The notes beneath the pieces were generated by a model, which saw only the letters and a program-made list of their open reading frames with translations, was not told the origin of the DNA and did no database searches. From an uncultured Acidimicrobiales bacterium (GTDB lineage: Bacteria > Actinomycetota > Acidimicrobiia > Acidimicrobiales > Aldehydirespiratoraceae), in contig CATQHS010000001.1 in NCBI GenBank assembly GCA_958296055.1, forward strand, positions 2,018,277 to 2,082,276: a stretch of 64,000 nt of DNA, given 5' to 3'. Positions 1 through 64,000 of this stretch are shown here, in pieces; the first letter of the stretch is position 1; each line of letters begins with the position of its first letter. A program made the position numbers and the translations under genes.

Positions 1-2
1 GG

Positions 3-413
3 ATGGTGTTCACCCGGGTCACCCGGAGTCTGGTGTTCACGCTGCGGACGTCGCTGTTCGTGGAGGCGTCGGAGATGAGCGGCGCCGGATCGCCCCGGAT
101 CATGCGCCGGCACCTGCTGCCCAACCTGGTGAGCTCGCTCATCACCCTGATCGTGCTGGAGCTGGCCGCCGCCATCCTGTCGGAGTCGGCCTTCTCGTTC
201 CTCGGCTTCGGGGTCCAGCCCCCCCAATCCTCGTGGGGCCTGATGATCGAGCAGGGCAGGGACTACATCACCCATGCCTGGTGGGTGGTGACCTTCGCCG
301 GGATGGCCATAGCCGTGGCCGTTCTCGGGGTCAACCTGCTGTCGCTGTGGCTCCAGTCCTTCAACGACGTGGCCGAGCGCGAGCAGATCATCCTCGACCG
401 GCCCGGCATGTGA
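3..413 (+). CDS. dppC: Dipeptide/oligopeptide ABC transporter permease (DppC-like), 3' part
   Basis: This is the C-terminal 136 residues of an inner-membrane permease. The frame is open to the left window edge, so the real start lies outside and the first visible ATG is internal. The EAA loop that docks on the ATPases is visible (about residues 22-42, with a conserved Gly and the PN ending). It is followed by the family-typical FSFLGFGVQPPQSSWG segment and the last two membrane helices. It lies one base upstream of the first ATPase gene (TGA C ATG), so the two are co-transcribed. DppC/OppC family membership is secure; the substrate (peptide, nickel or other) cannot be read from this fragment. 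Confidence 0.9.
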   Translation: MVFTRVTRSLVFTLRTSLFVEASEMSGAGSPRIMRRHLLPNLVSSLITLIVLELAAAILSESAFSFLGFGVQPPQSSWGLMIEQGRDYITHAWWVVTFAGMAIAVAVLGVNLLSLWLQSFNDVAEREQIILDRPGM

Positions 414-414
414 C

Positions 415-1458
415 ATGACCGCCGCCGCTCCCGCCCCCACCCCCGCCCCGGAAACCGTCGCCGCCAGTGCCGGCCCCGCCGACGACGCTTCGAACCGGCT
501 GCTGGAGATAGCCGACCTCACCGTCGGGTTCCCCACCCGGGACGGGACCGTCCACGGGGTCGACCGCCTGACCCTCAACGTCGGCTCCCACGAGCGCCTG
601 GGCGTGGTCGGCGAGTCGGGCTCGGGCAAGAGCGTGATGGGGCTGGCCATCTTGGGCATGGTGCTGCCGCCCGGGCGGTTCATGGGCGGCTCGGTGCGCT
701 GGAAGGGCCAGAACATGCTCGACCCGGCCGTGGCCGAGCGGGTCCGGGGCCGCGAGGTGGCCATGATCTTCCAAGACCCGATGGTGTCGCTCAACCCGCT
801 CAAGACGGTGGGGGCCCAGTTGCGGGAGCTGCTCCGCCGCCGGGCCGGGCTCCGGGGCCGGGCGGTGCGGGCCCGCTGCATAGAGCTGCTCGACATGGTG
901 GGCATCGCCAACCCGGCCGAGCGGCTCCGGGCCTATGCCTTTGAGCTGTCCGGCGGCATGCGCCAGCGGGTGATGATCGCCACCGCCCTGGCCTGCAACC
1001 CGGAGCTGCTGATCGCCGACGAGCCCACCACCGGGCTGGACGTCACCATCCAGGACCAGGTGCTCACCCTGCTGCACGACCTGTCCACCGAGCTGGGGGT
1101 GTCGGTGCTGATGATCACCCACGACCTGGGGGTGGTGGCCCAGTTCTGCGACCGGGTGCAGGTGATGTACGCGGGCCGCATCGTCGAGCGGGCCCCCATC
1201 GCCGACGTGTTCGCCGAGCCCCAGCACCCGTACTCGCTGGGGCTGCTGCGGTCGGTGCCCCGGGTGGACCGCGACGACGAGGAGCTGGAGGGGATACCAG
1301 GCGAGCCTCTGGACCGGGCCCGGCTCCCGTCCGGCTGCGCCTTCGAGCCCCGCTGCCCCGAGTCCGGCGACCGCTGCGGGCAGGCCCCGCCGGATCTGGC
1401 GAAGATCACCGACCGCCGGTGGGTGGCCTGCTTCAACCGCTCCGCTCCCCCCAGCTAG
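415..1458 (+). CDS. dppD: ABC transporter ATP-binding protein, DppD/OppD type
   Basis: A 347-residue cytoplasmic ATPase energising the peptide-type importer. Walker A is GESGSGKS (residues 66-73), the Q-loop is in MIFQDP, the ABC signature is LSGGM (about 178) and Walker B is LLIADEP (about 198), followed by TTGLDV and the H-loop MITHD. The C-terminal oligopeptide-transporter extension is present, with the [13 protein letters not shown] region and a Cys-containing tail ([14 protein letters not shown]). That tail is a known feature of DppD/OppD proteins and can hold an iron-sulphur site in some. The start ATG follows the permease stop by one base. The partner ATPase is separated from it by an unrelated secreted-protease gene, which is unusual for this operon. 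Confidence 0.93.
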
Positions 1459-1480
1459 GCCGGATGGAAGGCGTGGCCCG

Positions 1481-3784
1481 ATGCCCCGTTGTCGGGCGGC
1501 CGCGCCCGCGGCCCTTCTCGCCGCCGTGGCCGTGATCCCGCTGCTGGCGGCCTCCCCCTCCCGGGCCCAGACCGGCTCGCCGTGTGATTCCGAGACGATG
1601 GGTCCCGCCGGCCAACCCGGCCTGCGAGCCGACTGCGAGGCCCTGTGGGACTTCTACACCGGCCTCGACGACGTCGGCGCCTTAGACGACCCCGGCCCCG
1701 GCGCATGGGGTGTCGGCGCGGCTCTCGATTCCTGGCGGGGCGTGACCGTCGGCCCGATCTCGGGCCGGGTGATCGCTCTGGACCTATACGGCCAGGACTT
1801 GGCCGGGGCCGTCTCGCCCGGACTGGGCCGGTTGACCGAGCTGGTCAGCCTGGGCCTCGGCGACAACGCCCTGTCAGGGCCCATCCCGGCCGAGCTGGGC
1901 AAGCTGACCGATCTGGTCGTCTTGAACCTCGGCGGCAACCGCTTGTCCGGGGCCATCCCGGCCGAGTTGGGCCGGCTCGTCGATCTCGTCCGGTTGAGTC
2001 TTTACGACAACGATCTGACCGGGCCCATACCCCCTGAGCTGGGCAACATCGCAAATCTCGTCGAGTTCGAATACTACGGCAACCGGTTCGAAGGGCCGTG
2101 GCCTTCAAAGCTGAGCCGCTTCAACCCGTATCTGTCAGACCCCCTGGGCCTGATCTCCAACATCGAAACCTATCGCCAGCACAGCTTGACCGATGAGACT
2201 TGGGATGTGTGGCATTGCGAAACCCCGGTCGGGGATGTGCCTCTGGATTCCGACGTGATCACGGCGTTGTTCAACGCCAAGCTCACTCCGTACTTCCGCT
2301 GGCTGTCCAACAGCCGCTACCAGCCCCGGTTCCGCCATGTCGGCACGGTGACCGGCACCGACATGTTCGAGTGCGCGCAGAAAGCGGACGACAAGGCCGC
2401 CGATGGAGGGTCGGGCAACCGCCGCCTGATCGTGGCCGATGAGGACAACGGCTTGGGGGTGTTCGAGGGGTCGTCGGTCATGGTGGCGGCCAGCACCGTC
2501 TCTTTGACGCAGACCGGCTCCGGCTCGCCCGAGTTGGACTTTCAGTCGCAGTGGCTTTCGATCGTCGCCCATGAGATGGGCCACGCCGTGGGGTTCCTGC
2601 ATTCCTTCGGCGGGAACGTGCTCGAGACGTTCGACTTCGTGCATCAGGGCGAGACTTTTGTGCCGCAGGGCAGCGTGAGCGAGTACGACAACCCGATGGA
2701 CATCATGAGCAACCTCGGGCATCTCGGCGCCACCATCGCGGTCAACCGCTACGCGGCCGGTTGGATCGACCCGGCCGATGTGGCCGTGCATCCCGGCGGG
2801 AAGGCCCGTGCCTACGAGTTGAAGGCGCCGGGGTTCGACGGCGCCCAGATGCTGGTTCTGCCCAGTGGAGATTTCGGCGTGTTCACTACGGTGAGCGCCC
2901 GGATCGCCACCGGCTACGACTCTGCCATCCCCAAGGAGGGAGTAGAGGTGTACAAGGTGAGGCACCGAGTGAGGGAATGGTGGAATCGGCCGTTCCCGCC
3001 CGCGGCGAGGGGCAGCACGTACCTCGACTGGACTCACCACGTCCATTCGGTCGGCGAATCCTTCGAGGCGGGCGGGGCGACCGTCGAGGTTCTGAAACGG
3101 TCGGGCGACGGCTTCACCGTTCGGGTAACCGGCGGCGGAGAGGCAGCCGTGGCTCCGCCCCCGGCCTTCGCCGGGCGGTTCTCCGACGACGACTCCAGCA
3201 CGCACGAGGCCAATATCGAGATCATCGCCGCCCGGGGCATAACGGTGGGCTGCAGCTCGACCCGACCCGACCGGTTCTGCCCCAACCGGCCGGTCACCAG
3301 AGCCCAGATGATGGCTTTCCTGGACCGGGCTCTGGGCCTCTCCGGCGCCGACTCTGGCCCCGCCGCCCGGGCCGCTTCGGTGCCGCCGGGCCGCTTCGCC
3401 GATGTGCCCGCCGGCGCCTGGTACCGGCCCCACTTGGAGCGGCTGGCCGCGCTCGGCGTGGCCGAACCCTACGAGGACGGGACCTTCCGGCCCTCCGAGC
3501 CCCTGACCCGGCGCGACATGGCCGTGTTCTTGGCCCGGGCCTTCCCGGGCATCTCGGCGGTCGCCGAACCGGCCGGGGCGTTCACCGACGTTCCCGCGGC
3601 CGCCCCGGCCGCGGCCGAGGTGGAGGGCGTCTTCGCGGCCGGGGTCACCCGGGGGTGCTCGGCCCGGCCCATGCGGTACTGCCCCGACCGCTCCGTCACC
3701 CGGGCCCAGATGGCCTCGTTCTTGGCCCGAGCCCTGCGATCCGACCGCCCTGCCCCCGAGTCCAGCCCGACAGGATCATCGTGA
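1481..3784 (+). CDS. Secreted LRR-metzincin-SLH protein
   Basis: A 767-residue exported protein. An N-terminal signal peptide (residues 1 to about 30, ending ASPSRAQ) is followed by plant-type leucine-rich repeats (about 90-200, units like LSGPIPAELGKL). A zinc-protease core contains HEMGHAVGFLH (364-374), a perfect metzincin HExxHxxGxxH motif, with a later Met-turn-like segment (NPMDIMSN). The C-terminal third has three SLH-like repeats (from about 567) with the TRAQMxxFLxRAL signature seen in actinobacterial surface proteins. Known chemistry suggests a cell-surface metalloprotease with a binding module; the substrate is unknown. Its stop overlaps the next ATPase gene (GTGA), so it is embedded in the transporter operon and may generate or capture peptides for import (inference). 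Confidence 0.85.
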   Translation: MPRCRAAAPAALLAAVAVIPLLAASPSRAQTGSPCDSETMGPAGQPGLRADCEALWDFYTGLDDVGALDDPGPGAWGVGAALDSWRGVTVGPISGRVIALDLYGQDLAGAVSPGLGRLTELVSLGLGDNALSGPIPAELGKLTDLVVLNLGGNRLSGAIPAELGRLVDLVRLSLYDNDLTGPIPPELGNIANLVEFEYYGNRFEGPWPSKLSRFNPYLSDPLGLISNIETYRQHSLTDETWDVWHCETPVGDVPLDSDVITALFNAKLTPYFRWLSNSRYQPRFRHVGTVTGTDMFECAQKADDKAADGGSGNRRLIVADEDNGLGVFEGSSVMVAASTVSLTQTGSGSPELDFQSQWLSIVAHEMGHAVGFLHSFGGNVLETFDFVHQGETFVPQGSVSEYDNPMDIMSNLGHLGATIAVNRYAAGWIDPADVAVHPGGKARAYELKAPGFDGAQMLVLPSGDFGVFTTVSARIATGYDSAIPKEGVEVYKVRHRVREWWNRPFPPAARGSTYLDWTHHVHSVGESFEAGGATVEVLKRSGDGFTVRVTGGGEAAVAPPPAFAGRFSDDDSSTHEANIEIIAARGITVGCSSTRPDRFCPNRPVTRAQMMAFLDRALGLSGADSGPAARAASVPPGRFADVPAGAWYRPHLERLAALGVAEPYEDGTFRPSEPLTRRDMAVFLARAFPGISAVAEPAGAFTDVPAAAPAAAEVEGVFAAGVTRGCSARPMRYCPDRSVTRAQMASFLARALRSDRPAPESSPTGSS

Positions 3785-4824
3785 CCGACGCCCAGAACCC
3801 CCCGGCCCCGGCCCCCGCCCCCGCCGCCGACGACGCCGACGACGCTGGCGGCGGCGGACGGCCCGTCGCCGACGGCCCCATCGTGGAGGGCCGGGGTCTC
3901 ACCGTCCACTTCTACAAGCGGGTGGGCAGCCGCCGCCGCACCGTTCACGCCCTCGACGATTTCGACATCGCGGTGGGCCCCGGCGAGACGGTGGGGCTGG
4001 TGGGCGAGTCCGGCTGCGGCAAGTCCACCGCGGGCCGGGCCCTGCTCGGGGCCGTCCGCCCCACCGCCGGGCGGGTCCTGTTCCAGGGGGAGGACGTCAC
4101 CGACCTGTCCCGAGCCCGCTGGCGGGCCATGCGCAAGCACGTGCAGATGATCTTCCAGGACCCGTACTCGGCCCTCAACCCCAAGCGCAAAATCGGCGAG
4201 AGCGTCGCCGAGCCCTATCTGGTGCACACCCGGCTCCGGGGCCGGGAGCTGGAGTCGGCCGTCATCGAGCTGCTGGAGATGGTGGGGCTGCCCGCGGGGG
4301 CGGCGGGCAAGTACCCCCACGCCTTCTCGGGGGGCCAGCGCCAGCGGGCGGTCATCGCCCGGGCCCTGGCCCTGCGGCCGGGATTCGTGGTGGCCGACGA
4401 GGCCACCTCGGCTCTGGACGTGTCCATCCAGGCCCAGATCGTGAACCTGATGGTGGAGCTGCAGGCCGAGTTCGGCCTGTCGTACCTGTTCATCTCCCAC
4501 AACCTGGCCGTGATCCGCCACATCTCGGACCGGGTGGCCATCATGTATCTGGGTCGGCTGGTGGAGATCGGCGCCCGGTCCGACATCTACGAGAACGCCA
4601 CCCACCCCTACACCCGGGCGCTGCTGTCGTCCGTCCCGGTGCCGGACCCGGCCAGCCGCACCGCCCACATCCCCCTCACCGGCGACCTGCCCAGCCCCAT
4701 GGACCCGCCGAAGGGGTGCCGGTTCAACACCCGGTGCCCGGTGGCGGTGGATCAGTGCTTCACCGACCGGCCCCCGCTGGAGGAGCGCTCGCCGGGCCAC
4801 TCGGTTGCCTGCTGGGTGAATTGA
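3781..4824 (+). CDS. dppF: ABC transporter ATP-binding protein, DppF/OppF type
   Basis: A 347-residue second ATPase of the peptide-type importer. I place the start at the GTG overlapping the previous stop (GTGA); the frame is open further upstream but that part is out-of-frame protease sequence. After a low-complexity Ala/Pro/Asp N-terminus come Walker A GESGCGKS (about 75-82), the Q-loop MIFQDPYSALNP, signature FSGGQRQR, Walker B VVADEATSALDVS and H-loop LFISHN. The C-terminal oligopeptide extension has HPYTRALLSSVPVPDP and CRFNTRCPVAVDQC. DppD and DppF normally act as a heterodimer. The stop overlaps the TTG start of the next gene. Confidence 0.93.
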   Translation: MTDAQNPPAPAPAPAADDADDAGGGGRPVADGPIVEGRGLTVHFYKRVGSRRRTVHALDDFDIAVGPGETVGLVGESGCGKSTAGRALLGAVRPTAGRVLFQGEDVTDLSRARWRAMRKHVQMIFQDPYSALNPKRKIGESVAEPYLVHTRLRGRELESAVIELLEMVGLPAGAAGKYPHAFSGGQRQRAVIARALALRPGFVVADEATSALDVSIQAQIVNLMVELQAEFGLSYLFISHNLAVIRHISDRVAIMYLGRLVEIGARSDIYENATHPYTRALLSSVPVPDPASRTAHIPLTGDLPSPMDPPKGCRFNTRCPVAVDQCFTDRPPLEERSPGHSVACWVN

Positions 4825-6005
4825 GCCCCCCAGACTCGGGTCCCGGCCCCGCCGCCGGGCCGGAGCCCCTTGCCGGGCGGCGGTGGGTTCCCTTCGGCTA
4901 CCTGTTCGCTCTGTACTTCATCTTGGGCGGGTCCGAGACGATGATCTCGCCGCTGTTCCCGCTGGTGCGGGTCGACCTCGGCCTGGAGGAGTTCCACCAG
5001 GCCGCCATCCTGGCCGCGGTGGCCGCGGGCATCGCCTCCTTCAACGTCATCGGCGGCGCGGCCAGCCGCTGGCTCACCGACCGGGCCCTGGTGCGCTCGG
5101 CCGCTGCCTGTCTGGCCGCGGGCATGGTCCTGTCCGGGGCGGCGCCGTCGTTCTGGCCGCTGCTGGCCGGCCAGGCCCTCCTCGGCGTCGCCTTCGGCAT
5201 CTTCTTCCCGCCCGCGCTGGCTGTGGTGGCCCGCCTGTACCCCGGCGTGGTGGGCAAGGCCATAGCCGCCTACGGGCTGGCCTACTCCTTCGGGCTGGCC
5301 GCGGCCGCCCTCACCGGCAACGTGGGCGCCGGCAACTGGCGCTGGGTCTTCTACGCCTGCGCCCTGCCCGCGTTGGTGGCCGTGGTGTGGACGCCGGGCT
5401 GGCCCGAGCCCGACCGCGACCCCGCCCTGCCCCCGCTTTGGGCCCAGATCCGCCAGTACGCCGGGATGCGGGTGCTGCGCCTGTCCGGGCTAGCCAGCTT
5501 CGGCGGCGTGTCCATGCACTACGTGGTGATCGGCTTCGCCCCTGTCTACTTCGTGGACCGGGGTATCCACCTCGGGCTGACGGTGAGCCTGATGGCGGCT
5601 GGCCGGTTGCTGTCGGCCGGGGTGAAGCTGGTGGGCGGCGCCCTGTACGACCGCTACGGCGGGCTGTGGACGGCCCGGCTCATGATGCTGGTCACCTCGG
5701 GCCTGGGGCTGCCCATGCTGCTGGCCCCGCCCCGATGGGGGGTATGGCTGCTGGCGGCATTCGTGGGGATCGCCGTCTCGGTGCTGCCGGTGGCCAACGC
5801 CATGCTGGTGGGGGCCCTGCCCCCCCAGTCCGGCTGGGGCATCGGCGTCTTCCGGGCCGCCCTGCTGGGCTCGGCCGCGGTGCTGTCGGGGGTGGTCAGC
5901 CTGCTGCTGCGCTGGCTTCCCCTGGAGACGCTGATGCTGGCCTCCCTGTCGCTGCCGCTGCTGGTAGCCGCCGCCACCCACGCCGCCATGCCCCGCCAGA
6001 ACTGA
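4821..6005 (+). CDS. MFS transporter, 12-helix permease
   Basis: A 394-residue integral membrane protein with about twelve hydrophobic segments and the MFS-like loop after helix 2 (SRWLTDRALVRS) plus a second loop copy in the C-terminal half (GGALYDRYGGLWTAR). The frame opens at 4716, but the best start is the TTG at 4821 overlapping the dppF stop (TTGA), which removes an implausible polar N-terminus. It probably exports or imports a small metabolite in the same transcription unit as the peptide transporter; the substrate cannot be predicted. Confidence 0.8.
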   Translation: MSPPDSGPGPAAGPEPLAGRRWVPFGYLFALYFILGGSETMISPLFPLVRVDLGLEEFHQAAILAAVAAGIASFNVIGGAASRWLTDRALVRSAAACLAAGMVLSGAAPSFWPLLAGQALLGVAFGIFFPPALAVVARLYPGVVGKAIAAYGLAYSFGLAAAALTGNVGAGNWRWVFYACALPALVAVVWTPGWPEPDRDPALPPLWAQIRQYAGMRVLRLSGLASFGGVSMHYVVIGFAPVYFVDRGIHLGLTVSLMAAGRLLSAGVKLVGGALYDRYGGLWTARLMMLVTSGLGLPMLLAPPRWGVWLLAAFVGIAVSVLPVANAMLVGALPPQSGWGIGVFRAALLGSAAVLSGVVSLLLRWLPLETLMLASLSLPLLVAAATHAAMPRQN

Positions 6006-6045
6006 CGAGAAGAAGCCCGGTCAGCCATCTGGGTAGGGTGGGGCC

Positions 6046-6990
6046 ATGGCCATGACCGCGACCTTGGCCCGGCCAGCGCCGCCAACGCTAGAAGACGCCC
6101 GGGTTGCCGCCGCGGTGGCCGTAGACAGGGGCGCGGGGATGGTGATGTTGTTCGGTTCGGTCGCCCGCGGCCAGGCCACCGCCGACAGCGACATAGATCT
6201 GATCGTGGTCTTTGATGATCTGGGCTGCTACCGCGACCGCTACGACATCAAGAAGGAAATCGACGCCGCGGCCAGCGCCGCGACCGGCTACGACGTCCGC
6301 GCCCATGTCACCGACCGGGCCGAGTGGCGGAAACGATCCACCGAGGTGACAGCGTCGTTCGAGGCCAGCCTGGGTGGCGATCTGATCAGCCTCCACGAGG
6401 CGACGCCGGAGACGGACATCAACTGGGGGAAGAAGATCAAATTGCCAGACGGCAACCTGAAAGAAGCCGAAACCAGATTCCGTGATGTGGTCATCCACAT
6501 CTCAGGCACCGCTCGATGGCTATTGCCCAACGAGTCAGAAATAGAGTCCGGTGACGAACGGGAGCGCCTAGACCGGATGCGGAGATTGTGCGGCGAATCG
6601 GGACGCGCCGTGGAACCGGCCGTCAAAACGCTAATAGCCTTGGGCGGTGCCTCACCCGAGCGCACGCACTCGATAGCGGCGTTGCTGGGCCAGATGCCGG
6701 ATCGGGCGCTCGCCGGACAGGTCGAGAAACTGCTCACCCGACGGGGCGCGCTGACCCTTGCGCAGATTTCCGACTGGCACATGAAAAGCAACTACTCCGA
6801 CGATGTCGAAATCCAATGGGCTGAAGCGGAAAGCCAGAAGACGGCGATGGTCGCGGCGGCGACAGGGTGCGCCCAGATGGCGCGTGACCGCTATGTCGCG
6901 GCGGGCGGAGACGACACGAAGCTGCTGAAAACGCTGGATCGCAACTTCGGGTACATCGAACGGGACGCTCCGGCGGCGCTGTCCTTCTAG
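6046..6990 (+). CDS. Nucleotidyltransferase (MNT) with C-terminal HEPN-like domain
   Basis: A 314-residue protein. The N-terminal domain has the polymerase-beta-like motif GSVARG (from residue 38) followed by SDIDLIVV with metal-binding Asp49 and Asp51, as in MNT minimal nucleotidyltransferases. The C-terminal half (about 130-290) is mostly helical and contains an RTHSIAALL stretch (206-214) like the THxLxxLL element of HEPN proteins in MNT/HEPN pairs. The ribonuclease RxxxxH motif of toxic HEPN proteins is not evident. In many genomes MNT and HEPN are separate antitoxin and toxin genes, and here they appear fused. It stands alone between the MFS gene and a palindromic element. An aminoglycoside-transferase-like role is an alternative. 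Confidence 0.72.
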   Translation: MAMTATLARPAPPTLEDARVAAAVAVDRGAGMVMLFGSVARGQATADSDIDLIVVFDDLGCYRDRYDIKKEIDAAASAATGYDVRAHVTDRAEWRKRSTEVTASFEASLGGDLISLHEATPETDINWGKKIKLPDGNLKEAETRFRDVVIHISGTARWLLPNESEIESGDERERLDRMRRLCGESGRAVEPAVKTLIALGGASPERTHSIAALLGQMPDRALAGQVEKLLTRRGALTLAQISDWHMKSNYSDDVEIQWAEAESQKTAMVAAATGCAQMARDRYVAAGGDDTKLLKTLDRNFGYIERDAPAALSF

Positions 6991-7067
6991 GCGGGCGGAT
7001 CGCTGACGATGAGGACAGACGAGAGGACGTCGCCGCCCTGTTGCGTACCCATCACCAACGACGTCCC

Positions 7068-7122
7068 CGGGTTTTCTGAGCAAAGATTGTCGCTATACGA
7101 CAACGGATGCTCAGAAAACCCG
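7068..7122. promoter_or_regulatory. Nested inverted repeat upstream of the epimerase gene
   Basis: A perfect 15-bp inverted repeat (arms 7068-7082 and 7108-7122, left arm CGGGTTTTCTGAGCA) encloses a second, shorter palindrome TTGTCG-CTATA-CGACAA (7087-7103). The whole element sits 36 bp upstream of the epimerase GTG and 77 bp after the MNT/HEPN stop. It could be an operator pair, a bidirectional terminator or a cruciform-forming remnant; no T-run follows either arm, which weakens the terminator reading. Confidence 0.6.
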
Positions 7123-7158
7123 TACTGTTTGTCGGTTCCGAACTGAGAGGAGACACCA

Positions 7159-8151
7159 GTGACCACGCTCATCACCGGGGCCGGGATGATCGGCTCGCTG
7201 GCCGCGGCCCGGATCATCGCCGAGCGAGACGAGAGGCCCGTGCTCTACGACGTGGCCTTCAGCACCGCCAACCTAGCCGAGCGCCTTGACCTCGACCGGG
7301 TGACGCTCGTAAAGGGCGACATCGGCGATATAGGCGACCTGGTTGCCGCCATCTACGCCCACGGGGTGGACCGCATCATCCACACCGCGTCGCTGCTCAC
7401 CCGGGACGTCATCCCCCGGCCGGTGGCCGGAGTGAGGGTCAACCTGATGGGCACCCTCAGCGTGCTGGAAGCGGCCCGCCTGGCCGACGTCGAAAGGGTG
7501 GTCTTCTGCAGCTCCACGGCGGTCACCCTGGGCCGCCGCTCGGTGCGCCCCGAAGACGACACCGTCGAGAACTTCTCCCTCAACGTGGTCAGCGAGTACC
7601 CGCCGTCGCTGTACGCCTCCATGAAGCTGGCCTCGGAGTGGCTATGCCACAACTACCGCGACTCCTACGGGGTGGAGACCGCCTCGGTGCGCTTCGGCGG
7701 CGTCTTCGGCCCCTGGCACGGGGTGCCCGGCGGCGGCCCCTCCAAGCTGCTCAAGCAGCTCATCGAGTGCGCCCACGGCGGCGCCGTGTACCGCATCGCC
7801 GAGCCCGACCTCGGCCGCCAGGGCATGGACTACACCTACTCCCCCGACGGCGCCCAGGCCGTGGTGCGGGCCGCCTACGCCGCCGACGTGTCCAACCGGG
7901 TGTACAACGCCTCCATGGGCGAACTCCACACCATCCAGGAGATCATCGACCTGATCGAGCAGGCCGCGGGCCGTCCCATCGCCCTGGAGATCACCCAGGA
8001 GGACTCGATGACCAAGTACGGCAACCCCACCAGCCCCTTGGACCTGTCGAAGTCGAGGCGCGACCTCGGCTACGAGGTGGAGTTCCCCATGGGCGCGGCC
8101 GTGGCCGACTATCTCGGCTGGCTGGCCCGGACCTCCGCCGGCGGGGTCTGA
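7159..8151 (+). CDS. NAD-dependent epimerase/dehydratase (extended SDR)
   Basis: A 330-residue Rossmann-fold enzyme. The N-terminal GAGMIGS (7-13) is the GxxGxxG dinucleotide motif, and the catalytic YxxxK is YASMK (Tyr152, Lys156), preceded by SSTAVT with the catalytic Ser. The start is the GTG at 7159 with GAGGAGA upstream. Such enzymes interconvert sugar-nucleotide or related hydroxy groups, but the substrate pocket is not recognisable. A paralogue with the same opening (TTLITGxGxxG) lies at 32923-33876, and both sit next to an amidohydrolase gene, suggesting two versions of the same small module. The next gene starts 2 bp after the stop. Confidence 0.85.
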   Translation: MTTLITGAGMIGSLAAARIIAERDERPVLYDVAFSTANLAERLDLDRVTLVKGDIGDIGDLVAAIYAHGVDRIIHTASLLTRDVIPRPVAGVRVNLMGTLSVLEAARLADVERVVFCSSTAVTLGRRSVRPEDDTVENFSLNVVSEYPPSLYASMKLASEWLCHNYRDSYGVETASVRFGGVFGPWHGVPGGGPSKLLKQLIECAHGGAVYRIAEPDLGRQGMDYTYSPDGAQAVVRAAYAADVSNRVYNASMGELHTIQEIIDLIEQAAGRPIALEITQEDSMTKYGNPTSPLDLSKSRRDLGYEVEFPMGAAVADYLGWLARTSAGGV

Positions 8152-8153
8152 GC

Positions 8154-9284
8154 ATGGAAGCCCCGGGCGCGGAAGCCCCTAGCGGGACCGGCCCGGCGAA
8201 CCGGGTCATCGACGCCGACGGCCACGTGCAGGAGGACTCCACCGAGATCCTCGAGTACCTGCCCGAGGCCTACCGGGAGATGGCCCTGGAGACGCCCCGC
8301 AGCGTGGGCCTGATCCCGCCGGTGGTCGGCCTGTTCCCCCCGCTGGACCACGTCCACACCAGCTTCCGCCACTCGGTGGCCAGCTTCAACCGCAAGGGCA
8401 AGGTGCGGGCCCCGCAGTGGCGGGAGTTCCTCGACGAGGTCGGGATCGAGCGGGCCGTGCTGTACCCCACCGCGGGCCTGTCGGTGGGCCGGATCAACTA
8501 CCCCGAGGTGGCCGTGGCCCTGTGCCGGGCCTACAACGACTGGCTCCACGACACCTTCATGGCCGCCGATCCCCGCCTGTGCGGCATGGCCCTGCTGCCG
8601 CTGCAGATCCCCGAAGCGGCGGTGGACGAGCTGCGCCGCGCCGTCGGGCGGGGGTTCAAGGGGGCGATGCTGCCCTCCAACGGGCTCAAGGGCCATCTCG
8701 GGTCCCGCGAGTACTGGCCGGTGTACGCCGAGGCCGAGAAGCTGGGCTGCTGTTTGTCCGTTCACGGCGGCTGCCACATCGGCTGGGGGATCGACCACCT
8801 CGACGTGTGGCCCATCATCCACGCCCTGGGCCACCCCTGGGGCCAGATGATCGCCTTGGCCGGCATCGTCGGCAACGGCATCCTCGACCGCCACCCCGGC
8901 CTGCGGGTGGCGTTCCTGGAAGGCGGGGTCAACTGGTTCGTCACCTGCCTGGAGCGCTTCGACAACTCCTGGGCCGCCTTCAGCCAGCACGACCCCGACG
9001 GCCGGTTCCCCGCCATCGGCGAGGGCCGGGCCGGCGACTACCTGCTGGGCCACGTCGAGGCCGGGCGTATCTTCATCGGCTGCGAGGGCGACGAGCTGGG
9101 CCTGGCCCGCTTCGTGGAGCTGGCCGGCAGCCGTCCGCTGGTGTTCTCGTCGGACTTCCCCCACGAGGTCACCGCCGCCACTTGCCGGGCCGAGATCGAC
9201 GAGCTGGTCGAGAACCCGGGCCTGTCGCCGGCCGACAAGGCGGCGATCCTGGCCGGCAACGCCGAGCGCCTCTACCGCTTCTGA
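8154..9284 (+). CDS. Amidohydrolase-2 family metal-dependent hydrolase/decarboxylase
   Basis: A 376-residue TIM-barrel protein. Visible metal-site elements are DADGHVQE near the N-terminus (about residues 21-28; the family HxH is replaced by DGH), a barrel His in SVHGGCH, and SSDFPHE near the end with the catalytic Asp. The length and layout fit the ACMSD / amidohydrolase-2 group, which decarboxylates or hydrolyses aromatic and related acids. I start at the ATG just behind the epimerase stop; the longer upstream frame overlaps real epimerase codons. Substrate unknown; the pairing with an epimerase suggests a catabolic cassette. Confidence 0.82.
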   Translation: MEAPGAEAPSGTGPANRVIDADGHVQEDSTEILEYLPEAYREMALETPRSVGLIPPVVGLFPPLDHVHTSFRHSVASFNRKGKVRAPQWREFLDEVGIERAVLYPTAGLSVGRINYPEVAVALCRAYNDWLHDTFMAADPRLCGMALLPLQIPEAAVDELRRAVGRGFKGAMLPSNGLKGHLGSREYWPVYAEAEKLGCCLSVHGGCHIGWGIDHLDVWPIIHALGHPWGQMIALAGIVGNGILDRHPGLRVAFLEGGVNWFVTCLERFDNSWAAFSQHDPDGRFPAIGEGRAGDYLLGHVEAGRIFIGCEGDELGLARFVELAGSRPLVFSSDFPHEVTAATCRAEIDELVENPGLSPADKAAILAGNAERLYRF

Positions 9285-9298
9285 CCCACACTGATGAC

Positions 9299-9436
9299 AT
9301 GAACGATTCAGCCCCACAACCCCGCGATGAACGAGTCCTGGCGGCCGAGGCGGCCGCTTTGGAGGCCGACGAGGACGATCGGGCCGAGATGCTGCGGGTG
9401 GCCGAGATCATGGAGAGCCTGCGTGAGCCCGGGTAA
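9299..9436 (+). CDS. Small acidic ORF between amidohydrolase and rtcB
   Basis: A possible 45-residue protein, rich in Ala, Glu and Asp, with a helix-like middle (AAEAAALEADEDDRAEMLRV). It starts at an ATG 14 bp after the amidohydrolase stop and ends 14 bp inside rtcB, so it would be translationally coupled to the ligase. Third codon positions are GC-rich as in neighbouring genes. I do not recognise a family. It may be a small partner of the RNA ligase or simply an open stretch; confidence is moderate because of its length. Confidence 0.45.
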   Translation: MNDSAPQPRDERVLAAEAAALEADEDDRAEMLRVAEIMESLREPG

Positions 9437-10589
9437 CGAGCGCGGCTCGGTGCGGTCGTGGGCGGTGGATGCGGTCGAATCGGGCGCGCTCGACCAGGCC
9501 CGGCACACGGCCCGGGCCCGGGGCGTGGTGCCGCCGGTGGCGATCATGCCCGACGCCCACGTCGGCATCGGGGCCTGCATCGGGTCGGTGGTGGTCACCG
9601 ACGGGACGATCATCCCCGCCGCGGTCGGGGTGGACATCGGCTGCGGCATCTCCGGCGACTGCCTCGACCTCACCGCCGACCAGCTTCCCGACGATCTCGG
9701 CCCGGTGCTGTCGGAGTTCTCGGCCGCCGTGCCGGTCATGCGCTTCGACGAGCGGCGCCGGGGCCGGGGCCGGGGGCAGAGCCGGGGGCCGGCGCAGAGC
9801 TGGCTGGACGAGAACCCCGTGCCGTCGGACAAGTCCCTCACCGCGCTGGCCGCCGCCCAGATCGGGACGCTCGGACGCGGCAACCACTTCTTGGAGCTGT
9901 CGCACGGCCGGGACGACCACGTGTGGCTGGTGGTGCACTCGGGCTCGCGGGGCCCCGGCAACCGCCTGGCCACGGCCCACATCAAGACGGCCGAGGCCCT
10001 CGACCAGGGCGCGCCCCGCGACCTGGCCGCCCTCAGCGCGGGCGCTCCGGAGTTCGACGCCTACGTGGCCGACATGGTTTGGTGCCAGCAGTTCGCGTAC
10101 GTGTCGCGCGACGCCATCCTCGACGCCGTCCGCCGGGCGCTGCAGAAGGCGACCGGCATCCGGGCCAGAGTCACCGAGCGCATCCGTTGCCATCACAATT
10201 ACGCGGAAACCGAGGCCGTCGGCGGCGCCGACCGGTGGGTGACCCGCAAGGGGGCGATCCGGGCCCGCCGGGGTGACAAGGGGATCATCGCCGGCTCCAT
10301 GGGGACATCGACGTTCGTGGTTGAGGGGCTGGGCAACCTCGACTCCTATGAGTCGGCGGCCCACGGCGCGGGCCGCGACAAGTCGCGGCGACAGGCCCGC
10401 ATCGAGGGCAACGTCGAGGAGTTCAAGGCGGCCATGAAAGGCCGGGTCTGGCAGGAGGCCCACGCTGGCAAGCTCCTAGACGAGGCGCCGTCCGCTTACA
10501 AGGACATCCACTCGGTGATGGCGCTCCAAGCCGACCTGTGCCGCGTCGCCGACGAGCTGACCGCCCTGGTGAACTACAAGGGCACCTAG
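9423..10589 (+). CDS. rtcB: RtcB-type RNA-splicing ligase
   Basis: A 388-residue GTP- and Mn-dependent RNA ligase joining 2',3'-cyclic phosphate (or 3'-phosphate) and 5'-OH ends. Signature elements in order: MPDAHVG, VDIGCG with metal ligands Asp71 and Cys74, GTLGRGNHFLE, HSGSRG, CHHNYAE, RKGAIRA, GSMGTS, and SAAHGAGR carrying the His nucleotidylated by GMP (His314), then DEAPSAYKDI. The length is typical of the shorter bacterial RtcB. I use the GTG at 9423; the longer in-frame extension is arginine/tryptophan-rich shadow sequence. In bacteria RtcB repairs cleaved tRNA or rRNA; no RtcR or RtcA gene is seen here. Confidence 0.93.
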   Translation: MSPGNERGSVRSWAVDAVESGALDQARHTARARGVVPPVAIMPDAHVGIGACIGSVVVTDGTIIPAAVGVDIGCGISGDCLDLTADQLPDDLGPVLSEFSAAVPVMRFDERRRGRGRGQSRGPAQSWLDENPVPSDKSLTALAAAQIGTLGRGNHFLELSHGRDDHVWLVVHSGSRGPGNRLATAHIKTAEALDQGAPRDLAALSAGAPEFDAYVADMVWCQQFAYVSRDAILDAVRRALQKATGIRARVTERIRCHHNYAETEAVGGADRWVTRKGAIRARRGDKGIIAGSMGTSTFVVEGLGNLDSYESAAHGAGRDKSRRQARIEGNVEEFKAAMKGRVWQEAHAGKLLDEAPSAYKDIHSVMALQADLCRVADELTALVNYKGT

Positions 10590-10600
10590 CCCGAGCCGCT

Positions 10601-11824
10601 TCAGAGCAGCGACTGCTGTTTGATCTCGGGCAGGCCGGGGCCCCACAGCCCGGCTATGGGCACGGCTTCTATGCCGCGGTCGAGTTGGAACCGGTGACGA
10701 CCGGTGTGGAACAGGACGCCGCCCTCGAACCGGTCCTCGGCCACCTCGTCCCGGAACCAGACCAGATGACGGGCGTCGGCCCGGGAGGGGGCGCTGCTGG
10801 CTTTGATCTCGAACCCGATGAGCCCCAGACCCCGCTGGGCCACTACATCGACCTCATGGTCGCCGTTGGCGGTACGCAGGTGGTAAAGCGTCACGTTCCC
10901 AGACGCCTCCGCCTCCACCCGGAGTTGGGCCGTCACGAACGTATCGATGAAACGACCTCGCAGGTCCTCGTCCCTCAAGACATCGTCGGCGCCGAGCCCG
11001 GCTGCAGCGGCGGCTAGGCCGGTATCGGTGAAGTGGCGTTTGACCCGTTCGGTGATCAGCCGCTTTCGGGGCTTTTCGGCCCAAGGCGGAAGCTCGTCCA
11101 CGATCCCCATGGCTTCTAACGCGTTCAAGTAGCCGTCGGCGGTTCGGTGGTCGATGCCGCCGGGTTTTGCGATGGTGGACTGCGGGGCAACCCCGGCGGT
11201 GTTGAGCGCGTAAAAGCGCAAGTAGGAGCGGAACTTGCGCGGGTCCCTCCGGCGCCCGACCGGAGGATCGAACGTAGCTAGGTCGCGGCTGACGACGGCG
11301 TCAACGTAGGCGCGAAGCCTGCGGGCCCGCTCCTGTTCGGAGCCGATGACCGTCACGTCCGGCAACCCGCTTGCCAGGGCCATCTCGAGGTAGTCGCGCA
11401 GTCCGGGAGGGGACTCCGGGACGCTGAACCGGGCCTGTTCGTCGTCCCAGCGGTTGAACAGCGGCATAGCTTCGGCCGAGCCGAACCGCTCGCGCCCGGC
11501 CAGACCCCACATGCGCAAGTGCACTAGGCGGCCGGTGCCGGGCCAAGTGTCGGCGAGCAGGTCGTTGCGGGCTGAACCGGTGATCACGAACGGCCCGGTT
11601 CCCGTTTTCTCGTCGATCGCTCGCTTCACCGTCCAGAGGATTTCGGGGAAGAGCTGCCACTCGTCGATCAGCAGCGGGTACCGGCCGGTCGTGATGGCCG
11701 CGATCGGGTCAGCGCTGGCCGCGGCACGGTCGCCCGGGTCGCTGAGATGGAGCTGTGACCGGGCGACCTCGGCCCCCGTCCTGGTCTTGCCGACTCCTCG
11801 AGGACCGGTGAGGAGTACGCCCAA
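10601..11824 (-). CDS. AAA ATPase with C-terminal DUF4143, N-terminus possibly shortened
   Basis: About 407 residues. Walker A is GPRGVGKT (7-14), Walker B LLIDEWQ (about 51-57), and ITGSARN follows as sensor. The C-terminal DUF4143 part (about 185-400) ends with HEVDVVAQ...GFEIKAS, a D...ExK arrangement like PD-(D/E)XK nucleases. Such proteins are common accessory ATPases of uncertain function. The TTG start at 11824 is only six residues before Walker A, whereas family members usually have about 20-30 residues first. Upstream codons continue in frame back to the stop of the cupin gene but contain no good start and run through a 23-bp tandem repeat (11845-11896), so the N-terminus may be damaged. 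It converges on rtcB. Confidence 0.8.
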   Translation of the reverse strand: MGVLLTGPRGVGKTRTGAEVARSQLHLSDPGDRAAASADPIAAITTGRYPLLIDEWQLFPEILWTVKRAIDEKTGTGPFVITGSARNDLLADTWPGTGRLVHLRMWGLAGRERFGSAEAMPLFNRWDDEQARFSVPESPPGLRDYLEMALASGLPDVTVIGSEQERARRLRAYVDAVVSRDLATFDPPVGRRRDPRKFRSYLRFYALNTAGVAPQSTIAKPGGIDHRTADGYLNALEAMGIVDELPPWAEKPRKRLITERVKRHFTDTGLAAAAAGLGADDVLRDEDLRGRFIDTFVTAQLRVEAEASGNVTLYHLRTANGDHEVDVVAQRGLGLIGFEIKASSAPSRADARHLVWFRDEVAEDRFEGGVLFHTGRHRFQLDRGIEAVPIAGLWGPGLPEIKQQSLL

Positions 11825-11844
11825 GTGGGTTCTCAGGATGTCCC

Positions 11845-11896
11845 GTAGCGCTAGCAGGGGGGTTGGTGTAGTGCTAGCAGGGGGGTTGGTGTAGCG
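11845..11896. repeat. 23-bp tandem repeat, 2.3 copies
   Basis: Two copies of a 23-bp unit (11845-11867 and 11868-11890) differ at one base, followed by a partial third copy (GTAGCG). The core is CTAGCAGGGGGGTTGGTGTA. The array lies between the cupin stop codon and the accepted start of the DUF4143 ATPase, exactly where that protein's missing N-terminus would be encoded. Confidence 0.85.
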
Positions 11897-11902
11897 CCCC
11901 CC

Positions 11903-12496
11903 TCACAGCTCGTAGGGGATCTGGCGGGGGCCGGGGTGGTCGTAGACGCGGCCGGTGTCGGGATCGAAACGCCGGTGGGCGAATCTCCCCACCCGAGCGC
12001 TGCGCACCATCACCGCCACCGTCCGCTCGGTCTCGGCCTGCTCGGCGTGGAACGTCCAAGGCGGCACCAGGTCGACCTGGCTGGCCGCCAGGGTGAACCG
12101 CCCGTCTGGCTCGAGTGCGGGGTTCTCACCGTCGGCAAGCTCCGACCCGACCGGACCCCGGTAGCGCAGGATGGTCTCGGTTCCCTCCAACAGCCCGTAA
12201 GCCACCCAGGCGTGGCCGTGGTCGTGGATCGGGGTCCGGCCGGTCTCGTCCTTGACCAGCCCGTTGACCACGAACCCGAAGTCGGGGTCCTCGTAGAACA
12301 GGAGGTTGGTGTAGCGGCGGTTGGCCCGGTCGTGGCTGGTGGGCCAGTCGCCGGCCGCGGCCCGCAGCTCCGGGTCGGCCAGCGCCGCCTGCAGGACCTC
12401 CCCGACTTGGCCCCAGCGCGACTGCTCGTCCGAGCCATCGCCGTAGATGCCTCGAACGGCCCCGACGATCCGGTCAAGCACCCGAGCCGCGCTCAT
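11903..12496 (-). CDS. Cupin-fold metal enzyme, cysteine-dioxygenase-like
   Basis: A 197-residue protein with the cupin metal motif PIHDHGHAWVAYGLLEG (His, His and Glu ligands) and a later His in the PPWTFHAEQAE region, matching the small double-stranded beta-helix dioxygenases related to cysteine dioxygenase. Cytoplasmic, probably Fe(II)-dependent; the substrate is unknown. Its ATG overlaps the stop of the HTH regulator (ATGA), so it is the last gene of the MFS - alcohol dehydrogenase - regulator - cupin operon. Confidence 0.75.
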   Translation of the reverse strand: MSAARVLDRIVGAVRGIYGDGSDEQSRWGQVGEVLQAALADPELRAAAGDWPTSHDRANRRYTNLLFYEDPDFGFVVNGLVKDETGRTPIHDHGHAWVAYGLLEGTETILRYRGPVGSELADGENPALEPDGRFTLAASQVDLVPPWTFHAEQAETERTVAVMVRSARVGRFAHRRFDPDTGRVYDHPGPRQIPYEL

Positions 12497-13254
12497 CCGG
12501 CTGCGTTGGCGAAGATTTCGCGGCCTCTGCGCATGCGCCGCTCGTGCAGTTCGGGATCCGCGAGCGCCTTGAGGTGCAAGCCGTCGTCGTGGTCGTCGTA
12601 GGGCTCAAGGCGCACCCGCAACCCAGTACCGGCGTTGTCGAGAATCCGGACGAGTTCGCCAACCGGTGGACGGAGTTCGCCGGACTCGATCCGGTCTAGG
12701 TCGGCCTCCCTGATGCCTGCCGCGGCCGCGTACTGATGAGCGGTCACGCCGGCGGCCGTCCGGGCGGAACGCACCACCAGCGCAGCCCAGCCACCGCCGT
12801 CAGTGCGGGTCGGTCCGGTGCCAAACTGACGGCCCGGCGCTGGGTCCCGACCGTCCCAGTCGGGCTGTGCCCCTGGCGGCGGACCCGGCAGCGCCCCGCC
12901 CAACTCGTCGCGCAACCGGCTCAGGGCAGTCAGCTTCGCCCGGAGCCGCTCGACCTCGTCACGGTCGGCGCCCGCTCCGCGGTAATGGCCGGTGGGCTTA
13001 TGAGGCCCGGCCCGTATTTCGAGTCCGATGGCGTTGACGATGCGATCGACGGTGTCGAGCGTCGGGTCCAGATCGCCGGCCTCAATGGAGCGCACCAACG
13101 CTTTTGCGCATCCCGCGGCGTCGGCCAGCTCCGCCGGGGTGATCCCCAGCACGGCCCGGGCGGTGCTCAGCACACCAGCCGCCGGTGACGCCCTGTCGCC
13201 GCCCCGGGATGCGGTGGTCGGCATCACATCCGAGGGTACCCGGTCTGTGCTCAT
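12493..13254 (-). CDS. Transcriptional regulator with two XRE-type HTH domains
   Basis: A 253-residue protein. Two Xre-like helix-turn-helix segments are visible: residues about 28-75 (ITPAELADAAGCAKALVRSI) and about 175-225 (VTAHQYAAAAGIREADLDRI), joined by a Pro/Gly-rich linker. The start is the ATG overlapping the alcohol dehydrogenase stop; the longer frame upstream is dehydrogenase shadow. Two HTH units in one chain may let one monomer contact two half-sites. Because it overlaps genes on both sides it probably autoregulates the operon (inference). The two copies are divergent, so the duplication is old or they were acquired separately. Confidence 0.75.
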   Translation of the reverse strand: MSTDRVPSDVMPTTASRGGDRASPAAGVLSTARAVLGITPAELADAAGCAKALVRSIEAGDLDPTLDTVDRIVNAIGLEIRAGPHKPTGHYRGAGADRDEVERLRAKLTALSRLRDELGGALPGPPPGAQPDWDGRDPAPGRQFGTGPTRTDGGGWAALVVRSARTAAGVTAHQYAAAAGIREADLDRIESGELRPPVGELVRILDNAGTGLRVRLEPYDDHDDGLHLKALADPELHERRMRRGREIFANAAG

Positions 13255-14336
13255 GGCCGGATCACGGCCTTGACCGGGTACATGCCGTCGATCTCGCCGC
13301 CCACGGCCCGGATGCACAGTTCGGTGTCGTCGAGGCCGAAGGTGTGGCTGACCATCGAGGCCACGTCGAAGCCGGTGGCCTCCACCAGCGCCATGGTGGC
13401 CTCCAGCGCGGTGCTGCCGGCCGTGAACGCCCCCTGGAGGCGGATCTCGTTCCAGACCAGGGCGTCGATCTCCACCGGCACCCGGCGGCCGCCGCCGGTG
13501 AGCCCGGCCAGCACCAGGGTGCCCCGGCGCCGCAGCGCCGCCACCGAGGAGGCCAGGGCGTCGGGGCTGCCGCTCACGTCCACCACCACGTCGGCCATGG
13601 CCCCGCCGGTGAAGTCGGCCACCGCCTCAACCACGTCGTCGGCGTCGGCGTCGATCACCGCGTCCGCCCCCCAGGCCCGGCACAGGGCCAGCCGGTCGGC
13701 GTCGGCGGCAGCGCCGCTGACCAAAACCCGGGCGGCGCCGGCGCAGCGGGCGGCCCAGGTGCAGGCCAGACCCTGCTGGCCCGGCCCCTGGATCAGCACG
13801 GTGTCGCCGAAAGTGGCCCCGCCGTGCAGCACCGCCCACTGGTAGCCGTTGGCCATCACCGACCCGCACAGCACCGCGGCCTCGTCGCTGAGGCCGTCGC
13901 CCACCTTGAACAGCATGGCGTCGGGGTTCACGTACAGGTAATCGGCCAGGCCCCCGAACAGGTGGGGCGGGTCGGCGGCGCTGGTCCGGCTGCCGTAGGC
14001 GGTGCGCCGCGGGCAGAACCGGGGCGCCCCGGCCCGGCAGTCCCGGCAGTGGCCGCAGCCCCGCGAGCCCTTGAGGACCACCCGGTCCCCCTCGGCCACC
14101 CCGTGGATGCGGGCCGCCTCCGACCCCAGCCGCTCGATCCGGCCGAAGATCTCGTGGCCCAGGATCACCGGGTAGGGCATGTCGATCCGGCCCCGGTAGT
14201 ACTTCACGTCGGTGCCGCAGACCCCGCCCAGGCCGATCCGCATCAAGGCGCCGTCGGGGGCCACCTCGGGGATCGGGTACTCCCTTATCTCGAGGCGCTC
14301 CGGCCCCACCAGCGTGGCTGCTCGTGCCGTGGTCAT
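13251..14336 (-). CDS. Zinc-dependent alcohol dehydrogenase (MDR family)
   Basis: A 361-residue cytoplasmic NAD(P)-dependent dehydrogenase. The catalytic zinc site shows GVCGTD (Cys) and GHEIFGRIE (His, Glu); the structural zinc lobe GCGHCRDCRAGAPRFC supplies four Cys. The Rossmann segment GPGQQGLACTWAAR binds the cofactor. It resembles sorbitol/threonine-type dehydrogenases. The ATG overlaps the MFS stop (ATGA) and its own stop overlaps the regulator start, so it is co-expressed with a permease and two small proteins, consistent with uptake and oxidation of a polyol or similar alcohol (inference). Confidence 0.87.
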   Translation of the reverse strand: MTTARAATLVGPERLEIREYPIPEVAPDGALMRIGLGGVCGTDVKYYRGRIDMPYPVILGHEIFGRIERLGSEAARIHGVAEGDRVVLKGSRGCGHCRDCRAGAPRFCPRRTAYGSRTSAADPPHLFGGLADYLYVNPDAMLFKVGDGLSDEAAVLCGSVMANGYQWAVLHGGATFGDTVLIQGPGQQGLACTWAARCAGAARVLVSGAAADADRLALCRAWGADAVIDADADDVVEAVADFTGGAMADVVVDVSGSPDALASSVAALRRRGTLVLAGLTGGGRRVPVEIDALVWNEIRLQGAFTAGSTALEATMALVEATGFDVASMVSHTFGLDDTELCIRAVGGEIDGMYPVKAVIRP

Positions 14337-15646
14337 GCGTCCCTCTCCCGCCGATCGTCGATAAGGCGGCCCACCACCGTCATCACGACCGCGGCCGCCA
14401 CCATGAAAACTACCGTGACCCCCCAGGCCCAGCCGTAGGAGGCGTTGTCGGCCACCAGGCCGAACACCAGCGGCCCGCTCACCGCCCCGGTGTAGCTGCC
14501 GGTCATGGTGATCCCGGTGGCCGCGCCCGGCGCCGACGGGTTGGCCCGCACCACGGCCAGGTGGTAGAGGCTGGGCCAGGCGAAGGCCGAGGCGAAGGCG
14601 AACGGCACCGCTGCGATCAGCACCAGCGACGAGCCCGTGGCCAGCCCCCCGAACGACGCCGCCGCGACCAAAAACATCACGGTGAGCGTGTTCCAGGCGC
14701 CGATGGTGCCCCGGTCGGCCATCACTCCCAGGACCAAGCGGACGGCGATGCCGACCAGGCTGCCCGCGCCCAGCAGGATCCCGGCCATCGCCTCGTCTAT
14801 GCCGGTCCCGACGCTGGACACCACGAAGAAACCGCTGAGCGAGCCCGACCCGGCCGCGGCCAGACCGGTGGCGGTGGCCAGCGCGGCCAGCAACCGGGTC
14901 GGCACGTCGGGCCGGGCCGGAGCTGCGTCTGCCGGAGGCCCGTCTGCCGACGCCGGGGCCGCGTCCGCCGCTTCGGCCGCCGGCCGGGCAGAAGACCCCG
15001 CTTGCGGCACCCCCGCCGGCCTCGGCGGCACCGGCGGCACGTAGGCCGAGGCGGCCAGGGCCAGCAGGGTCCCGACCACGAAGGCCCAGCTCCAGCCGAC
15101 GGTCAGGCCCAGGGCGGGCACGGCCAGCCCGCCCAGCAGGGCCGCGGCCGGGATGCCCGACTTCTGGATGCCGATGGCCAGACCCTGACGGCCGGGTTGG
15201 ACGCCCCGGGCGATGTAGAGGTTGGTGGCGGGCTGGGCGAGGGCGTTGGCCAGCCCGGCCAGGCCCACCAGCCCGGTCAGGATGGCCCACGAACCGGCCA
15301 CCGCCCCGGTGGCCAGCAGCACCCCGGCGGTGGCCAGGGCGGTGAACCGCAGCGCGGCCCGGGGCCCGACCCGCTCCACGATCCGGCCCGACAGGACCGA
15401 TCCCAGCGCCCCGGCCAAGTAGAACGAGCCGATGGTCAGCCCCAGCGCCGCGTCGTCGAAACCCAGATCGTCCTGGATCTGCACGGCCAGCCCGCTGGAC
15501 AGCAGCGGAGACAGGTTGGTCACCGCGGTGACGACCAGAGCCGCGGCCACCAGCCCGCCGAATCCGACCGTCGGACCGGCCCCGGCGCCCGGGGAGGAGA
15601 GCGGCCCCTGGCCGGGTCCGAAACGACCGGGGACTCTCAAGCGCAC
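14333..15646 (-). CDS. MFS transporter
   Basis: A 437-residue, 12-helix permease with an MFS loop-2 motif (GRIVERVGPRAALR) and a long Ala/Pro-rich central loop (about residues 215-265). I use the GTG at 15646; a TTG at 15676 gives ten extra residues and cannot be excluded. It is the first gene of the minus-strand operon and diverges from an aldehyde dehydrogenase gene across a short intergenic region, so the two operons may share control. Substrate unknown; the downstream dehydrogenase suggests a small alcohol or sugar acid. Confidence 0.8.
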   Translation of the reverse strand: MRLRVPGRFGPGQGPLSSPGAGAGPTVGFGGLVAAALVVTAVTNLSPLLSSGLAVQIQDDLGFDDAALGLTIGSFYLAGALGSVLSGRIVERVGPRAALRFTALATAGVLLATGAVAGSWAILTGLVGLAGLANALAQPATNLYIARGVQPGRQGLAIGIQKSGIPAAALLGGLAVPALGLTVGWSWAFVVGTLLALAASAYVPPVPPRPAGVPQAGSSARPAAEAADAAPASADGPPADAAPARPDVPTRLLAALATATGLAAAGSGSLSGFFVVSSVGTGIDEAMAGILLGAGSLVGIAVRLVLGVMADRGTIGAWNTLTVMFLVAAASFGGLATGSSLVLIAAVPFAFASAFAWPSLYHLAVVRANPSAPGAATGITMTGSYTGAVSGPLVFGLVADNASYGWAWGVTVVFMVAAAVVMTVVGRLIDDRRERDA

Positions 15647-15717
15647 CTCTCGTTGGACCCTTCCGACCCGCGGCAATATCGTACCCGCACCGCCAAGGCT
15701 CCCCCGGAGGTACCCAA

Positions 15718-17157
15718 GTGACGCTGATACCCAACCGTGTGACCGTCGGCGACAGCGAAGAGGTCGGCATCCTGATCGGCGGCGAGGTCGTCGCCGGGTC
15801 TGGCCCCGAGGAGAAGCTCCTCAGCCGCACCGACGGCAGCGTCTTGGCCGTGCTGCGCTCGGCCGGCCCGGCCGACGTGAGGGCCGCCTACCAGACGGCG
15901 GCCGAGGCCGCGCCCCGCTGGGCCGGGCTGGGCCCGGCCGCCCGGGCCGAGGTGCTGCACCGGGCCGCGGCGCTGTTCCGGTCCCGGGCCGGCGAGCTGG
16001 CCCCGGTCATGTCGGCCGACATGGGCAAGCCGGTCTCGGAGGCCAAAGTCGAGGTGGCCAAAGGGGCGGCCGTGCTCGATTACTACGCCGAGCTCGGCTA
16101 CCGGCGCCTGGGCGCCACCTACCGCACCGATTTCGACGAGGACATATTCACCGTCATCGAACCCCTCGGAACGGTGGCGCTGATCACCCCCTGGAACTTC
16201 CCGTTCACCATCCCCATCCGCAAGCTGTCGGCCGCCCTGGCCGCGGGCAACGCCGTGGTCTTCAAGCCGTCCACCAACGCCGGCATCACCGGGATGCTGA
16301 TCGCTGCCACCCTGCTCGACGCCGGCCTCGAACCCGGCGCCCTCTCCGCGGCCGTCGGCCGCAGCTCGGTCATCGAAAAGGAGCTGCTGGAGGCTCCCGA
16401 GCTCGACGGCGTGAGCCTCACCGGCTCCTACGAGGCTGCGGTGGCCATCCGCCGCCGGCTGCGGATGGAGGTCCCCTTCCAGGCCGAGCTGGGAGGCAAG
16501 AACACGCTGGTGGTCTGGGCCGACGCCGACCTGGACAAGGCCATCGCCATCATCGGCGCCTCCAGCTTCCGCAACAACGGCCAGATATGCACCGCGGCCG
16601 GCCGGGTCTTGGTCCACGACGCGGTGTACGACCGGCTCCTGGAGCGGCTGTCCGACCAGGTGGAGGGCATGGCCGACGCCGACGGCCCCGACGAGCTGGG
16701 CATCCTGGTGTCGGACCGGGAGTCCGAGCGCATAGAGGAGTACGTGATCGCCGCCGCAGACCAGGCCGAGCAAGTGGTCAGGCCCTCGGGCTGGCGGGAG
16801 GGCCGATTCGCCCCGGCGCTGCTGGTGGAGCCCGAGCCCGGCCCGCTGACCACCGAGGAGATCTTCGGCCCGGTCGTCACCTACGAGCGGGTGCGCGACA
16901 TCGACGAGGCGGTGGACAAGGCCAACGCCACCGCCTTCGGCCTCACCTCGGGCATCGTGACCGCCGACATCGCCGTGGCCCGCCGGTTCTGGCAGGGTTC
17001 CCGGGCTGGCACGGTGAAGGTGAACTCGCCCCTCACCGGGGTCCCGTTCCACGTTCCCTTCGAGGGCTACGGGCACTCCGGGGCGGGCTGGGCCGAGGGC
17101 GGCGAGTCGTCTTTGGACTTCTTCACCCGCACCAAGACCGTCTACGTGCGGTCTTGA
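15718..17157 (+). CDS. Aldehyde dehydrogenase family protein
   Basis: A 479-residue NAD(P)-dependent aldehyde oxidoreductase. The catalytic Glu257 lies in AELGGKN and the nucleophile Cys291 in NNGQICTAAGR. The substrate-entry and cofactor motif ITPWNFPFTIP and the C-terminal EIFGPVVTYE are standard. Its length fits the semialdehyde / benzaldehyde dehydrogenase group. The GTG start has a clear GGAGG ribosome site a few bases upstream. It leads an operon with a haem-oxygenase-like diiron protein, a second aldehyde dehydrogenase and an MFS permease. Confidence 0.9.
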   Translation: MTLIPNRVTVGDSEEVGILIGGEVVAGSGPEEKLLSRTDGSVLAVLRSAGPADVRAAYQTAAEAAPRWAGLGPAARAEVLHRAAALFRSRAGELAPVMSADMGKPVSEAKVEVAKGAAVLDYYAELGYRRLGATYRTDFDEDIFTVIEPLGTVALITPWNFPFTIPIRKLSAALAAGNAVVFKPSTNAGITGMLIAATLLDAGLEPGALSAAVGRSSVIEKELLEAPELDGVSLTGSYEAAVAIRRRLRMEVPFQAELGGKNTLVVWADADLDKAIAIIGASSFRNNGQICTAAGRVLVHDAVYDRLLERLSDQVEGMADADGPDELGILVSDRESERIEEYVIAAADQAEQVVRPSGWREGRFAPALLVEPEPGPLTTEEIFGPVVTYERVRDIDEAVDKANATAFGLTSGIVTADIAVARRFWQGSRAGTVKVNSPLTGVPFHVPFEGYGHSGAGWAEGGESSLDFFTRTKTVYVRS

Positions 17158-17202
17158 CTGGCGGCGCCGTACGGTTGGCTGGCCCGAACAGGAGGTAGGC
17201 AG

Positions 17203-17916
17203 ATGCTTGGTCCGAGCGAGTACCGGAGCGCTCTCGAAGCGGCCCGGGACGAGTGGCACTCGAAGAACCACTCGTTCTTCAAGATGTGGGCCGCGGGCGA
17301 GCTGCCCAAGGAGGCCATGAGGGCCTACTGCCAGCAGCACTACAACTTCGTGAGCAACGCCTCCCGGTACTCCGGGATCATGTACGGGCTCTGCGACTGG
17401 CCTGACGCCCGGGTCCTGCTCCTGGAGAACCTCAACGAGGAAGAGGACCCGGTCGAGCGCCACGTCGACAAGCTCTCGAAGTTCGGCATGGCTCTGGGGA
17501 TGAGCATCGAGGAGGGCCGCTCGGCCCCGGATCTGCCCACTACCGCCGCGCTCAAGGACTTCATCGTCAACACGCTGATGATGAAGAGCGTCCTGGAGGG
17601 CATCGCGGTGCTGACCATCGGGCTGGAGTCCCAGGTGCCCGACCTGTACCGGCCTCTCGTGCCCGCCCTGCGGGATGTCTACGGCTTCACCGACAACGAG
17701 ATCGAGTTCTTCCTGCTGCACATCACCGCCGACGTCGAGCACGGCGACGCCGGTTTTGAGATCGTGGTCAGGCACTCCACCGACGAGCGCAGCCAGCGCG
17801 ACGCCCTCGCCGCCGTTCGCCAGGCCGCCATGAAGCGGTGGTTCTACATGGACGGCCTCTGGCTCCAGTACGTCGAGGGCCGCCAGTGGTACCCCGAGCC
17901 GGCCGCGGCGAGCTGA
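17203..17916 (+). CDS. Haem-oxygenase-like diiron (PqqC/TenA-fold) protein
   Basis: A 237-residue all-helical protein of the PqqC/TenA superfamily. A Glu-rich metal cluster (NEEEDP, Glu79-81) is followed by His87, and helix 6 carries HITADVEHGD with His173, Asp177 and His180. This E...H / HxxxDxxH pattern matches haem-oxygenase-like diiron oxidases such as UndA, CADD and the SznF/BesC type, rather than the cofactorless PqqC or TenA thiaminase. Known members cleave C-C bonds or oxidise amines with O2. Flanked by two aldehyde dehydrogenases, it may release an aldehyde from a fatty acid or amino acid (inference). An AGGAGG site precedes the start. Confidence 0.78.
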   Translation: MLGPSEYRSALEAARDEWHSKNHSFFKMWAAGELPKEAMRAYCQQHYNFVSNASRYSGIMYGLCDWPDARVLLLENLNEEEDPVERHVDKLSKFGMALGMSIEEGRSAPDLPTTAALKDFIVNTLMMKSVLEGIAVLTIGLESQVPDLYRPLVPALRDVYGFTDNEIEFFLLHITADVEHGDAGFEIVVRHSTDERSQRDALAAVRQAAMKRWFYMDGLWLQYVEGRQWYPEPAAAS

Positions 17917-17973
17917 CCGAGCCGCCCCCGCCCCCGCCTCCACCCTCGTCCCCCGGCGCCGAGGAGCGACACC

Positions 17974-19476
17974 GTGGCCCTGCTTGACCTGCTGGACCTG
18001 CCCCGCCGGCCCGACACCCCCGAGGAGGCGCCCCTGTGGATCGGCGGCCGGGAGACCGCCGCTGCCGACGGCGCCGTCCATGATGACGTCAACCCGGCCA
18101 CGGCCGCGGTGCTGGCCCGGGTCCATCGGGCCGGCGGGGCCGACGTGGACCGGGCGGTGGAGGCGGCCCGAGCCGCCCAGCCGGCCTGGGCGGCCATGGG
18201 CTTGGCCGAGCGGGCGGCCCGGCTGGCCGAGCTGGGCCGGCGGGTGACCGCCGAGGCGGAACGGCTCGGCCTGCTCGACGCCCGCGACGGGGGTACCGCG
18301 GTGGGGTCCATGACCGCCAGCGCGGCCAAGGGCGGCAAGTTCCTCCAGACCATCGCCGGGGTGGCCCCCGAGCTGCACGGCCGCACCATCCCGGCCACCC
18401 CCGCCGGGCTGCATTTCACCGAGCCCGCGCCCTGGGGCGTGGTGGGCGCGGTCTGCGCCTACAACCACCCCACCCTGTTCGCCTGCATGAAGATCGCCCC
18501 GGCCCTGGCTGCGGGCAACGCGGTGGTGCTCAAGCCGGCCGAGCAGACCCCGCTGTCGCCGCTGGTCGTCGCCTCGCTGGCCTCCGACCTGCTGCCCGCC
18601 GGGGTGCTCAGCGTCGTGAGCGGCGGGGCCGAAACCGGCGCGGCCCTGGTCGCCCACCGCGACGTTCCCCGCATCTCGTTCACCGGGTCGCTGCCCACCG
18701 GGCTGGCCGTGCAGGCCGCGGCCGGGTCCTCGGGGGTGCTCAAGAGCGTCACCCTCGAGCTCGGGGGCAAGAACCCCATCGTGATCTTCGGCGACGTGGA
18801 CCCCGCCACGGCTGCGGCCGCGGTGGTGAAGGGCTCCAACTTCGCCCGGGTGGGCGGCCAGAGCTGCGGGGCCACCAGCCGGTTGCTGATCCACGCCTCC
18901 ATCGCCGAGGAGGTGGTGGCCCGGGTGGTGGAACAGACCGAGACCATCCGCATCGGCATGCCCGACGACCCGGCCACCGACATGGGCTGCATGGTGTCGC
19001 ACGCCCACCGCGACCGGATCCTCGGCTATGTCCGCACCGGCTTGGCCGAGGGCGGCAACCTCCGCACCGGCGGCGAGCCCCCTGACGACCCCGCCTTGGC
19101 CGCCGGGGCCTTCGTGCGCCCGGCCGTCTTCGACTCGGTCGACCACGGCGCCACCCTGGCCGCCGACGAGATCTTCGGCCCGGTGCTGGCCGTCACTGCC
19201 TGGACCGACCCGGCCCGGGCCGTCGAGATGGCCAACGACACCCCCTACGGCCTCACCGCCAGCATCTGGTGCAACGACATCGACCGGGCCCTGCACGCGG
19301 CCCGCTCCATCGACGCCGGCTACGTCTGGGTGAACGATGTGGAGGTGCGCTATCCGGGGGTGCCCTTCGGCGGCTGGAAGCAGTCCGGCATCGGCAAGGA
19401 GCTGGGGCTGGTCGACGACATCGTCAGCCACACCCGGTCCAAGGCCATCAGCGTCAGCGTCCGCCCGAGCCGGTAG
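17974..19476 (+). CDS. Aldehyde dehydrogenase, betaine-aldehyde type
   Basis: A 500-residue NAD(P)-dependent dehydrogenase. Key residues: Glu in LELGGKNPIVI, nucleophile Cys298 in VGGQSCGATSR, and the FGGWKQSGIGKELG cofactor-domain tail, all typical of the betaine/aminoaldehyde dehydrogenase branch. It differs clearly from the first aldehyde dehydrogenase in this operon, so two different aldehydes or two steps are likely. A 24-bp stretch covering its stop codon is repeated 38 bp downstream. Confidence 0.9.
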   Translation: MALLDLLDLPRRPDTPEEAPLWIGGRETAAADGAVHDDVNPATAAVLARVHRAGGADVDRAVEAARAAQPAWAAMGLAERAARLAELGRRVTAEAERLGLLDARDGGTAVGSMTASAAKGGKFLQTIAGVAPELHGRTIPATPAGLHFTEPAPWGVVGAVCAYNHPTLFACMKIAPALAAGNAVVLKPAEQTPLSPLVVASLASDLLPAGVLSVVSGGAETGAALVAHRDVPRISFTGSLPTGLAVQAAAGSSGVLKSVTLELGGKNPIVIFGDVDPATAAAAVVKGSNFARVGGQSCGATSRLLIHASIAEEVVARVVEQTETIRIGMPDDPATDMGCMVSHAHRDRILGYVRTGLAEGGNLRTGGEPPDDPALAAGAFVRPAVFDSVDHGATLAADEIFGPVLAVTAWTDPARAVEMANDTPYGLTASIWCNDIDRALHAARSIDAGYVWVNDVEVRYPGVPFGGWKQSGIGKELGLVDDIVSHTRSKAISVSVRPSR

Positions 19477-19522
19477 CCCGCCGGCCCGTGCCCGTCCTCC
19501 GCCCGAGCCGGTAGCCCGCCGG
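19461..19522. repeat. 24-bp direct repeat across a stop codon
   Basis: The sequence at 19461-19484, which contains the last codons and TAG of the aldehyde dehydrogenase gene, recurs exactly at 19499-19522, just before the MFS start codon (offset 38 bp). It is one of several short echoes of gene ends in this window. Confidence 0.9.
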
Positions 19523-19528
19523 TCGGCC

Positions 19529-20671
19529 ATGGTTATCCGGCTAGGGCGGGACAGCGCCGCGCAGTACGCGGCCGCCTTCTTGTTCTCGGTCTCGCTGGGC
19601 ATGATCCTGGTCGCCTACCCCCTGTACGTCACCGAGCAGGGCCAGTCCAAGACCATGGCCGGGCTGCTGCTGGGGCTGTCGGCCGCGGTGCAGGTGGTCA
19701 CCCGGTGGGGGCTCGGGTCGATCATGCGCCTGGTCGGCCAGACCGCGGTGATCTCCGCCGCGGCCGCGCTCATGGCCGCGGCCGCCGGCCTGCTGGCCGT
19801 CTCGGGCAGCCTGACCGCCCTGGGGGTCTCGGCGGCCATCCAGGGCGTGGCCCGGGCCTTCTTCTGGACCGGCAACCAGGTCCACATCGTGCGGTCGGAC
19901 CGGGCGACCTCGGTGGGCATCGCCAACCTCAACATGATGGCCACGGTGGCCATGCTGGTCGGCCCCGTGCTCGGCGGCGTCTTGGCGGAGCGCTCGTTTC
20001 CGGCCGCGTTCGCAGCGGCCGCGGCCGTGGTGCTGGTGGGGCTGGTCCCCACCCTGCTGCTCGACCGGATGCCCCCCTTCGAGCGGGTGGGCGGGCACGG
20101 CTACGGGAGCCTGCTGCGCCGGGCCGGGGTGAGGCTCGGGGTATGGGCCAGCATCGCGGTCGGGCTGTGGCGGGGCCTGTTGAGCTCCTATGTGGTGATC
20201 GGGCTCCAGAACCACGGCACCGGCGAGACGGCCATCGGGGTGGTGGTGGCCGTGGCCAACGCCTCGGCCATCGTCGGCGGGTACTGGGCCACCCGGGTAC
20301 CCGGTGCCCGTGTGGCGGCCAGCACGGCCTGGTGGTCGGCGGTCACCGTCGCCGCCACCGTGGGGGTGGGCTTCGACCTGAACGTGGGGGTGGTCACCGC
20401 CCTGTTGGTGGTTGGCGGCGCGGCCGTGGGGCTCATCCAGGTCCACGCCATCACCGCGGTGAGCGAGGCCGTGCCCCCCGGCCTGCGGGGCGACGCCGTC
20501 ACCCTGGCCGGGGTGGCCCGGGGCGTCACCTTGTCGGGCGCCCCGCTGGGGGTGGCCGGGCTGCTGCTGGTGATCGGCCTGGGCCCGGCCGTGCTGGCGG
20601 TGACCGTGGCGCTGGTGGCCCCGGCCGTCTTCTTCAGCGCCCGCCAATCCCTTTCTCAATCCCCTTCTTGA
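19529..20671 (+). CDS. MFS transporter
   Basis: A 380-residue membrane protein with ten to twelve hydrophobic segments, opening VIRLGRDSAAQYAAAFLFSV. The start is the ATG after the repeated 24-bp element; the frame is open upstream but that region is dehydrogenase shadow. The final codons contain a 12-bp tandem duplication (20645-20668, 11/12 identical) encoding QSLSQSPS. It probably belongs to the aldehyde dehydrogenase operon; substrate unknown. Confidence 0.78.
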   Translation: MVIRLGRDSAAQYAAAFLFSVSLGMILVAYPLYVTEQGQSKTMAGLLLGLSAAVQVVTRWGLGSIMRLVGQTAVISAAAALMAAAAGLLAVSGSLTALGVSAAIQGVARAFFWTGNQVHIVRSDRATSVGIANLNMMATVAMLVGPVLGGVLAERSFPAAFAAAAAVVLVGLVPTLLLDRMPPFERVGGHGYGSLLRRAGVRLGVWASIAVGLWRGLLSSYVVIGLQNHGTGETAIGVVVAVANASAIVGGYWATRVPGARVAASTAWWSAVTVAATVGVGFDLNVGVVTALLVVGGAAVGLIQVHAITAVSEAVPPGLRGDAVTLAGVARGVTLSGAPLGVAGLLLVIGLGPAVLAVTVALVAPAVFFSARQSLSQSPS

Positions 20672-20722
20672 GCCGGTCCGGGCTTTCCGGCCGGGCCCTC
20701 GAATGGGCTGAAGCGAGCCGCG

Positions 20723-20810
20723 CCGTATACGGTCTATTTGCAGGTGGCCGGTATTCCCTATACCGTGCCGCTCTGGCTAGCCGATCGGCTGGTCTCATAA
20801 CCGTATAGCT
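20723..20810 (+). promoter_or_regulatory. Promoter region with repeated ATACGG-type palindromes
   Basis: The 164-bp gap before the solute-binding gene contains CCGTATACGG (20723-20732, perfect palindrome), CGGTAT-TCCCT-ATACCG (20749-20765, six-base arms) and ACCGTATAG (20800-20808). The shared ACCGTAT / ATACGGT core in three places suggests operator copies for one regulator, or a promoter whose -10 is in GTATAG. Nothing else in the gap looks coding. Confidence 0.5.
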
Positions 20811-20835
20811 CTACCTGTGGGGGGGACATCAAGAG

Positions 20836-22467
20836 ATGTCGAAGCGTCTTTCATTAACGAGCCGGCTGCTGGCCGCGCTCTTCGCTTTCGCTCTGGTTGC
20901 CGCGGCTTGCGGCGGCGATGACGACGGCGACACCAGTGGCGGCGACACTACGCCGGCCGCCGATTCCGGGTCGGACAGCGATTCCGGATCCGCCGACGGC
21001 GACAGCGAAACGTCGTCCACCGACGGCGAGGAGATGACCGAGATGGAGGACCCGATCTCGATCACCCTGGCCATCGACTCCGAGCCCACCACCCTGGATC
21101 CCCAGATCACCCAGGACGGCGGCATGCGCCGGGTCATGGAGAACGTCTACGAGCGCCTCATCGAGCACGACCTCGACGACCCGTCGATCCTGTTGCCGAG
21201 GCTGGCGGCTGAGCTGCCCACGCTCATCGACGACGTCACCTGGGAGGTCAAGATCCGCCAGGGCGTGACCTTCCACAACGGGGAGGCCTTCAACGCTCAG
21301 GCGGCCAAGTTCGCCATCGACCGGGAGCTGGATCCCGACTTCGGCTCCGAGCTGCTGGGTCAGATCAACACCATCACCGGCGTCGAGGTGATGGACGACT
21401 ACACGATCCGCATCACCACCGGGGGGCCCGACCCGATCCTGCCGTCCCGGCTCTACATGATCCAGATGGTGCCGCCCGACTTCACCCAGAACAGCGACAT
21501 CGCCCGCGAAGCCGTCGGCACCGGCCCCTACAAGATGGTGGAGTGGAGCCCGGGCCAGCACTTCGACTTGGAACGCAACGAGGACTACTGGGGCCCCGAG
21601 CCGCAGATCGACAACGTGCGGTTCGTGTTCATCGACGAGAGCCAGGGCCGGGTGGCGGCGCTGCAGGCCGGCGACGTCCACATGGCCACCAACATCAACC
21701 CCGAGTCGGCTCTGGACGTGCCCGAGCTCATCACCCGCGAGGGTCTGGAGTACCCGTACCTGCGGATGAAGAACTACGAGGGCCCGCTGCAGTCCAAGGA
21801 ACTGCGCCAGGCCATCGCCCATGCCCTGAACATCGACGACTACATCGAGTTCATCTACCTGGGCCAGGCGGCCAAGGTGAACTGCCAGGCGCTCGGCTCG
21901 GGCGTGTTCGGCTACAACCCGGATCTGCGGGACTACCCCTACGACCCCGAACGGGCCCGGGAACTGGTGGCCCAGTCCGGCTACGACGGTTCCGAGATCT
22001 CCTTGGTGGCCCCGACCGGCCGCTGGCTCAAGTTCGAAGAGCTGTCCGAGGCGGTCCGGTCCGACATGGAGGCCATCGGCCTCGAAATCGACTTCCAGCT
22101 CGTCGCCTTCGATCCCTGGCTGCAGGCCTTCCTGGTTCCGTTCGGCGAGGGCCAGGAGGAGATCCTGATGTCGTCCACCTCCAACGAGATTCAGGACGCC
22201 GACCGGCTGTCCTCGCTCATCGGCAGCGGGGCCCGGGTGTCCTCCTACGACAACGACGAGCTCGAGGCGGCCATGACCGAGGCCCGGACCACCCTCGACC
22301 TCGACGTGCGCCGCCAGCGGTACCAGGAAGTCCTGGCCGCCAACTGCGAGGACGTCGGCATCCTGCCGGTCCTGACCTTCCTCGACATCTACGGCGGCGC
22401 TGAGAACCTCGAATGGACGCCGCGCTACGACGGCACCGCCCGAGTGGAGGACATGCGTCTGAACTGA
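20836..22467 (+). CDS. ABC transporter solute-binding lipoprotein, family 5
   Basis: A 543-residue exported lipoprotein. The signal peptide ends in the lipobox LVAAAC (Cys25), followed by an acidic Ser/Asp/Gly linker (about 26-70) and the family-5 solute-binding domain with ITLAIDSEPTTLDP and the WEVKIRQGVTFHNGE signature. Family 5 proteins bind peptides, nickel or opines and deliver them to DppBCDF-type permeases. No permease genes are adjacent, so it may feed the DppCDF system at the left edge or another transporter. A strong hairpin follows the gene. Confidence 0.9.
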   Translation: MSKRLSLTSRLLAALFAFALVAAACGGDDDGDTSGGDTTPAADSGSDSDSGSADGDSETSSTDGEEMTEMEDPISITLAIDSEPTTLDPQITQDGGMRRVMENVYERLIEHDLDDPSILLPRLAAELPTLIDDVTWEVKIRQGVTFHNGEAFNAQAAKFAIDRELDPDFGSELLGQINTITGVEVMDDYTIRITTGGPDPILPSRLYMIQMVPPDFTQNSDIAREAVGTGPYKMVEWSPGQHFDLERNEDYWGPEPQIDNVRFVFIDESQGRVAALQAGDVHMATNINPESALDVPELITREGLEYPYLRMKNYEGPLQSKELRQAIAHALNIDDYIEFIYLGQAAKVNCQALGSGVFGYNPDLRDYPYDPERARELVAQSGYDGSEISLVAPTGRWLKFEELSEAVRSDMEAIGLEIDFQLVAFDPWLQAFLVPFGEGQEEILMSSTSNEIQDADRLSSLIGSGARVSSYDNDELEAAMTEARTTLDLDVRRQRYQEVLAANCEDVGILPVLTFLDIYGGAENLEWTPRYDGTARVEDMRLN

Positions 22468-22513
22468 CCGGCCGGCCGCAGAAAGGCCGCACGGGAAGCA
22501 ATCCCTTCGGACT

Positions 22514-22549
22514 GCGCAGGAGCACGGCTCTCGGGTCGTGCTCCTGCGC
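22514..22549 (+). terminator. Perfect 13-bp hairpin after the binding-protein gene
   Basis: The arms GCGCAGGAGCACG (22514-22526) and its exact complement (22537-22549) enclose a 10-base loop, 47 bp after the solute-binding stop. It is a likely transcription terminator, although no T-run follows; such I-shaped hairpins are common in high-GC actinobacteria. Confidence 0.75.
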
Positions 22550-22593
22550 CGTTCTGGGGGTGTGCCCGGGCCCGGCCCGCCGAGCTGGCTGGC

Positions 22594-23310
22594 ATGTCTA
22601 GAGGAGAAGCTGGGAGCGACCGAGCCGTGTACCCGTGGGACGATGTGATACCCGAAGCCGACCGGCAGCGGTACCAGGCCGCCGGGTACGGCAGCGAGTA
22701 CCGGCCCATCACCGCCGGGGCCCGTCCGGCGGTGATCGTGGTGGACATGACCCGGGAGTTCGTGGACGGCCGCTGGCCCACCGGGCATTCCGAGACCGGG
22801 TATCCGGCCGTGGCCGCCAACGCCCGGCTGCTGGAGGCGGCCCGGGCGCTGGGCCTGCCCGTCTTCTTCACCAAGCTCTACGAGGACCCCGCCCATGTGC
22901 CCTCCCCGGCCCAGAAGGGCCGGTGGAAGACCAAGGGCCGCCGTCCGCCCGATCCGGGCCTGCCCCCCGGGGACGTGATCGTCGAGGATCTGGCCCCGCA
23001 GCCGGGCGAGACCGTCATCTACAAGCACCACAAGCCGAGCGGGTTCTTCGGCACCGAGCTGGCCGCCCTGCTGCTCTATGAAGGGGCCGACACCGCGGTC
23101 GTCACCGGCATGACCACCAGCGGGTGCGTCCGGGCCACCGCGGTGGACGCCTTCCAGTACAACCTCGACGTGGTGATCCCCTTCGAGTGCGTGGCCGATC
23201 GCAGCCAGATCTCCCACAAGGTCAACTTGTTGGACCTGCACATGAAGTACGCCGACGTGGCCCCCTTGGACCAGGTGATCGACTACCTGAGGTCCACCGC
23301 GGAACCATGA
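22594..23310 (+). CDS. Isochorismatase-family cysteine hydrolase
   Basis: A 238-residue alpha/beta hydrolase. The catalytic triad is visible: Asp51 in VIVVDMT, Lys144 in IYKHHKPSGFFGT and nucleophile Cys178 in TTSGCVRATAVDAF. The active-site Cys and FFGTEL segment place it with N-carbamoylsarcosine amidase / RutB-like amidohydrolases rather than true isochorismatases. It probably hydrolyses an amide or carbamate. It is first in a five-gene overlapping operon with VOC, FAD monooxygenase, HpaI-type aldolase and RidA. A GTG at 22627 is an alternative start. Confidence 0.85.
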   Translation: MSRGEAGSDRAVYPWDDVIPEADRQRYQAAGYGSEYRPITAGARPAVIVVDMTREFVDGRWPTGHSETGYPAVAANARLLEAARALGLPVFFTKLYEDPAHVPSPAQKGRWKTKGRRPPDPGLPPGDVIVEDLAPQPGETVIYKHHKPSGFFGTELAALLLYEGADTAVVTGMTTSGCVRATAVDAFQYNLDVVIPFECVADRSQISHKVNLLDLHMKYADVAPLDQVIDYLRSTAEP

Positions 23311-23720
23311 GCGCCAAGCTTCGACACATCGCCATCTCGGTGCCCGACGTGGCCGCGGCTCAGGCCTTTTTCGAGGAGGCCTTCGGCATGACCAAGGCCG
23401 GCGATGCCGGGCGGGGCGTGTACATGACCGACGGGGTGATGAACGTGGCCCTGCTCGACTTCTCCGACGACCCCGTGCCCGGGATCGAGCCCGGCCACGA
23501 GCGGTTCCTGGGCCTGTACCACTTCGGGATGTGGGTCGAGGACTTCGACGAGGCGGTCGAGCGGGCTGAGCGGGCGGGCGCGGCCTTCGTGCGGGGCCGC
23601 AAGCCCGACGAACCCAACCGGTACTACGAGGTCAAGTACCGGACCCCCGACGGGGTGGTGTTCGACATCACCTCATCGGGCTGGGTCGGGGCGGTGCGCG
23701 ACCCCGGCTCGGCCGATTGA
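23307..23720 (+). CDS. VOC (glyoxalase/extradiol dioxygenase fold) protein
   Basis: A 137-residue single-chain VOC protein with two beta-alpha-beta-beta-beta units: LRHIAISVPDVAAAQAFFEE at the start and LYHFGMWVEDFDEAVERAER in the second unit, ending with TPDGVVFDITSSG. Possible metal ligands are His7 and the His of YHFG. It starts at an ATG overlapping the hydrolase stop (ATGA). VOC proteins range from glyoxalases to ring-cleavage dioxygenases; in this operon a ring-opening or isomerase role is plausible but unproved. Confidence 0.82.
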   Translation: MSAKLRHIAISVPDVAAAQAFFEEAFGMTKAGDAGRGVYMTDGVMNVALLDFSDDPVPGIEPGHERFLGLYHFGMWVEDFDEAVERAERAGAAFVRGRKPDEPNRYYEVKYRTPDGVVFDITSSGWVGAVRDPGSAD

Positions 23721-24925
23721 GCGGCGCCGACGATCCGGTCCTGGTGGCCGGGGCCGGGCCGGTGGGCTTGGTTCTGGCCCTGTCGCTGGCTCAACGCGGC
23801 CACCGGGTGACCGTGGTCGAGAAGCTGGTCGACCTCGGCGATCAGGTCCGTCGGGCTGGCACCGTCCACGCCGCCACCCTGGAGATGCTTGACGACCTAG
23901 GCCTGTACGAGCGGCTGGCCCCCCAGGGCCTGATCGCGCCGCTGGTGCACTACTGGGACCGCAGCCTCGACGAGCCCATCGCCGTCTTCGACCATGCTGT
24001 GCTGGCCGGCGACACCCGCTTCCCCTATGCGCTGCAGTGCGACCGGCTCAAGATCGTCCTCGAAGCGCTGAAGATGGCCTCAGACGACGACCTCATCACC
24101 GTGCACACCGGTGCCGAGCTAGCCGGGTTCGCCCAGGGCGGCGACGGCGTCGAGGCCGCGGTGCGCCGGGCCGACGGCGCCGAGGACCGGTTGCGGGGCG
24201 CTTATCTGGTGAGCTGCGAGGGGGCTCACAGCCTGGTCCGCAAAGAGCTGGGCATCGGCTTCGAGGGGTTCGCCTTCCCGGACCGCACCATGACCTTGAG
24301 CGTGGCCTTCGACTACGACCTGATCCGGCCCTACGGGTACCGCAACTACATCCTCGACCCCGACGAGTGGGCCAACCTGTTCAAGTGGACCGACTTCTGG
24401 CGGGTGGTGCTCCCCGCCGACCCCGCCGCCGACCCCGACTCGCTCCTCGACGACGAGGCGGTCGAGGCCGCCCTGCAGCGCTTCCATCCCCGCTCGGCGC
24501 CCTACGAGGTGGTCTCCAAATCGCTCTACACCGTCCATCAGCGGGTGGCCGAGTCGTTCCGGGCCGGACGGGTGCTGCTGGCCGGCGACGCCGCCCACGT
24601 CAACAGCCCCATCGGGGCCATGGGCATGAACAGCGGCATCCACGACGCGGTGAACCTGGCCGCCAAGCTGTCGGCGGTGCTCAGGGGCGAGGCCGGCGCC
24701 GACCTGCTCGACCGCTACAGCCGCCAGCGCCGCCACGCCGCGGTGGCCCACGTGCAGGCCATCACCATCCGCAACAAGAAGCTCATGGCCGAAGCCGACC
24801 CGGCGACGCGCCGCCGCAACCGCGACGAGCTGAGGCAGGCCGCGGCCGACCCGGCCCGGGCCCGGGAGCACCTGCTGAGGGCCTCGCTGATTCAAAGCGT
24901 CCGCGACGCCGAGCAGGTGGCCTGA
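23717..24925 (+). CDS. FAD-dependent monooxygenase (MhpA/UbiH type)
   Basis: A 402-residue flavoprotein hydroxylase. The N-terminal VAGAGPVGLVLALSLAQRG is the FAD dinucleotide motif, the central part has SCEGAHSLVRKELG (DG-type motif), and GDAAHVNSPIGAMGMNSGIH is the second FAD motif. Group A monooxygenases hydroxylate aromatic rings with NAD(P)H and O2. The TTG start overlaps the VOC stop (TTGA). Together with the aldolase it suggests degradation of an aromatic or heteroaromatic compound. Confidence 0.88.
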   Translation: MSGADDPVLVAGAGPVGLVLALSLAQRGHRVTVVEKLVDLGDQVRRAGTVHAATLEMLDDLGLYERLAPQGLIAPLVHYWDRSLDEPIAVFDHAVLAGDTRFPYALQCDRLKIVLEALKMASDDDLITVHTGAELAGFAQGGDGVEAAVRRADGAEDRLRGAYLVSCEGAHSLVRKELGIGFEGFAFPDRTMTLSVAFDYDLIRPYGYRNYILDPDEWANLFKWTDFWRVVLPADPAADPDSLLDDEAVEAALQRFHPRSAPYEVVSKSLYTVHQRVAESFRAGRVLLAGDAAHVNSPIGAMGMNSGIHDAVNLAAKLSAVLRGEAGADLLDRYSRQRRHAAVAHVQAITIRNKKLMAEADPATRRRNRDELRQAAADPARAREHLLRASLIQSVRDAEQVA

Positions 24926-25710
24926 TGCTGAAGGAGCAGATGGCCCGGGGCGAGGCCGCGCTGGGGCTGATCGTGCGGGCGGTGCGATCCCCCCGGATCG
25001 TGCCCATCGCCGTCGCCTCCGGCCACGACTTTCTGTTCGTCGACACCCAGCACGGCGTGTTCGACCTTGAGACCGTGGAATCCATCGCCGCGGCTGCGGC
25101 CCCCTCCGGGCTGGCCGTGCTGGTCCGGGTGGGCGGGTCCGACGACGGCGACATCGGCCGCCTGCTCGACTGCGGCGCCACCGGCATCGTGGTCCCCGAC
25201 GTGGAGACGGCCGAGCAGGCCGCCGAGGCGGTGCGCCGGTGCCGGTTCCCGCCGCTCGGCCGGCGCTCCGTGGTGGGCGGCGGCCCCTTGTTCGGGCCCG
25301 GGCCGAAGCCCGGCCTGTCCCCGGCCGAGGCCATGGCCGCGGCGGACGAGGCCACGGTGGTGGCCTGCATGATCGAGAGCCTCACCGGCCTGGCCAACCT
25401 CGACGAGATCGCCGCGGTGGACGGGGTGGACGTGATCCACGTGGGCTGCAACGACTTGGCGGCCGACATGGGCATCCCCGGGGCCTACACCGACGCCCGC
25501 ATCGTCGAGGCCATCTCCTCGGTGGTGGAGGCGTGCCGCCGCCGGGGTCGGTTCGCGGGGCTGGGCGGCGACCGGGACCCGGCCCGCCAGGCAGGCTGGG
25601 CGAAAGCCGGCGTGCGGTTTCTAACCACCCACAGCGACGCCGGCTACCTGACCGAGGCGGCCCGGGCCAAGGCCGCCGACCTGCGGTATCGCATCTCCGC
25701 CGATGGCTGA
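24925..25710 (+). CDS. HpcH/HpaI-type class II aldolase
   Basis: A 261-residue TIM-barrel enzyme that cleaves 4-hydroxy-2-oxo acids to pyruvate plus an aldehyde, or performs related citrate-lyase-like steps. Visible family elements are DFLFVDTQHGVFD (catalytic His), GIVVPDVETAEQA, and MIESLTGLANLDEIAAV with the metal-binding Glu, then VIHVGCNDLA. It starts at an ATG sharing its A with the monooxygenase stop. It would complete a meta-cleavage-like pathway. Its last 12 bases including the stop are repeated 40 bp downstream, at the start of the RidA gene. Confidence 0.9.
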   Translation: MLKEQMARGEAALGLIVRAVRSPRIVPIAVASGHDFLFVDTQHGVFDLETVESIAAAAAPSGLAVLVRVGGSDDGDIGRLLDCGATGIVVPDVETAEQAAEAVRRCRFPPLGRRSVVGGGPLFGPGPKPGLSPAEAMAAADEATVVACMIESLTGLANLDEIAAVDGVDVIHVGCNDLAADMGIPGAYTDARIVEAISSVVEACRRRGRFAGLGGDRDPARQAGWAKAGVRFLTTHSDAGYLTEAARAKAADLRYRISADG

Positions 25711-25750
25711 GGGGCCCGAAGCCCGCACCCGGCGCCGAGCCGATGGCTGA
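25699..25750. repeat. 12-bp direct repeat at the aldolase/RidA junction
   Basis: GCCGATGGCTGA occurs at 25699-25710, where it ends the aldolase gene, and again at 25739-25750, where its ATG is the RidA start codon (offset 40 bp). The flanks continue with partial identity. Confidence 0.85.
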
Positions 25751-26222
25751 AGCGCCCGGCCTGCGGGATCGGCTGGGGGCCATGGGGTTCAGCCTCCCGG
25801 CCCCCCGCCGGTTCCCCAGCCCCAACCGCCGGGGGTGCGTGCAGGTGGGGAATGTGGCCTTCCTGTCCGGGCACGGCCCCCATCACGACGGCATGGACAT
25901 CGTCCGGGCGGGCAAGCTGGGCCCCGACCTCACCGTGGAGCAGGGATACCGGGCCGCTCAGGCCGCGGCCCTGGCCATGCTGGCCACCCTCGATCAGTTT
26001 TTGGGCGACCTGGACCGGGTCGAGCGGGTGGTCCGCCTGCTGGGCATGGTGAACTGCGCCCCCGACTTCGAGCGGATGCCCCAGGTCATCGACGGGGCCT
26101 CCGACCTGTTCTTCGAGCTGTTCGGCCCCGAGCGGGGCTGTCACGCCCGGGCCGCGGTGGGTATGGCCAGCCTGCCCCGCAACCAGCCGGTGGAGATCAG
26201 CGGCGAGTTCCAGATCCGCTAG
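25743..26222 (+). CDS. RidA/YjgF-family protein
   Basis: A 159-residue protein. The conserved C-terminal RidA signature is present: HARAAVGMASLPRNQPVEISGEF, with the Arg that binds carboxylates of imine intermediates, and the trimer-forming core CVQVGNVAFLSGHGP. RidA proteins hydrolyse reactive enamine/imines; RutC-like members act in nitrogen-heterocycle catabolism. It is the last gene of the catabolic operon, with an isochorismatase-like amidase at the front, which supports a nitrogen-containing substrate. The start ATG lies in a repeated 12-bp element. Confidence 0.87.
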   Translation: MAEAPGLRDRLGAMGFSLPAPRRFPSPNRRGCVQVGNVAFLSGHGPHHDGMDIVRAGKLGPDLTVEQGYRAAQAAALAMLATLDQFLGDLDRVERVVRLLGMVNCAPDFERMPQVIDGASDLFFELFGPERGCHARAAVGMASLPRNQPVEISGEFQIR

Positions 26223-26258
26223 ATCTACCCTCTCGCCACCCTCCAGAGATCCGCTAGA
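26212..26258. repeat. 12-bp direct repeat at convergent gene ends
   Basis: AGATCCGCTAGA ends the RidA gene (26212-26223) and recurs at 26247-26258, where read on the other strand it forms the end of the PPOX gene (offset 35 bp). Two convergent, unrelated genes thus share the same terminal sequence. Confidence 0.8.
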
Positions 26259-26865
26259 AGAGGTCTTCCTGGCAGCTCAAGGCTTCGCCCTCGTCGATCT
26301 GGCCGGCGTCGGCGCCGGGGATCTGATCGGCTATCACCTGGCCGTAGGTGGGGTAGCAGGCCCGGTCGACATGGCTGTCGGGGTCCCAGAGCCGGGCCCG
26401 CACCAGGGCCTTGGCGCAGTGCAGGAAGGCCTCCTCCACCGTGACCTTCAGCCCCGACAGCGGCATCCGGCCCTTGATGGCCAGCGGCGCCAGCAGATCC
26501 GGATCGGTGACGATCTCGGCGACGCCGTTGACCCGCAGGGTCTCGTCCATGCCCGGCACGAAGAACAGCAGGCCCACATGGGGGCGCTCCACCAGGTTCT
26601 GCAGGGTGTCCACCTGGCGGTTGCCCGGCCGGTCGGGCAGCACCAGGGTCTTGGGGTCCGGCACCGCGGCCAGCGACCCCGGGGGGTCTCCCCGGGGCGA
26701 GGCGTCGGCCCGGCCGTCGGCCCGGGCCGAGCTGATGACGTAGAACGGGGAGAGGGCGATGAAGTCCCGGCAGTGGCCGTCGAGATGGTCCAGCACCTTC
26801 AGCTCGGCCCGAGCGTTGGGCGGAGGGTAAACGGTGCGCAGTTCCGCCATGTCGGTCACGGCCAT
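26254..26865 (-). CDS. Pyridoxamine-5'-phosphate-oxidase-fold flavin protein
   Basis: A 203-residue split-barrel protein. The segment DFIALSPFYVISSARADGRADASPRGDPPG and then VGLLFFVPGMDETLRVNGVAEI is typical of the PPOX subfamily annotated in actinobacteria as FMN-dependent (MSMEG_1061 type). It likely binds FMN or F420 and reduces or senses a small molecule. It has an ATG start, and no neighbour overlaps it. Confidence 0.82.
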   Translation of the reverse strand: MAVTDMAELRTVYPPPNARAELKVLDHLDGHCRDFIALSPFYVISSARADGRADASPRGDPPGSLAAVPDPKTLVLPDRPGNRQVDTLQNLVERPHVGLLFFVPGMDETLRVNGVAEIVTDPDLLAPLAIKGRMPLSGLKVTVEEAFLHCAKALVRARLWDPDSHVDRACYPTYGQVIADQIPGADAGQIDEGEALSCQEDLF

Positions 26866-26910
26866 GACGAGCCCCCTTGTCGGAATCGGGTGCGGCTTCT
26901 ACTCTGGATG

Positions 26911-27945
26911 CTAACCGCCGGACGATTCCCGTAACCGGGGCAGCAGCTCTTCGGCCGTCCGTTCAAGCTGGCCCCGCTGGTCCAGGGAGGCCAGCACGCA
27001 TTGGAACGAGGTGGCGCCCGCTTCGGCGTAGGCGATCAGCCGCCGGGCGCAGGCCTCGGCCGGGCCGCACACCAGCCACCGGTCCACGCTGGAGTCGTCC
27101 ATGGGCCGGCGGTGATAGCTCTCCAAGAAGGCGGCCCCCTCGGCCCGAGCCGCGGCCGGGTCGTCGGCCACCAGCAGGAAGAGGTTGACCCTGACGTCGA
27201 AGGCCGCCGGCAGTTCGCGCCCGATCTGCTCCGCCTCGGCGCCGATGGACTGGTGCCCTGCCCTCAGCTCGGCGGGGGTGGCCATGCCGGTGATCCAGCC
27301 GTCGCCTAGCCGGGCCACCCGGTCCCAGCGGCCGGTGAACGTGCCGGCCCGCGACTCGTCGAAGGTGTCGTTGGGCCCGTAGCCCCGCTGGGGGGCCACG
27401 TACACCCCGGCCGCCATCAGCACCGGCGGGCCCGGCCGCTGGGCCGGGCGGAGGCCGATGGTCACGTCGTCCAGGCGGTAGATCCGGCCTTCGAAATCAA
27501 CTCCGTCGCCGGCCCAAAGGGCCTTGATCGCCTCGACCGACTCCTCGAAGGCCCGGGCCCGCCGCCTCCGGTCCAGCCCGACCAGGGCCAGCTCGGCGTC
27601 CACCAGCTCGGGGGGTCCGGTGCCCAGGCCCACCCCCATGGCCGTCCGGCCCCCGCTCAGCGTGTCCAGGGTGGCCCACTCCTGGGCCAGCAAGACCGGG
27701 TGGCGCAGGTGGGGCTGCAGTATCCCGGTGCTCAGCCCCACCGTCTCGGTGGCGGCGGCCACCGCGGCCAGGGTCACCACCGGCGACCAGCGGGGCTTGG
27801 CCAGCACGCTGTCGCCCACCGACACGAAGTCGAACCCGAGCTTCTCGGCCCGGCGGGCCAAGTCGATGAGGTCGCCGAGGCCGAAGCGGTCGCCCCCGAA
27901 CACCGCGGCCCGGTTGTTGACGTAGACCCCGACCGCCGGGCTCAC
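26911..27945 (-). CDS. LLM-class flavin/F420-dependent oxidoreductase
   Basis: A 344-residue luciferase-like TIM barrel. Characteristic elements are GFDFVSVGDSVLAKP near the N-terminus, GLSTGILQPHLRHPVLLAQEWATLD with the non-prolyl-cis region, and GRTAMGVGLGTGPPE. In actinobacteria such proteins often use coenzyme F420 instead of FMN. The GTG start lies in a region whose sequence repeats the 3' end of the upstream rhodanese gene. The substrate is unknown; this is one of three LLM genes in the window. Confidence 0.87.
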   Translation of the reverse strand: MSPAVGVYVNNRAAVFGGDRFGLGDLIDLARRAEKLGFDFVSVGDSVLAKPRWSPVVTLAAVAAATETVGLSTGILQPHLRHPVLLAQEWATLDTLSGGRTAMGVGLGTGPPELVDAELALVGLDRRRRARAFEESVEAIKALWAGDGVDFEGRIYRLDDVTIGLRPAQRPGPPVLMAAGVYVAPQRGYGPNDTFDESRAGTFTGRWDRVARLGDGWITGMATPAELRAGHQSIGAEAEQIGRELPAAFDVRVNLFLLVADDPAAARAEGAAFLESYHRRPMDDSSVDRWLVCGPAEACARRLIAYAEAGATSFQCVLASLDQRGQLERTAEELLPRLRESSGG

Positions 27946-27990
27946 CGGCTCAGGGGCTTCATCGGTTCGGGGGGCTCACGGGCTCGGGGG
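27938..27990. repeat. 19-bp imperfect direct repeat at the rhodanese/LLM junction
   Basis: The stretches at 27938-27956 and 27972-27990 agree at 17 of 19 bases. On the coding (minus) strand the first-read copy lies in the last codons of the rhodanese gene and the second lies between that gene's stop and the LLM start, overlapping the GTG (offset 34 bp). Confidence 0.75.
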
Positions 27991-30160
27991 AATCCCCGGC
28001 TGCGTCCAAGGCGAAGATCCCGGGATCGACCCGGTGGGCCAAGTCCAGCTCCCATTCGATATAGCGCTCCATGGCCTGGCGCCGCCCCTCCGGCCGATGG
28101 TAGGGCTTGACCCACTCGTCGTCGTCGGGCTCGACCAGAAAGACCGGGTCGGCGGCGGTCAGCTCCCGGCCCGACGCCAGCCACCCGGCGTTGCCTCCGG
28201 CCAGCCACCCGGCCCGGTGCCCCAGCTTGGCCGCGTCGGCCGCCGCGAACCGGGCCAGCTCGCCGTCGGTGGAGGTGAAGACCAGACGCGGCCGATCCAT
28301 TCCCTCCAGCGCCTCAGCCAGGCGGGGCCGGGAGGCGTGGACGCTGCCGGGGATGTGCCCGGCCCGGTAGGAGGCGCCGGGACTGCAGTCGACCACTGCC
28401 ATCTGACCCTGTCCCAGCTCCAGCTCCGCCTCGCCGCTGGAGACGATCTCGACCGGTCCGGGCTCGACCAGCCGCCGGGGCCGGTCCGGGCCCCGGGCCA
28501 GCCAGCGGCCCCGGTTGGCGTCGGGGAGGGCCCAGGCGTCGCGGCCCATGAGCCGGAGCCAGTGGGCGGTGATCAGGGCCTGCGCGCCGTCGGAGTCGGC
28601 CACCACGATCCGGGCCGAGGGAATGGCCGTGTAGGCGGTGATCTCCTGGAGGAGCTGGCCGCCGGGCGCCGAGGCGAAGCCGGGCCGGTGGCCGCTTTCG
28701 TAGCTGGCGGGGGAGCTGATGTCGAACAGGTAGGTGGTGCGGTGGCCGTCGGCCCGCCAGCGGGCCAGGTCGGCTTCGGAGACCACGGGCCCGCCCCGGT
28801 CGCGGGCCAGCTTCCGGGCCAGCTCCCCGGCCTTCCGCTCGGCGGCGGAGCTGACGGCCGCGGTCGGTTCGGAGGGTTCGCCAGCGTCCAGCTCGCCGCC
28901 GGCCAGCTCCCATCCCATCGTCCCGTTCTCGAGGGCGAAGACCCGGCGGTCGAGCCCGGCGTCGATCAGGGTCTGGGCCCCGATGATGGACCGGGTCCGG
29001 CCCGCGCAGCTCACCACCACCGGGGCGTCGGGGTCGGGGTCCATCTCCAGCACCCGGGCCAGAAGTTCGGTTCCGGGCCCGTGGGCGGCACCGGGGACAT
29101 GGCGGGCCCGGTACTCGGGCTCGGGCCGGCAGTCCACCAGGGCCACCGGCCGTCCCCGGTCGGTCAGCTCCCGCAGTTCGGAGGGGCCGAGCATGGGCGT
29201 GGCCCGGCGGCGGGCCACGTGCTCGCCGAAAGCCTTGGCCAGGGGGTGCATGCCGTCATGGACCGGCCGCCCGGCTTCAGCCCACCCGTCCACTCCTCCG
29301 GCCAGGACGGCGACGTTGGCGTAACCGCCCCGGCGGATGAGGTGGGCGGCCCGGTGGGCGGCTCGGTCGGTGTCGCCCACCACCACCACCCTGGCGTCCC
29401 GCCGGGGCAGCAGGCCGGGGGCCCGCAGTTCCAGCTCTGAGGCGGGGGCGGGACACGATCCGGGCACGTGGCCCCGGGCGTGGGCGCCCAGCTCGCGGGT
29501 GTCGAGCACGGCCAGTTCGGTGCCGTCGTCGGCCATGGCCGCCAGCTCGTCGGGGGTCACCACCGCGGTGCGCAGCTCGGGCCGGCCCATGAAGGGCCGC
29601 TCGGGCCCCCCGTCCGGCCGCTCGAAGTAGACCCGTCCGGCCAGCCGGTCCAGGGGGTAGCCGTATAGGTGCAGGTGCATGGACAGGCCCTCGTCGAGCA
29701 CCCGGATGGCGTGGAAGGCGTCGCCCATCAGACCGCCCGCCTCCCCCCGGCGCAGGGTGCGCTCCTCTCGGCGCTCCAGCTTGCCCCGGCCGGGGTCGCG
29801 GCCGTCGTCGGTGCGCTCGAAGTACTCGTTGTGCTCGGCCCCCCGGACTCCGGCTATGACCGACCAGGTGCGGTGATCGTGCGGGGGCTGGTACTTGCCG
29901 GGCCGCCCGGCCGAGGCATAGAGGCCGAGCCGACCGTCGGGATCGACGCTGAGTTCGTAGATGGTGAAGCTGGAACCGGCCTCCACCGGGAAGGCGTCGT
30001 CCTCGAACAGGCCGTCGGCCAGGGCCAGCTCGGCCAGCACCGGCTTTGTCGCCTCGATCAGCTCGACGGAGGGGCCGAGGGTGTCTCGCAGCCCTCGGAT
30101 GGCCTTCAGCGCGGCTTGGACTGTCTCGTGCCTGCGCTCCATCAGCGACTTCTCGCCCAC
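27959..30160 (-). CDS. Cupin (cysteine-dioxygenase-like) fused to four rhodanese domains
   Basis: A 733-residue fusion. The N-terminal ~195 residues form a thiol-dioxygenase-like cupin (PPHDHRTWSVIAG with two His, and MHLHLYGYPLD with the third). Four rhodanese modules follow at about 200-300, 320-430, 450-560 and 575-680. Only the second keeps an active-site Cys (VVSCAGRTRS); the others have GDTDR, DSDGA and STDGE in that loop and should be inactive. This suggests oxidation of a thiol followed by sulphur transfer within one chain, in sulphur-containing amino acid or mercapto-acid catabolism (inference). The GTG at 30160 has a GGGAGGGGG site; an ATG at 30142 is the alternative. Confidence 0.82.
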   Translation of the reverse strand: MGEKSLMERRHETVQAALKAIRGLRDTLGPSVELIEATKPVLAELALADGLFEDDAFPVEAGSSFTIYELSVDPDGRLGLYASAGRPGKYQPPHDHRTWSVIAGVRGAEHNEYFERTDDGRDPGRGKLERREERTLRRGEAGGLMGDAFHAIRVLDEGLSMHLHLYGYPLDRLAGRVYFERPDGGPERPFMGRPELRTAVVTPDELAAMADDGTELAVLDTRELGAHARGHVPGSCPAPASELELRAPGLLPRRDARVVVVGDTDRAAHRAAHLIRRGGYANVAVLAGGVDGWAEAGRPVHDGMHPLAKAFGEHVARRRATPMLGPSELRELTDRGRPVALVDCRPEPEYRARHVPGAAHGPGTELLARVLEMDPDPDAPVVVSCAGRTRSIIGAQTLIDAGLDRRVFALENGTMGWELAGGELDAGEPSEPTAAVSSAAERKAGELARKLARDRGGPVVSEADLARWRADGHRTTYLFDISSPASYESGHRPGFASAPGGQLLQEITAYTAIPSARIVVADSDGAQALITAHWLRLMGRDAWALPDANRGRWLARGPDRPRRLVEPGPVEIVSSGEAELELGQGQMAVVDCSPGASYRAGHIPGSVHASRPRLAEALEGMDRPRLVFTSTDGELARFAAADAAKLGHRAGWLAGGNAGWLASGRELTAADPVFLVEPDDDEWVKPYHRPEGRRQAMERYIEWELDLAHRVDPGIFALDAAGDSPEPVSPPNR

Positions 30161-30180
30161 AGCCCCCTCCCGTTCAGACC

Positions 30181-30966
30181 TCAGAGCAGGCCCCGCCCGA
30201 TGCCGCCGTCCACGGAGATGGACTGGCCGGTCAGGTAGCTGGCCCGGTCCGAGGCGGCGAAGACTACGGCTTGGGCGATCTCGTCCGGCTCGGCGAAGCG
30301 CCCGAGCGGGATCTCGGCCGCGAACTCCTCCAGCACCGCCTCGGGGGTGCGGCCCCGCTCGGCGGCCATGCGCTGGGCCCGGTCCAGCCACAGCCGGGTG
30401 CGGGTCCGGCCCGGGCTGATGGCGTTGACCCGGATGCCCCGGCCGGCCAGCTCGTGGGAGAGGGTCTTGACCAAGGCCAGCAGGCCCGCCTTGTGGACGT
30501 TGGAGACCACCTGGTTGGCGTAGGGCATCTTGGCCCCGGCCGCGCCCAGCAGCACTATCGCCGGCGACCGGCCCGCTTCCAGGCTCGGCAGCAGGGCCCG
30601 GACGGCGCGGACCGGCCCGACCACGTTCAGGTCGTAGTTGTCTCGCCAGTCCCGGTCGCCGAAGGAGTCGAACGCGCCCCGGATGCTGCTGCCCACCGCC
30701 ACGATCAGCACGTCCAAGCCCCGGCCCTCGTAGCGGCGGGCCAGCCGGTTTTCGGCGTCGTCGGCGGTGACGTCGATGGGGAACTGCTCCACTTCGGTGC
30801 CCGCGGCCTCGGCGATGGCTTGCGCGGCCTGTCGGAGCCGGTCGGGGTCCCGGGCGGCGATGGTGACGACCGCGCCCTCGGAGGCCAGCAGCCGGGCCGA
30901 GGCCAGCCCGATCCCGGCCGAGCCCCCCACCACCAGGGCCCGGCGCCCCGCCAGCCCCAGATCCAC
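30181..30966 (-). CDS. SDR-family oxidoreductase with atypical active site
   Basis: A 261-residue Rossmann protein. The cofactor motif GGSAGIGLASA and the C-terminal DRASYLTGQSISVDGG are classical SDR. The usual catalytic Ser and Tyr are replaced: where YxxxK is expected the sequence reads SNVHK (in YANQVVSNVHKAGLLAL), and the preceding Ser position reads LLGAAGAK. Lys is retained. It belongs to an atypical SDR group in which a nearby Tyr (in MPYANQ) may act, or it may be non-catalytic. It sits between the rhodanese fusion and a VOC/FAD-oxidase pair on the same strand. Confidence 0.82.
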   Translation of the reverse strand: MDLGLAGRRALVVGGSAGIGLASARLLASEGAVVTIAARDPDRLRQAAQAIAEAAGTEVEQFPIDVTADDAENRLARRYEGRGLDVLIVAVGSSIRGAFDSFGDRDWRDNYDLNVVGPVRAVRALLPSLEAGRSPAIVLLGAAGAKMPYANQVVSNVHKAGLLALVKTLSHELAGRGIRVNAISPGRTRTRLWLDRAQRMAAERGRTPEAVLEEFAAEIPLGRFAEPDEIAQAVVFAASDRASYLTGQSISVDGGIGRGLL

Positions 30967-30971
30967 AGCCG

Positions 30972-31400
30972 CTACCGCCCCGATCCGGGCCCGGCGGCCG
31001 GACCGGGTTCGTCGTCCCAGGTGGTCGTGTCGGGGCTGTCGGAGTCATAGGCGATCACTTGGACGTCGAACCCGGCGCCGTCGCCCACCAGAGCTGAGCG
31101 GGCCCGGGCCGCGGGCAGGTCGTGGGGCTCGGAGCGGCTGGCCCAACCCTGATCCACCAGGTGCCGGTGGGCCTGGTCGGGGTCGTCGGAGCGCAGGGCC
31201 AGATGGGCGAACACCGGCCGCTGGCCGGTGCTGGCCTCGATCAGCTCCAGCTTCGCGCCGGTGCCGTCCCCCATCATCACGATCCGCTGCCCGGTGCGGT
31301 GGCGGGCCCCGACCCGCAGCACCCGCAGCCCCAGAGCCTCCAGGCGGGCGACCCGCTCATCAAGGTCGGCCACCTCCAAGGCCACGTGGTCGATGATCAT
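30972..31400 (-). CDS. VOC-family protein
   Basis: A 142-residue VOC-fold protein beginning [19 protein letters not shown], with a second unit FAHLALRSDDPDQAHRHLV. Residues HV, E of KLELIE and HL could be metal ligands as in glyoxalase I. It starts at an ATG overlapping the FAD-oxidase stop (ATGA); the longer open frame upstream is shadow of that gene. The C-terminal tail is Asp/Pro/Gly-rich and probably disordered. Confidence 0.8.
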   Translation of the reverse strand: MIIDHVALEVADLDERVARLEALGLRVLRVGARHRTGQRIVMMGDGTGAKLELIEASTGQRPVFAHLALRSDDPDQAHRHLVDQGWASRSEPHDLPAARARSALVGDGAGFDVQVIAYDSDSPDTTTWDDEPGPAAGPGSGR

Positions 31401-32818
31401 CCGGTCCTCGCTTCCGCCGTCGCCCGGTCGGTGCTCAGCTTGCCCGGGTTGAGCAGCCCTTTGGGGTCGGTTCGCTGCTTGAACCGGCGGAGGGCGGCCG
31501 GGTCGGCGAACAAGCCCTGCTCGTCGAGATAGAAGGTGTGGGGGTTCTGGTAGGTCACGCCGATCCCGTCGCAGAAATCGAGCAGCTCGTCGAGGCCGTC
31601 GCGCCCGTCCACCATCCCCACCAGCGGCGCGAAGACCACGCCCTGCCCCGGCTGCCGGTAGCGCTCCCTCAGCCACTCAGACCGTATGTACTTCAGCTCC
31701 ACCAAGCACCGGTCGCCGAACCGGCCCTTGATCTCCAGAAGCTGCTCGACGGGTCGGACCGGGTCTAGGTAGCAGTGCAAGAACGCGGCCCGCGCGAACA
31801 GCTTTTTCACCCACAGCATGCGGTGGCCGTAGACCATGTAGCCCAGAGTGGGCCGGCGGTCGGCCCCCAGCCCCGACCACGGGATCACCCGGCTCCCCCG
31901 GCCCCGGGCCAGGGAGCCGACGGCCCCGGCCGTGTCGCTGGCCACGATGGCCAGCACTAGGGCTTCGCTGGCCTCGGCGTCGCCGCTGAGGGCGGTGAAG
32001 GCCGGGGTGAGCGCTGGCTCCTGGGCCGCGGCCACCCGCACGTGATCGACCCGGTCGGCCAGGTCGGCCACGAACCGGGCCGCCTCCTCGAACCGGCTGA
32101 AGGCGGCCATCAGCTCCACCCACGGGCGGGCCGGGACCAGCCGGAAGGTCACGTCGGTGATGATGCCGGTGGTCCCGTAGGCGTGCAGCACCGGCTCCAC
32201 CGAATCCCGGTCGAGGGCCAGCAGGCGGGGCTCGGCTTCGCAGGTCATGACGGTGGCGCCGGTGATGTTGCCGTCCCAGATCGTGCCCCATGTCGAGCTT
32301 CCCAGCCCCACATGGCCGCCGGCCACCCATCCGGCCGCGGTGGCCGAGGCGTAGGTGGTGGTGACCACGGGCAGCTCCAGCCCTGCCGCTCGGGCGTCGT
32401 CGTCGATCCGCCCGAGGACGGCCCCGGCCTCGACCGTGACCCGGCCGCCTCCGCCGGCATCGTCGGCGATGACCTTCCCCCGGCGGTTGAGGCGGCTCAG
32501 CTCGACGACCAGCCCGCCGTGCAGGGGTATGGACTGGCCGAAGTTCGACGTGCCCGCGCCCAGCATGGTGATCGGCGCGTCGCCGCGGTAGGCGGCTGCC
32601 ACCACTCGGGCGAGCTGGTCGGTGTTGGCCGGGCTCACAACCGCCTCCACATCCAGGGCGCTGCCGACGGTGGCAGAGGCCAGGGCGCCGATGTGCTCGG
32701 ACAGGACCGGGGACAGCCACGAGTTGTCCCGCAGCCGCCGCCCGATGACGGCCGGATCGGTCTCCAGGCCGCCGGGCCCGACGATCTCGGCCAGCTCAGC
32801 CGTCAGCGCCGATGCCAT
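31397..32818 (-). CDS. FAD-binding oxidase (GlcD / vanillyl-alcohol-oxidase type)
   Basis: A 473-residue flavoenzyme. The FAD-binding PP-loop region is visible in [20 protein letters not shown] and [26 protein letters not shown], the C-terminal cap domain follows, and the end [10 protein letters not shown] is the standard FAD_binding_4 tail. These oxidise 2-hydroxy acids or phenolic alcohols. First gene of the minus-strand cluster, diverging from an epimerase gene across 104 bp. Confidence 0.87.
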
Positions 32819-32922
32819 CGCCTCTCCCTTCCCGAGCCCCCGGGCCGATCCCGGTTGCGGGGCCCGGGCGCCGGGCCCTGCATAATCGGGGACGGACTGC
32901 GCCGAGTCAAGGAGAGAGCCCG

Positions 32923-33876
32923 ATGACCACTCTGATCACCGGCATCGGGCTGGTCGGGACCGCCTTCGCCCAGCACGCCCTCCGCCGGGGCGAGAAGCTG
33001 GTCTTCTTCGACCTCCACCCCAGAGCCGACTACCTGCGCCGGCGGCTGGGCCCCGACCACGGGGCTGCGGTCGTCCGCGCCGACGTCCGGGACCTGCCCG
33101 CGCTGGTGGCCGCCGCGTCCGACTGCGGCGCCGACACCGTGGTTCACACCGCGGGGTTGATCGCCGACCGGGTCTCGGACCCGCTCTACACCGGCCTGGA
33201 AGTGAACGTGGGCGGGACCATCAACGTGGCTGAGGCCGTCCGGCTGGCCGGGGTGCAGCGGCTGGTCCACATCAGCAGCTTCGCCGTCTACGACCGGCGG
33301 CGCTCGCCGGTCGGCCCGGTCGCCGAAGACCACCCCCGGGGCCCGGGCCGGGCCTACGGCAACTCCAAGGTGATCAAGGAGCTGGTGGTCGAGAGCTACC
33401 GGATCGACTACGGCTTCGAGTTGGTCACGCTGCGCCCGGCCAACACCTACGGCTACGGCCACTTCGCCGGGGGATCGGGCGGGGCCAAGATCCAGAACCT
33501 GCTCACCGCCGGGCTCCGGGGCACAACCGCCCGGGTCCTCCAAGAGCACACCATGGACTTCGAGTACGTGTACGGGCGGGACGTGGGGCGGGCCATCGAC
33601 CTCGCCGCCACCGCGGAGGTGGGTCCGCAAACCGTCTTCAACGTCGGCACCGGGGTGGTGACCTCCTTCGACGAGCTGGTCGAGGCCGCTCGCCGGGTCT
33701 GCGGCCGACTGGAGGTGGAGGTGGTCCCCGGCCGGCCCCCGGCGGTGTCGGCCGCCGACCCGCTCGATCTGACCCGGGCTCGGACTGAGCTGGGCTGGGT
33801 GCCGGAATACGATTTGGAGGCCGGGCTCCGCCACTACGCCGCCGAGCTGGAGTCGGTCCTGGAGGAGGGCGCATGA
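32923..33876 (+). CDS. NAD-dependent epimerase/dehydratase (extended SDR)
   Basis: A 317-residue Rossmann enzyme, paralogue of the protein encoded at 7159-8151 (shared TTLITGxGxxG opening). The catalytic motif is YGNSK (in [13 protein letters not shown]) with Ser in HISSFAVYD. The ATG has AAGGAGAG just upstream, and a CATAAT box (32881-32886) may be the -10. It lies upstream of an amidohydrolase gene with a 64-bp gap, similar to the 7-9 kb module. Confidence 0.86.
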
Positions 33877-33940
33877 TTCATCGAGCCGTTGCGCCCGCCG
33901 AGTTCTTTAGCCCCGAAGCGGCGCTGGGAGAGGAGAGCCC

Positions 33941-35332
33941 ATGATTGATCTGCTGGTGAAGAACGCCGACTACATGATCACCATGAACGGCGACCGGGAG
34001 GTGGTGCGCGACGGCGCCCTGGCCGTCGACGGCGGCCGGATCGCCGCCGCGGGCAAGACGGCGGCGGTGACGGCCCGGTTCAGCGAGGCGGCCCGGACCA
34101 TCGACGCCCGGGGCCGCCTGGTCACGCCCGGCTTCATCGACAACCACCAACACCTGGCCCCGTTCTTCGTGCGCGGCCTCGGCGACGACGTGCCGCTGCG
34201 GGTCTTCCTCCACGACCGCTGCTACCCGATGGAGGCCGGCCTCACCGAAGAGGAGGCCTACCTGGCCGCCATGTGCGCCCTGCTGGAGTCGGTCCGCCAT
34301 GGCACCACCACCGTGTGCGACCCCGGCTCGCAGAACCCCGAGCCGTCGGTGCGGGCGGTATCCGATGTGGGGGCTCGGGCCGTGCTCACCCGTTCGCTCA
34401 CCGACATGGCCGGGGGCCGGGCCATGCCCGGCACCTTCGACTCCACCACCGACGACGCCATCGAGTCCGGAACCGATTTCGTGGAGTCGCATCACGGGGC
34501 GGCCGAGGGGCGGATCCGGGCCTGGTTCTCGCTGCGCACCGAGCGCATGGTCTCGGACCGCCTGTGCCGGTCGGTCAGCGAGCTGGCCGCCGAGCACGGC
34601 ACCGGCATCGTGTCCCACATGATCTCCAACCGCGACTCAGTCGAGCACCACCAGCGGGTCTTCGACGGCGAGCGCCCCATCGAGCGCTACGACCGCAACG
34701 GCGTCCTCGGCCCGAACCTGCAGCTCGTCCACTGCCATTTCCTGGAGCCCGACGAGTGTGATCTGCTGGCCGAGCGGGATGTGAAGGTGTCGATGTGCCC
34801 CACCGCCAGCGCTGTGTTCGGCTGGGGCGGGCTGCACCGGGCCACCCACCTGAAGCTGCTGGAGCGGGGGGTGACGGTGGGGGTGGGCAGCGACATAGGG
34901 GCCTGTTCGCACACCGTGGACATCCTGCGTATCGCCCAGTACTTCCGGGTCTACCGCGACGTCTTCGAGGACGCCTCGCTGATGCCGGCCGAGACCATCC
35001 TGGAGCATCTGACCATCGACGGGGCTCGCTCCGTCCTGTGGGACGACGAGATCGGCTCGCTGGAGGCGGGCAAGCGGGCCGACTTCCTGCTCTTCGACCT
35101 GGACCGGCCCGAGTGGGTGCCGCTGCACAACCCGGTGTCCAACCTGGCCCACGGGGCCAGCGGCGATTCGGTGGAGACGGTGGTCATCGACGGCCGGGTG
35201 GTGATGGAGGGGGGAGAGCTGGTGCTCGTCGATGCCGGCGAGATCATGGCCGAAGGCCGGCGGGCGGCCGCGGCCGCGGCTGATCGCCTGGGCCTGAGCC
35301 CCTTCGCTGGCCCCCGCTGGCCGGTGGTGTGA
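33941..35332 (+). CDS. Amidohydrolase, ATZ/TRZ/cytosine-deaminase-like
   Basis: A 463-residue metal-dependent deaminase/hydrolase. Metal ligands are visible: the HxH in GFIDNHQHL, His in GIVSHMIS, His in LQLVHCHF and Asp in VGVGSDIGACSH. N- and C-terminal beta-sandwich segments (IDLLVKNADYMITM and GKRADFLLFDLDRPEW) are as in guanine deaminase, S-adenosylhomocysteine deaminase and atrazine hydrolases. Substrate unknown, probably a purine, pyrimidine or triazine-like ring. A second, divergent member lies at 48544-49932. Confidence 0.88.
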   Translation: MIDLLVKNADYMITMNGDREVVRDGALAVDGGRIAAAGKTAAVTARFSEAARTIDARGRLVTPGFIDNHQHLAPFFVRGLGDDVPLRVFLHDRCYPMEAGLTEEEAYLAAMCALLESVRHGTTTVCDPGSQNPEPSVRAVSDVGARAVLTRSLTDMAGGRAMPGTFDSTTDDAIESGTDFVESHHGAAEGRIRAWFSLRTERMVSDRLCRSVSELAAEHGTGIVSHMISNRDSVEHHQRVFDGERPIERYDRNGVLGPNLQLVHCHFLEPDECDLLAERDVKVSMCPTASAVFGWGGLHRATHLKLLERGVTVGVGSDIGACSHTVDILRIAQYFRVYRDVFEDASLMPAETILEHLTIDGARSVLWDDEIGSLEAGKRADFLLFDLDRPEWVPLHNPVSNLAHGASGDSVETVVIDGRVVMEGGELVLVDAGEIMAEGRRAAAAAADRLGLSPFAGPRWPVV

Positions 35333-35389
35333 CTCCATGGCAGCGATGAAATGGGTTCTTAGACCGGGTCCTGCTCCACTACTACGAGG

Positions 35390-35527
35390 CCACCGACCCG
35401 GGCCCGGGCCTGGGTGGACGCCACCGTGGCCCGCTTCGGGGGCATCGACGTGCTGGTGAACAACGCCGGCCTAATCCACCGCCACGGCCTGGAAGACTTG
35501 GACGAGGACTCCCTGGACGAGATGTAG
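35390..35527 (+). pseudogene. Remnant of a classical SDR gene
   Basis: A frame ending at 35527 reads RAWVDATVARFGGIDVLVNN AGLIHRHGLEDLDE, which is the NAG-motif region of a classical SDR dehydrogenase. There is no Rossmann start upstream, and the frame ends with EM then TAG where such proteins continue EMW-AVN, so a TGG codon has probably become TAG. The rest of the enzyme is missing. The surrounding 35333-35635 has no intact gene. Confidence 0.75.
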
Positions 35528-35635
35528 GCGGTCACAACACGGCCTCGGTCTCGGAACTGCTGGTGACTTGTATGCCGGAGATCTGGACGTAACCGAGAGC
35601 TTCGGGCCGATGTTTGGATTCGTGCCCAAGGCGGC

Positions 35636-36364
35636 TCAGAGCACGTGGCGGATGAAGATCGAGACGGCGGCGGCGACGGCGAAGACCAAGACGGCGGGCC
35701 GGATGAAGGCCTGTTTCAGGTGGGGGGCGATCTTCGACGAGATCCCCAGTCCGATCAGCGGGCTCGGCATCAACACGGCGGCCAAGCCCAGTTCGGTTGG
35801 GCCCAATTTGCCGACGAGGACCAAGGCCGCGATCGAGATGAACGACCCGACTGCCTGCACCGCGGCCAGCGAGGACCGGATCTCCGGCCCCGAGCTCCGC
35901 TGGTAGGCCAAGGCGATGGGCGGCCCGCCCACCCCCACCGAAGTGCCCATGAACCCCGACGCCACCCCCGCCCCCAGCACAACGCCCGGAGTGGGGTTGA
36001 CCCGCAGCCCGGCAGCGCTGAGCCCGGTGGCCAGCAAGAGTGCGGCCACGAACAGGACGGCCAGCCCCCGCTGGGTCAGCGCGGTGATCGCCATCGCCCC
36101 CAGCACGGTGCCCGGAACCCGGCCCAGAATGCCCCAGGCCGCGCCCCGGCCGTCAACGGCGCGGTGATCCCGCCAGAACAGCAAGGCCGCGACCACCGCT
36201 CCCATGCACAGAAACGAACCGGGGATGAGCCGAGGATCGACCAAGATCAGGACCGGAGCCGCGATCAGCCCCAGCCCGAAACCCAGCGATCCGTGCAGGA
36301 CACTGGCGACGAACATGGCCGCGGCCGCTATGGCGATCTCCGCTAGCTCCAGGTTGAGGATCAT
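35636..36364 (-). CDS. TauE/SafE-family membrane exporter/permease
   Basis: A 242-residue integral membrane protein with about seven or eight hydrophobic helices. The opening FVASVLHGSLGFGLGLIAAPVLILV and the internal VASGFMGTSVGVGGPPIALAY are the paired signature loops of the TauE/SafE family, which exports sulphite or sulphoacetate or takes up related organic anions. No sulphonate genes are adjacent; the cupin-rhodanese fusion 6 kb away could be the sulphur source (inference). Confidence 0.87.
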   Translation of the reverse strand: MILNLELAEIAIAAAAMFVASVLHGSLGFGLGLIAAPVLILVDPRLIPGSFLCMGAVVAALLFWRDHRAVDGRGAAWGILGRVPGTVLGAMAITALTQRGLAVLFVAALLLATGLSAAGLRVNPTPGVVLGAGVASGFMGTSVGVGGPPIALAYQRSSGPEIRSSLAAVQAVGSFISIAALVLVGKLGPTELGLAAVLMPSPLIGLGISSKIAPHLKQAFIRPAVLVFAVAAAVSIFIRHVL

Positions 36365-36369
36365 CTAGT

Positions 36370-36849
36370 TCACTCTTGGCCGATAAGTGCCTCATCGATC
36401 CAAATGGGGGGTAGTTCGTCGCCTACCCGGAGGTATTGTCCGGTTCTTATGCGGAGTATATCGTAATTTGGCAGGTTGATTTGAATGACGCACTTGTCGT
36501 CAAACCGCAAACCGTTGCTGCTATCGAAGCTAAAATCGAAATTGTCGAATCTAGATCCAGATTCTCTGCGGTAGTCTGATAGGTCATTGATATCGGTGGG
36601 TGTCACGTGCAACAAAAAATCTGGATCGATGCTCTCAACGTCGCATTCTTCTCGCACATAGATCAAAAGATTCTTGTCTTCGTCTAGGTACACATTAAAG
36701 ACATTACTGATAATCGGAGTATCGTCGCTAACAGATTCATACACTGAAAGAAACTCCTGTTCCCAGCTGGTAGAAACCCAAGGCCAGATAAACGCGAATG
36801 CAGTGATCAGAACCACGAATACAGTGAGGGTGATTCGCCAGTCCAACAT
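36370..36849 (-). CDS. Membrane-anchored protein of unknown function in a low-GC segment
   Basis: A 159-residue protein with one N-terminal membrane segment (about residues 6-26, ITLTVFVVLITAFAFIWPW) and an extracytoplasmic domain with conserved-looking elements LHVTPTD, FDNFDFSF, CVIQINLPNY and RIRTGQYL. I have the impression that this layout occurs as a tail domain near bacterial membrane glycosyltransferases, but I cannot confirm a family. Codon usage is AT-rich compared with neighbours, and it starts the scarred region that also holds a broken multi-pass membrane protein, so it was probably acquired with it. Confidence 0.6.
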   Translation of the reverse strand: MLDWRITLTVFVVLITAFAFIWPWVSTSWEQEFLSVYESVSDDTPIISNVFNVYLDEDKNLLIYVREECDVESIDPDFLLHVTPTDINDLSDYRRESGSRFDNFDFSFDSSNGLRFDDKCVIQINLPNYDILRIRTGQYLRVGDELPPIWIDEALIGQE

Positions 36850-37322
36850 GTTGAATAACCTCCGACTGCTAACTAGCTAAATTTGTCATGAGCAGAGACT
36901 GCTCGATGATGGGAAGTATATCTTACTAGCTGCTGATCTAGCTTGCAACCGCGGCCAGCATGGTCCGTCGATGCTCAGCCCGATGCCCAGCCAGGTACGC
37001 GGCTCTGGTCCGCACCCGCCGTGCTGACCCGGACCGCCTCGAACTGGTCCGCGGCCTGCCCATCGGCGGGGGGCGAGCCCATCAGCCCCATCGGGATCGA
37101 CATGGCCGTCAGGCCACCCCGGCGTGGAGGATGTGCTGCCAGGGACCCGAGCGGTAGCAGGATCCTGACGAGTTTTTCGACGTCGACGGGCACCAACTCA
37201 CCGGGCTGGTCTTTCTGGTAGCGCCGCACTGGCGGCCGCCGCTGCCGGACTCGGTCTCCGATATCGACGCGGCTAGACTGGCGGCGCGCAGGATCGACGG
37301 CACCCTGGACGTGATACAATCT
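36850..37322. other. Intergenic stretch without a supportable gene
   Basis: About 100 bp of AT-rich sequence is followed by GC-rich sequence (36940-37310). A plus-strand frame has protein-like pieces (ADPDRLELVRGLPIGGG and, after an in-frame TAG at 37155, DEFFDVDGHQLTGLVFLVAP), so this may be a decayed gene, but I cannot name it and no frame is intact. Confidence 0.4.
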
Positions 37323-37438
37323 CTATGTCTCTATGTATTTTTCACTAGATGTCAGTTCGCGTGATGCAGGCGGGCCGCCGAGGGCGGTGTGGTGTCGGTG
37401 GCAGTTGTAGTCGTAGATCCAGCGTTTGAGGCGGATCA
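37323..37438 (-). mobile_element. C-terminal remnant of an IS481/IS3-like transposase
   Basis: The minus strand from 37438 to 37323 encodes VIRLKRWIYDYNCHRHHTAL GGPPASREL and a TAG stop. The pattern W-YN-HRxHxALGGxPPxSR is the end of the integrase-core (DDE) transposases of IS481 and related IS3-type elements. Everything upstream is missing; the fragment joins directly to a 36-bp sequence repeated at 41163-41198. Confidence 0.75.
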
Positions 37439-37469
37439 CCCATGGTCCACCCAGATACCTATTCTAGTG
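37434..37469. repeat. Dispersed 36-bp repeat, copy 1
   Basis: This 36-bp stretch matches 41163-41198 at 33 positions (core TCCACCCAGATACC, end ATTCTAGTG). It abuts the transposase remnant. Related short pieces (CTATGTATTTTT then CACTAGA) occur at about 37330 and 37498. It may be an end of a lost insertion sequence. Confidence 0.65.
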
Positions 37470-37470
37470 A

Positions 37471-38447
37471 GGGGCTACAAGCCCTAGATTCCCTCGGCTA
37501 TGTATTTTTTCCACTAGACTCAACGGCCTCAAACCCGGCTCACTTCGCGGGAAAGACTTTCTTCTATCGCTAACTCTTGTGACCTTGGCGTTTCTAGGTG
37601 CAGTACATGTTTTGATTCGTTCCTTTTACCAAGGCCCTGACTTCAATCATTTTGACTCCTTGATCTATGTATCTATGGCAGATAGTTTGGTATCTGGAGA
37701 GGGTATTACTAGTTACTCAGGGTATCGCTCAGAACTTTGGACGCCTTTCTACCCTATCACCATAGCTTTCATCGGATTATTTGGAATAGATTTGATCACC
37801 AGGTATATGGGTATTACGGTTATATTGACTGCGGCTATCTGAATTCTTATAGGCGTGCGATTGCCGCTTTCCAGAAGGTTGAAATACGCGGCTATCTACT
37901 GCTCTATCTCGTTAGTTCCATTGACAATTTGGATGATCCGTAACTGGCTAATTACCGGATATCTTACAGGTGATCGGCCAAGTAGGTCAAGAACTATTAC
38001 GCTAGCCGATATGTTGAGTCAAATTGTGATGTCTTCTATTTTTGGACTTTCCCCAAAGACACACCCCTTCAACAGGTGGTTAGAGTTGGTCTGGTGGTAG
38101 CGGTTGGCTTGATAGCGGTTGGCATAATTTTGTCAGGTAAAAAATTTGGATTCGGTAAAGTTTTGGGTCCAACTCTTCCCTTCGCCCTGTTTATAGTAGT
38201 TTACCTGCTAGTCTTTATGATAGTTTTTCCTTCCGCAACTTTGAGTATCGTTGGTGAAAGCTGTTTGTCTTGGATTCAAAAGATCAGAGAATCCGATGAT
38301 CGACCTTATTTAGTATATTTTCAGGAAATTCGGGGAAGAATTACCGAATCCTGCAACCCTGCAGAATTGGAATCCCACTCAAATGATCTAGAGCTTGTGA
38401 CCCGGACATTCGATGGCGTGGTGTACAGGGTAGCGGCGCGACCTTGA
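37471..38447 (+). pseudogene. Broken polytopic membrane protein, glycosyltransferase-39-like
   Basis: Three protein-like pieces remain. The first (to 37842) has a membrane helix, then FNHFDSLIYVSMADSLVSGEG and PFYPITIAFIGLFG, like the acidic first loop of ArnT/PMT-type lipid-linked sugar transferases. An in-frame TGA at 37840-37842 separates it from the second (to 38100), with ISLVPLTIWMIRNWLITGYL. A frameshift near 38076-38100 leads to the third, ending with FDGVVYRV. Even joined (about 325 residues) it is shorter than the family norm of 450-600, so an internal deletion is likely. The segment is AT-rich, unlike the chromosome background. Confidence 0.7.
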
Positions 38448-38499
38448 ATCCTGCATAGTGAGCGACCGCTCGGGCGGGATCGCGTGGCAGACTGCGCCG

Positions 38500-39483
38500 A
38501 TGCGGATCTGCGTAGTCGGGGCTGGAGCCATCGGCGGCTTGCTCGCGGCCCGGCTCTCGACGGCGGGCCACGAGGTGAGCGTGGTAGCCCGCGGCGATCA
38601 TCTGGCCGCCATCCGCCGGTCCGGACTCGAGCTAGTGGAGATCGACGGTGCCCGCACTGTTGCTCCCGGCATCGCTGCTTCCGCCGACTTTTCGGCTTTG
38701 GGTGCCCACGATGCGGTGATCTTGGCTCTGAAGGCTCACCAAATCGCGGCCGTAGCCGGCGAGTTAGAGAGCCTGTGCCGCCCCGACGCCATGATCGTGC
38801 CGGTGCAGAACGGCATCCCCTGGTGGTACTTCGAGCGCCACGGCGGGCCCCACGACGGCCGCCGGCTGGCCAGCCTCGACCCCGACGGGGTGCTGAAGGC
38901 ATCGATACCGGCCGAGCGGATCGTGGCTTGCATTGCTTACCCAGCCGCGGCCAGGATCGGGCCCGGCGTCATCGCCCACATCGAGGGGGACCGGTTCCCG
39001 GTGGGCGAGATCGACGGCACCCGCTCGGACCGGGCCGGTGCGCTGGCCGCCGCCCTGAGCGAAGCTGGCTTCAAGTCCCGGGTGCTCACCGACATCCGGT
39101 CCCACCTTTGGGTCAAGGCCTGGGGAAACCTGGCCTTCAACCCGATCAGCGCCCTGACCGGGTCCACCCTGAGTCAGATGTGCAGTGCTCCGCTCGCCCG
39201 AGAGCTGGCCGCGACCGTGATGGCCGAGGCCGGTGAGATCGCCGAAGCCCTGGGCGTGCGGATCAGATTCACCATCGAGCAGCGCATCGAAGGCGCGGCC
39301 CAAGTGGGCGAGCACAAGACTTCCATGCTCCAAGACGTCGAGGCTGGCCGGCCCATGGAGATCGACCCCTTGGTGGGAGTGTTCGCCGAACTGGGCCGGC
39401 TCACCGGGGTCGCCACCCCGGCCATATCGGCTGTATACGCGCTGGTGTCTCTGCTCAACGACCGCATCGTCGGGGATTCGTGA
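38500..39483 (+). CDS. Ketopantoate reductase-family dehydrogenase (ApbA/PanE)
   Basis: A 327-residue NADPH-dependent 2-oxo acid reductase. The opening MRICVVGAGAIGGLLAARLS is the Rossmann motif, and LKAHQIAAVA, VQNGIPWWYFERHGG and KAWGNLAFNPISALTG carry the family Lys and Asn residues. ApbA C-terminal helices end with TPAISAVYALV. It starts at the ATG at 38500; an upstream GTG adds 14 unlikely residues. True pantoate synthesis is possible, but the neighbouring CoA ligase suggests a catabolic homologue acting on another 2-oxo acid (inference). Confidence 0.85.
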   Translation: MRICVVGAGAIGGLLAARLSTAGHEVSVVARGDHLAAIRRSGLELVEIDGARTVAPGIAASADFSALGAHDAVILALKAHQIAAVAGELESLCRPDAMIVPVQNGIPWWYFERHGGPHDGRRLASLDPDGVLKASIPAERIVACIAYPAAARIGPGVIAHIEGDRFPVGEIDGTRSDRAGALAAALSEAGFKSRVLTDIRSHLWVKAWGNLAFNPISALTGSTLSQMCSAPLARELAATVMAEAGEIAEALGVRIRFTIEQRIEGAAQVGEHKTSMLQDVEAGRPMEIDPLVGVFAELGRLTGVATPAISAVYALVSLLNDRIVGDS

Positions 39484-39505
39484 CCTCGGGCCGGGAGGTC
39501 GGTTC

Positions 39506-41089
39506 TTGACTTCGGTCGCCACGCTCGCGGACCTGCTGGTCGCCGGAGACGACGAGGAACCGGCCGTCGTCACCGCCGGGGGCGCAGTCCTCTCCCATGG
39601 CCGCCTCCGGGCCGAGACGGCCCGGCTGGCGAAGCGCCTCCGGGCTTTGGGACTGGGACCCGGCGACCGCGTCGCCATCGTGTTGGACAACGGCCCGGAG
39701 ATGGCCATCGCCTTTCTGGCCGCGGCCGCCGCTGGCGCCGCAGCTCCGCTCAACCCCCGCTACCGCGCCGAAGAACTCGGGTTCTACATGGGCGATCTCG
39801 GCGTCCGGGTGCTGATCACCGGTCCTGAGGGCTCGGTCGGCGCGGCCGCGGCCCGCCAAGCCGTCTCCGGGTTGGAGTCCGTGACCCTGGCCACTCTCAC
39901 CGGGCCTTTCAACCGGCTGGAGCTAGAACTGGAAACCCGGAACGCGCTCCCCCCGGCGGCGGCCCGCTACGCCGAACCCGGCGCAGACGGGGGCCTCGAA
40001 GGTGACGGAGAACCCGGCGTAGACAGGGCCCCCGACGATGTGGCTCTGGTACTGCACACGTCCGGCACCACGTCCAGGCCCAAGATCGTGCCCATCCGCC
40101 ACCGCAACCTGGCCCGGTCGGCGGTCAACATCGCCGGGTCGCTGGCCATGACCGCCCGCGACCGGTCGCTGAACGTCATGCCGCTGTTCCACATTCACGG
40201 CCTGCTGGCCGGCCTGCTGGCCCCGCTGTCGGCGGGTGGGTCGGTAATCTGCACCGAGGGGTTCGATGCCTTCCGGTTCTTCTCCTGGCTCGAGACCCTC
40301 CGGCCCACCTACTACACGGCGGTGCCCACCATGCACCAGATGGTGCTGTCTCGCTCTGCGGGCCACCGGTCGATGGCCCGCGACTGCGGGCTCCGCTTCG
40401 TTCGCTCGTCGTCGGCGTCGTTGCCCGCCCCTGTTCTCGATGAGCTGAAGGAACTTTTCGGGGTGCCGGTGATCGAGGCATACGGCATGACCGAGGCCAC
40501 CCACCAGATGTGCGCCAACCCGCTGCCGCCGGCGGTGGCCAAGGCCCGTTCGGTGGGCGTCCCCACCGGCGTCGAGTTGGCCGTGCTCGACGACCTGGGT
40601 CGGCCGGTGCCGACGGGGCAGCGAGGTGAGGTGGCGGTCCGGGGGCCGACGGTGATCGATGGCTACGAGAACAACCCCGAAGCCGATCGGGCCGCTTTCG
40701 CGTCGGGGTGGTTCCGCACCGGCGACGAGGGCTGCGTCGACGCCGACGGCTATCTGTTCCTCACCGGCCGGCTCAAGGAGCAGATCAACCGGGGCGGCGA
40801 GAAAATATCGCCCTTGGAGGTGGACGAGGTTCTGCTGGGCCACGAGGCGGTGGCCGAGGCCGTGACCTTCGCCGTGCCCCATCCCAAGCTGGGCGAGGAG
40901 GTGGCGGCCGCCGTCGTCACCGTCGATGGCGCCTCGGTGACGGAGCGCGAGTTGCGCCGGTTCCTGTCGGAGTCCTTGGCTGCCTTCAAGGTCCCCCGCC
41001 GAGTGCTGTTATTGAATGAGCTGCCCAAGGGCCCGACCGGCAAGCTCCAGCGCATCGACTTGGCCGGGCGTCTAGGCCTCGCACCTTGA
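39506..41089 (+). CDS. Acyl-CoA synthetase, oxalyl-CoA-synthetase-like
   Basis: A 527-residue AMP-forming ligase. Motif A3 is LHTSGTTSRPK (about 182-192), A5 is YGMTEATHQMCANPLPP, then GYENNPEAD, WFRTGDEG, GRLKEQINRGGEKISPLEVD (A8), and the C-terminal catalytic Lys in PKGPTGKLQR. The A5-A8 region is close to what I know of plant/yeast oxalyl-CoA synthetase (AAE3/Pcs60), so oxalate or a related short acid is a reasonable substrate guess. The TTG start has GGGAGG upstream; the frame further upstream is reductase shadow. A small hairpin follows. Confidence 0.85.
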   Translation: MTSVATLADLLVAGDDEEPAVVTAGGAVLSHGRLRAETARLAKRLRALGLGPGDRVAIVLDNGPEMAIAFLAAAAAGAAAPLNPRYRAEELGFYMGDLGVRVLITGPEGSVGAAAARQAVSGLESVTLATLTGPFNRLELELETRNALPPAAARYAEPGADGGLEGDGEPGVDRAPDDVALVLHTSGTTSRPKIVPIRHRNLARSAVNIAGSLAMTARDRSLNVMPLFHIHGLLAGLLAPLSAGGSVICTEGFDAFRFFSWLETLRPTYYTAVPTMHQMVLSRSAGHRSMARDCGLRFVRSSSASLPAPVLDELKELFGVPVIEAYGMTEATHQMCANPLPPAVAKARSVGVPTGVELAVLDDLGRPVPTGQRGEVAVRGPTVIDGYENNPEADRAAFASGWFRTGDEGCVDADGYLFLTGRLKEQINRGGEKISPLEVDEVLLGHEAVAEAVTFAVPHPKLGEEVAAAVVTVDGASVTERELRRFLSESLAAFKVPRRVLLLNELPKGPTGKLQRIDLAGRLGLAP

Positions 41090-41111
41090 GATGAATCTTT
41101 GCTGATTCATC
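41090..41111 (+). terminator. Small hairpin after the CoA ligase gene
   Basis: GATGAATC (41090-41097) and its complement GATTCATC (41104-41111) flank a 6-base loop immediately after the ligase stop codon. The stem is short and AT-rich and no T-run follows, so it is a weak terminator candidate. The remaining gap up to 41322 holds the second 36-bp repeat and no gene I can support. Confidence 0.4.
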
Positions 41112-41162
41112 CAGCCTGATCCTAGCCGACGGCTGCTTCTGCTCGCCAGATATTGATGTACT

Positions 41163-41198
41163 GATCACCTATGATCCACCCAGATACCGATTCTAGTG
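41163..41198. repeat. Dispersed 36-bp repeat, copy 2
   Basis: Matches 37434-37469 at 33 of 36 bases, same orientation. It lies alone in the 233-bp gap between the CoA ligase and the enoyl-CoA hydratase, so the two copies bracket the pseudogene, reductase and ligase (3.7 kb). GGATCACCCATG also occurs at the start codon of the next gene. Confidence 0.65.
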
Positions 41199-41322
41199 GC
41201 CCATTGCTGGCGCTAAATACTCCCTCTCGGCCCGACCAAGACCAAGACGCTCCCCACAGCGTGAACAGGCCCTAGTTTTTGGACGTTGGACCAATGAGCA
41301 GAATTTCTGGTAAGGATCACCC

Positions 41323-42153
41323 ATGAGCGATTTCAACCCGAGCCGCTTCGATACCATCCGGGTGGACTTCGACGGCCATGTCTGCCGGGTGACGCTGGAC
41401 CGGCCCGAAGCGCTGCACGCCTTCGACGAGCGCATGCAGGACGAGCTGCGCCAAACCTGGCGGGCCCTGCGCAGCATCGACGAGGTCCGGGCCGTCGTCC
41501 TCGGCGCCACCGGGGACCGGGCCTTCTGCACGGGCGTGGACCGCCGCCGCCCGATGGCGGCGTTGGAGCCCGACGGGTCCGGGCTGTACGGGACCTCGAA
41601 CGACTACATGTACGACGACCCCGGCGGCGATCTCGGCCCCAAGGCTTGCGACCTGTGGAAGCCGGTGGTGGCCGCGGTCAACGGGATGTGCTGCGGCGGG
41701 GCCTTCTACCTGATTGCCGAGTGCGATGTCATCGTGGCCGCCGAGGGCGCCACTTTCTTCGACCCGCACGTCACCTACGGCATGGCCGCCGTCTACGAGC
41801 CGATGAAGATGGCCCAACGGATGCCCCTGGGCGAGATCCTGCGCCTCACCCTGCTGGGGAGCCACGAGCGGATGTCGGCCGCCACCGCCCTGCGGGTCGG
41901 GCTGGTGTCGGAGGTGGTCCCCCTCGACGAACTGGAAGCCGCGGCCGGGTGGCTGGCCACCACCATCGCCTCCCAGCCCCCCCGGGCCGTGCAGGGCAGC
42001 CTGCGGGCCATCTGGGCCGCCAACGACCTGGGCCGCCTCGACGCCCTGGCGATGGCCCCGGCCGTCCTCGCCGCTGGCACCAGCCCCGAGGACTTGGCCG
42101 AGGGCCAGGCCGCGTTCGAGAGCGGCCGCCGGATCAGCCCTCGGCTGCGCTGA
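41323..42153 (+). CDS. Enoyl-CoA hydratase/isomerase family protein
   Basis: A 276-residue crotonase-fold enzyme. Oxyanion-hole regions are AFCTGVDRRRP and VNGMCCGGAFYLIAECDVIVAAEGATFFDPHVTYG. The crotonase catalytic Glu in the second loop is replaced (FFDPHVTYGMA), as in several isomerase/hydrolase subgroups, so the exact reaction is open. It starts at an ATG with an AAGGA-type site. With the CoA ligase upstream it suggests ligation and then conversion of an acyl-CoA. Confidence 0.87.
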   Translation: MSDFNPSRFDTIRVDFDGHVCRVTLDRPEALHAFDERMQDELRQTWRALRSIDEVRAVVLGATGDRAFCTGVDRRRPMAALEPDGSGLYGTSNDYMYDDPGGDLGPKACDLWKPVVAAVNGMCCGGAFYLIAECDVIVAAEGATFFDPHVTYGMAAVYEPMKMAQRMPLGEILRLTLLGSHERMSAATALRVGLVSEVVPLDELEAAAGWLATTIASQPPRAVQGSLRAIWAANDLGRLDALAMAPAVLAAGTSPEDLAEGQAAFESGRRISPRLR

Positions 42154-42215
42154 GGGATGCAGAGGAGTAGATTGCGCTCCGGCAACCTGTCGACCACCCG
42201 TGAGGGGGCGCCACC

Positions 42216-42713
42216 GTGACCACGCCTTATCCCAACACGCTGATCTTCGTCGATTTCCCCACCGACGAGCCCGAGCGAGCGGCCGAGTTCTACCGCAACG
42301 TGTTCGGCTGGGAGGTCGAGCCCCGGCCCGAGGGTTCGTTCTACCGGATCGTCCCCGGCCAGAACTTCAAGCTGCCCGACGGCACGCAGGGCCCCACCGG
42401 CAACCTCCACCTCGGCATCACCAACGTGGCCAACCGGCGCCCCCATCCTGATGCGGCCGGGCTGGTCCCCCGGCATCTCAGCCGAGACGGCCACACCGTG
42501 CGGATCTGGATACTGGTGTCCGGCGACGACGACATGGACGCCATCTCCGACCGGGCTGCGGCCAACGGCGCCACCGAGTTGTGGCGGCACCACTACTTCG
42601 CCGAGTTCAACGGCTTCAACAACGCCTTCCAGGACCCGTGGGGCAACACGCTGGTGCTGTGGACCTATGGCGGCGACGAGCCGAAGGTCCCCGACGGCTG
42701 GACCCAGGAGTGA
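42216..42713 (+). CDS. VOC-family protein
   Basis: A 165-residue glyoxalase-fold protein: NTLIFVDFPTDEPERAAEFYRNVFGWE in the first unit and IWILVSGDDDMDAISDRAA plus FQDPWGNTLVLWTYGG in the second. The WGN element near the end is typical of the antibiotic-resistance/methylmalonyl-epimerase-like VOC groups. GTG start 62 bp after the hydratase gene, preceded by GTGAGGGGG. Function unknown. Confidence 0.82.
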   Translation: MTTPYPNTLIFVDFPTDEPERAAEFYRNVFGWEVEPRPEGSFYRIVPGQNFKLPDGTQGPTGNLHLGITNVANRRPHPDAAGLVPRHLSRDGHTVRIWILVSGDDDMDAISDRAAANGATELWRHHYFAEFNGFNNAFQDPWGNTLVLWTYGGDEPKVPDGWTQE

Positions 42714-42718
42714 GCCCC

Positions 42719-43192
42719 GTGCCCGACGACGTCTACGACATCCATCCCCCCTCTCCCCGCTGGACCCACGTCGCCCTGCGGGTCACCGACATCGACGCCA
42801 CCATCGACTGGTACACCGCCCACACCCCGTTGAAGCTGCTCGACCGGCGCGAGGAAGTGACGGGGTACGGGGCCTGGCTCGGTCACGACGACTCGCCCGA
42901 CAAGCCCTTCATCTTGGTGCTGGCCCAGTTCTTCCCCGAGCACGACCCGTTCAAGGACTCGCCCATCGCCACCCTGGCCCCCTTCGCCCACCTCGGGGTG
43001 GAGCTCACCAGCCGGGAGGAGCTGGACGCGGCCGCGGCCGCAGCCGAGGCGGCCGGGTGCCTGGCCATGCCGCCCACCGACATGCCCCCGCCCATCGGCT
43101 ACATCTGCATGCTGCGCGACCCCAACGGCAACATGATCGAGCTCAGCTACGACCAAGGCGTCTACGCCTACGCCCAAAGGGTGATGAGCTGA
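42719..43192 (+). CDS. VOC-family protein
   Basis: A 157-residue VOC protein with WTHVALRVTDIDATIDWYTAHTPLKLL and FAHLGVELTSREELDAAAAAA, ending GYICMLRDPNGNMIELSYDQG. His18 of THVAL, His of AHLG and Glu of MIELS are in metal-ligand positions. The protein encoded at 56716-57228 shares the same scheme (WTHVALPVRNLDE ... GYICLITDPDGNNVEFS), indicating a paralogue pair. The GTG start follows the previous VOC stop by 5 bp. Confidence 0.83.
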   Translation: MPDDVYDIHPPSPRWTHVALRVTDIDATIDWYTAHTPLKLLDRREEVTGYGAWLGHDDSPDKPFILVLAQFFPEHDPFKDSPIATLAPFAHLGVELTSREELDAAAAAAEAAGCLAMPPTDMPPPIGYICMLRDPNGNMIELSYDQGVYAYAQRVMS

Positions 43193-43254
43193 GCGGTTTT
43201 CCGGGCCTGCGGGTCGCTGGCCGCGCCCGACCCGGGAGGCGATTGAGCTGAGCG
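43185..43254. repeat. 11-bp direct repeat around a stop codon
   Basis: TGAGCTGAGCG at 43185-43195 spans the VOC stop codon and recurs at 43244-43254, immediately before the SnoaL-like coding region (offset 59 bp). Confidence 0.6.
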
Positions 43255-43268
43255 CCGATCCGGCCGCG

Positions 43269-43631
43269 GTGGCCGCGTCGTATTTGGCCTCGTTCTCCTC
43301 GGGGAACCCGGCGGTCATAGCCGCCCACGTCAGCGACGATTTTGTCAACGAGCACACCAGCGCCCTGGGCGACCCGTGCCGGACCAGGGCCGTCTACGCC
43401 GAGCGCTTGGCCGGGTTCTTGGACCGCTTCACCGGCCTCAGCTACGAACCGGAAGAGATCTTGGTGGACGGCGACCGGGTGGCGGCCGCTTACGTGATGC
43501 GGGCCCGCTGCGAGGGCCGGCCTTTCGAGATCAGGGGCGTGTTCAGAATGACGATCGCCGACGGGCTGATAACCCACCGCACCGACTACTTCGACAGCTT
43601 GAGTTTTCTCCGTCAGACTGGTCAGGCCTGA
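43269..43631 (+). CDS. SnoaL/NTF2-fold protein
   Basis: A 120-residue alpha+beta cone protein: ASYLASFSSGNPAVIAAHVSDDFVNEHTSALG (helix and pocket), then VDGDRVAAAYVMRARCEGRPFEIRGVFRMTIADGLITHRTDYFD, which is the usual SnoaL strand pattern with the ITHRTDYFD ending. Such proteins are small isomerases or hydrolases, or binding proteins. I use GTG 43269, but a CTG at 43248 has a better GGGAGG spacing and adds seven residues. Last gene of the 41-43.6 kb cluster. Confidence 0.78.
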   Translation: MAASYLASFSSGNPAVIAAHVSDDFVNEHTSALGDPCRTRAVYAERLAGFLDRFTGLSYEPEEILVDGDRVAAAYVMRARCEGRPFEIRGVFRMTIADGLITHRTDYFDSLSFLRQTGQA

Positions 43632-43675
43632 GGGTCTTTGCCCGTCTCGGCGTCGGGCTCGGTCAGGGCTGAGGG
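43621..43675. repeat. 14-bp imperfect direct repeat at convergent gene ends
   Basis: GTCAGGCCTGAGGG (43621-43634, SnoaL stop) and GTCAGGGCTGAGGG (43662-43675, which is the end of the convergent LLM gene read in reverse) differ at one base (offset 41 bp). Confidence 0.75.
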
Positions 43676-44607
43676 CCTCGGAACGCGGCCGCGACCTCGG
43701 CCGAGAACCGCTCGATCGTCTCAAGGGCGGCTTCCTCGGGCCCGAGATTGAAGTCGGGGATCACCAGCTCGTCGGTTCCGGCGGCGGCGTATTCGGCCAC
43801 CTGCTCTGCGATCTGGGCCGCTGTGCCCACCATCCGGGGCCGGTCGAAAGGCTGGGCCCGCAGCTCGGCCGCGGCCCTCTCCGAGTCGCAGAGGAACAGC
43901 ATCAGCGCCGCCGACCGCTGCATCTCGGCCGGGTCCCGGCTGGCCTGCTCGCAGAGCCGGTCGATCAGGGCGTTGTAGTGCCGCATCTCGCCGGGCGTAC
44001 ACCACCCGTTCCACTCGTGGGCGTAGCGGACCGCGGCGGGGATGGTCCGCCGCTCGCCGGTGCCGCCGATCATGAGGGGAAGCGGGTCCTGCACCGGCTT
44101 GGGGGCCAGCGGTGCCCCCGACAGCCGGTAGTGGGCGCCGTCGAAGTCGGTGCGCTCGTCGGCGAACAGGCCGGTGATCATCGCGCAGGCCTCCTCCAGC
44201 CGGTCGGCCCGGTCGCTGGCGGCGCCGTAATCGAGGCCGTAGCGCCGGTGCTCGTTCTCCTGCCAGCCCGCGCCCAGGCCGAGCACGAGCCGGCCCCCGC
44301 TGATGTGGTCGACGGTGGCGGCCTGCTTGGCCAGCACCGCCGGGTGCCGGTAGGTGTTGCCGGTGACCATGGCCCCGAGCCGGACTCTGGGCACCGCCGC
44401 GGCCAGAGCGGCCAACAGCGACCAGCACTCATGGATGGGGAGCAGCTCCGGGTCGATCCCGGCCGGCTCGTGGCCGTAACCCTCCTCGGGGGGCATGAAG
44501 TGGTCGGGCACCCAGATCCCGTCCCAGCCGCAGGCCTCCGCCGCCCGGGCCGAGGCCAGGATGCGGTCCCAGTCGTTGCCGTTCGATATCCAGAATCCGA
44601 ATCGCAT
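43663..44607 (-). CDS. LLM-class F420-dependent oxidoreductase
   Basis: A 314-residue luciferase-like TIM barrel opening MRFGFWISNGNDWDRILASA. The strand-3 and strand-4 regions VRLGAMVTGNTYRHPAVLAKQAATVDHISGGRLVLGLGAGWQENEH are characteristic of F420-using actinobacterial members (TIGR03560-like). Cytoplasmic; substrate unknown. I use the ATG at 44607 rather than a farther upstream start because the family signature begins there. It diverges from a methyltransferase gene. Confidence 0.88.
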   Translation of the reverse strand: MRFGFWISNGNDWDRILASARAAEACGWDGIWVPDHFMPPEEGYGHEPAGIDPELLPIHECWSLLAALAAAVPRVRLGAMVTGNTYRHPAVLAKQAATVDHISGGRLVLGLGAGWQENEHRRYGLDYGAASDRADRLEEACAMITGLFADERTDFDGAHYRLSGAPLAPKPVQDPLPLMIGGTGERRTIPAAVRYAHEWNGWCTPGEMRHYNALIDRLCEQASRDPAEMQRSAALMLFLCDSERAAAELRAQPFDRPRMVGTAAQIAEQVAEYAAAGTDELVIPDFNLGPEEAALETIERFSAEVAAAFRGPQP

Positions 44608-44699
44608 AACCCGATTGTTTAGCTTCCGACCAGCCTTGTCGCTGGCCCGAAGTTCTAGCCTCTGGCCGTCATGACCGCCCACTCGACGCTCTGATCGCC

Positions 44700-45542
44700 G
44701 TGGACCCATCGGGTGACGAGCGGGCCGGGGCCGAGCGAGCCGGGGCTGAGCGCTATACCCACGGCTACCACGAGGCCGTCGTGCAGTCTTACGTCCGGCG
44801 CACGGCCGAAGACTGCGCCGCCTACCTGCTGCCCCGGCTGCGGCCCGACGCGGCCGTCTTGGACCTGGGCTGCGGCCCGGGCACCATCACCGTCGGTCTG
44901 GCCCGCCGGGCCGGCCGAGTGGTCGGCGTGGACGCCTCGGCTGAGATGGTGGACCGGGCCCGCGGTCACGCCGCCGATCTCGGAGTGGCCAACGTTGGCT
45001 TTGAGGCGGGTTCGGCCTACGACCTGCGCTGGGACGACGGCAGCTTCGACGTGGTCCACGCCCATCAGGTCCTCCAGCACTTGGCCGATCCGGTCCGGGC
45101 TTTGCGCGAGGCTCGGCGGGTGCTGGCGCCCGGCGGGCTGGTGGCGGTGCGCGACGCCGACTACGAGACGATGGTGCACGCCCCGGTCGAGCCCGAGATC
45201 GAGCGCTGGCGCCGGCTCTACCTCCGGGTGGCGGCCGCCAACGGCGGCGAGGCCCGGGCCGGTCGCTTCCTGCCGGCATGGGTGGCCGAGGCCGGTTTCG
45301 CCGATCCGGCGGTCACCGCCAGCGCCACCGTCTACGCCGATGCGCCCGGCCGGGCTTTCTGGGGCGAGCTGTGGGCGGTGAGGGTGGTCGAGAGCGACTT
45401 CGCCGACCACGCCACCTCCGGCGGCTTCGCCACCCGGGCCGAGTTGGCCGCCATGGCTGCCGCCTTCCGCCGCTGGGCCGCCCGCCCCCACGGCTTCTGG
45501 GCTTTCCTGCACACCGAAGTGCTCGCCACCCGCCCGCCCTAA
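44700..45542 (+). CDS. Class I SAM-dependent methyltransferase
   Basis: A 280-residue methyltransferase. Motif I is VLDLGCGPGTITVGLA, the acidic post-I end VVGVDAS, and the following segments FDVVHAHQVLQHLADP and REARRVLAPGGLVAVRDAD are the Methyltransf_11 pattern. The substrate is unknown. The N-terminus contains a small in-frame tandem repeat (GAERAGAER). GTG start; it is followed by a low-GC insertion beginning at about 45560. Confidence 0.87.
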   Translation: MDPSGDERAGAERAGAERYTHGYHEAVVQSYVRRTAEDCAAYLLPRLRPDAAVLDLGCGPGTITVGLARRAGRVVGVDASAEMVDRARGHAADLGVANVGFEAGSAYDLRWDDGSFDVVHAHQVLQHLADPVRALREARRVLAPGGLVAVRDADYETMVHAPVEPEIERWRRLYLRVAAANGGEARAGRFLPAWVAEAGFADPAVTASATVYADAPGRAFWGELWAVRVVESDFADHATSGGFATRAELAAMAAAFRRWAARPHGFWAFLHTEVLATRPP

Positions 45543-45612
45543 CCCGCCGCAGCCCGCTTCCCTTCGAAGGTAGTAGTTTGAGGGGGGTACTTCCCGACAC
45601 TGAGGCAATGCA

Positions 45613-46824
45613 ATGACCGTGCCCATGCTCAAAAGGCTGCTCCTGAGACGCTTTCGAAGTTTCCCGGCGGCGGTGGTCGAGTTCGACAACCCGACTTTCT
45701 TGGTCGGTCAGAACGGTGCCGGCAAAAGCAACCTAGCCGATGCCTTTGCTTTTCTCTCCGAAGCCATGAATTCTCCACTGTCTAATGTATTCGAACGACG
45801 GGCAGGCTTTGCAGCCGTTGTCAATCGTCGTTCACCAAAGGGTCGTCCGTCTAACTTGGGATTGAGGGTGGATCTTTCTAACCTGGATGAGGTGACGAGA
45901 TCTGCTCAATATGCGTTCGAATTAAAATACTTCAAAGGCTATGGCTTCAAAATTGTACGGGAACGGTGCCTCTTGCATCGGGAAGATGGCTCCATAAGAT
46001 TCAATCGCAACGAAAAAGGTTTTACTAGCAATGTGAAATCACTGAGCCCCCCCTTAGTACCGAATGCCTTAGCCCTGCCATTGATCGGAGGAGATGCCCG
46101 ATTTCAGCCGGTGTGGGATTTTCTATCTCGCATGCACATCTATCGTATAGATCCGGCTATGTTGCGAAGAATGCAAGACCCAGATAGTGGAGTTCCATTG
46201 CGTTCAGATGGTAGTAATGTTACTAGCGTCCTTCGCGAAATTCGGCAAAAACCAAATGATTGGAAGACTTTTTTAGTCCTTCTTAAGAGTATTGTTCCCG
46301 GAACAGCCGACGTAAATTCAAAGGAATATGGCAATAAGCTTGCTCTTGAATTGACTCAAAAGTGGACAAATTCAGAACGCATAAAGTTTGAAGCGTACAA
46401 TCTATCCGATGGTACGCTCCGATCGATGGGGTTGTTAACAGCAGTCTTCCAACACCCGCGTCCATCGATTCTCGTGATTGAGGAGCCGGAAGCAACGATA
46501 CACCCTGGAGCACTGGGTGCTGTTCTCGATCTATTGTATTATGCCAAAGATTTTATGCAGGTGATTGCGACTACTCATAGCCCGGATCTTCTGGACGCCA
46601 AATGGATAAATGATGGTCATCTGAGGATCGTAAATTGGGAGGATGGAGTATCAAAAATTAACCCCGTCTCTGAAGCAGTCCGTGGGATAATAAGGGACCA
46701 TTTGATGGAAGCGGGCGAACTGATGCGATCAAATGCTTTGACGGCGGCTTCGGCTGAACACACTCTAGTTAGGAGGAACAATTCGTACATCAATGATCCA
46801 AGTAAAGTGCCGTTATTTGGGTAG
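45613..46824 (+). CDS. AAA_21-type (ABC/SMC-like) ATPase of a predicted defence pair
   Basis: A 403-residue ATPase. Walker A is GQNGAGKS (32-39), the ABC-like signature LSDGT (about 264), Walker B ILVIEEPEATIHP (about 286-298), and the switch His is in IATTHSPDLLD. The short coiled region between the ATPase halves and the overall size match the RecF/SMC-like single-chain ATPases of OLD-like, AbiL and PARIS-type systems. It is followed 8 bp later by a DUF4276 gene. Codon use is AT-rich relative to the surrounding genes, indicating transfer. In known systems such ATPases sense phage proteins and activate a Toprim partner. Confidence 0.82.
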   Translation: MTVPMLKRLLLRRFRSFPAAVVEFDNPTFLVGQNGAGKSNLADAFAFLSEAMNSPLSNVFERRAGFAAVVNRRSPKGRPSNLGLRVDLSNLDEVTRSAQYAFELKYFKGYGFKIVRERCLLHREDGSIRFNRNEKGFTSNVKSLSPPLVPNALALPLIGGDARFQPVWDFLSRMHIYRIDPAMLRRMQDPDSGVPLRSDGSNVTSVLREIRQKPNDWKTFLVLLKSIVPGTADVNSKEYGNKLALELTQKWTNSERIKFEAYNLSDGTLRSMGLLTAVFQHPRPSILVIEEPEATIHPGALGAVLDLLYYAKDFMQVIATTHSPDLLDAKWINDGHLRIVNWEDGVSKINPVSEAVRGIIRDHLMEAGELMRSNALTAASAEHTLVRRNNSYINDPSKVPLFG

Positions 46825-46832
46825 GAGTTCAA

Positions 46833-47465
46833 ATGAAAATCTACCCAATTGTTGAAGGACAAAGCGAGGTTGCTGCAGTACCCGAGCTGTTACGGCGCTT
46901 AATTGTTGAATCGCAAATTTGGGAAGTTGAGATAGGCCGTCCGATCAGGCAATCGCGCGGCAAATTAGTTCAGCAAGCTGGACTGGAACAGGCCATCAAA
47001 GTTGCGCTGCGACAACCCGGTTGTGGTGCGGTGCTTGTAATGTTTGATGGAGATGAAGATTGTCCGGCTGAGTTGGGTCCAACGGTACAGCAGTGGGCTG
47101 TGTCAGCGTCAGGTAATGTACCTTGCGAAGTTGTCATACCTCACCGAGAATATGAAGCATGGTTTCTAGCTACGATCGAGTCTCTGCGAGAATTCTCAGA
47201 CATCAAAGATGATGCCGAACCTCATCCGAATCCCGAAGAGCCAGGGGGTGCCAAAGGACAATTGAAGGCGAGAATGAATGCTGGCTGCAGCTACGTTCCG
47301 ACAGAACATCAGCCGGCTTTCAGTTCGGCGTTCTCTTTGGCCGACGCTTACGCCAGATGTCGGTCTTTTCGGAAGCTGACCAGTGCGTTCGGCGCGTTGT
47401 TGATGGCGAACGGGTACGACATTGATCCCTGGCCGCCGGCGGACTGGGTTGAAGGCTCGGAGTGA
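46833..47465 (+). CDS. DUF4276-type protein, predicted Toprim-like partner of the ATPase
   Basis: A 210-residue protein. IYPIVEGQSEVAAVPELLRR carries the Toprim-like Glu, and VLVMFDGDEDCP carries an acidic DxD; then IPHREYEAWFLATIESLREF is the conserved DUF4276 helix. The arrangement (Glu, then DxD) fits a metal-dependent nuclease of the Toprim type. It begins 8 bp after the ATPase gene and is in the same AT-rich style, although the last ~100 bp become GC-rich. I infer an effector nuclease activated by the ATPase. Confidence 0.78.
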   Translation: MKIYPIVEGQSEVAAVPELLRRLIVESQIWEVEIGRPIRQSRGKLVQQAGLEQAIKVALRQPGCGAVLVMFDGDEDCPAELGPTVQQWAVSASGNVPCEVVIPHREYEAWFLATIESLREFSDIKDDAEPHPNPEEPGGAKGQLKARMNAGCSYVPTEHQPAFSSAFSLADAYARCRSFRKLTSAFGALLMANGYDIDPWPPADWVEGSE

Positions 47466-47471
47466 GGGGGG

Positions 47472-48494
47472 TCAGCGGCAGCGGTCGATGACCGCGCCGA
47501 AGCCGTCGATGGTCTCCATCAGGCCCTGGGCCATTGACGGCCGCAGCACCGCCACCAGGTTGAGGCTGGCGCTGGTGAACCCCAGACCGGTCACCGCGGC
47601 GATCTGCTCGGGGATCTCGGCGGGCGCGCCCACCACCGCGTAGCGCCGGATCCACTCGTCGTCGACCAGGTCGAACAGCTCGGGCGGGTCGTAGCGGTCG
47701 ATGTCGAAGTACCAGCCCCGGGCCCGGGCCAGAGCGGCGTCGATGGCGGCCAGCCGGTCGGGGTCCATCTCGGCCGGCCGGATGATGGCCAGATAATGGG
47801 CCACGTAGCGCACCACCGACCGGCGGGCCAGGTCGCCGTCGTCTGACACGCACAGGGTGAGCCGGGGGGCGACGTCGATGTCGTCCGCCGACCGGCCCGC
47901 CCGGGCCGCGCCCTCGGCCAGCCAGCCCCGGTACCAGCCGGCCAGCTCCGGGGTGAAGTGGCGGGCCCCGACCAGGGCGATGTCGGCCAGCTCGCCGGCG
48001 AGCTGCATCACCTGGCGGCTGCGGGTGCCGATGGAGATGGGCACCGGCGCCTCGGGGGGCCTCACCAGCCCGGCCCCGTCGATGGGGAACATCTCGCCGT
48101 CGAGCTCCACCGTCTCGCCGGCCAGCAGCCCCCTGATCCCGATCACGGCCTCCCGCAGGGCCCGGACCGGTCGGGGGTAGTCGATGCGCAGGTCTTCGAG
48201 GCCCGCGCCCACGCCGATGCCCAAGAACATGCGGCCCCCCGACAGCTCCTGAAGGGTGGCCAGGGTCCCGGCCAGCACGGCCGGGTGGCGGGTGTAGGGA
48301 TTGGTGACCATGGCGCCGATCCCGATCCGCTCGGTGGCCCGGGCGATCAGAGCCTGCAGCACGAAGCAGTCGGGCCAGAAGACCACGTCGGACACCCCGA
48401 GCCGGTCGAACCCGACCTGCTCGCAGCGCACGGCCAGCTCCACCGCCTCGGCCGGGCCCATGCCCGGGGTGATCTCGGCTTCCAGGGTGGTCAT
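47472..48494 (-). CDS. LLM-class flavin/F420-dependent oxidoreductase
   Basis: A 340-residue luciferase-like enzyme: AVELAVRCEQVGFDRLGVSDVVFWPDCFVLQALIARAT, then RIGIGAMVTNPYTRHPAVLAGTLATLQELSGGRMFLGIGVGAG. The cis-peptide and cofactor region (TNPYTRHPAV) is typical of F420-dependent methylene-H4MPT-reductase-like members. The ATG lies in a duplicated GTGGTCATGGG segment (48488-48498 and 48506-48516), so an out-of-frame second ATG is 20 bp upstream. It converges on the DUF4276 gene with 6 bp between stops. Confidence 0.87.
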   Translation of the reverse strand: MTTLEAEITPGMGPAEAVELAVRCEQVGFDRLGVSDVVFWPDCFVLQALIARATERIGIGAMVTNPYTRHPAVLAGTLATLQELSGGRMFLGIGVGAGLEDLRIDYPRPVRALREAVIGIRGLLAGETVELDGEMFPIDGAGLVRPPEAPVPISIGTRSRQVMQLAGELADIALVGARHFTPELAGWYRGWLAEGAARAGRSADDIDVAPRLTLCVSDDGDLARRSVVRYVAHYLAIIRPAEMDPDRLAAIDAALARARGWYFDIDRYDPPELFDLVDDEWIRRYAVVGAPAEIPEQIAAVTGLGFTSASLNLVAVLRPSMAQGLMETIDGFGAVIDRCR

Positions 48495-48543
48495 GGGGCC
48501 GCCGCCGTGGTCATGGGCCGTCGGAGGCCGTGGCGCCGAGAGA

Positions 48544-49932
48544 TCACAGCACCGGGAACTTGGCCTTGTCGGGCAGGCCGGACCGGGCGGTTATGGACTC
48601 GCCCGCCTCCTGGCAGCGGGCGTACAGCTCCTCCTCGTCCACGGTGGTCATCCGGCCTGCGTCCACCACCTTGGCCCCGTCCACGAACACGGTGTGAACG
48701 CCCCGGCCGTCGGCCGACCACACGAGCTGGTTCATCACGTTGAGCAGCGGCCGCCACTCGGGCCGGTCGGTGTCGTGCAGCACCACGTCGGCCTTCTTGC
48801 CCGGCGTCAGCGAGCCGATCTGGTCGGTCATCCTCATGGTGCGGGCCCCGCCCAGGGTGGCCATCTCATAGGCCTTCTCGGCCGGGAACATCTGCGGGTC
48901 CATGCGGGCGTCCTTGAACAGCCCGGCCACCAGATAGGTGGCCCGGTGCATGTCGGCGTAGTTGGAGGCGTTGTTGCCGTCTATGCCGATGCTCACGTTG
49001 ATGCCCCGCATGACCATCTCGGGGATCTTGCCGATCTGGGTGACCCCGTAGCCGACTTTGAGGGCGGTGGTGGGGCAGTGCTCCACCGAGCAGCCGGACT
49101 GGGCCATCACGTCGAGTTCGCTGTCGTCGACGTGTACGCAGTGGGTCATGGCCGTGTCGGCGCCGAGCACGCCCAGCTCGCCGAGGTGGATCATGGGCCG
49201 CTGCCCGAACTCGGCGATGAATCCGTCGGGGTCGAGCCGGGCCGGGCTCATGTGGAAGTTCAGGCCCACGCCGTGATGGTCGGCCGCCGTCCGGGCCGCC
49301 TGCCACAGCGGGTCCGAGCAGGTGGTGTGGCCCACCACCATCGACCAGGCCCCGAGCCGGCCTCCGGCGGTGCCGGCGAACCGCTCGATGGTGTCGTTGA
49401 GGCTGGCTATGGCCGCGTCGGTGTCGGACCGGTACACGTCGGGCTCGGGGGGCAGGTCCCAGATCCACTTGCCGATGCGGCCCCGGATGCCGATCTCCAC
49501 CAGCCCGTCCATCACCTCGTCGGTGAAGCGGATGGTGCCGGCCTCCAGGAAGGTGGTGGTGCCCGACTTGAGCATCTCCACCGACGCCAACTGGGCCGAG
49601 AGCCGCTCCTCGGCCGCGGTGTACACCGAGTACAGCGGGCACAGCCACATGAAGACGTTCTCCTCGAAGGAGGTGTCGTCGGGGACGTAGCCCCGGGTCA
49701 GCGGCTCGCCGGTGATGTGGATGTGGGTGTTGACGAGGCCGGGGGTGACCACGAAGCGGTCGCCGCCCACCGTCTCGGCCGCCTCGTAGGCGGCTTCGAG
49801 CTCCGACGCCTTGCCCACGGCCACGATCTCGCCGCCCCGCAGGGCCACCGCCCCGTGGCGGATGATGTCGCGGGTCTCGTTCATGGTGACGACGTACCAG
49901 CCCTTGACGAGGGTGTCGATGCGTTCGGTCAT
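48544..49932 (-). CDS. Amidohydrolase, ATZ/TRZ/deaminase-like
   Basis: A 462-residue TIM-barrel metal hydrolase. Ligands: HxH in GLVNTHIHI, His in LNFHMS, His in MTHCVHVDD and CSVEHCPT, Asp in VSIGIDGNN. The flanking beta-sandwich segments (DTLVKGWYVVTMNETRDI and GKKADVVLHDTDRPEWRP) match the S-adenosylhomocysteine / methylthioadenosine / cytosine deaminase group. It is only distantly similar to the amidohydrolase at 33941-35332. Its ATG overlaps the stop of the O-methyltransferase gene upstream (ATGA). Confidence 0.88.
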   Translation of the reverse strand: MTERIDTLVKGWYVVTMNETRDIIRHGAVALRGGEIVAVGKASELEAAYEAAETVGGDRFVVTPGLVNTHIHITGEPLTRGYVPDDTSFEENVFMWLCPLYSVYTAAEERLSAQLASVEMLKSGTTTFLEAGTIRFTDEVMDGLVEIGIRGRIGKWIWDLPPEPDVYRSDTDAAIASLNDTIERFAGTAGGRLGAWSMVVGHTTCSDPLWQAARTAADHHGVGLNFHMSPARLDPDGFIAEFGQRPMIHLGELGVLGADTAMTHCVHVDDSELDVMAQSGCSVEHCPTTALKVGYGVTQIGKIPEMVMRGINVSIGIDGNNASNYADMHRATYLVAGLFKDARMDPQMFPAEKAYEMATLGGARTMRMTDQIGSLTPGKKADVVLHDTDRPEWRPLLNVMNQLVWSADGRGVHTVFVDGAKVVDAGRMTTVDEEELYARCQEAGESITARSGLPDKAKFPVL

Positions 49933-51056
49933 GGTCTGCTCCTGGGTTTGGCGGCAACGTAGGCGAACTGGAAGCCGATGGGCTCGATGAGGCGCACGGC
50001 CTCGAACCCGGCGTCGGCCAGCCAGGCCGCGGCCTGGCGGCTGGCGATGGGGAACCCGTTGACGGTGCTGGTCATCATGGTCAGGCCCATGAGCACGGCG
50101 TGGGGGTTGGCCTTGAGCTGGTCCACGAAGTAGTCGGCCAGCACCACCCGGCCCTCCGGCCGCAAGGCCCCATAGGCCCGGTCGATGAGGCGGCGGGCGC
50201 CGGCGGGGCCCTCGGTGCGGCAGACGTGGCCCAGCACGACGATGTCGTAGCCGCCGTCCTCGATGTCGATGGCGTGATAGTCGCCCGGCCGGAACTGGCA
50301 GCGGTCGGCCACGCCGTGCTCGGCCGCCTTGGCTCGGGCTATATCGATCACCCCGTCGAGGTCGTTGATCACGGCCCGCCCGTCGCCGCAGGCTTCGAGC
50401 ATGGCTATCGACCAGGGGGCCCCGCCCGCGCCCAAGTCGAGGATGCGGGGGGCTCTCATCCGGCTGTAGCCGATCTTGAGGTCGGCCCGGGCGGCGCTGC
50501 GCCACACGGTGGTGAAGGTGCCTTGGGTCAGCGGCCGGTAGAAGGCGGCCGGGTCGTCGTCGATGGGGGCGGCGGGCCGGCCGGTCCGGACGGTGTCGGC
50601 CAGGCGGGTCCAGTTCCCGACCGGGCCGGGGGCCACCGGTACCAGTTCGGCCATTGAGGCCGGGCCGTCGCGGGTGAGGTAGCGCCGGGCGGTGTCGTTG
50701 AGCCCGTAGGTGCCGCCGGTCCTCTCCAGCAGGCCCATGGCCGTCACCGAGTCGAGCAGCGACTCCAGATGGGGTTCGGACGCGCCCAGCCTGCGGGCCA
50801 GGTCGGCGGCGGTGACGAGGCTTTGGCTGCCGCCGGGGCTGTTGCCGGTGACCGGGCCTTCGTCTGCCGCGGCCAGGGCGTCGAACAGGCCGAGTTCGAG
50901 CGCGGCGGCCAGCGCGTAGTACCGGCCCAGGCCCTCGATGGCGGCCCACACCGGGGCGGCGGCCGGGGGCCTGTGGTCGGTCCAGGGCCGCCCGGCCCGG
51001 GCCATGGTGTGGGTCTTCTTCAGCTCCGGGTAGGGCGGGTCGCGCGGCTGGCTCAA
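49929..51056 (-). CDS. O-methyltransferase-family protein with dimerisation domain
   Basis: A 375-residue protein. The N-terminal winged-helix-like dimerisation domain (about residues 35-120: AAALELGLFDALA ... LGASEPHLESLLDSVTAMGLLE) precedes the SAM domain with ILDLGAGGAPWSIAML (motif I), RCQFRPGDYHAID, DIVVLGHVCRTEGP and RPEGRVVLADYFVD. It resembles plant/actinobacterial O-methyltransferases of the PF00891 type. The TTG at 51056 has GGTGA upstream; an ATG at 51004 would shorten it by 17 residues. Substrate unknown, but it is translationally coupled to an amidohydrolase. Confidence 0.84.
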   Translation of the reverse strand: MSQPRDPPYPELKKTHTMARAGRPWTDHRPPAAAPVWAAIEGLGRYYALAAALELGLFDALAAADEGPVTGNSPGGSQSLVTAADLARRLGASEPHLESLLDSVTAMGLLERTGGTYGLNDTARRYLTRDGPASMAELVPVAPGPVGNWTRLADTVRTGRPAAPIDDDPAAFYRPLTQGTFTTVWRSAARADLKIGYSRMRAPRILDLGAGGAPWSIAMLEACGDGRAVINDLDGVIDIARAKAAEHGVADRCQFRPGDYHAIDIEDGGYDIVVLGHVCRTEGPAGARRLIDRAYGALRPEGRVVLADYFVDQLKANPHAVLMGLTMMTSTVNGFPIASRQAAAWLADAGFEAVRLIEPIGFQFAYVAAKPRSRP

Positions 51057-51142
51057 GTGCTGTCACCTGGCTCGGGTTTGAGGCGGGTTTTGGGCTGCGA
51101 TGGGATTCGGGCTGCGGGCAGGGCGACCGGGCCGGCCGGGGG

Positions 51143-52189
51143 CTACGGGCGCAGGAGGATCTTGCCGAAGAAGTCGCTGTCGAGCATCTTCTGCTGAGCG
51201 GCGGCCGCTTCGGCCAGGGGGTACTGCGAGTCGATGACGGCCCGCATCTCGCCGGAGGCGAGGCCGGCGCAGAAGGTGTCCCACAGCGGGCCCATCTCGT
51301 CGGGCCGGTAGGGGTCGGACCCGATGATGGAGAGGCCGTTGTGGAACAGGTGGCCCAGCGAGGCGATGGTGGCCTCGTCGCCGGAGGCGTTGCCGCAGTT
51401 GACGAGGCGGCCCCCGATGGCCAGCGAGAACAGCGACTGGGGGAACAGGGCCGTGCCCACGTGGTCGAACACCATGTCGACGCCCCGGCCGCCGGTCACC
51501 TCCATGGCCCAGCCGGTCACGTCGCCGGTGCGGTTGTTGAGCACGTGGTCGGCGCCGATCTCCGTGGCCCGCTCGCATTTGGCGTCGGTTCCGGCGGTGG
51601 CCAGCACCGTGGCCCCGGCGTGCTTGGCGAGCTGGATCCCGGCCACCGAGACCCCCGACCCGGCCGCGTGGATCATCACCGTCTCGTCGGCGGCCAGGCC
51701 GCCGGTGGCGAACAGGGCGTGGCCCGCGGTCAGCCACACCGTCGGGAAAGTGGCCGCCTCCTCCAACGACACGTGGTCGGGCACCTGGTAGCAATGCGAG
51801 GCCGGGACCAGGCACCTCTCGGCATAGCCCCCGTCGAGGATGCCGCCCAGAATCCCCAGATCCCCGTAGAGGTCGCCCATGCCGGCCAGCTTCGAGTCGT
51901 CGCGCACCCCGGCCATGGACGGGTCGACCACCACCCGGTCGCCCGGCTGCCACTCGGCGACGGCGGCGCCGACGACGGCCACGGTGCCGGCGATGTCCAT
52001 CCCCGCGATGTGGGGCAGGGTGAAGCCGTCCATGTGGTACCAGCCGTTGCGCTGCAGCACGTCGAGGCGGTTTAGGGCGGTGGCGGCCACGTCCACCACC
52101 ACGTCACCGGGGCCGGGGACCGGGTCGGGCACATCGGTGTACTCGAGCACCTCGGGCCCGCCGATCCGGTGATAGAGCATCGCTTTCAT
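51143..52189 (-). CDS. Zinc-free MDR oxidoreductase (quinone-reductase-like)
   Basis: A 348-residue enzyme beginning MKAMLYHRIGGPEVLEYTDV, the standard quinone oxidoreductase opening, with ALNRLDVLQRNGWY, MDIAGTV and the nucleotide motif IHAAGSGVSVAGIQLAK. The structural-zinc Cys cluster is absent. It reduces quinones, enones or enoyl thioesters with NADPH. It stands about 90 bp upstream of the O-methyltransferase gene on the same strand. Confidence 0.87.
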   Translation of the reverse strand: MKAMLYHRIGGPEVLEYTDVPDPVPGPGDVVVDVAATALNRLDVLQRNGWYHMDGFTLPHIAGMDIAGTVAVVGAAVAEWQPGDRVVVDPSMAGVRDDSKLAGMGDLYGDLGILGGILDGGYAERCLVPASHCYQVPDHVSLEEAATFPTVWLTAGHALFATGGLAADETVMIHAAGSGVSVAGIQLAKHAGATVLATAGTDAKCERATEIGADHVLNNRTGDVTGWAMEVTGGRGVDMVFDHVGTALFPQSLFSLAIGGRLVNCGNASGDEATIASLGHLFHNGLSIIGSDPYRPDEMGPLWDTFCAGLASGEMRAVIDSQYPLAEAAAAQQKMLDSDFFGKILLRP

Positions 52190-52277
52190 CTGCGCCTCCC
52201 GGGCGGTGTCGTCTCGGTCGTCGTCTTGGTCATCGTCTCGGCCGCTTCCGCCGCGGGCGGCGGGCCCGCTTATCCGG

Positions 52278-53426
52278 CTATCCGGCGGCTCGCATCCCTA
52301 CCATGACGGTGGAGGTTTCCACCACCCAGTCCGCCTCGGCCCTCAGGTCCTGGCTGGGCGTGTCCACCAAGACCCCCGACCCCTGGGGCGTGCTCCGGGT
52401 CATGGACACCGAGGCGGTGTAGGTCTCGTCGATCCGGCTGGGCACGGCCTGGATCCGCCCGTCGGGCGCCGGGGCGACCAGCAGCGCCACCTCGCCCCTG
52501 AGGCTGCCGTCTCTGAAGGACTGCAGCACAACCCATTCGGCGTCCTGATTGATCTGGTCGCCGCGCTGCTGCTCGGCCACGTTCACGTCCAGGCTGGCCG
52601 GCGTGACCGTGGTGTAGCTAGCGGTGAGCACCGGACCGGCCGGGCCCTCCTCCAGACCCCGGGCCTGGAAGGCGATCTCCAGCAGCGGAAGCCTCTGATC
52701 GCCGGCCCAACCGCTGATGTCGGGACGGCTCGGGCGGCGGGTCAGGGTCCAGCGCCCGCGTGGCCCGGACATGTCTATGTCGATGGGCGGGAACCCGTAT
52801 CGCAGCGGCGGCGGCACCGCGACCTGATCCGCGGCGAACCGCATTCCCAGCTCCTCCAGGATGTCGGTCAGGTCGGGCTCGTCGGTGGGCTCGGGCTGGG
52901 GGGTGCTGGCGATGCACTCCTCGCCTATGGCCAAAAAGGTGGACGACACCACGGGCAGGTCTTCGGCCGCCGCGGCCGCGGCCTCGGGCGGGTCGGCGTC
53001 GAGCCGGGTGACTCGGGACGTGTAGGTGACAACGGACGCGGCGCCCGCGTCGGGGTCCTCGGGCGCGGCGACCTCCACGATGGACTCCAAGTCCATGTCC
53101 AGCCGGGTGGTGGCGGCCTCGTCCGACAGGTTCAGGTTGCCGGTCTGCTTCAGCGTGATCGACAGGCTGGTCCGGTAGTCGTACCGGTCGCCCGGTCGGA
53201 GCAGGCACCCGATCTGGGCCGGGAACGTCACCGGCTCGGCGTCGGTGTAGCGCCCGCTGAAGGAGCTGAGCAGCACCGGCATCGAGATGGCCGGGGCAGT
53301 CGTGGCGGTGGCGGGGGCGGGTTCGGGGGCCGCGGGCGGCGATGTGCCGCCTCCCCCGCAGCCGGAGGCGACGATCCCGGCCGCCAGCGCGGCCGCAGCT
53401 CCTCGGGCTGCGAGGCGAGACTTCAT
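52278..53426 (-). CDS. Exported lipoprotein of unknown function
   Basis: A 382-residue predicted lipoprotein. The signal peptide ends with lipobox IVASGC (Cys23), followed by a Gly/Pro/Ala/Thr-rich linker to about residue 50. The rest is a soluble extracytoplasmic domain with strand-like segments (RYDYRTSLSITLKQTGNLNL, DAEWVVLQSFRDGSLRGEVALLV) and three Cys (CLL, ECI). I do not recognise a family. It is 48 bp downstream of an orphan solute-binding gene, so they may be co-expressed. Confidence 0.7.
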   Translation of the reverse strand: MKSRLAARGAAAALAAGIVASGCGGGGTSPPAAPEPAPATATTAPAISMPVLLSSFSGRYTDAEPVTFPAQIGCLLRPGDRYDYRTSLSITLKQTGNLNLSDEAATTRLDMDLESIVEVAAPEDPDAGAASVVTYTSRVTRLDADPPEAAAAAAEDLPVVSSTFLAIGEECIASTPQPEPTDEPDLTDILEELGMRFAADQVAVPPPLRYGFPPIDIDMSGPRGRWTLTRRPSRPDISGWAGDQRLPLLEIAFQARGLEEGPAGPVLTASYTTVTPASLDVNVAEQQRGDQINQDAEWVVLQSFRDGSLRGEVALLVAPAPDGRIQAVPSRIDETYTASVSMTRSTPQGSGVLVDTPSQDLRAEADWVVETSTVMVGMRAAG

Positions 53427-53474
53427 CTCGATCCCTGTCCTCAGCCGCCGGTCCCGATCGCGCCGTCCGGTCGG

Positions 53475-54707
53475 TCAGAAGCCGATGGATTCGTCGATGA
53501 ACTCGTTGGTGAAGAGCTGATCGGCGGTCAGGTCGGGGGCGACTTCCATGCCCGCGGCGCGCATGTCGTCGATCACCTGTTGGATGCGGGCCTCCTCCAT
53601 GTTGCCCACGGTGTCGTCGGGGCCGTTGCCGACTAGGCCGTAATCCCGCATGGCCTGCACCCCGAAGTCGGCGTTCCCGAGTTCGTACACCCAGAAGTCC
53701 TGGTACTGCTGCACCGCGTCCACGATGATGGCGTTGGTCCGCTCGGGGTCGGAGGCGTAGCTCACCACCGCCTGCTGGACGACCGGGACCAGCCTCTCCA
53801 GGCAGGGCCGCAGCTCTTCGAGATCGCCGGGCCGGATGCCCAGCGTCTGGGCGTAGACCTGGAAACCGGCGTCGTGGAGGAGCTGGAAGGCCACCGGCTT
53901 GCCCCACTCCGGGAGGACCTGCTCGTAGGTGTAGGGCTCCGACGAGGCGAAGCCCTGTTGGGCGATGGCGCCACCTTCGCTCACGAATCGGGCGGGCGAG
54001 CCGTTGTAGGAGGGGTCGACTTGATCGCGGGACCAGAGCCCCTGGGCTATGAACACCTCCGGGAAGGTCCATCCGGCGAACACGTTGACGGTGATGCCGG
54101 CCTCGCCGAGGTCGGCGAGGGTTTCGACGTCGGGGTAGGTGGCCGGGTCCCACATGATTATCTGCGGGTTGATCTCCAGCGTGGCCACCACCGATGTCAG
54201 CGGGGTGGCACCCCAGTTGTTGACCTGCTGGTCGGTGGCCGCGTACCCGAGGTGGATCGACTGGTCGGTGGCCATCCACTGGGACGGCGGGGCGAAGCCG
54301 ATGGCCGGGCCGCCGGTGCGCACCTCCCAGTCGATGCCCAGGTCCTGGCCGTCCAGGGTCATCGGCCCCCGCACCACCTTGTTCTCGGCGTCGACGAAGT
54401 AGTTGGCGCCCACCAGCTCGTACAGGGCGCCGTGCTCGGCCTCGGGGAACCAGTCGGTCTGAACCACCAGCGGGTCGGGGCACACGCCCGACAGGTTCAT
54501 GCTGGCGTCGTCGGTGGTGATCGAAGCAACTGTCGTGGTCGGAGCGGTTGTGGTCGGAGCGGTTGTGGCCGGAGGGGCGGCGGCCGGGGCGTCGGTCTCG
54601 GTCTGGCTGTCGCCGCCCCCCAACAGGGCGACCGCCGCCAGTCCGACGATGCCGACGAGGCCGACCGCCACCGCGACGCGGCCCAGCAGCAGACCTATCG
54701 GGTGCAT
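53475..54707 (-). CDS. Orphan NMT1/SsuA-like solute-binding protein
   Basis: A 410-residue exported protein with an N-terminal membrane/signal segment (about residues 8-29), a Thr/Pro/Ala-rich linker (about 35-65) and a periplasmic-type binding domain: DPLVVQTDWFPEAEHGALYELVGANYFVDAENKVVRGPM, as in thiamine-pyrimidine (NMT1) and taurine/sulphonate binding proteins, with RLVPVVQQAVVSYASDPERTNAIIVDAV later. No permease or ATPase gene is nearby. The signal lacks a clear lipobox Cys, so anchoring may be through the uncleaved helix. Confidence 0.78.
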   Translation of the reverse strand: MHPIGLLLGRVAVAVGLVGIVGLAAVALLGGGDSQTETDAPAAAPPATTAPTTTAPTTTVASITTDDASMNLSGVCPDPLVVQTDWFPEAEHGALYELVGANYFVDAENKVVRGPMTLDGQDLGIDWEVRTGGPAIGFAPPSQWMATDQSIHLGYAATDQQVNNWGATPLTSVVATLEINPQIIMWDPATYPDVETLADLGEAGITVNVFAGWTFPEVFIAQGLWSRDQVDPSYNGSPARFVSEGGAIAQQGFASSEPYTYEQVLPEWGKPVAFQLLHDAGFQVYAQTLGIRPGDLEELRPCLERLVPVVQQAVVSYASDPERTNAIIVDAVQQYQDFWVYELGNADFGVQAMRDYGLVGNGPDDTVGNMEEARIQQVIDDMRAAGMEVAPDLTADQLFTNEFIDESIGF

Positions 54708-54758
54708 CCTGGCCCGTACACGATCGCCCTCAACCGATTGCCCGAGTGCCGGACGGGC

Positions 54759-55127
54759 TCAGCCGTGGCCCTCGTCGGGGGTGGCGCCCCATTGGATCAC
54801 CTGCACCAGGTTGCCGTCGGGGTCGGACACGGTGCCGATGAGCCCGAAGGGCATCTGCTCGACCTCCCGGACCCAGGTGACGCCCTGGCCCTTGAGATGG
54901 GACTCGAGCCCGCGGCAGTCGCCGACGTCGAGGTTCAGGATGAGGCGGTGCCCGTCCTGGTTGGGCCCCGACACCTCGCTGTGCTCCTCGATGAAGAGCT
55001 GGACGCCGCCGAAGACGAAGGCCCCCATCTCGTTCTCCTCGGGCCCGAAGCAGGCCCGGTACCAGTCCTTCATGGCGTCGGCCTGCGACGACCCGACCAG
55101 AATGCTGCCGAGATTCGGTGCTGCCAT
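54759..55127 (-). CDS. VOC-family protein
   Basis: A 122-residue compact VOC protein: LGSILVGSSQADAMKDWYRACFGPEENEMGAF, then LILNLDVGDCRGLESHLKGQGVTWVREVEQ and TVSDPDGNLVQVIQWG. The first metal-ligand His is replaced by Ser (SILVGSS), so metal binding is doubtful and a binding-protein role is possible. ATG start with AAGGGGGAAA upstream. Confidence 0.8.
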   Translation of the reverse strand: MAAPNLGSILVGSSQADAMKDWYRACFGPEENEMGAFVFGGVQLFIEEHSEVSGPNQDGHRLILNLDVGDCRGLESHLKGQGVTWVREVEQMPFGLIGTVSDPDGNLVQVIQWGATPDEGHG

Positions 55128-55240
55128 CGGTTTCCCCCTTGGGTTCGTGGGTTCGTGGGTTGAAGGCCCTGACCGTACGCCGTCCCGGCCAACCGGTCAA
55201 CCCCGCCTCCGGTGCCTGGGCCCAACCTCACTCATCCTCG

Positions 55241-55480
55241 CTATGTAGTCACGGGGCATGTTCCAAGCGTGGTCGGTGGGATAGTCTGCAACTCGTGTTC
55301 CTGCCCCGACGGTTCCATAATCAGGACTTGTACGGGTCCTATAGATGAGACTTCCACCTCTATTTCGTAGCCGTCGGATGCCCACTCGATTTGAACACCA
55401 CCCTCAGATGTAGGCACTACATCTGGCCTAGGGGTTGTCTCAGTGATAACAGCATCTAGCACGATTAAGGCGAGGTAAAA
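55241..55480 (-). pseudogene. Fragment of a small unknown protein, truncated at both ends
   Basis: A 73-residue frame (GTG 55462 to 55241) reads ETTPRPDVVPTSEGGVQIEW then DGYEIEVEVSSIGPVQVLI. This P-x-PTxxGG-hydrophobic-EW pattern recurs in small actinobacterial and cyanobacterial proteins of unknown function that are usually longer. In-frame codons upstream (NPFYLALIVLDAV) look like part of the same protein but have no start, and downstream a different frame (HAWNMPRDYIARMSEVG) looks more protein-like than the frame that ends at 55241. A truncated, frameshifted remnant is the best reading. The segment is less GC-rich than its flanks. Confidence 0.5.
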
Positions 55481-55539
55481 AGGGTTGGCCCCAAGGGGGC
55501 GGGAGCGGGCTCGGTCGGTGCAACTAGGGTTGGGGGCCG

Positions 55540-56700
55540 ATGGGCAGGATCGACGCGGTTGAGGCTTTGGGGTTCACCTTTGACCATGGCCGCGAGCCGC
55601 TGGCGTACTGCCTGGTGCGGGTGGTTATCGACGATGGGGTCGTGGGCTGGGGCGAAGCTTGCGACAGCTTCGGTTGCACTTACGCGTCGGTGGTCGAGGC
55701 CGCGGTGGCCGATGCGCTGGCCCCGCTGCTGGTGGGCGAGGAGCTTGACCGCCTCGACCGGCTCGTCCACAAGATGCGGAGTTGGACTCGCCGCCGGCTC
55801 GGCCACCAATGGGTGGCGGCCCAGGCCATAAGCGGCGTCGAGCTGGCGCTGTGGGACGCCTGGGGCAAGGTCCGGGGCCGCCCGGTGGCCGAACTGCTGG
55901 GCGGCTCGCCCGAACTAGCGCCGGTGTCGGTCTATGCCTCCAGCGTCTTCTTAGAGGAGGGGCCGGCCGACTGGCACCTCGGCCTGCTCGAACCGCTGCT
56001 GAGCGCCGGGGTGCGGGCGGTCAAGCTGAGGATCGGAGTGGACTGGGAGGCCGACCTGGAGACCCTGGCCGCCGTGCGGGGCGGGCTCGGCTCCGAGGTG
56101 GCGGTGATGATCGACGGCAATGAGAACTACACCGTGTCCACCGCCCTGGCCATCGCTGAGCGCTTGGCTGCCCTGGGGGTCGAGTGGTTCGAGGAGCCGG
56201 TGCTCCAGGAGGACCACCGAGCCATGGAGGAGGTGGCGGCCCGGTCGTCGGCGCCGATCGCCTACGGGGAGCACATGTTCGGGCTGGCCGAGTTCGCCGA
56301 GGCGATCCGGCGGGGATGGGCCGGGGTCCTCCAGCCCGACGCCGCCACCTGCGGGGGGCTGTCCGAAGCCATGCGCATCGCCGCCGCGGCCGGTGAGGCC
56401 GGGGTCCGGGTGGTGCCCCACACCGCCTCGGGCCCGGTGGCGTTGGCCGCCAACCTGCACTTGGCGGCGGCCTCGTCCGCGGTCGATCTGCTCGAATACC
56501 CGTACCCGCTGGCCGAGTGCTGGGCCGCGGTGGCCCCGGATTGCCCGCTCGGCCCCGACCGGGTGTCCGGCGGTGCCCTGAGCCCCCCGCCCGGACCGGG
56601 CCTGGGGGTCGAGATCGACTTGGAGGCGGTGCGGGCCCGCCCTTATGTGCCGCCGCCGCCCCGGACCGGCCCCTCGGAGCGGTTCACGGGCACCGTCTGA
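55540..56700 (+). CDS. Enolase-superfamily enzyme (mandelate racemase/muconate lactonizing)
   Basis: A 386-residue enzyme. The capping domain (residues 1 to about 125) ends GVELALWDAWGKVRGRPVAELLGG. The barrel has VKLRIGVDWEADLE (catalytic Lys on strand 2), VMIDGNENY (Asp metal ligand), WFEEPVLQ (Glu) and APIAYGEHMFG (Glu), then LQPDAATCGG and VVPHTASGP (catalytic His of the racemase subgroup). It should abstract the alpha proton of a carboxylate, as in acid-sugar dehydratases or racemases. The following VOC gene starts 15 bp downstream. Confidence 0.9.
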   Translation: MGRIDAVEALGFTFDHGREPLAYCLVRVVIDDGVVGWGEACDSFGCTYASVVEAAVADALAPLLVGEELDRLDRLVHKMRSWTRRRLGHQWVAAQAISGVELALWDAWGKVRGRPVAELLGGSPELAPVSVYASSVFLEEGPADWHLGLLEPLLSAGVRAVKLRIGVDWEADLETLAAVRGGLGSEVAVMIDGNENYTVSTALAIAERLAALGVEWFEEPVLQEDHRAMEEVAARSSAPIAYGEHMFGLAEFAEAIRRGWAGVLQPDAATCGGLSEAMRIAAAAGEAGVRVVPHTASGPVALAANLHLAAASSAVDLLEYPYPLAECWAAVAPDCPLGPDRVSGGALSPPPGPGLGVEIDLEAVRARPYVPPPPRTGPSERFTGTV

Positions 56701-56715
56701 GACAAGGAGCAACCC

Positions 56716-57228
56716 ATGACCGACACCATTTCGCCCCCCGAGGCCGCCGCCCCCGAGTCGGCTCCGCCCCCCTCGCCGACTTCGCCGCCCGAGTCGGTGT
56801 GGACCCACGTCGCCCTGCCGGTCCGCAACCTCGACGAGACCCTGGCCTTCTACGCCAAGTACACGACGCTGGAGAACATCCACGAGCGCACCGACTCCGA
56901 GACCGGCCTGCGCAGCGTGTGGCTGGCCAACCCCGGCGACCGGACCGAGCAGGCGGCCCGGTTCGTGCTGGTGCTGATCGAGGGAAAGCTGCCCACCCAG
57001 ATCACCGGCGACATCAAGGAGGAGTACGGGTTCCTCACCTCGATCTCCCATCTAGGGATCTCACTCAACTCCCGGGCCGAGGTGGACGAGATCGCGGCCA
57101 TGGCCGCTGAGGACGGAATCCTGGTGCTCGGCCCCATGTACCGCAACCCGGTGGTGGGCTACATCTGCCTCATCACCGACCCCGACGGCAACAACGTCGA
57201 GTTCTCCGTGGAGCAGGTCCTGGGCTGA
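56716..57228 (+). CDS. VOC-family protein, paralogue of the 42.7 kb VOC
   Basis: A 170-residue protein. After a Pro/Ala/Ser-rich 30-residue N-terminus, WTHVALPVRNLDETLAFYAKYTTLENIHERT forms the first VOC unit, and SISHLGISLNSRAEVDEIAAMA with GYICLITDPDGNNVEFSVEQ the second. Candidate metal ligands are the His of THVAL, His of SHLG and Glu of VEFS. AAGGAGCAA precedes the ATG. Scheme and motifs are shared with the protein at 42719-43192. Confidence 0.83.
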   Translation: MTDTISPPEAAAPESAPPPSPTSPPESVWTHVALPVRNLDETLAFYAKYTTLENIHERTDSETGLRSVWLANPGDRTEQAARFVLVLIEGKLPTQITGDIKEEYGFLTSISHLGISLNSRAEVDEIAAMAAEDGILVLGPMYRNPVVGYICLITDPDGNNVEFSVEQVLG

Positions 57229-57286
57229 CCCGGCCTCATCCGACGGTAAGCCACTCCTGTCCGCACTGGCGACGGCTATTAGGAAG

Positions 57287-57314
57287 TTTGCATTCACAAT
57301 GTGAATGCTATGCT
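57287..57314 (+). promoter_or_regulatory. Promoter with palindromic operator before the ATPase gene
   Basis: GCATTCAC-AAT-GTGAATGC (57290-57308) is a perfect 8-bp inverted repeat with a 3-base spacer. It lies between a candidate -35 TTTGCA (57287-57292) and -10 TATGCT (57309-57314) with a 16-bp spacer, so a bound dimer would block RNA polymerase. The ATPase GTG follows with a GGGAGG ribosome site at 57333-57338. Confidence 0.75.
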
Positions 57315-57343
57315 GTCTATATGCGTCTTAGTGGGAGGACGGC

Positions 57344-58804
57344 GTGGCTACTTGGGAACCCAAACTGGAGGACTTCCAACGAGTCTTCAGCGAGCAAAAC
57401 CCGTGGCATCGTGACGGCGAGGTCCCGTCGGTCCTAGCCCATCCGGTCGAGCGACCCCTGGCCGGGATCCTCTGGAAGCGACTGGTAGACGACAAGCCGC
57501 GCCGCTTCCAGTTGATCCTCGGCCCTCGCCGGGTCGGCAAGACCACGGTCCTCTACCAGACCGTCAGGCGCCTTTTGGAGGCCGGGGTGGAGCCGGGGAG
57601 AATCTGGTGGCTACGGCTCGACCACCCACTGTTGCTTCAGGCGGACCTCGGCACTCAGGTCCGAGCCGTGCTCGACTCCTGCGACGCGACGGCCGAGCGC
57701 CCGGCGTACCTGATGCTCGACGAGCTGGTGTACGCCAAGGATTGGGACCTGTGGCTCAAGACCTTCTACGACGAGCGCTGGCCGGTGCGGATCGCCGCCA
57801 CCTCGAGTGCCACCGCCGCTCTGCGAGACCGCCGGGTGGAGAGCGGTGTCGGCCGCTGGGAGGAGCAGCACCTCGGCCCCTACCTCCTCCCGGAGTTCTT
57901 GGAACTGATGGGTCTGAAGCGGGCGATCCCCATCGGGGCAACCCTGGCTGACACCCTTCGCGGCCTTTCTGCCGGCCACCGGGCCGGGGAGGACTTCCGA
58001 GCGGCGCACCTGCTGCTGACGATGGTCGGCGGATTCCCGGAACTGCTCGCCTCCGCCGCCCGAGCCGACCCGGACGAAACCACCCTGAAGGATCAGATCC
58101 TCGAGTCGCAGCGGGTGCTGCGCGGCGACGCGGTCGAGCGCGCCGTCTACAAGGACATCCCCCAGTCGTTCAGAGTCTCCAACCCGATGGAACTAGAGCG
58201 GCTCCTCTACGTACTCGCGGGCCAGTTCACCAGGCTCTTAAGTCCCTCCAAGATCTGCGGCGAACTCGGGATGTCCCAGCCCACCTTCGACCGCTATCTG
58301 TCGTACCTGGAGCGGGCCTTCTTGGTGTTCACGCTTCCGAACTACTCGGGCCGTGAAGCCAATGTCCAGAAGCGGGGCCGCAAGCTGTATTTCGCCGACG
58401 GCGCGGTCCGCAACGCCGCGCTGCATCGAGGCCTGGCCCCGCTTGATGACCCGGCCGAACTCGGCCTGCTCCTCGAGAACCTTGTCGCCGCCTCTCTGCG
58501 GTCGCTGGCCGTTCTGTCGGGATGCCGCCTCCACCACTGGCGCGACGCCAACCGCGAGGTGGACTTGGTCTTGGACCACCCGACTGAACCCCTGGCCTTC
58601 GAGATCGCCTCGTCCCCCAGCCACAGCCGCGCCGGGCTCCGAGCCCTGATCGAACGCCACCCGAGATTCGAGGGCCGCGCCTACCTGGTGGCCCCCCAGG
58701 CTCCGGTGGTCCACCCCAAGTCGAGCAGTTCGGGTGTCGGCTCGCTGCTCTTGGATGACCTGCTGCTCGCCGTCGGCGCCCAAGCCCACCAAGCTCTACA
58801 CTAA
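57344..58804 (+). CDS. AAA_14/DUF4143-type ATPase
   Basis: A 486-residue protein. Walker A is GPRRVGKTT (about 61-69), Walker B LMLDELVYAKDWD (about 122-134) and the sensor region IAATSSATAAL. DUF4143 (from about 275) shows DIPQSFRVSNPMELERLLYVLA, then a winged-helix-like segment SPSKICGELGMSQPTFDRYLSYLERAFLV, and HWRDANREVDLVLDHPTEPLAFEIASS, a D...ExxS nuclease-like motif in which the expected Lys is Ala/Ser. These ATPases are frequent in accessory regions; their function is not established. It may bind its own palindromic operator through the wHTH (inference). Confidence 0.83.
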   Translation: MATWEPKLEDFQRVFSEQNPWHRDGEVPSVLAHPVERPLAGILWKRLVDDKPRRFQLILGPRRVGKTTVLYQTVRRLLEAGVEPGRIWWLRLDHPLLLQADLGTQVRAVLDSCDATAERPAYLMLDELVYAKDWDLWLKTFYDERWPVRIAATSSATAALRDRRVESGVGRWEEQHLGPYLLPEFLELMGLKRAIPIGATLADTLRGLSAGHRAGEDFRAAHLLLTMVGGFPELLASAARADPDETTLKDQILESQRVLRGDAVERAVYKDIPQSFRVSNPMELERLLYVLAGQFTRLLSPSKICGELGMSQPTFDRYLSYLERAFLVFTLPNYSGREANVQKRGRKLYFADGAVRNAALHRGLAPLDDPAELGLLLENLVAASLRSLAVLSGCRLHHWRDANREVDLVLDHPTEPLAFEIASSPSHSRAGLRALIERHPRFEGRAYLVAPQAPVVHPKSSSSGVGSLLLDDLLLAVGAQAHQALH

Positions 58805-58843
58805 AACTTGCAAAAACAATAAAGAAAGAAAAAGGTTTGTAAT

Positions 58844-60034
58844 TTGGCATCGCAGAACCCGTTCTCGCCCACGTTCGGCGCTTCCCCGCTGGTGCTGGCC
58901 GGGCGCGACGACATCCTCGATGACATCGACGACGCGCTGGCCGTCGGCCCGACGCACCCCGACTACACCGCACTGTTCATCGGCGTCCGCGGTGCCGGTA
59001 AGACTGCGATGTTGAACGCGGTCGAGGATCTGGCTCGCCAACGGGGATGGCTGACGATTTCAGACACGGCGGCGCCGGCCGGGCTTCTCGAGCGACTCGC
59101 CAACGCCGCCGCCCGGCTTCTGAGCGAGCACGAGCCCCCGCCTCCGGCTCGGCGCCTCAAGAAGGTGGCTGTGTCCGGGGTCGGCAGTGTCGAGTTCCAG
59201 CAAGTGCCCGAAGCCGAGCGTTCACATGAGCTCCGGTCCCTGCTTGCCGCCCTCGGCGACCGCCTCGCTGATAACGAGACTGGTTTGATGATCACCCTCG
59301 ACGAGCTACAGAGCGGAGTTCTCGACGAGATTCGGGAGTTCGGCACCGTGGTGCAACACGTCACCCGCCGCGAGGGGCGTCCAGTCGCATTCGCCGGGGC
59401 AGCATTGCCCCAGATCGAAGACACGATGCTGTCCGATGACGCCGCGACGTTCCTCCAACGATGCTCGCGGCGCGACATCGGGCGGCTTGACCTTCCAGCG
59501 ACGAGAGCCGCCATCGCCGGCCCGCTTGAAGAGCGCGGTGCCGCCATCGATCCCCGGGCCTTGGAGGAGGCGGTGGCGGCCACCTCCGGGTACGCGTTCA
59601 TGATTCAACTCGTCGGGTTCCACGCTTGGAAGGCCGCTCACGATCCCTTGTCGGGCATCACCGCCGAAGAGGTGGCCATTGGGATCGCCGAAGCCGAGCA
59701 ACGCATCAGCCGACTGGTGCTCGCCCCGACGTTGAGGGGATTGTCGAATGTGGACCGGCGGTTCCTTGTCGCCATGGCCCGTGACGACGAGGCGTCCGAA
59801 CTGGCGACCGTCGCCGCCCGGCTCGGAGTCGGCGTCAACTACGCCGGCGTCTACCGGCGTCGTTTGATCAAGGCAGGCATGATCGTCCCCGTCGGCAAAG
59901 GCCGCGTGGACTTCGCCCACCACGCCGCCCGAGCCTGGCTCCGGGACGAACCCGCATACGCGGCTGCCGTCTTCCCACGAGTTGGCGCTCACTCATACCC
60001 CAAAGTGGGAGACGAGCAGGCCGATCACACATAA
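58844..60034 (+). CDS. AAA_16-type ATP-binding protein
   Basis: A 396-residue P-loop protein starting NPFSPTFGASPLVLAGRDDIL, with Walker A GVRGAGKTA (about 47-55), Walker B GLMITLDELQSG (about 145-157) and a C-terminal winged helix (TVAARLGVGVNYAGVYRRRLIKAGMIV) followed by VDFAHHAARAWLR. It resembles the actinobacterial ATP-binding proteins often found in accessory regions; role unknown. The TTG at 58844 has only a weak AAAGG site, and the preceding 40 bp is strikingly A-rich. Its 3' end overlaps the convergent membrane protein gene by 42 bp. Confidence 0.8.
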   Translation: MASQNPFSPTFGASPLVLAGRDDILDDIDDALAVGPTHPDYTALFIGVRGAGKTAMLNAVEDLARQRGWLTISDTAAPAGLLERLANAAARLLSEHEPPPPARRLKKVAVSGVGSVEFQQVPEAERSHELRSLLAALGDRLADNETGLMITLDELQSGVLDEIREFGTVVQHVTRREGRPVAFAGAALPQIEDTMLSDDAATFLQRCSRRDIGRLDLPATRAAIAGPLEERGAAIDPRALEEAVAATSGYAFMIQLVGFHAWKAAHDPLSGITAEEVAIGIAEAEQRISRLVLAPTLRGLSNVDRRFLVAMARDDEASELATVAARLGVGVNYAGVYRRRLIKAGMIVPVGKGRVDFAHHAARAWLRDEPAYAAAVFPRVGAHSYPKVGDEQADHT

Positions 60035-60631
60035 AATCGCTCCTCCCATCATCCAGGCCACACCCGTTCCAAGATGGGTAAGACGTGCTGCATTGGTGTT
60101 GTGTCCCGTTGGTACGAGCTTGGCATAGTCGCGGGCCAGGTATCTACGCAAACCTGTTGGTTCTTTCGTGAGTAAGAGGGCATCACTTAGACCCAATCGA
60201 GCCTTTGCTCCAATGAGAGCACCCATGATGGCTGTACCCCAGGCCACCATAAGAGATCCAGCTATGAATGTGACACGAGCTAGTAGGTTATCCTGACTAA
60301 GATTATCAAAAAGATTAGTATAAAGAAACAGTAAAGATGCAATTCCAATGGACAGCAGAGTACTTGCCCTTCTGGCTACGAACTGCAATTGGGTGAACTG
60401 TATTTCTAGTTGTCTTCGGCCTTCTTCAATAGCCAAGGTCCAATCATCTTCATTCCAAGATTTGATTCCTTCCCCGATGTCAGCCGGATGGATCTTTTCA
60501 TCCTCGTAGATTTTTATACGGTAACGGCTTAGTACCGTAATCACGAAGGCTGCATGATTATTCCACTTGCGGCTTTTCTTGGTTTGCTTATTAGGCGGCA
60601 TGCCTAGAGCGGATTTGGGATTGTTTGTCAT
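59993..60631 (-). CDS. Three-helix membrane protein of the graspetide cassette
   Basis: A 212-residue protein. A basic, soluble N-terminus (residues 1-80) precedes three membrane segments at about 92-114, 118-143 and 186-211, the last at the very C-terminus. I do not recognise a family. Its ATG overlaps the ATP-grasp stop (ATGA), so it is made with the ligase and precursor, and a role in export of or immunity to the modified peptide is the natural guess. It lacks ABC or protease motifs. AT-rich codon use like the rest of the cassette. Confidence 0.75.
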   Translation of the reverse strand: MTNNPKSALGMPPNKQTKKSRKWNNHAAFVITVLSRYRIKIYEDEKIHPADIGEGIKSWNEDDWTLAIEEGRRQLEIQFTQLQFVARRASTLLSIGIASLLFLYTNLFDNLSQDNLLARVTFIAGSLMVAWGTAIMGALIGAKARLGLSDALLLTKEPTGLRRYLARDYAKLVPTGHNTNAARLTHLGTGVAWMMGGAILCVIGLLVSHFGV

Positions 60632-61551
60632 GATTCACAACTGAGAAAGTTGACGATGTGATCGGTGACGGGATCGGCAACACTTGCTGGCAGGAACATC
60701 CACTGTCCGGCCGGGTTTAAGTCGATGAACATAGGCGGACCTTCCATAGGAACGAGCCAGTCTTGACTCGAAAATCCTACATCCAACTCAGCGGCCAGTT
60801 GTACGGCTTGAGCCCCAACTTCGGGTGACTTGTGTAGAACCCAAGCATTGTGAGCTTCTTCGGCAGCTCGCCAGTCAAGAGGCCAGCAGTCGGCTTCGAG
60901 TGCTGCCGTCCTCACTGTAATGCCTGCCGTGACGACTCGCAGGTGTCTGCGAACTTCGATTCTTTTCTGAGCAATGAAAGGAGCATCCCCGAAGTCACCT
61001 GTAGTGAAGATATCATTAGTTAACAGCGTTGTGTGAACGGTCTGGGGTTGTCCTTCTGAGTTAACGAAAGCACCGGTTGCGAGCGGTTTGAGAACAACGT
61101 CGTTTCCAAGCGCGCGGCGGATTTTGAGAGGGTCTGCAGATATGATCGTCGGAGGTGTCGCTATCCCGACTCGGAGAGCGATGGCTAATTGACGAATTCG
61201 ATCCTCGGCCGCTTGAAGCGTATCAATACTCGTTAACCATTTGCGATTTCCGTGGCGAGCTATTGCCGCCACGAGCTGCACCCGGGTTCGCAGTGAAACA
61301 TCCGCAACAGACCCGACGAGATCGCCAGTCGTCCACCGACTCGGCGCTACTCTGCGCAACCAGCCCCGACTTTCCATGTCAATGGCCTTTCCATCGATCA
61401 CAAGTTTGTCTGGGGAAAGTGAGTAGCCAGCTTCAACCAGAGAGTCTGCGTCGAAGATGACCGGCTCGATTTTGCGTTCTCGGAGCCTTTCAGCAATTGT
61501 ATACAGGTGAGTGTCCGATTCGCTACCTATTAGCAACGGACACGGGGGCAT
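60628..61551 (-). CDS. ATP-grasp peptide ligase, MvdC/MvdD-like (graspetide synthetase)
   Basis: A 307-residue enzyme of the type that forms omega-ester or omega-amide side-chain links in precursor peptides. The pre-ATP-grasp segment (about 1-95) is followed by DVVLKPLATGAF (ATP-binding Lys), APFIAQKRIEVRRHLRVVTAG (core-peptide/nucleotide Arg and strand), PLDWRAAEEAHNAW and the decisive C-terminal GFSSQDWLVPMEGPPMFIDL NPAGQWMFLP: D...N metal ligands and the NPAGQW box are hallmarks of microviridin-type ligases. Its ATG shares the last A of the precursor stop (TAATG), so ligase and substrate are coupled. Distinct from RimK, whose tail differs. Confidence 0.88.
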   Translation of the reverse strand: MPPCPLLIGSESDTHLYTIAERLRERKIEPVIFDADSLVEAGYSLSPDKLVIDGKAIDMESRGWLRRVAPSRWTTGDLVGSVADVSLRTRVQLVAAIARHGNRKWLTSIDTLQAAEDRIRQLAIALRVGIATPPTIISADPLKIRRALGNDVVLKPLATGAFVNSEGQPQTVHTTLLTNDIFTTGDFGDAPFIAQKRIEVRRHLRVVTAGITVRTAALEADCWPLDWRAAEEAHNAWVLHKSPEVGAQAVQLAAELDVGFSSQDWLVPMEGPPMFIDLNPAGQWMFLPASVADPVTDHIVNFLSCES

Positions 61552-61751
61552 TATAGCAAAGTCAGAAGAGTGTCGTCCTCGTCAAAGGTCTCGGCTGCTG
61601 CCCGAGTCTCGGCTGTACCGTAATCCATTACTGATGGCAGCAGAGTGTCATCGTCAAAGGTTTCTCGCGTGAAGGTTGCTACGGTCCCCGAATCGTGCCC
61701 AGCGCGAGATACGGGTTTGCCGAGCAGCTCAAACAGGTTTATCTTTCTCAC
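61551..61751 (-). CDS. Graspetide-like precursor peptide with two core repeats
   Basis: A 66-residue peptide. The N-terminal half (MRKINLFELLGKPVSRAGHD) looks like a leader with a helical LFELL element. The C-terminal half contains two copies of a Thr/acid-rich core: RETFDDDTLLPS (29-40) and AETFDEDDTLLT (53-64), joined by a linker with further Thr and Glu (YGTAETRAAA). Lys occurs only at positions 3 and 12, so links would be esters between Thr/Ser and Asp/Glu, not amides. A perfect AGGAGG (61758-61763) sits 6 bases before the GTG. The stop overlaps the ligase start. Confidence 0.82.
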   Translation of the reverse strand: MRKINLFELLGKPVSRAGHDSGTVATFTRETFDDDTLLPSVMDYGTAETRAAAETFDEDDTLLTLL

Positions 61752-61757
61752 AATGTA

Positions 61758-61763
61758 CCTCCT
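61758..61763 (-). promoter_or_regulatory. Consensus ribosome-binding site of the precursor peptide
   Basis: AGGAGG on the minus strand, 6 bases before the GTG of the precursor gene. It fixes the start and predicts strong translation, as expected for a RiPP substrate. The 73-bp gap upstream (61752-61824) is AT-rich and may also carry a promoter, but I cannot point to clear boxes. Confidence 0.8.
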
Positions 61764-61824
61764 AACTCCTACAGGGTATCACAAAACTCTATGTTTAGCA
61801 ATACCTAATTTTTGAATAACTATG

Positions 61825-62181
61825 TTATGCAGCCTCAACATATATTCTGCCGCTTCTAAAATGTCGAGAAATTGGACCGGTTCTTATGGGGATAGTTGGC
61901 TGCCATCCTAGCCTTTCCATTTTAACTCTTATGACATGTCCAACAGTTTTACGGAATGGATCTCCTTCTGAACTATAGAGGATATCAACTAGTGGGGGTT
62001 CATCAAAGATGTGGATAATACCCTCAAGAGCAGGAAGACCATGCCTGGAGGCATCAATCAGCCTTTGTTCATTATCGGAATCGTTAATTAGCACGAATAA
62101 TCGAGTGAAAGTTGGAGCATTCCTGTCGATTACAGTACGATATAGTTGATTTTTGAAGTCGTCTGTACGGATTTCAGTCAT
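61825..62181 (-). CDS. Unknown 118-residue protein heading the graspetide cassette
   Basis: A 118-residue soluble protein: TFTRLFVLINDSDNEQRLID in the middle and GHVIRVKMERLGWQPTIPIR ... ISRHFRSGRIYVEA at the end, a basic C-terminal element that looks conserved-like but which I cannot assign. The gene lies 16 bp after the stop of the DUF1998 gene and 73 bp before the precursor, all on the minus strand, with AT-rich codons. The ATG has no ribosome site but follows a perfect TATAAT by 8 bp, suggesting leaderless translation. It could be a regulator, an accessory protein of the RiPP cassette, or belong to the neighbouring defence locus. Confidence 0.65.
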   Translation of the reverse strand: MTEIRTDDFKNQLYRTVIDRNAPTFTRLFVLINDSDNEQRLIDASRHGLPALEGIIHIFDEPPLVDILYSSEGDPFRKTVGHVIRVKMERLGWQPTIPIRTGPISRHFRSGRIYVEAA

Positions 62182-62189
62182 AGACAGTG

Positions 62190-62195
62190 ATTATA
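62190..62195 (-). promoter_or_regulatory. TATAAT -10 box for a leaderless transcript
   Basis: The minus strand carries TATAAT at 62195-62190, 8 bp before the ATG of the 118-residue gene. In actinobacteria a -10 hexamer at this distance marks transcription starting at the initiation codon. It lies inside the last bases and stop region of the DUF1998 gene, so the cassette can be expressed independently of it. Confidence 0.6.
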
Positions 62196-62197
62196 TC

Positions 62198-64000
62198 TCA
62201 CTGGAAGTAGGACCGGACTGGGTCGCCGAGGATGGGGACGACGGTGGCGCGGTCCAGGTAGCGGTTGCCGTGCTCGCAGGAGGTTTCCGGGGCGAACAGG
62301 CAGGCGTGGCAGGCGGCGGCGTGGAGGGCGTCGGACTGCTCGCCGGCGTGATGGTCGGCGCACATCGGGTCGGTCGAGCAGAGCCGCCCCCGGCGCAGGG
62401 CTTCCCGTAGCGTCGCCGACAGCCGGGCCGGGTCGGCCAGGGCCACCAAACCGCCGAGGGTGCCCTCGCTGTCGGGGGAGGCGGTGTAGAGCAGCACCCC
62501 GGCCATGGGCTCGCCCTGCGAGTCGTCGGTGGTCCGGCAGTAGAGGCGCTCCCGGATCGACGCGGTCGAGTAGCCGGAGTCAATCGCCACCTGGTGGATC
62601 AGCATGTGCGCCAGTGTGTGCACGAGCACAAACCGGCCCCTAGGTGTCGCCATCGGCTGCAGGCCGCGCCGGCGCCTCCAGGCCTGGTGGGCCGCCGCCA
62701 ACTCCCGGTAGCGCCTGCTCGCCTCGAACTCCTCCTCCCACTGCTCGACTCTGGCTTCGGGCAGCCGGATGAGAATGCCTTCGCCCAGCGTCTCGGCCGA
62801 CGGGAGCCAGTTGCTCGGCTCCGCCCAGATCGGCGCGAAGCGCTCCACGCGCTCCACGCTGCTGACATCGCCCGGCCCGTCGATGCGGGTGAAGCCGCAG
62901 AGCGCGATCACTTCGCGCAGGCGATCCACCGCCACCGGGCTGTCCAGCGTCTTGGCGAACCCGTTCGGAACTCGAAGGTGCCGCACCTTGAAATGATCCG
63001 ACTCCACGGGAACAGGGGAGGTCATGGCCGCCCACTCGGGGCCCCGAAGGTCGCTGTGGGCGTGGTCTGCGCCGTCGCTGACGCCGTGATCGTCGCGCCG
63101 GTCGGTGATCGCCGTCCAAACGTCGTCTGGGTCGAAGTGCAGCAGCCAGCGCAACTGCTGCTCGCCCCGGCCCCTTTCGAGTCGCCTGACGATCACGTCG
63201 AATTCGTAGCGGTTATCGATGTCCTCGAGATCGTCCCAGAACTCCTCCACTTTCTGATCGATCCTCTCGGTCTCGGTGGGGATGGTCAGAGCCGACCGCG
63301 ACACCGCGAACCAGGAGTTGGACGCCCCCAACAGCAAGGCCCGGGTGGGCTGGTTGCAGACGGGATCGAACCGTTGCAGATGGGGGTGGCGGCCCCGGCA
63401 CCGGGGCAGATGCTCCCAGTCTTTGAGGCCGAAGGCGTCTTGGACTATCCGATCCGACCCGCATGTCTTGCACACCACCCTCACATCGGTGGCCCGGTTG
63501 GCCATGCCCACTTCCTTTAACTCCAAAATTGCCGCGCCGCCGCCCGGGCACCGGTCGCCCCGATGCACGTACTCGACCCAGGGGAAGTCGTCGAGATGGC
63601 CGTGCGGGCAGGCCACCATGAAGCGGGCGGGCACGGCGGAGGGCTTGTAGCCGTGGCAGTTGTTGTGGAAATACCGAGCCCGGTCCGGCCGGTAGTGCGG
63701 AACGTAGAGCGTGAACCGCCTCTGATCGACGGGGGCCAAGAGGTCGCAGCGGGTGCAGCGGAGCCAGCGGGGGAAGGGATGAACCGGGATGCCGACCCGG
63801 GCCCAATAGTCCATTGCGCTGGCGGTCTCGTTCTCCCAGGGCGGGGTGCGGAACTCCGAGACCTGAGAACAGCCGGGTATGGCCCGCACCGCCCCGATCA
63901 GCCGAGGCTCGCGGATCCGCTCAGTCTGGGCCAGGTCCCAATCGCCTATCCCGGCAACCACCACCGACATGCCCGGCAGGTCCACCACCGCGCCCGGCCC
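62198..64000 (-). CDS. drmB: DUF1998 protein, DISARM DrmB-like, 5' end outside window
   Basis: At least 600 residues; the frame stays open to the window edge and the visible start is internal, since DrmB-like proteins begin a little upstream of the GPGAVVDLPGMSVVVAGIGDWD segment seen at the edge. Several Cys/His clusters follow: LRCTRCDLL, ACPHGHLDDFPW, VVCKTCGSD and PRCRGRHPHL. The C-terminal DUF1998 part contains LVHTLAHMLIHQVA, then CHACLFAPETSCEHGNRYLD, a typical ending of DrmB. In DISARM, DrmB works with the helicase DrmA, the PLD protein DrmC and a methyltransferase against phage; those genes would lie to the right. A stand-alone DUF1998 helicase partner is the alternative. Confidence 0.8.
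   Translation of the reverse strand, partial: GPGAVVDLPGMSVVVAGIGDWDLAQTERIREPRLIGAVRAIPGCSQVSEFRTPPWENETASAMDYWARVGIPVHPFPRWLRCTRCDLLAPVDQRRFTLYVPHYRPDRARYFHNNCHGYKPSAVPARFMVACPHGHLDDFPWVEYVHRGDRCPGGGAAILELKEVGMANRATDVRVVCKTCGSDRIVQDAFGLKDWEHLPRCRGRHPHLQRFDPVCNQPTRALLLGASNSWFAVSRSALTIPTETERIDQKVEEFWDDLEDIDNRYEFDVIVRRLERGRGEQQLRWLLHFDPDDVWTAITDRRDDHGVSDGADHAHSDLRGPEWAAMTSPVPVESDHFKVRHLRVPNGFAKTLDSPVAVDRLREVIALCGFTRIDGPGDVSSVERVERFAPIWAEPSNWLPSAETLGEGILIRLPEARVEQWEEEFEASRRYRELAAAHQAWRRRRGLQPMATPRGRFVLVHTLAHMLIHQVAIDSGYSTASIRERLYCRTTDDSQGEPMAGVLLYTASPDSEGTLGGLVALADPARLSATLREALRRGRLCSTDPMCADHHAGEQSDALHAAACHACLFAPETSCEHGNRYLDRATVVPILGDPVRSYFQ

Follow-up and report, generated by a model that had tools for sequence, protein, structure and literature searches.

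Can a reading frame of 66 codons and the ATP-grasp gene that overlaps it, in the genome of an uncultured Acidimicrobiales bacterium, account for a ring-closed peptide, and if so, of which kind? An earlier note on the 64,000-nucleotide stretch analysed here (the window) had proposed a new graspetide cassette at this place. We find an operon of three compact genes, encoding a precursor, an ATP-grasp ligase and a membrane protein (Table 1), whose product is very probably the predicted ester-linked, ring-closed peptide and would fall within the known graspetide class. What the computation shows directly is the order of the genes, their conservation, the family and fold of the ligase, the core motif and the co-occurrence.

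Operon layout and composition

The genes are tightly packed: the precursor stop (TAA) and the ligase ATG overlap as TAATG, and the ligase stop and the ATG of the membrane-protein gene overlap as ATGA. Direct reading of the sequence confirmed both overlaps, which the earlier note had reported together with a perfect AGGAGG ahead of the small frame. Its remark on AT-rich composition was likewise correct, the cassette having 51% G+C against 69% for the window, and GC3 being 0.45–0.55 against 0.78–0.90 in flanking genes. Composition and patchy occurrence support the horizontal acquisition suggested there, which we consider probable. Carriage by viruses was considered and rejected, as no relative of the cassette was found among viral contigs. 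A promoter and terminator scan gave no signal above that of shuffled sequences.

Table 1 Features of the cassette in window coordinates
Feature	Position	Strand	Description and basis
Shine-Dalgarno AGGAGG	61758..61763	minus	Six bases 5' of the precursor GTG start; direct sequence reading
Precursor	61551..61751	minus	66 aa, GTG start; putative leader residues 1–21, two predicted core units; 17 homologous precursors adjoining related ligases
Leader recognition motif LFELLGKPV	61710..61736	minus	Putative, residues 6–14; conserved in relatives, resembles PsnA2 leader
Core unit 1, GTVATFTRETFDDD	61647..61688	minus	Residues 22–35; exact T-x2-T-x3-E-T-x-D-x-D; motif count and shuffles
Core unit 2, GTAETRAAAETFDED	61575..61619	minus	Residues 45–59; T-x2-T-x4-E-T-x-D-x-D
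ATP-grasp graspetide synthetase (predicted)	60628..61551	minus	307 aa; NCBIfam below cut-off, PDB profile matches, AF2/Foldseek, tree
NPAGQW box	60700..60717	minus	Ligase residues 279–284; N279, P280, G282, Q283 and W284 invariant in family
Membrane-protein gene	59993..60631	minus	212 aa; same place in ten related loci, co-occurrence with ligase

The cassette is conserved at related loci

Eleven related loci were found besides the window cassette, giving 12 in total, and ten of the eleven keep the order precursor(s), ligase, membrane protein. A ligase scan of genome contigs yielded five close relatives (L002–L006) with ligases 64–70% identical to that of the window, all five having a repeat-bearing precursor, a ligase and a membrane protein in the same order, with genes mostly overlapping. 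Whole-genome searches added L011 and L029 (two precursors each), L012, and L018 and L028 (three each); L018 was detected by the membrane-protein profile alone, and its three precursors and ligase were then found adjoining. The exception is L015, from the plasmid collection, where a Streptomyces plasmid carries precursor and ligase without the membrane-protein gene.

The ligase groups with graspetide synthetases

The NPAGQW box pointed out in the earlier note is indeed present in the ligase, with A281 replaced by Gly in L012 and L015. The NCBIfam matches (TIGR04187, TIGR04185 and TIGR04184) all fell far below cut-off, and a profile of the ligase family searched against the PDB returned graspetide synthetases as its only confident matches: AMdnB (E 5.7e-35), MdnB (1.7e-31), MdnC (1.9e-22), CdnC (2e-21), PsnB (3.4e-15) and PruB (7.7e-12; the 9bou chain, named by the fold search). 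RimK gave no match in that search. The predicted structure (AF2 pLDDT 83.8, from an alignment that excluded the plasmid sequence) was consistent with this placement: the first 32 Foldseek rows were all graspetide synthetases (Z 23.0–25.7), ahead of RimK (Z 22.2), with MdnC, PsnB, AMdnB and CdnC best (Z 24–25.7).

In a tree in which PDB sequences were represented by aligned fragments and RimK by long branches, the twelve ligases formed one clade (support 100/100) on a long stem, separate from TgmB, MvdC/MvdD, CdnC, PsnB-like and RimK sequences; a RimK of the same genome, sought as an outgroup, was not found. Neither grouping with non-peptide ATP-grasp enzymes nor a lack of precursor homologues beside related ligases, the computational outcomes that the earlier note had said would refute its proposal, occurred. 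By sequence, predicted structure and tree, the ligase is thus classed as a graspetide synthetase.

A conserved core motif in the precursors

No family match to the precursor was found in Pfam, NCBIfam or the PDB. The string ET-x-[DE] is present in all 18 precursors from the 12 loci, and the full unit T-x2-T-x(3-5)-ETxDx[DE] in 15 of them, with 22 full units altogether; L002, L018b and L015 have none. A precursor holds between one and three units in tandem, and a locus as many as three precursor genes in a row. Among 789 stop-to-stop frames of the window, the unit occurs in one, namely the precursor, and in 20,000 shuffles of the window precursor one unit arose in 0.07% and two units never. The two ETFDxDxTLL repeats described previously are two units that are alike but not identical (ETFDDDTLL and ETFDEDDTLL), and the core lacks Lys, as had been stated.

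The leader consensus in relatives is roughly [SN]-L-[FY]-x-x-[LM], with deviations in L018a (TL) and L028b (SM), and SLYRRLG in L012. The window leader LFELLGKPV resembles LFIEDLGKV of the plesiocin precursor PsnA2 bound to its synthetase (PDB 7drm_E), a short match that is only suggestive.

Two features of the graspetide class are present: an MvdC/MvdD-like ATP-grasp ligase and a conserved adjoining precursor with Thr/Ser/Lys donors ahead of Asp/Glu acceptors (18 precursors, 12 loci). The third, side-chain ester or amide links with successive losses of 18 Da, is predicted. The proposal of a graspetide cassette is supported by ligase family, fold and tree and by the precursor homologues beside related ligases at the eleven other loci.

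A membrane protein linked to the ligase

The third gene encodes a protein with a conserved predicted layout: a cytoplasmic helix (IEEGRRQ), a helix pair, a loop some 48 residues long that carries LA..Y...G.NT.A, and a final helix. It had been described as a three-helix membrane protein; three helices pass the hydropathy cut-off in most homologues, but only two do so in the window sequence. Its first profile matched two of 396 genomes of the phylum, with the ligase adjoining in both, and strong matches among 399 genomes of another class were exactly the three genomes with a ligase of the clade (chance 1e-7; two weak matches with internal stops were ignored). No match was found in Pfam, NCBIfam or the PDB, and Foldseek found nothing with the low-confidence model (AF2 pLDDT 64).

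Genes directly 3' of other graspetide-type ligases (L030, L031, L032, Agrobacterium L040 and haloarchaeon L038) have a similar helix layout, and clear sequence kinship to the membrane protein was not seen in them.

The absence of the tgm methyltransferase, a protease and an exporter noted earlier holds locally: there is neither protease nor exporter within the cassette, and no isoaspartyl-type methyltransferase among its window neighbours. C39 peptidases gave no match in the whole genome (95% complete) either.

Relation to known groups and alternative interpretations

Among the microviridin ligases (MvdC/MvdD, MdnB/MdnC, AMdnB) are the proteins that match the window ligase best in sequence and in fold, but microviridins have two ligases, a TxKxPSD core with Lys, a PFFARFL leader and a PCAT/HlyD exporter. 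We reject microviridin membership: the window precursor has no core Lys, there is a single ligase, and it scores 83 and 61 against cut-offs of 425 and 475 in the microviridin-type models. The tgm clusters, or graspimiditides (TIGR04187, TIGR04188), are actinobacterial and give the ligase its highest NCBIfam score; membership was likewise rejected because TIGR04187 reaches 88 bits against a cut-off of 350, no methyltransferase adjoins, and tgmB falls in a separate supported clade. Plesiocin (PsnA2/PsnB) is similar in having multi-core esters, one ligase, the leader discussed above and a close ligase fold (Z 25.7), but its core (group 2, TTxxxxEE) is absent from the window precursor, and PsnB is 22% identical to the window ligase and lies outside the clade.

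Thuringinins (group 3) of Bacillus have the core TxxTxxxExxDxD. The earlier note, which did not consider them, held that the core matches neither the microviridin nor the plesiocin pattern. This is correct, but a core unlike all known graspetides is doubtful because the one here resembles that of thuringinins. One interpretation is that the cassette is a divergent actinobacterial branch of this group, with the same core, ester pattern and type of membrane protein, so that only the host would be new. The exact string occurs in 11 of 18 precursors, both systems have tandem core units and one ligase, and, of the two uncharacterised membrane-protein groups in graspetide loci (clusters 18 and 40), cluster 18, with a proposed role in transport, is specific to thuringinin loci and occurs mostly in those without known transporters (Makarova 2022, PMC8939145). 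However, a spacer of 4–5 often separates the second Thr from Glu here, the Thr after Glu is invariant, and the hosts are actinobacterial or MAGs; a search of plasmids with PsnB for a Bacillus thuringinin ligase gave no Bacillus record among the matches listed. We regard this interpretation as a real, if somewhat doubtful, possibility. On sequence, the new element of the core is the invariant Thr after Glu. With this Thr, a spacer of variable length, a ligase clade of its own and a coupled membrane protein, the cassette counts as at least a variant and may be either a distant thuringinin branch or a group apart. Graspetide groups are delimited by their core motifs and by the branch to which the ligase belongs (PMC8939145, PMC13097080), and Carter 2026 adds to 24 earlier groups 19 new ones of at least 20 members, two with repeating precursors (PMC13097080). 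Groups 34 and 35 are described as often having long precursors with repeating motifs, and for group 34 the partner proteins have no match among family models (PMC13097080). The class is known, and the cassette may already figure among the groups of Carter 2026.

An alternative interpretation is that the ligase acts on another substrate, as in RimK and LysX, and that the small frame is not a precursor. ATP-grasp ligases do have a common fold, with RimK the next structural match (Z 22), but we consider this very improbable because the frames overlap, a precursor adjoins the ligase at all 12 loci, the leader motif is present, and the ligase groups with graspetide synthetases rather than RimK. A further alternative concerns function, namely that the cassette is a defence-island module in which the cross-linked peptide is retained within the cell and regulates the membrane protein, an effector that would break the membrane upon infection. 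In the window, drmB has the cassette on its downstream side, and drmA and drmMI lie farther away. The L002 cassette sits at that same flank (3' of drmB) in a second drm operon, on the other strand; since their orientations at the 3' side of DISARM drmB are opposite, these copies were placed independently. Other cassettes adjoin Avs2 (L006), a type III restriction-modification pair (L046) or PifA (L043), and the lack of a C39 exporter or protease in the genome and the helix pair plus cytoplasmic helix of the membrane protein would also fit. Yet of 15 control sites from the same genomes, which are few and not strictly random, five were flanked by defence-model matches at E<1e-20 and two by full-length ones; for the cassettes the figure was 5 of 12 (Fisher p 0.48 and 0.11, respectively). 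No clear defence neighbour is seen at several other loci, and the membrane protein has no fold match. A defence-island function was thus set aside, its significance removed by the controls despite strong-looking neighbours, as was membership in DISARM, because DrmA/DrmB adjoin only 2 of 12 cassettes. We consider the module unlikely and caution that the defence association is a lead, not a finding.

Proposed pathway

We return to the multi-core graspetide system, which we consider the likely nature of this operon. In the pathway that we infer, from ester formation and ring pattern to the role of the membrane protein and any removal of the leader, the precursor would be translated first and its leader helix (LFELLGKPV) would dock onto the ATP-grasp synthetase. 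This enzyme would phosphorylate conserved Glu/Asp side chains in each core unit (T-x2-T-x(3-5)-E-T-x-D-x-D), and attack by the preceding Thr hydroxyls would close ester rings, probably two and possibly three in each unit, so that two units would lose about four to six waters and the whole-precursor mass would fall from 7276.6 Da to roughly 7204.5 or 7168.5 Da. Only esters are expected because Thr donors precede the Glu/Asp acceptors and the core has no Lys. The translationally coupled membrane protein would then handle the product, most likely moving it across, or anchoring it at, the cytoplasmic membrane, or protecting the cell from it.

If so, the cassette adds a compact, probably ester-only, multi-core group of graspetides defined by the core rule T-x2-T-x(3-5)-ETxDxD and a leader motif, and its natural variants, with one to three units and up to three tandem precursors, lend themselves to enzyme studies and engineering. 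The closely linked membrane partner in an operon without protease or exporter makes the exit of a graspetide from the cell, or the lack of it, directly testable. A more speculative idea, to which we give little weight, is that the graspetide is never exported and that peptide (gate or trigger) and membrane protein (effector) form an intracellular two-part system, often in defence islands; were this true, the three-helix proteins of like layout encoded directly downstream of unrelated graspetide-type ligases, in Agrobacterium, in a haloarchaeon and in other Actinomycetota, would point to a general mode.

A neighbouring gene outside the cassette

The earlier note had placed a 118-residue gene (61825–62181) at the head of the set and drawn the cassette as 59993–62181. 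None of the other related cassettes has this gene upstream, and it has two paralogues in the same genome (G000:C1:946150 and 947954), so we reject it as a member, treat it as a neighbour and correct the cassette to 59993–61751. One of the paralogues adjoins an apparent C5 DNA methyltransferase and a PIN-domain protein, as judged from their sequences.

Defence context and related ligase loci

A DISARM operon, recognized by strong matches to the DrmB, DrmA and DrmMI models and extending on the source contig past the window end, has the window cassette on its 3' flank. The related L002 cassette has the same DISARM flank but on the opposite strand. Its ligase shares 69% identity with the window ligase, yet the contig carries the label Terriglobia (Acidobacteriota), which points to either inter-phylum transfer or a binning error. 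Adjoining the related L005 cassette is a 2164-residue protein (L069 5650-12144) whose N-terminus weakly matches LmuA, with no other match.

The 118-residue gene matched no family model; its two paralogues (G000:C1:946150 and 947954, in the source genome) lie next to a PIN-domain gene and what looks like a C5 DNA methyltransferase. It is possibly a small gene that is mobile or belongs to a defence island.

Genes after several other graspetide-type ligases resemble the cassette membrane protein in helix layout, although sequence kinship is not clear. The short ORFs of L031 and L032, near identical across two genomes, end in ...TKKCDHETGEDQKGA and share TKKxDxETGEDQKG with that of L030; they form an additional putative, tgm-like precursor type, in loci where the ligase is followed by a membrane protein in place of the methyltransferase of tgm clusters.

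Features of the cassette surroundings and of other ligase loci
Feature	Location	Remark
DrmB, DrmA, DrmMI matches	window 62198-63988; L045 (G000:C1) 11349-15038, 16656-18815	strong
118-residue gene	window 61825-62181	low G+C
Helix pair, ~50-60-residue loop, helix	L030 2442-3134	directly 3' of ligase
Same layout	L031, L032	directly 3' of ligase
Same layout	L040 (Agrobacterium) 2130-3020	directly 3' of ligase
Same layout	L038 (haloarchaeon) 2909-3802	directly 3' of archaeal ligase
Short ORF	L031, L032	precedes ligase
Short ORF	L030 1133-1492
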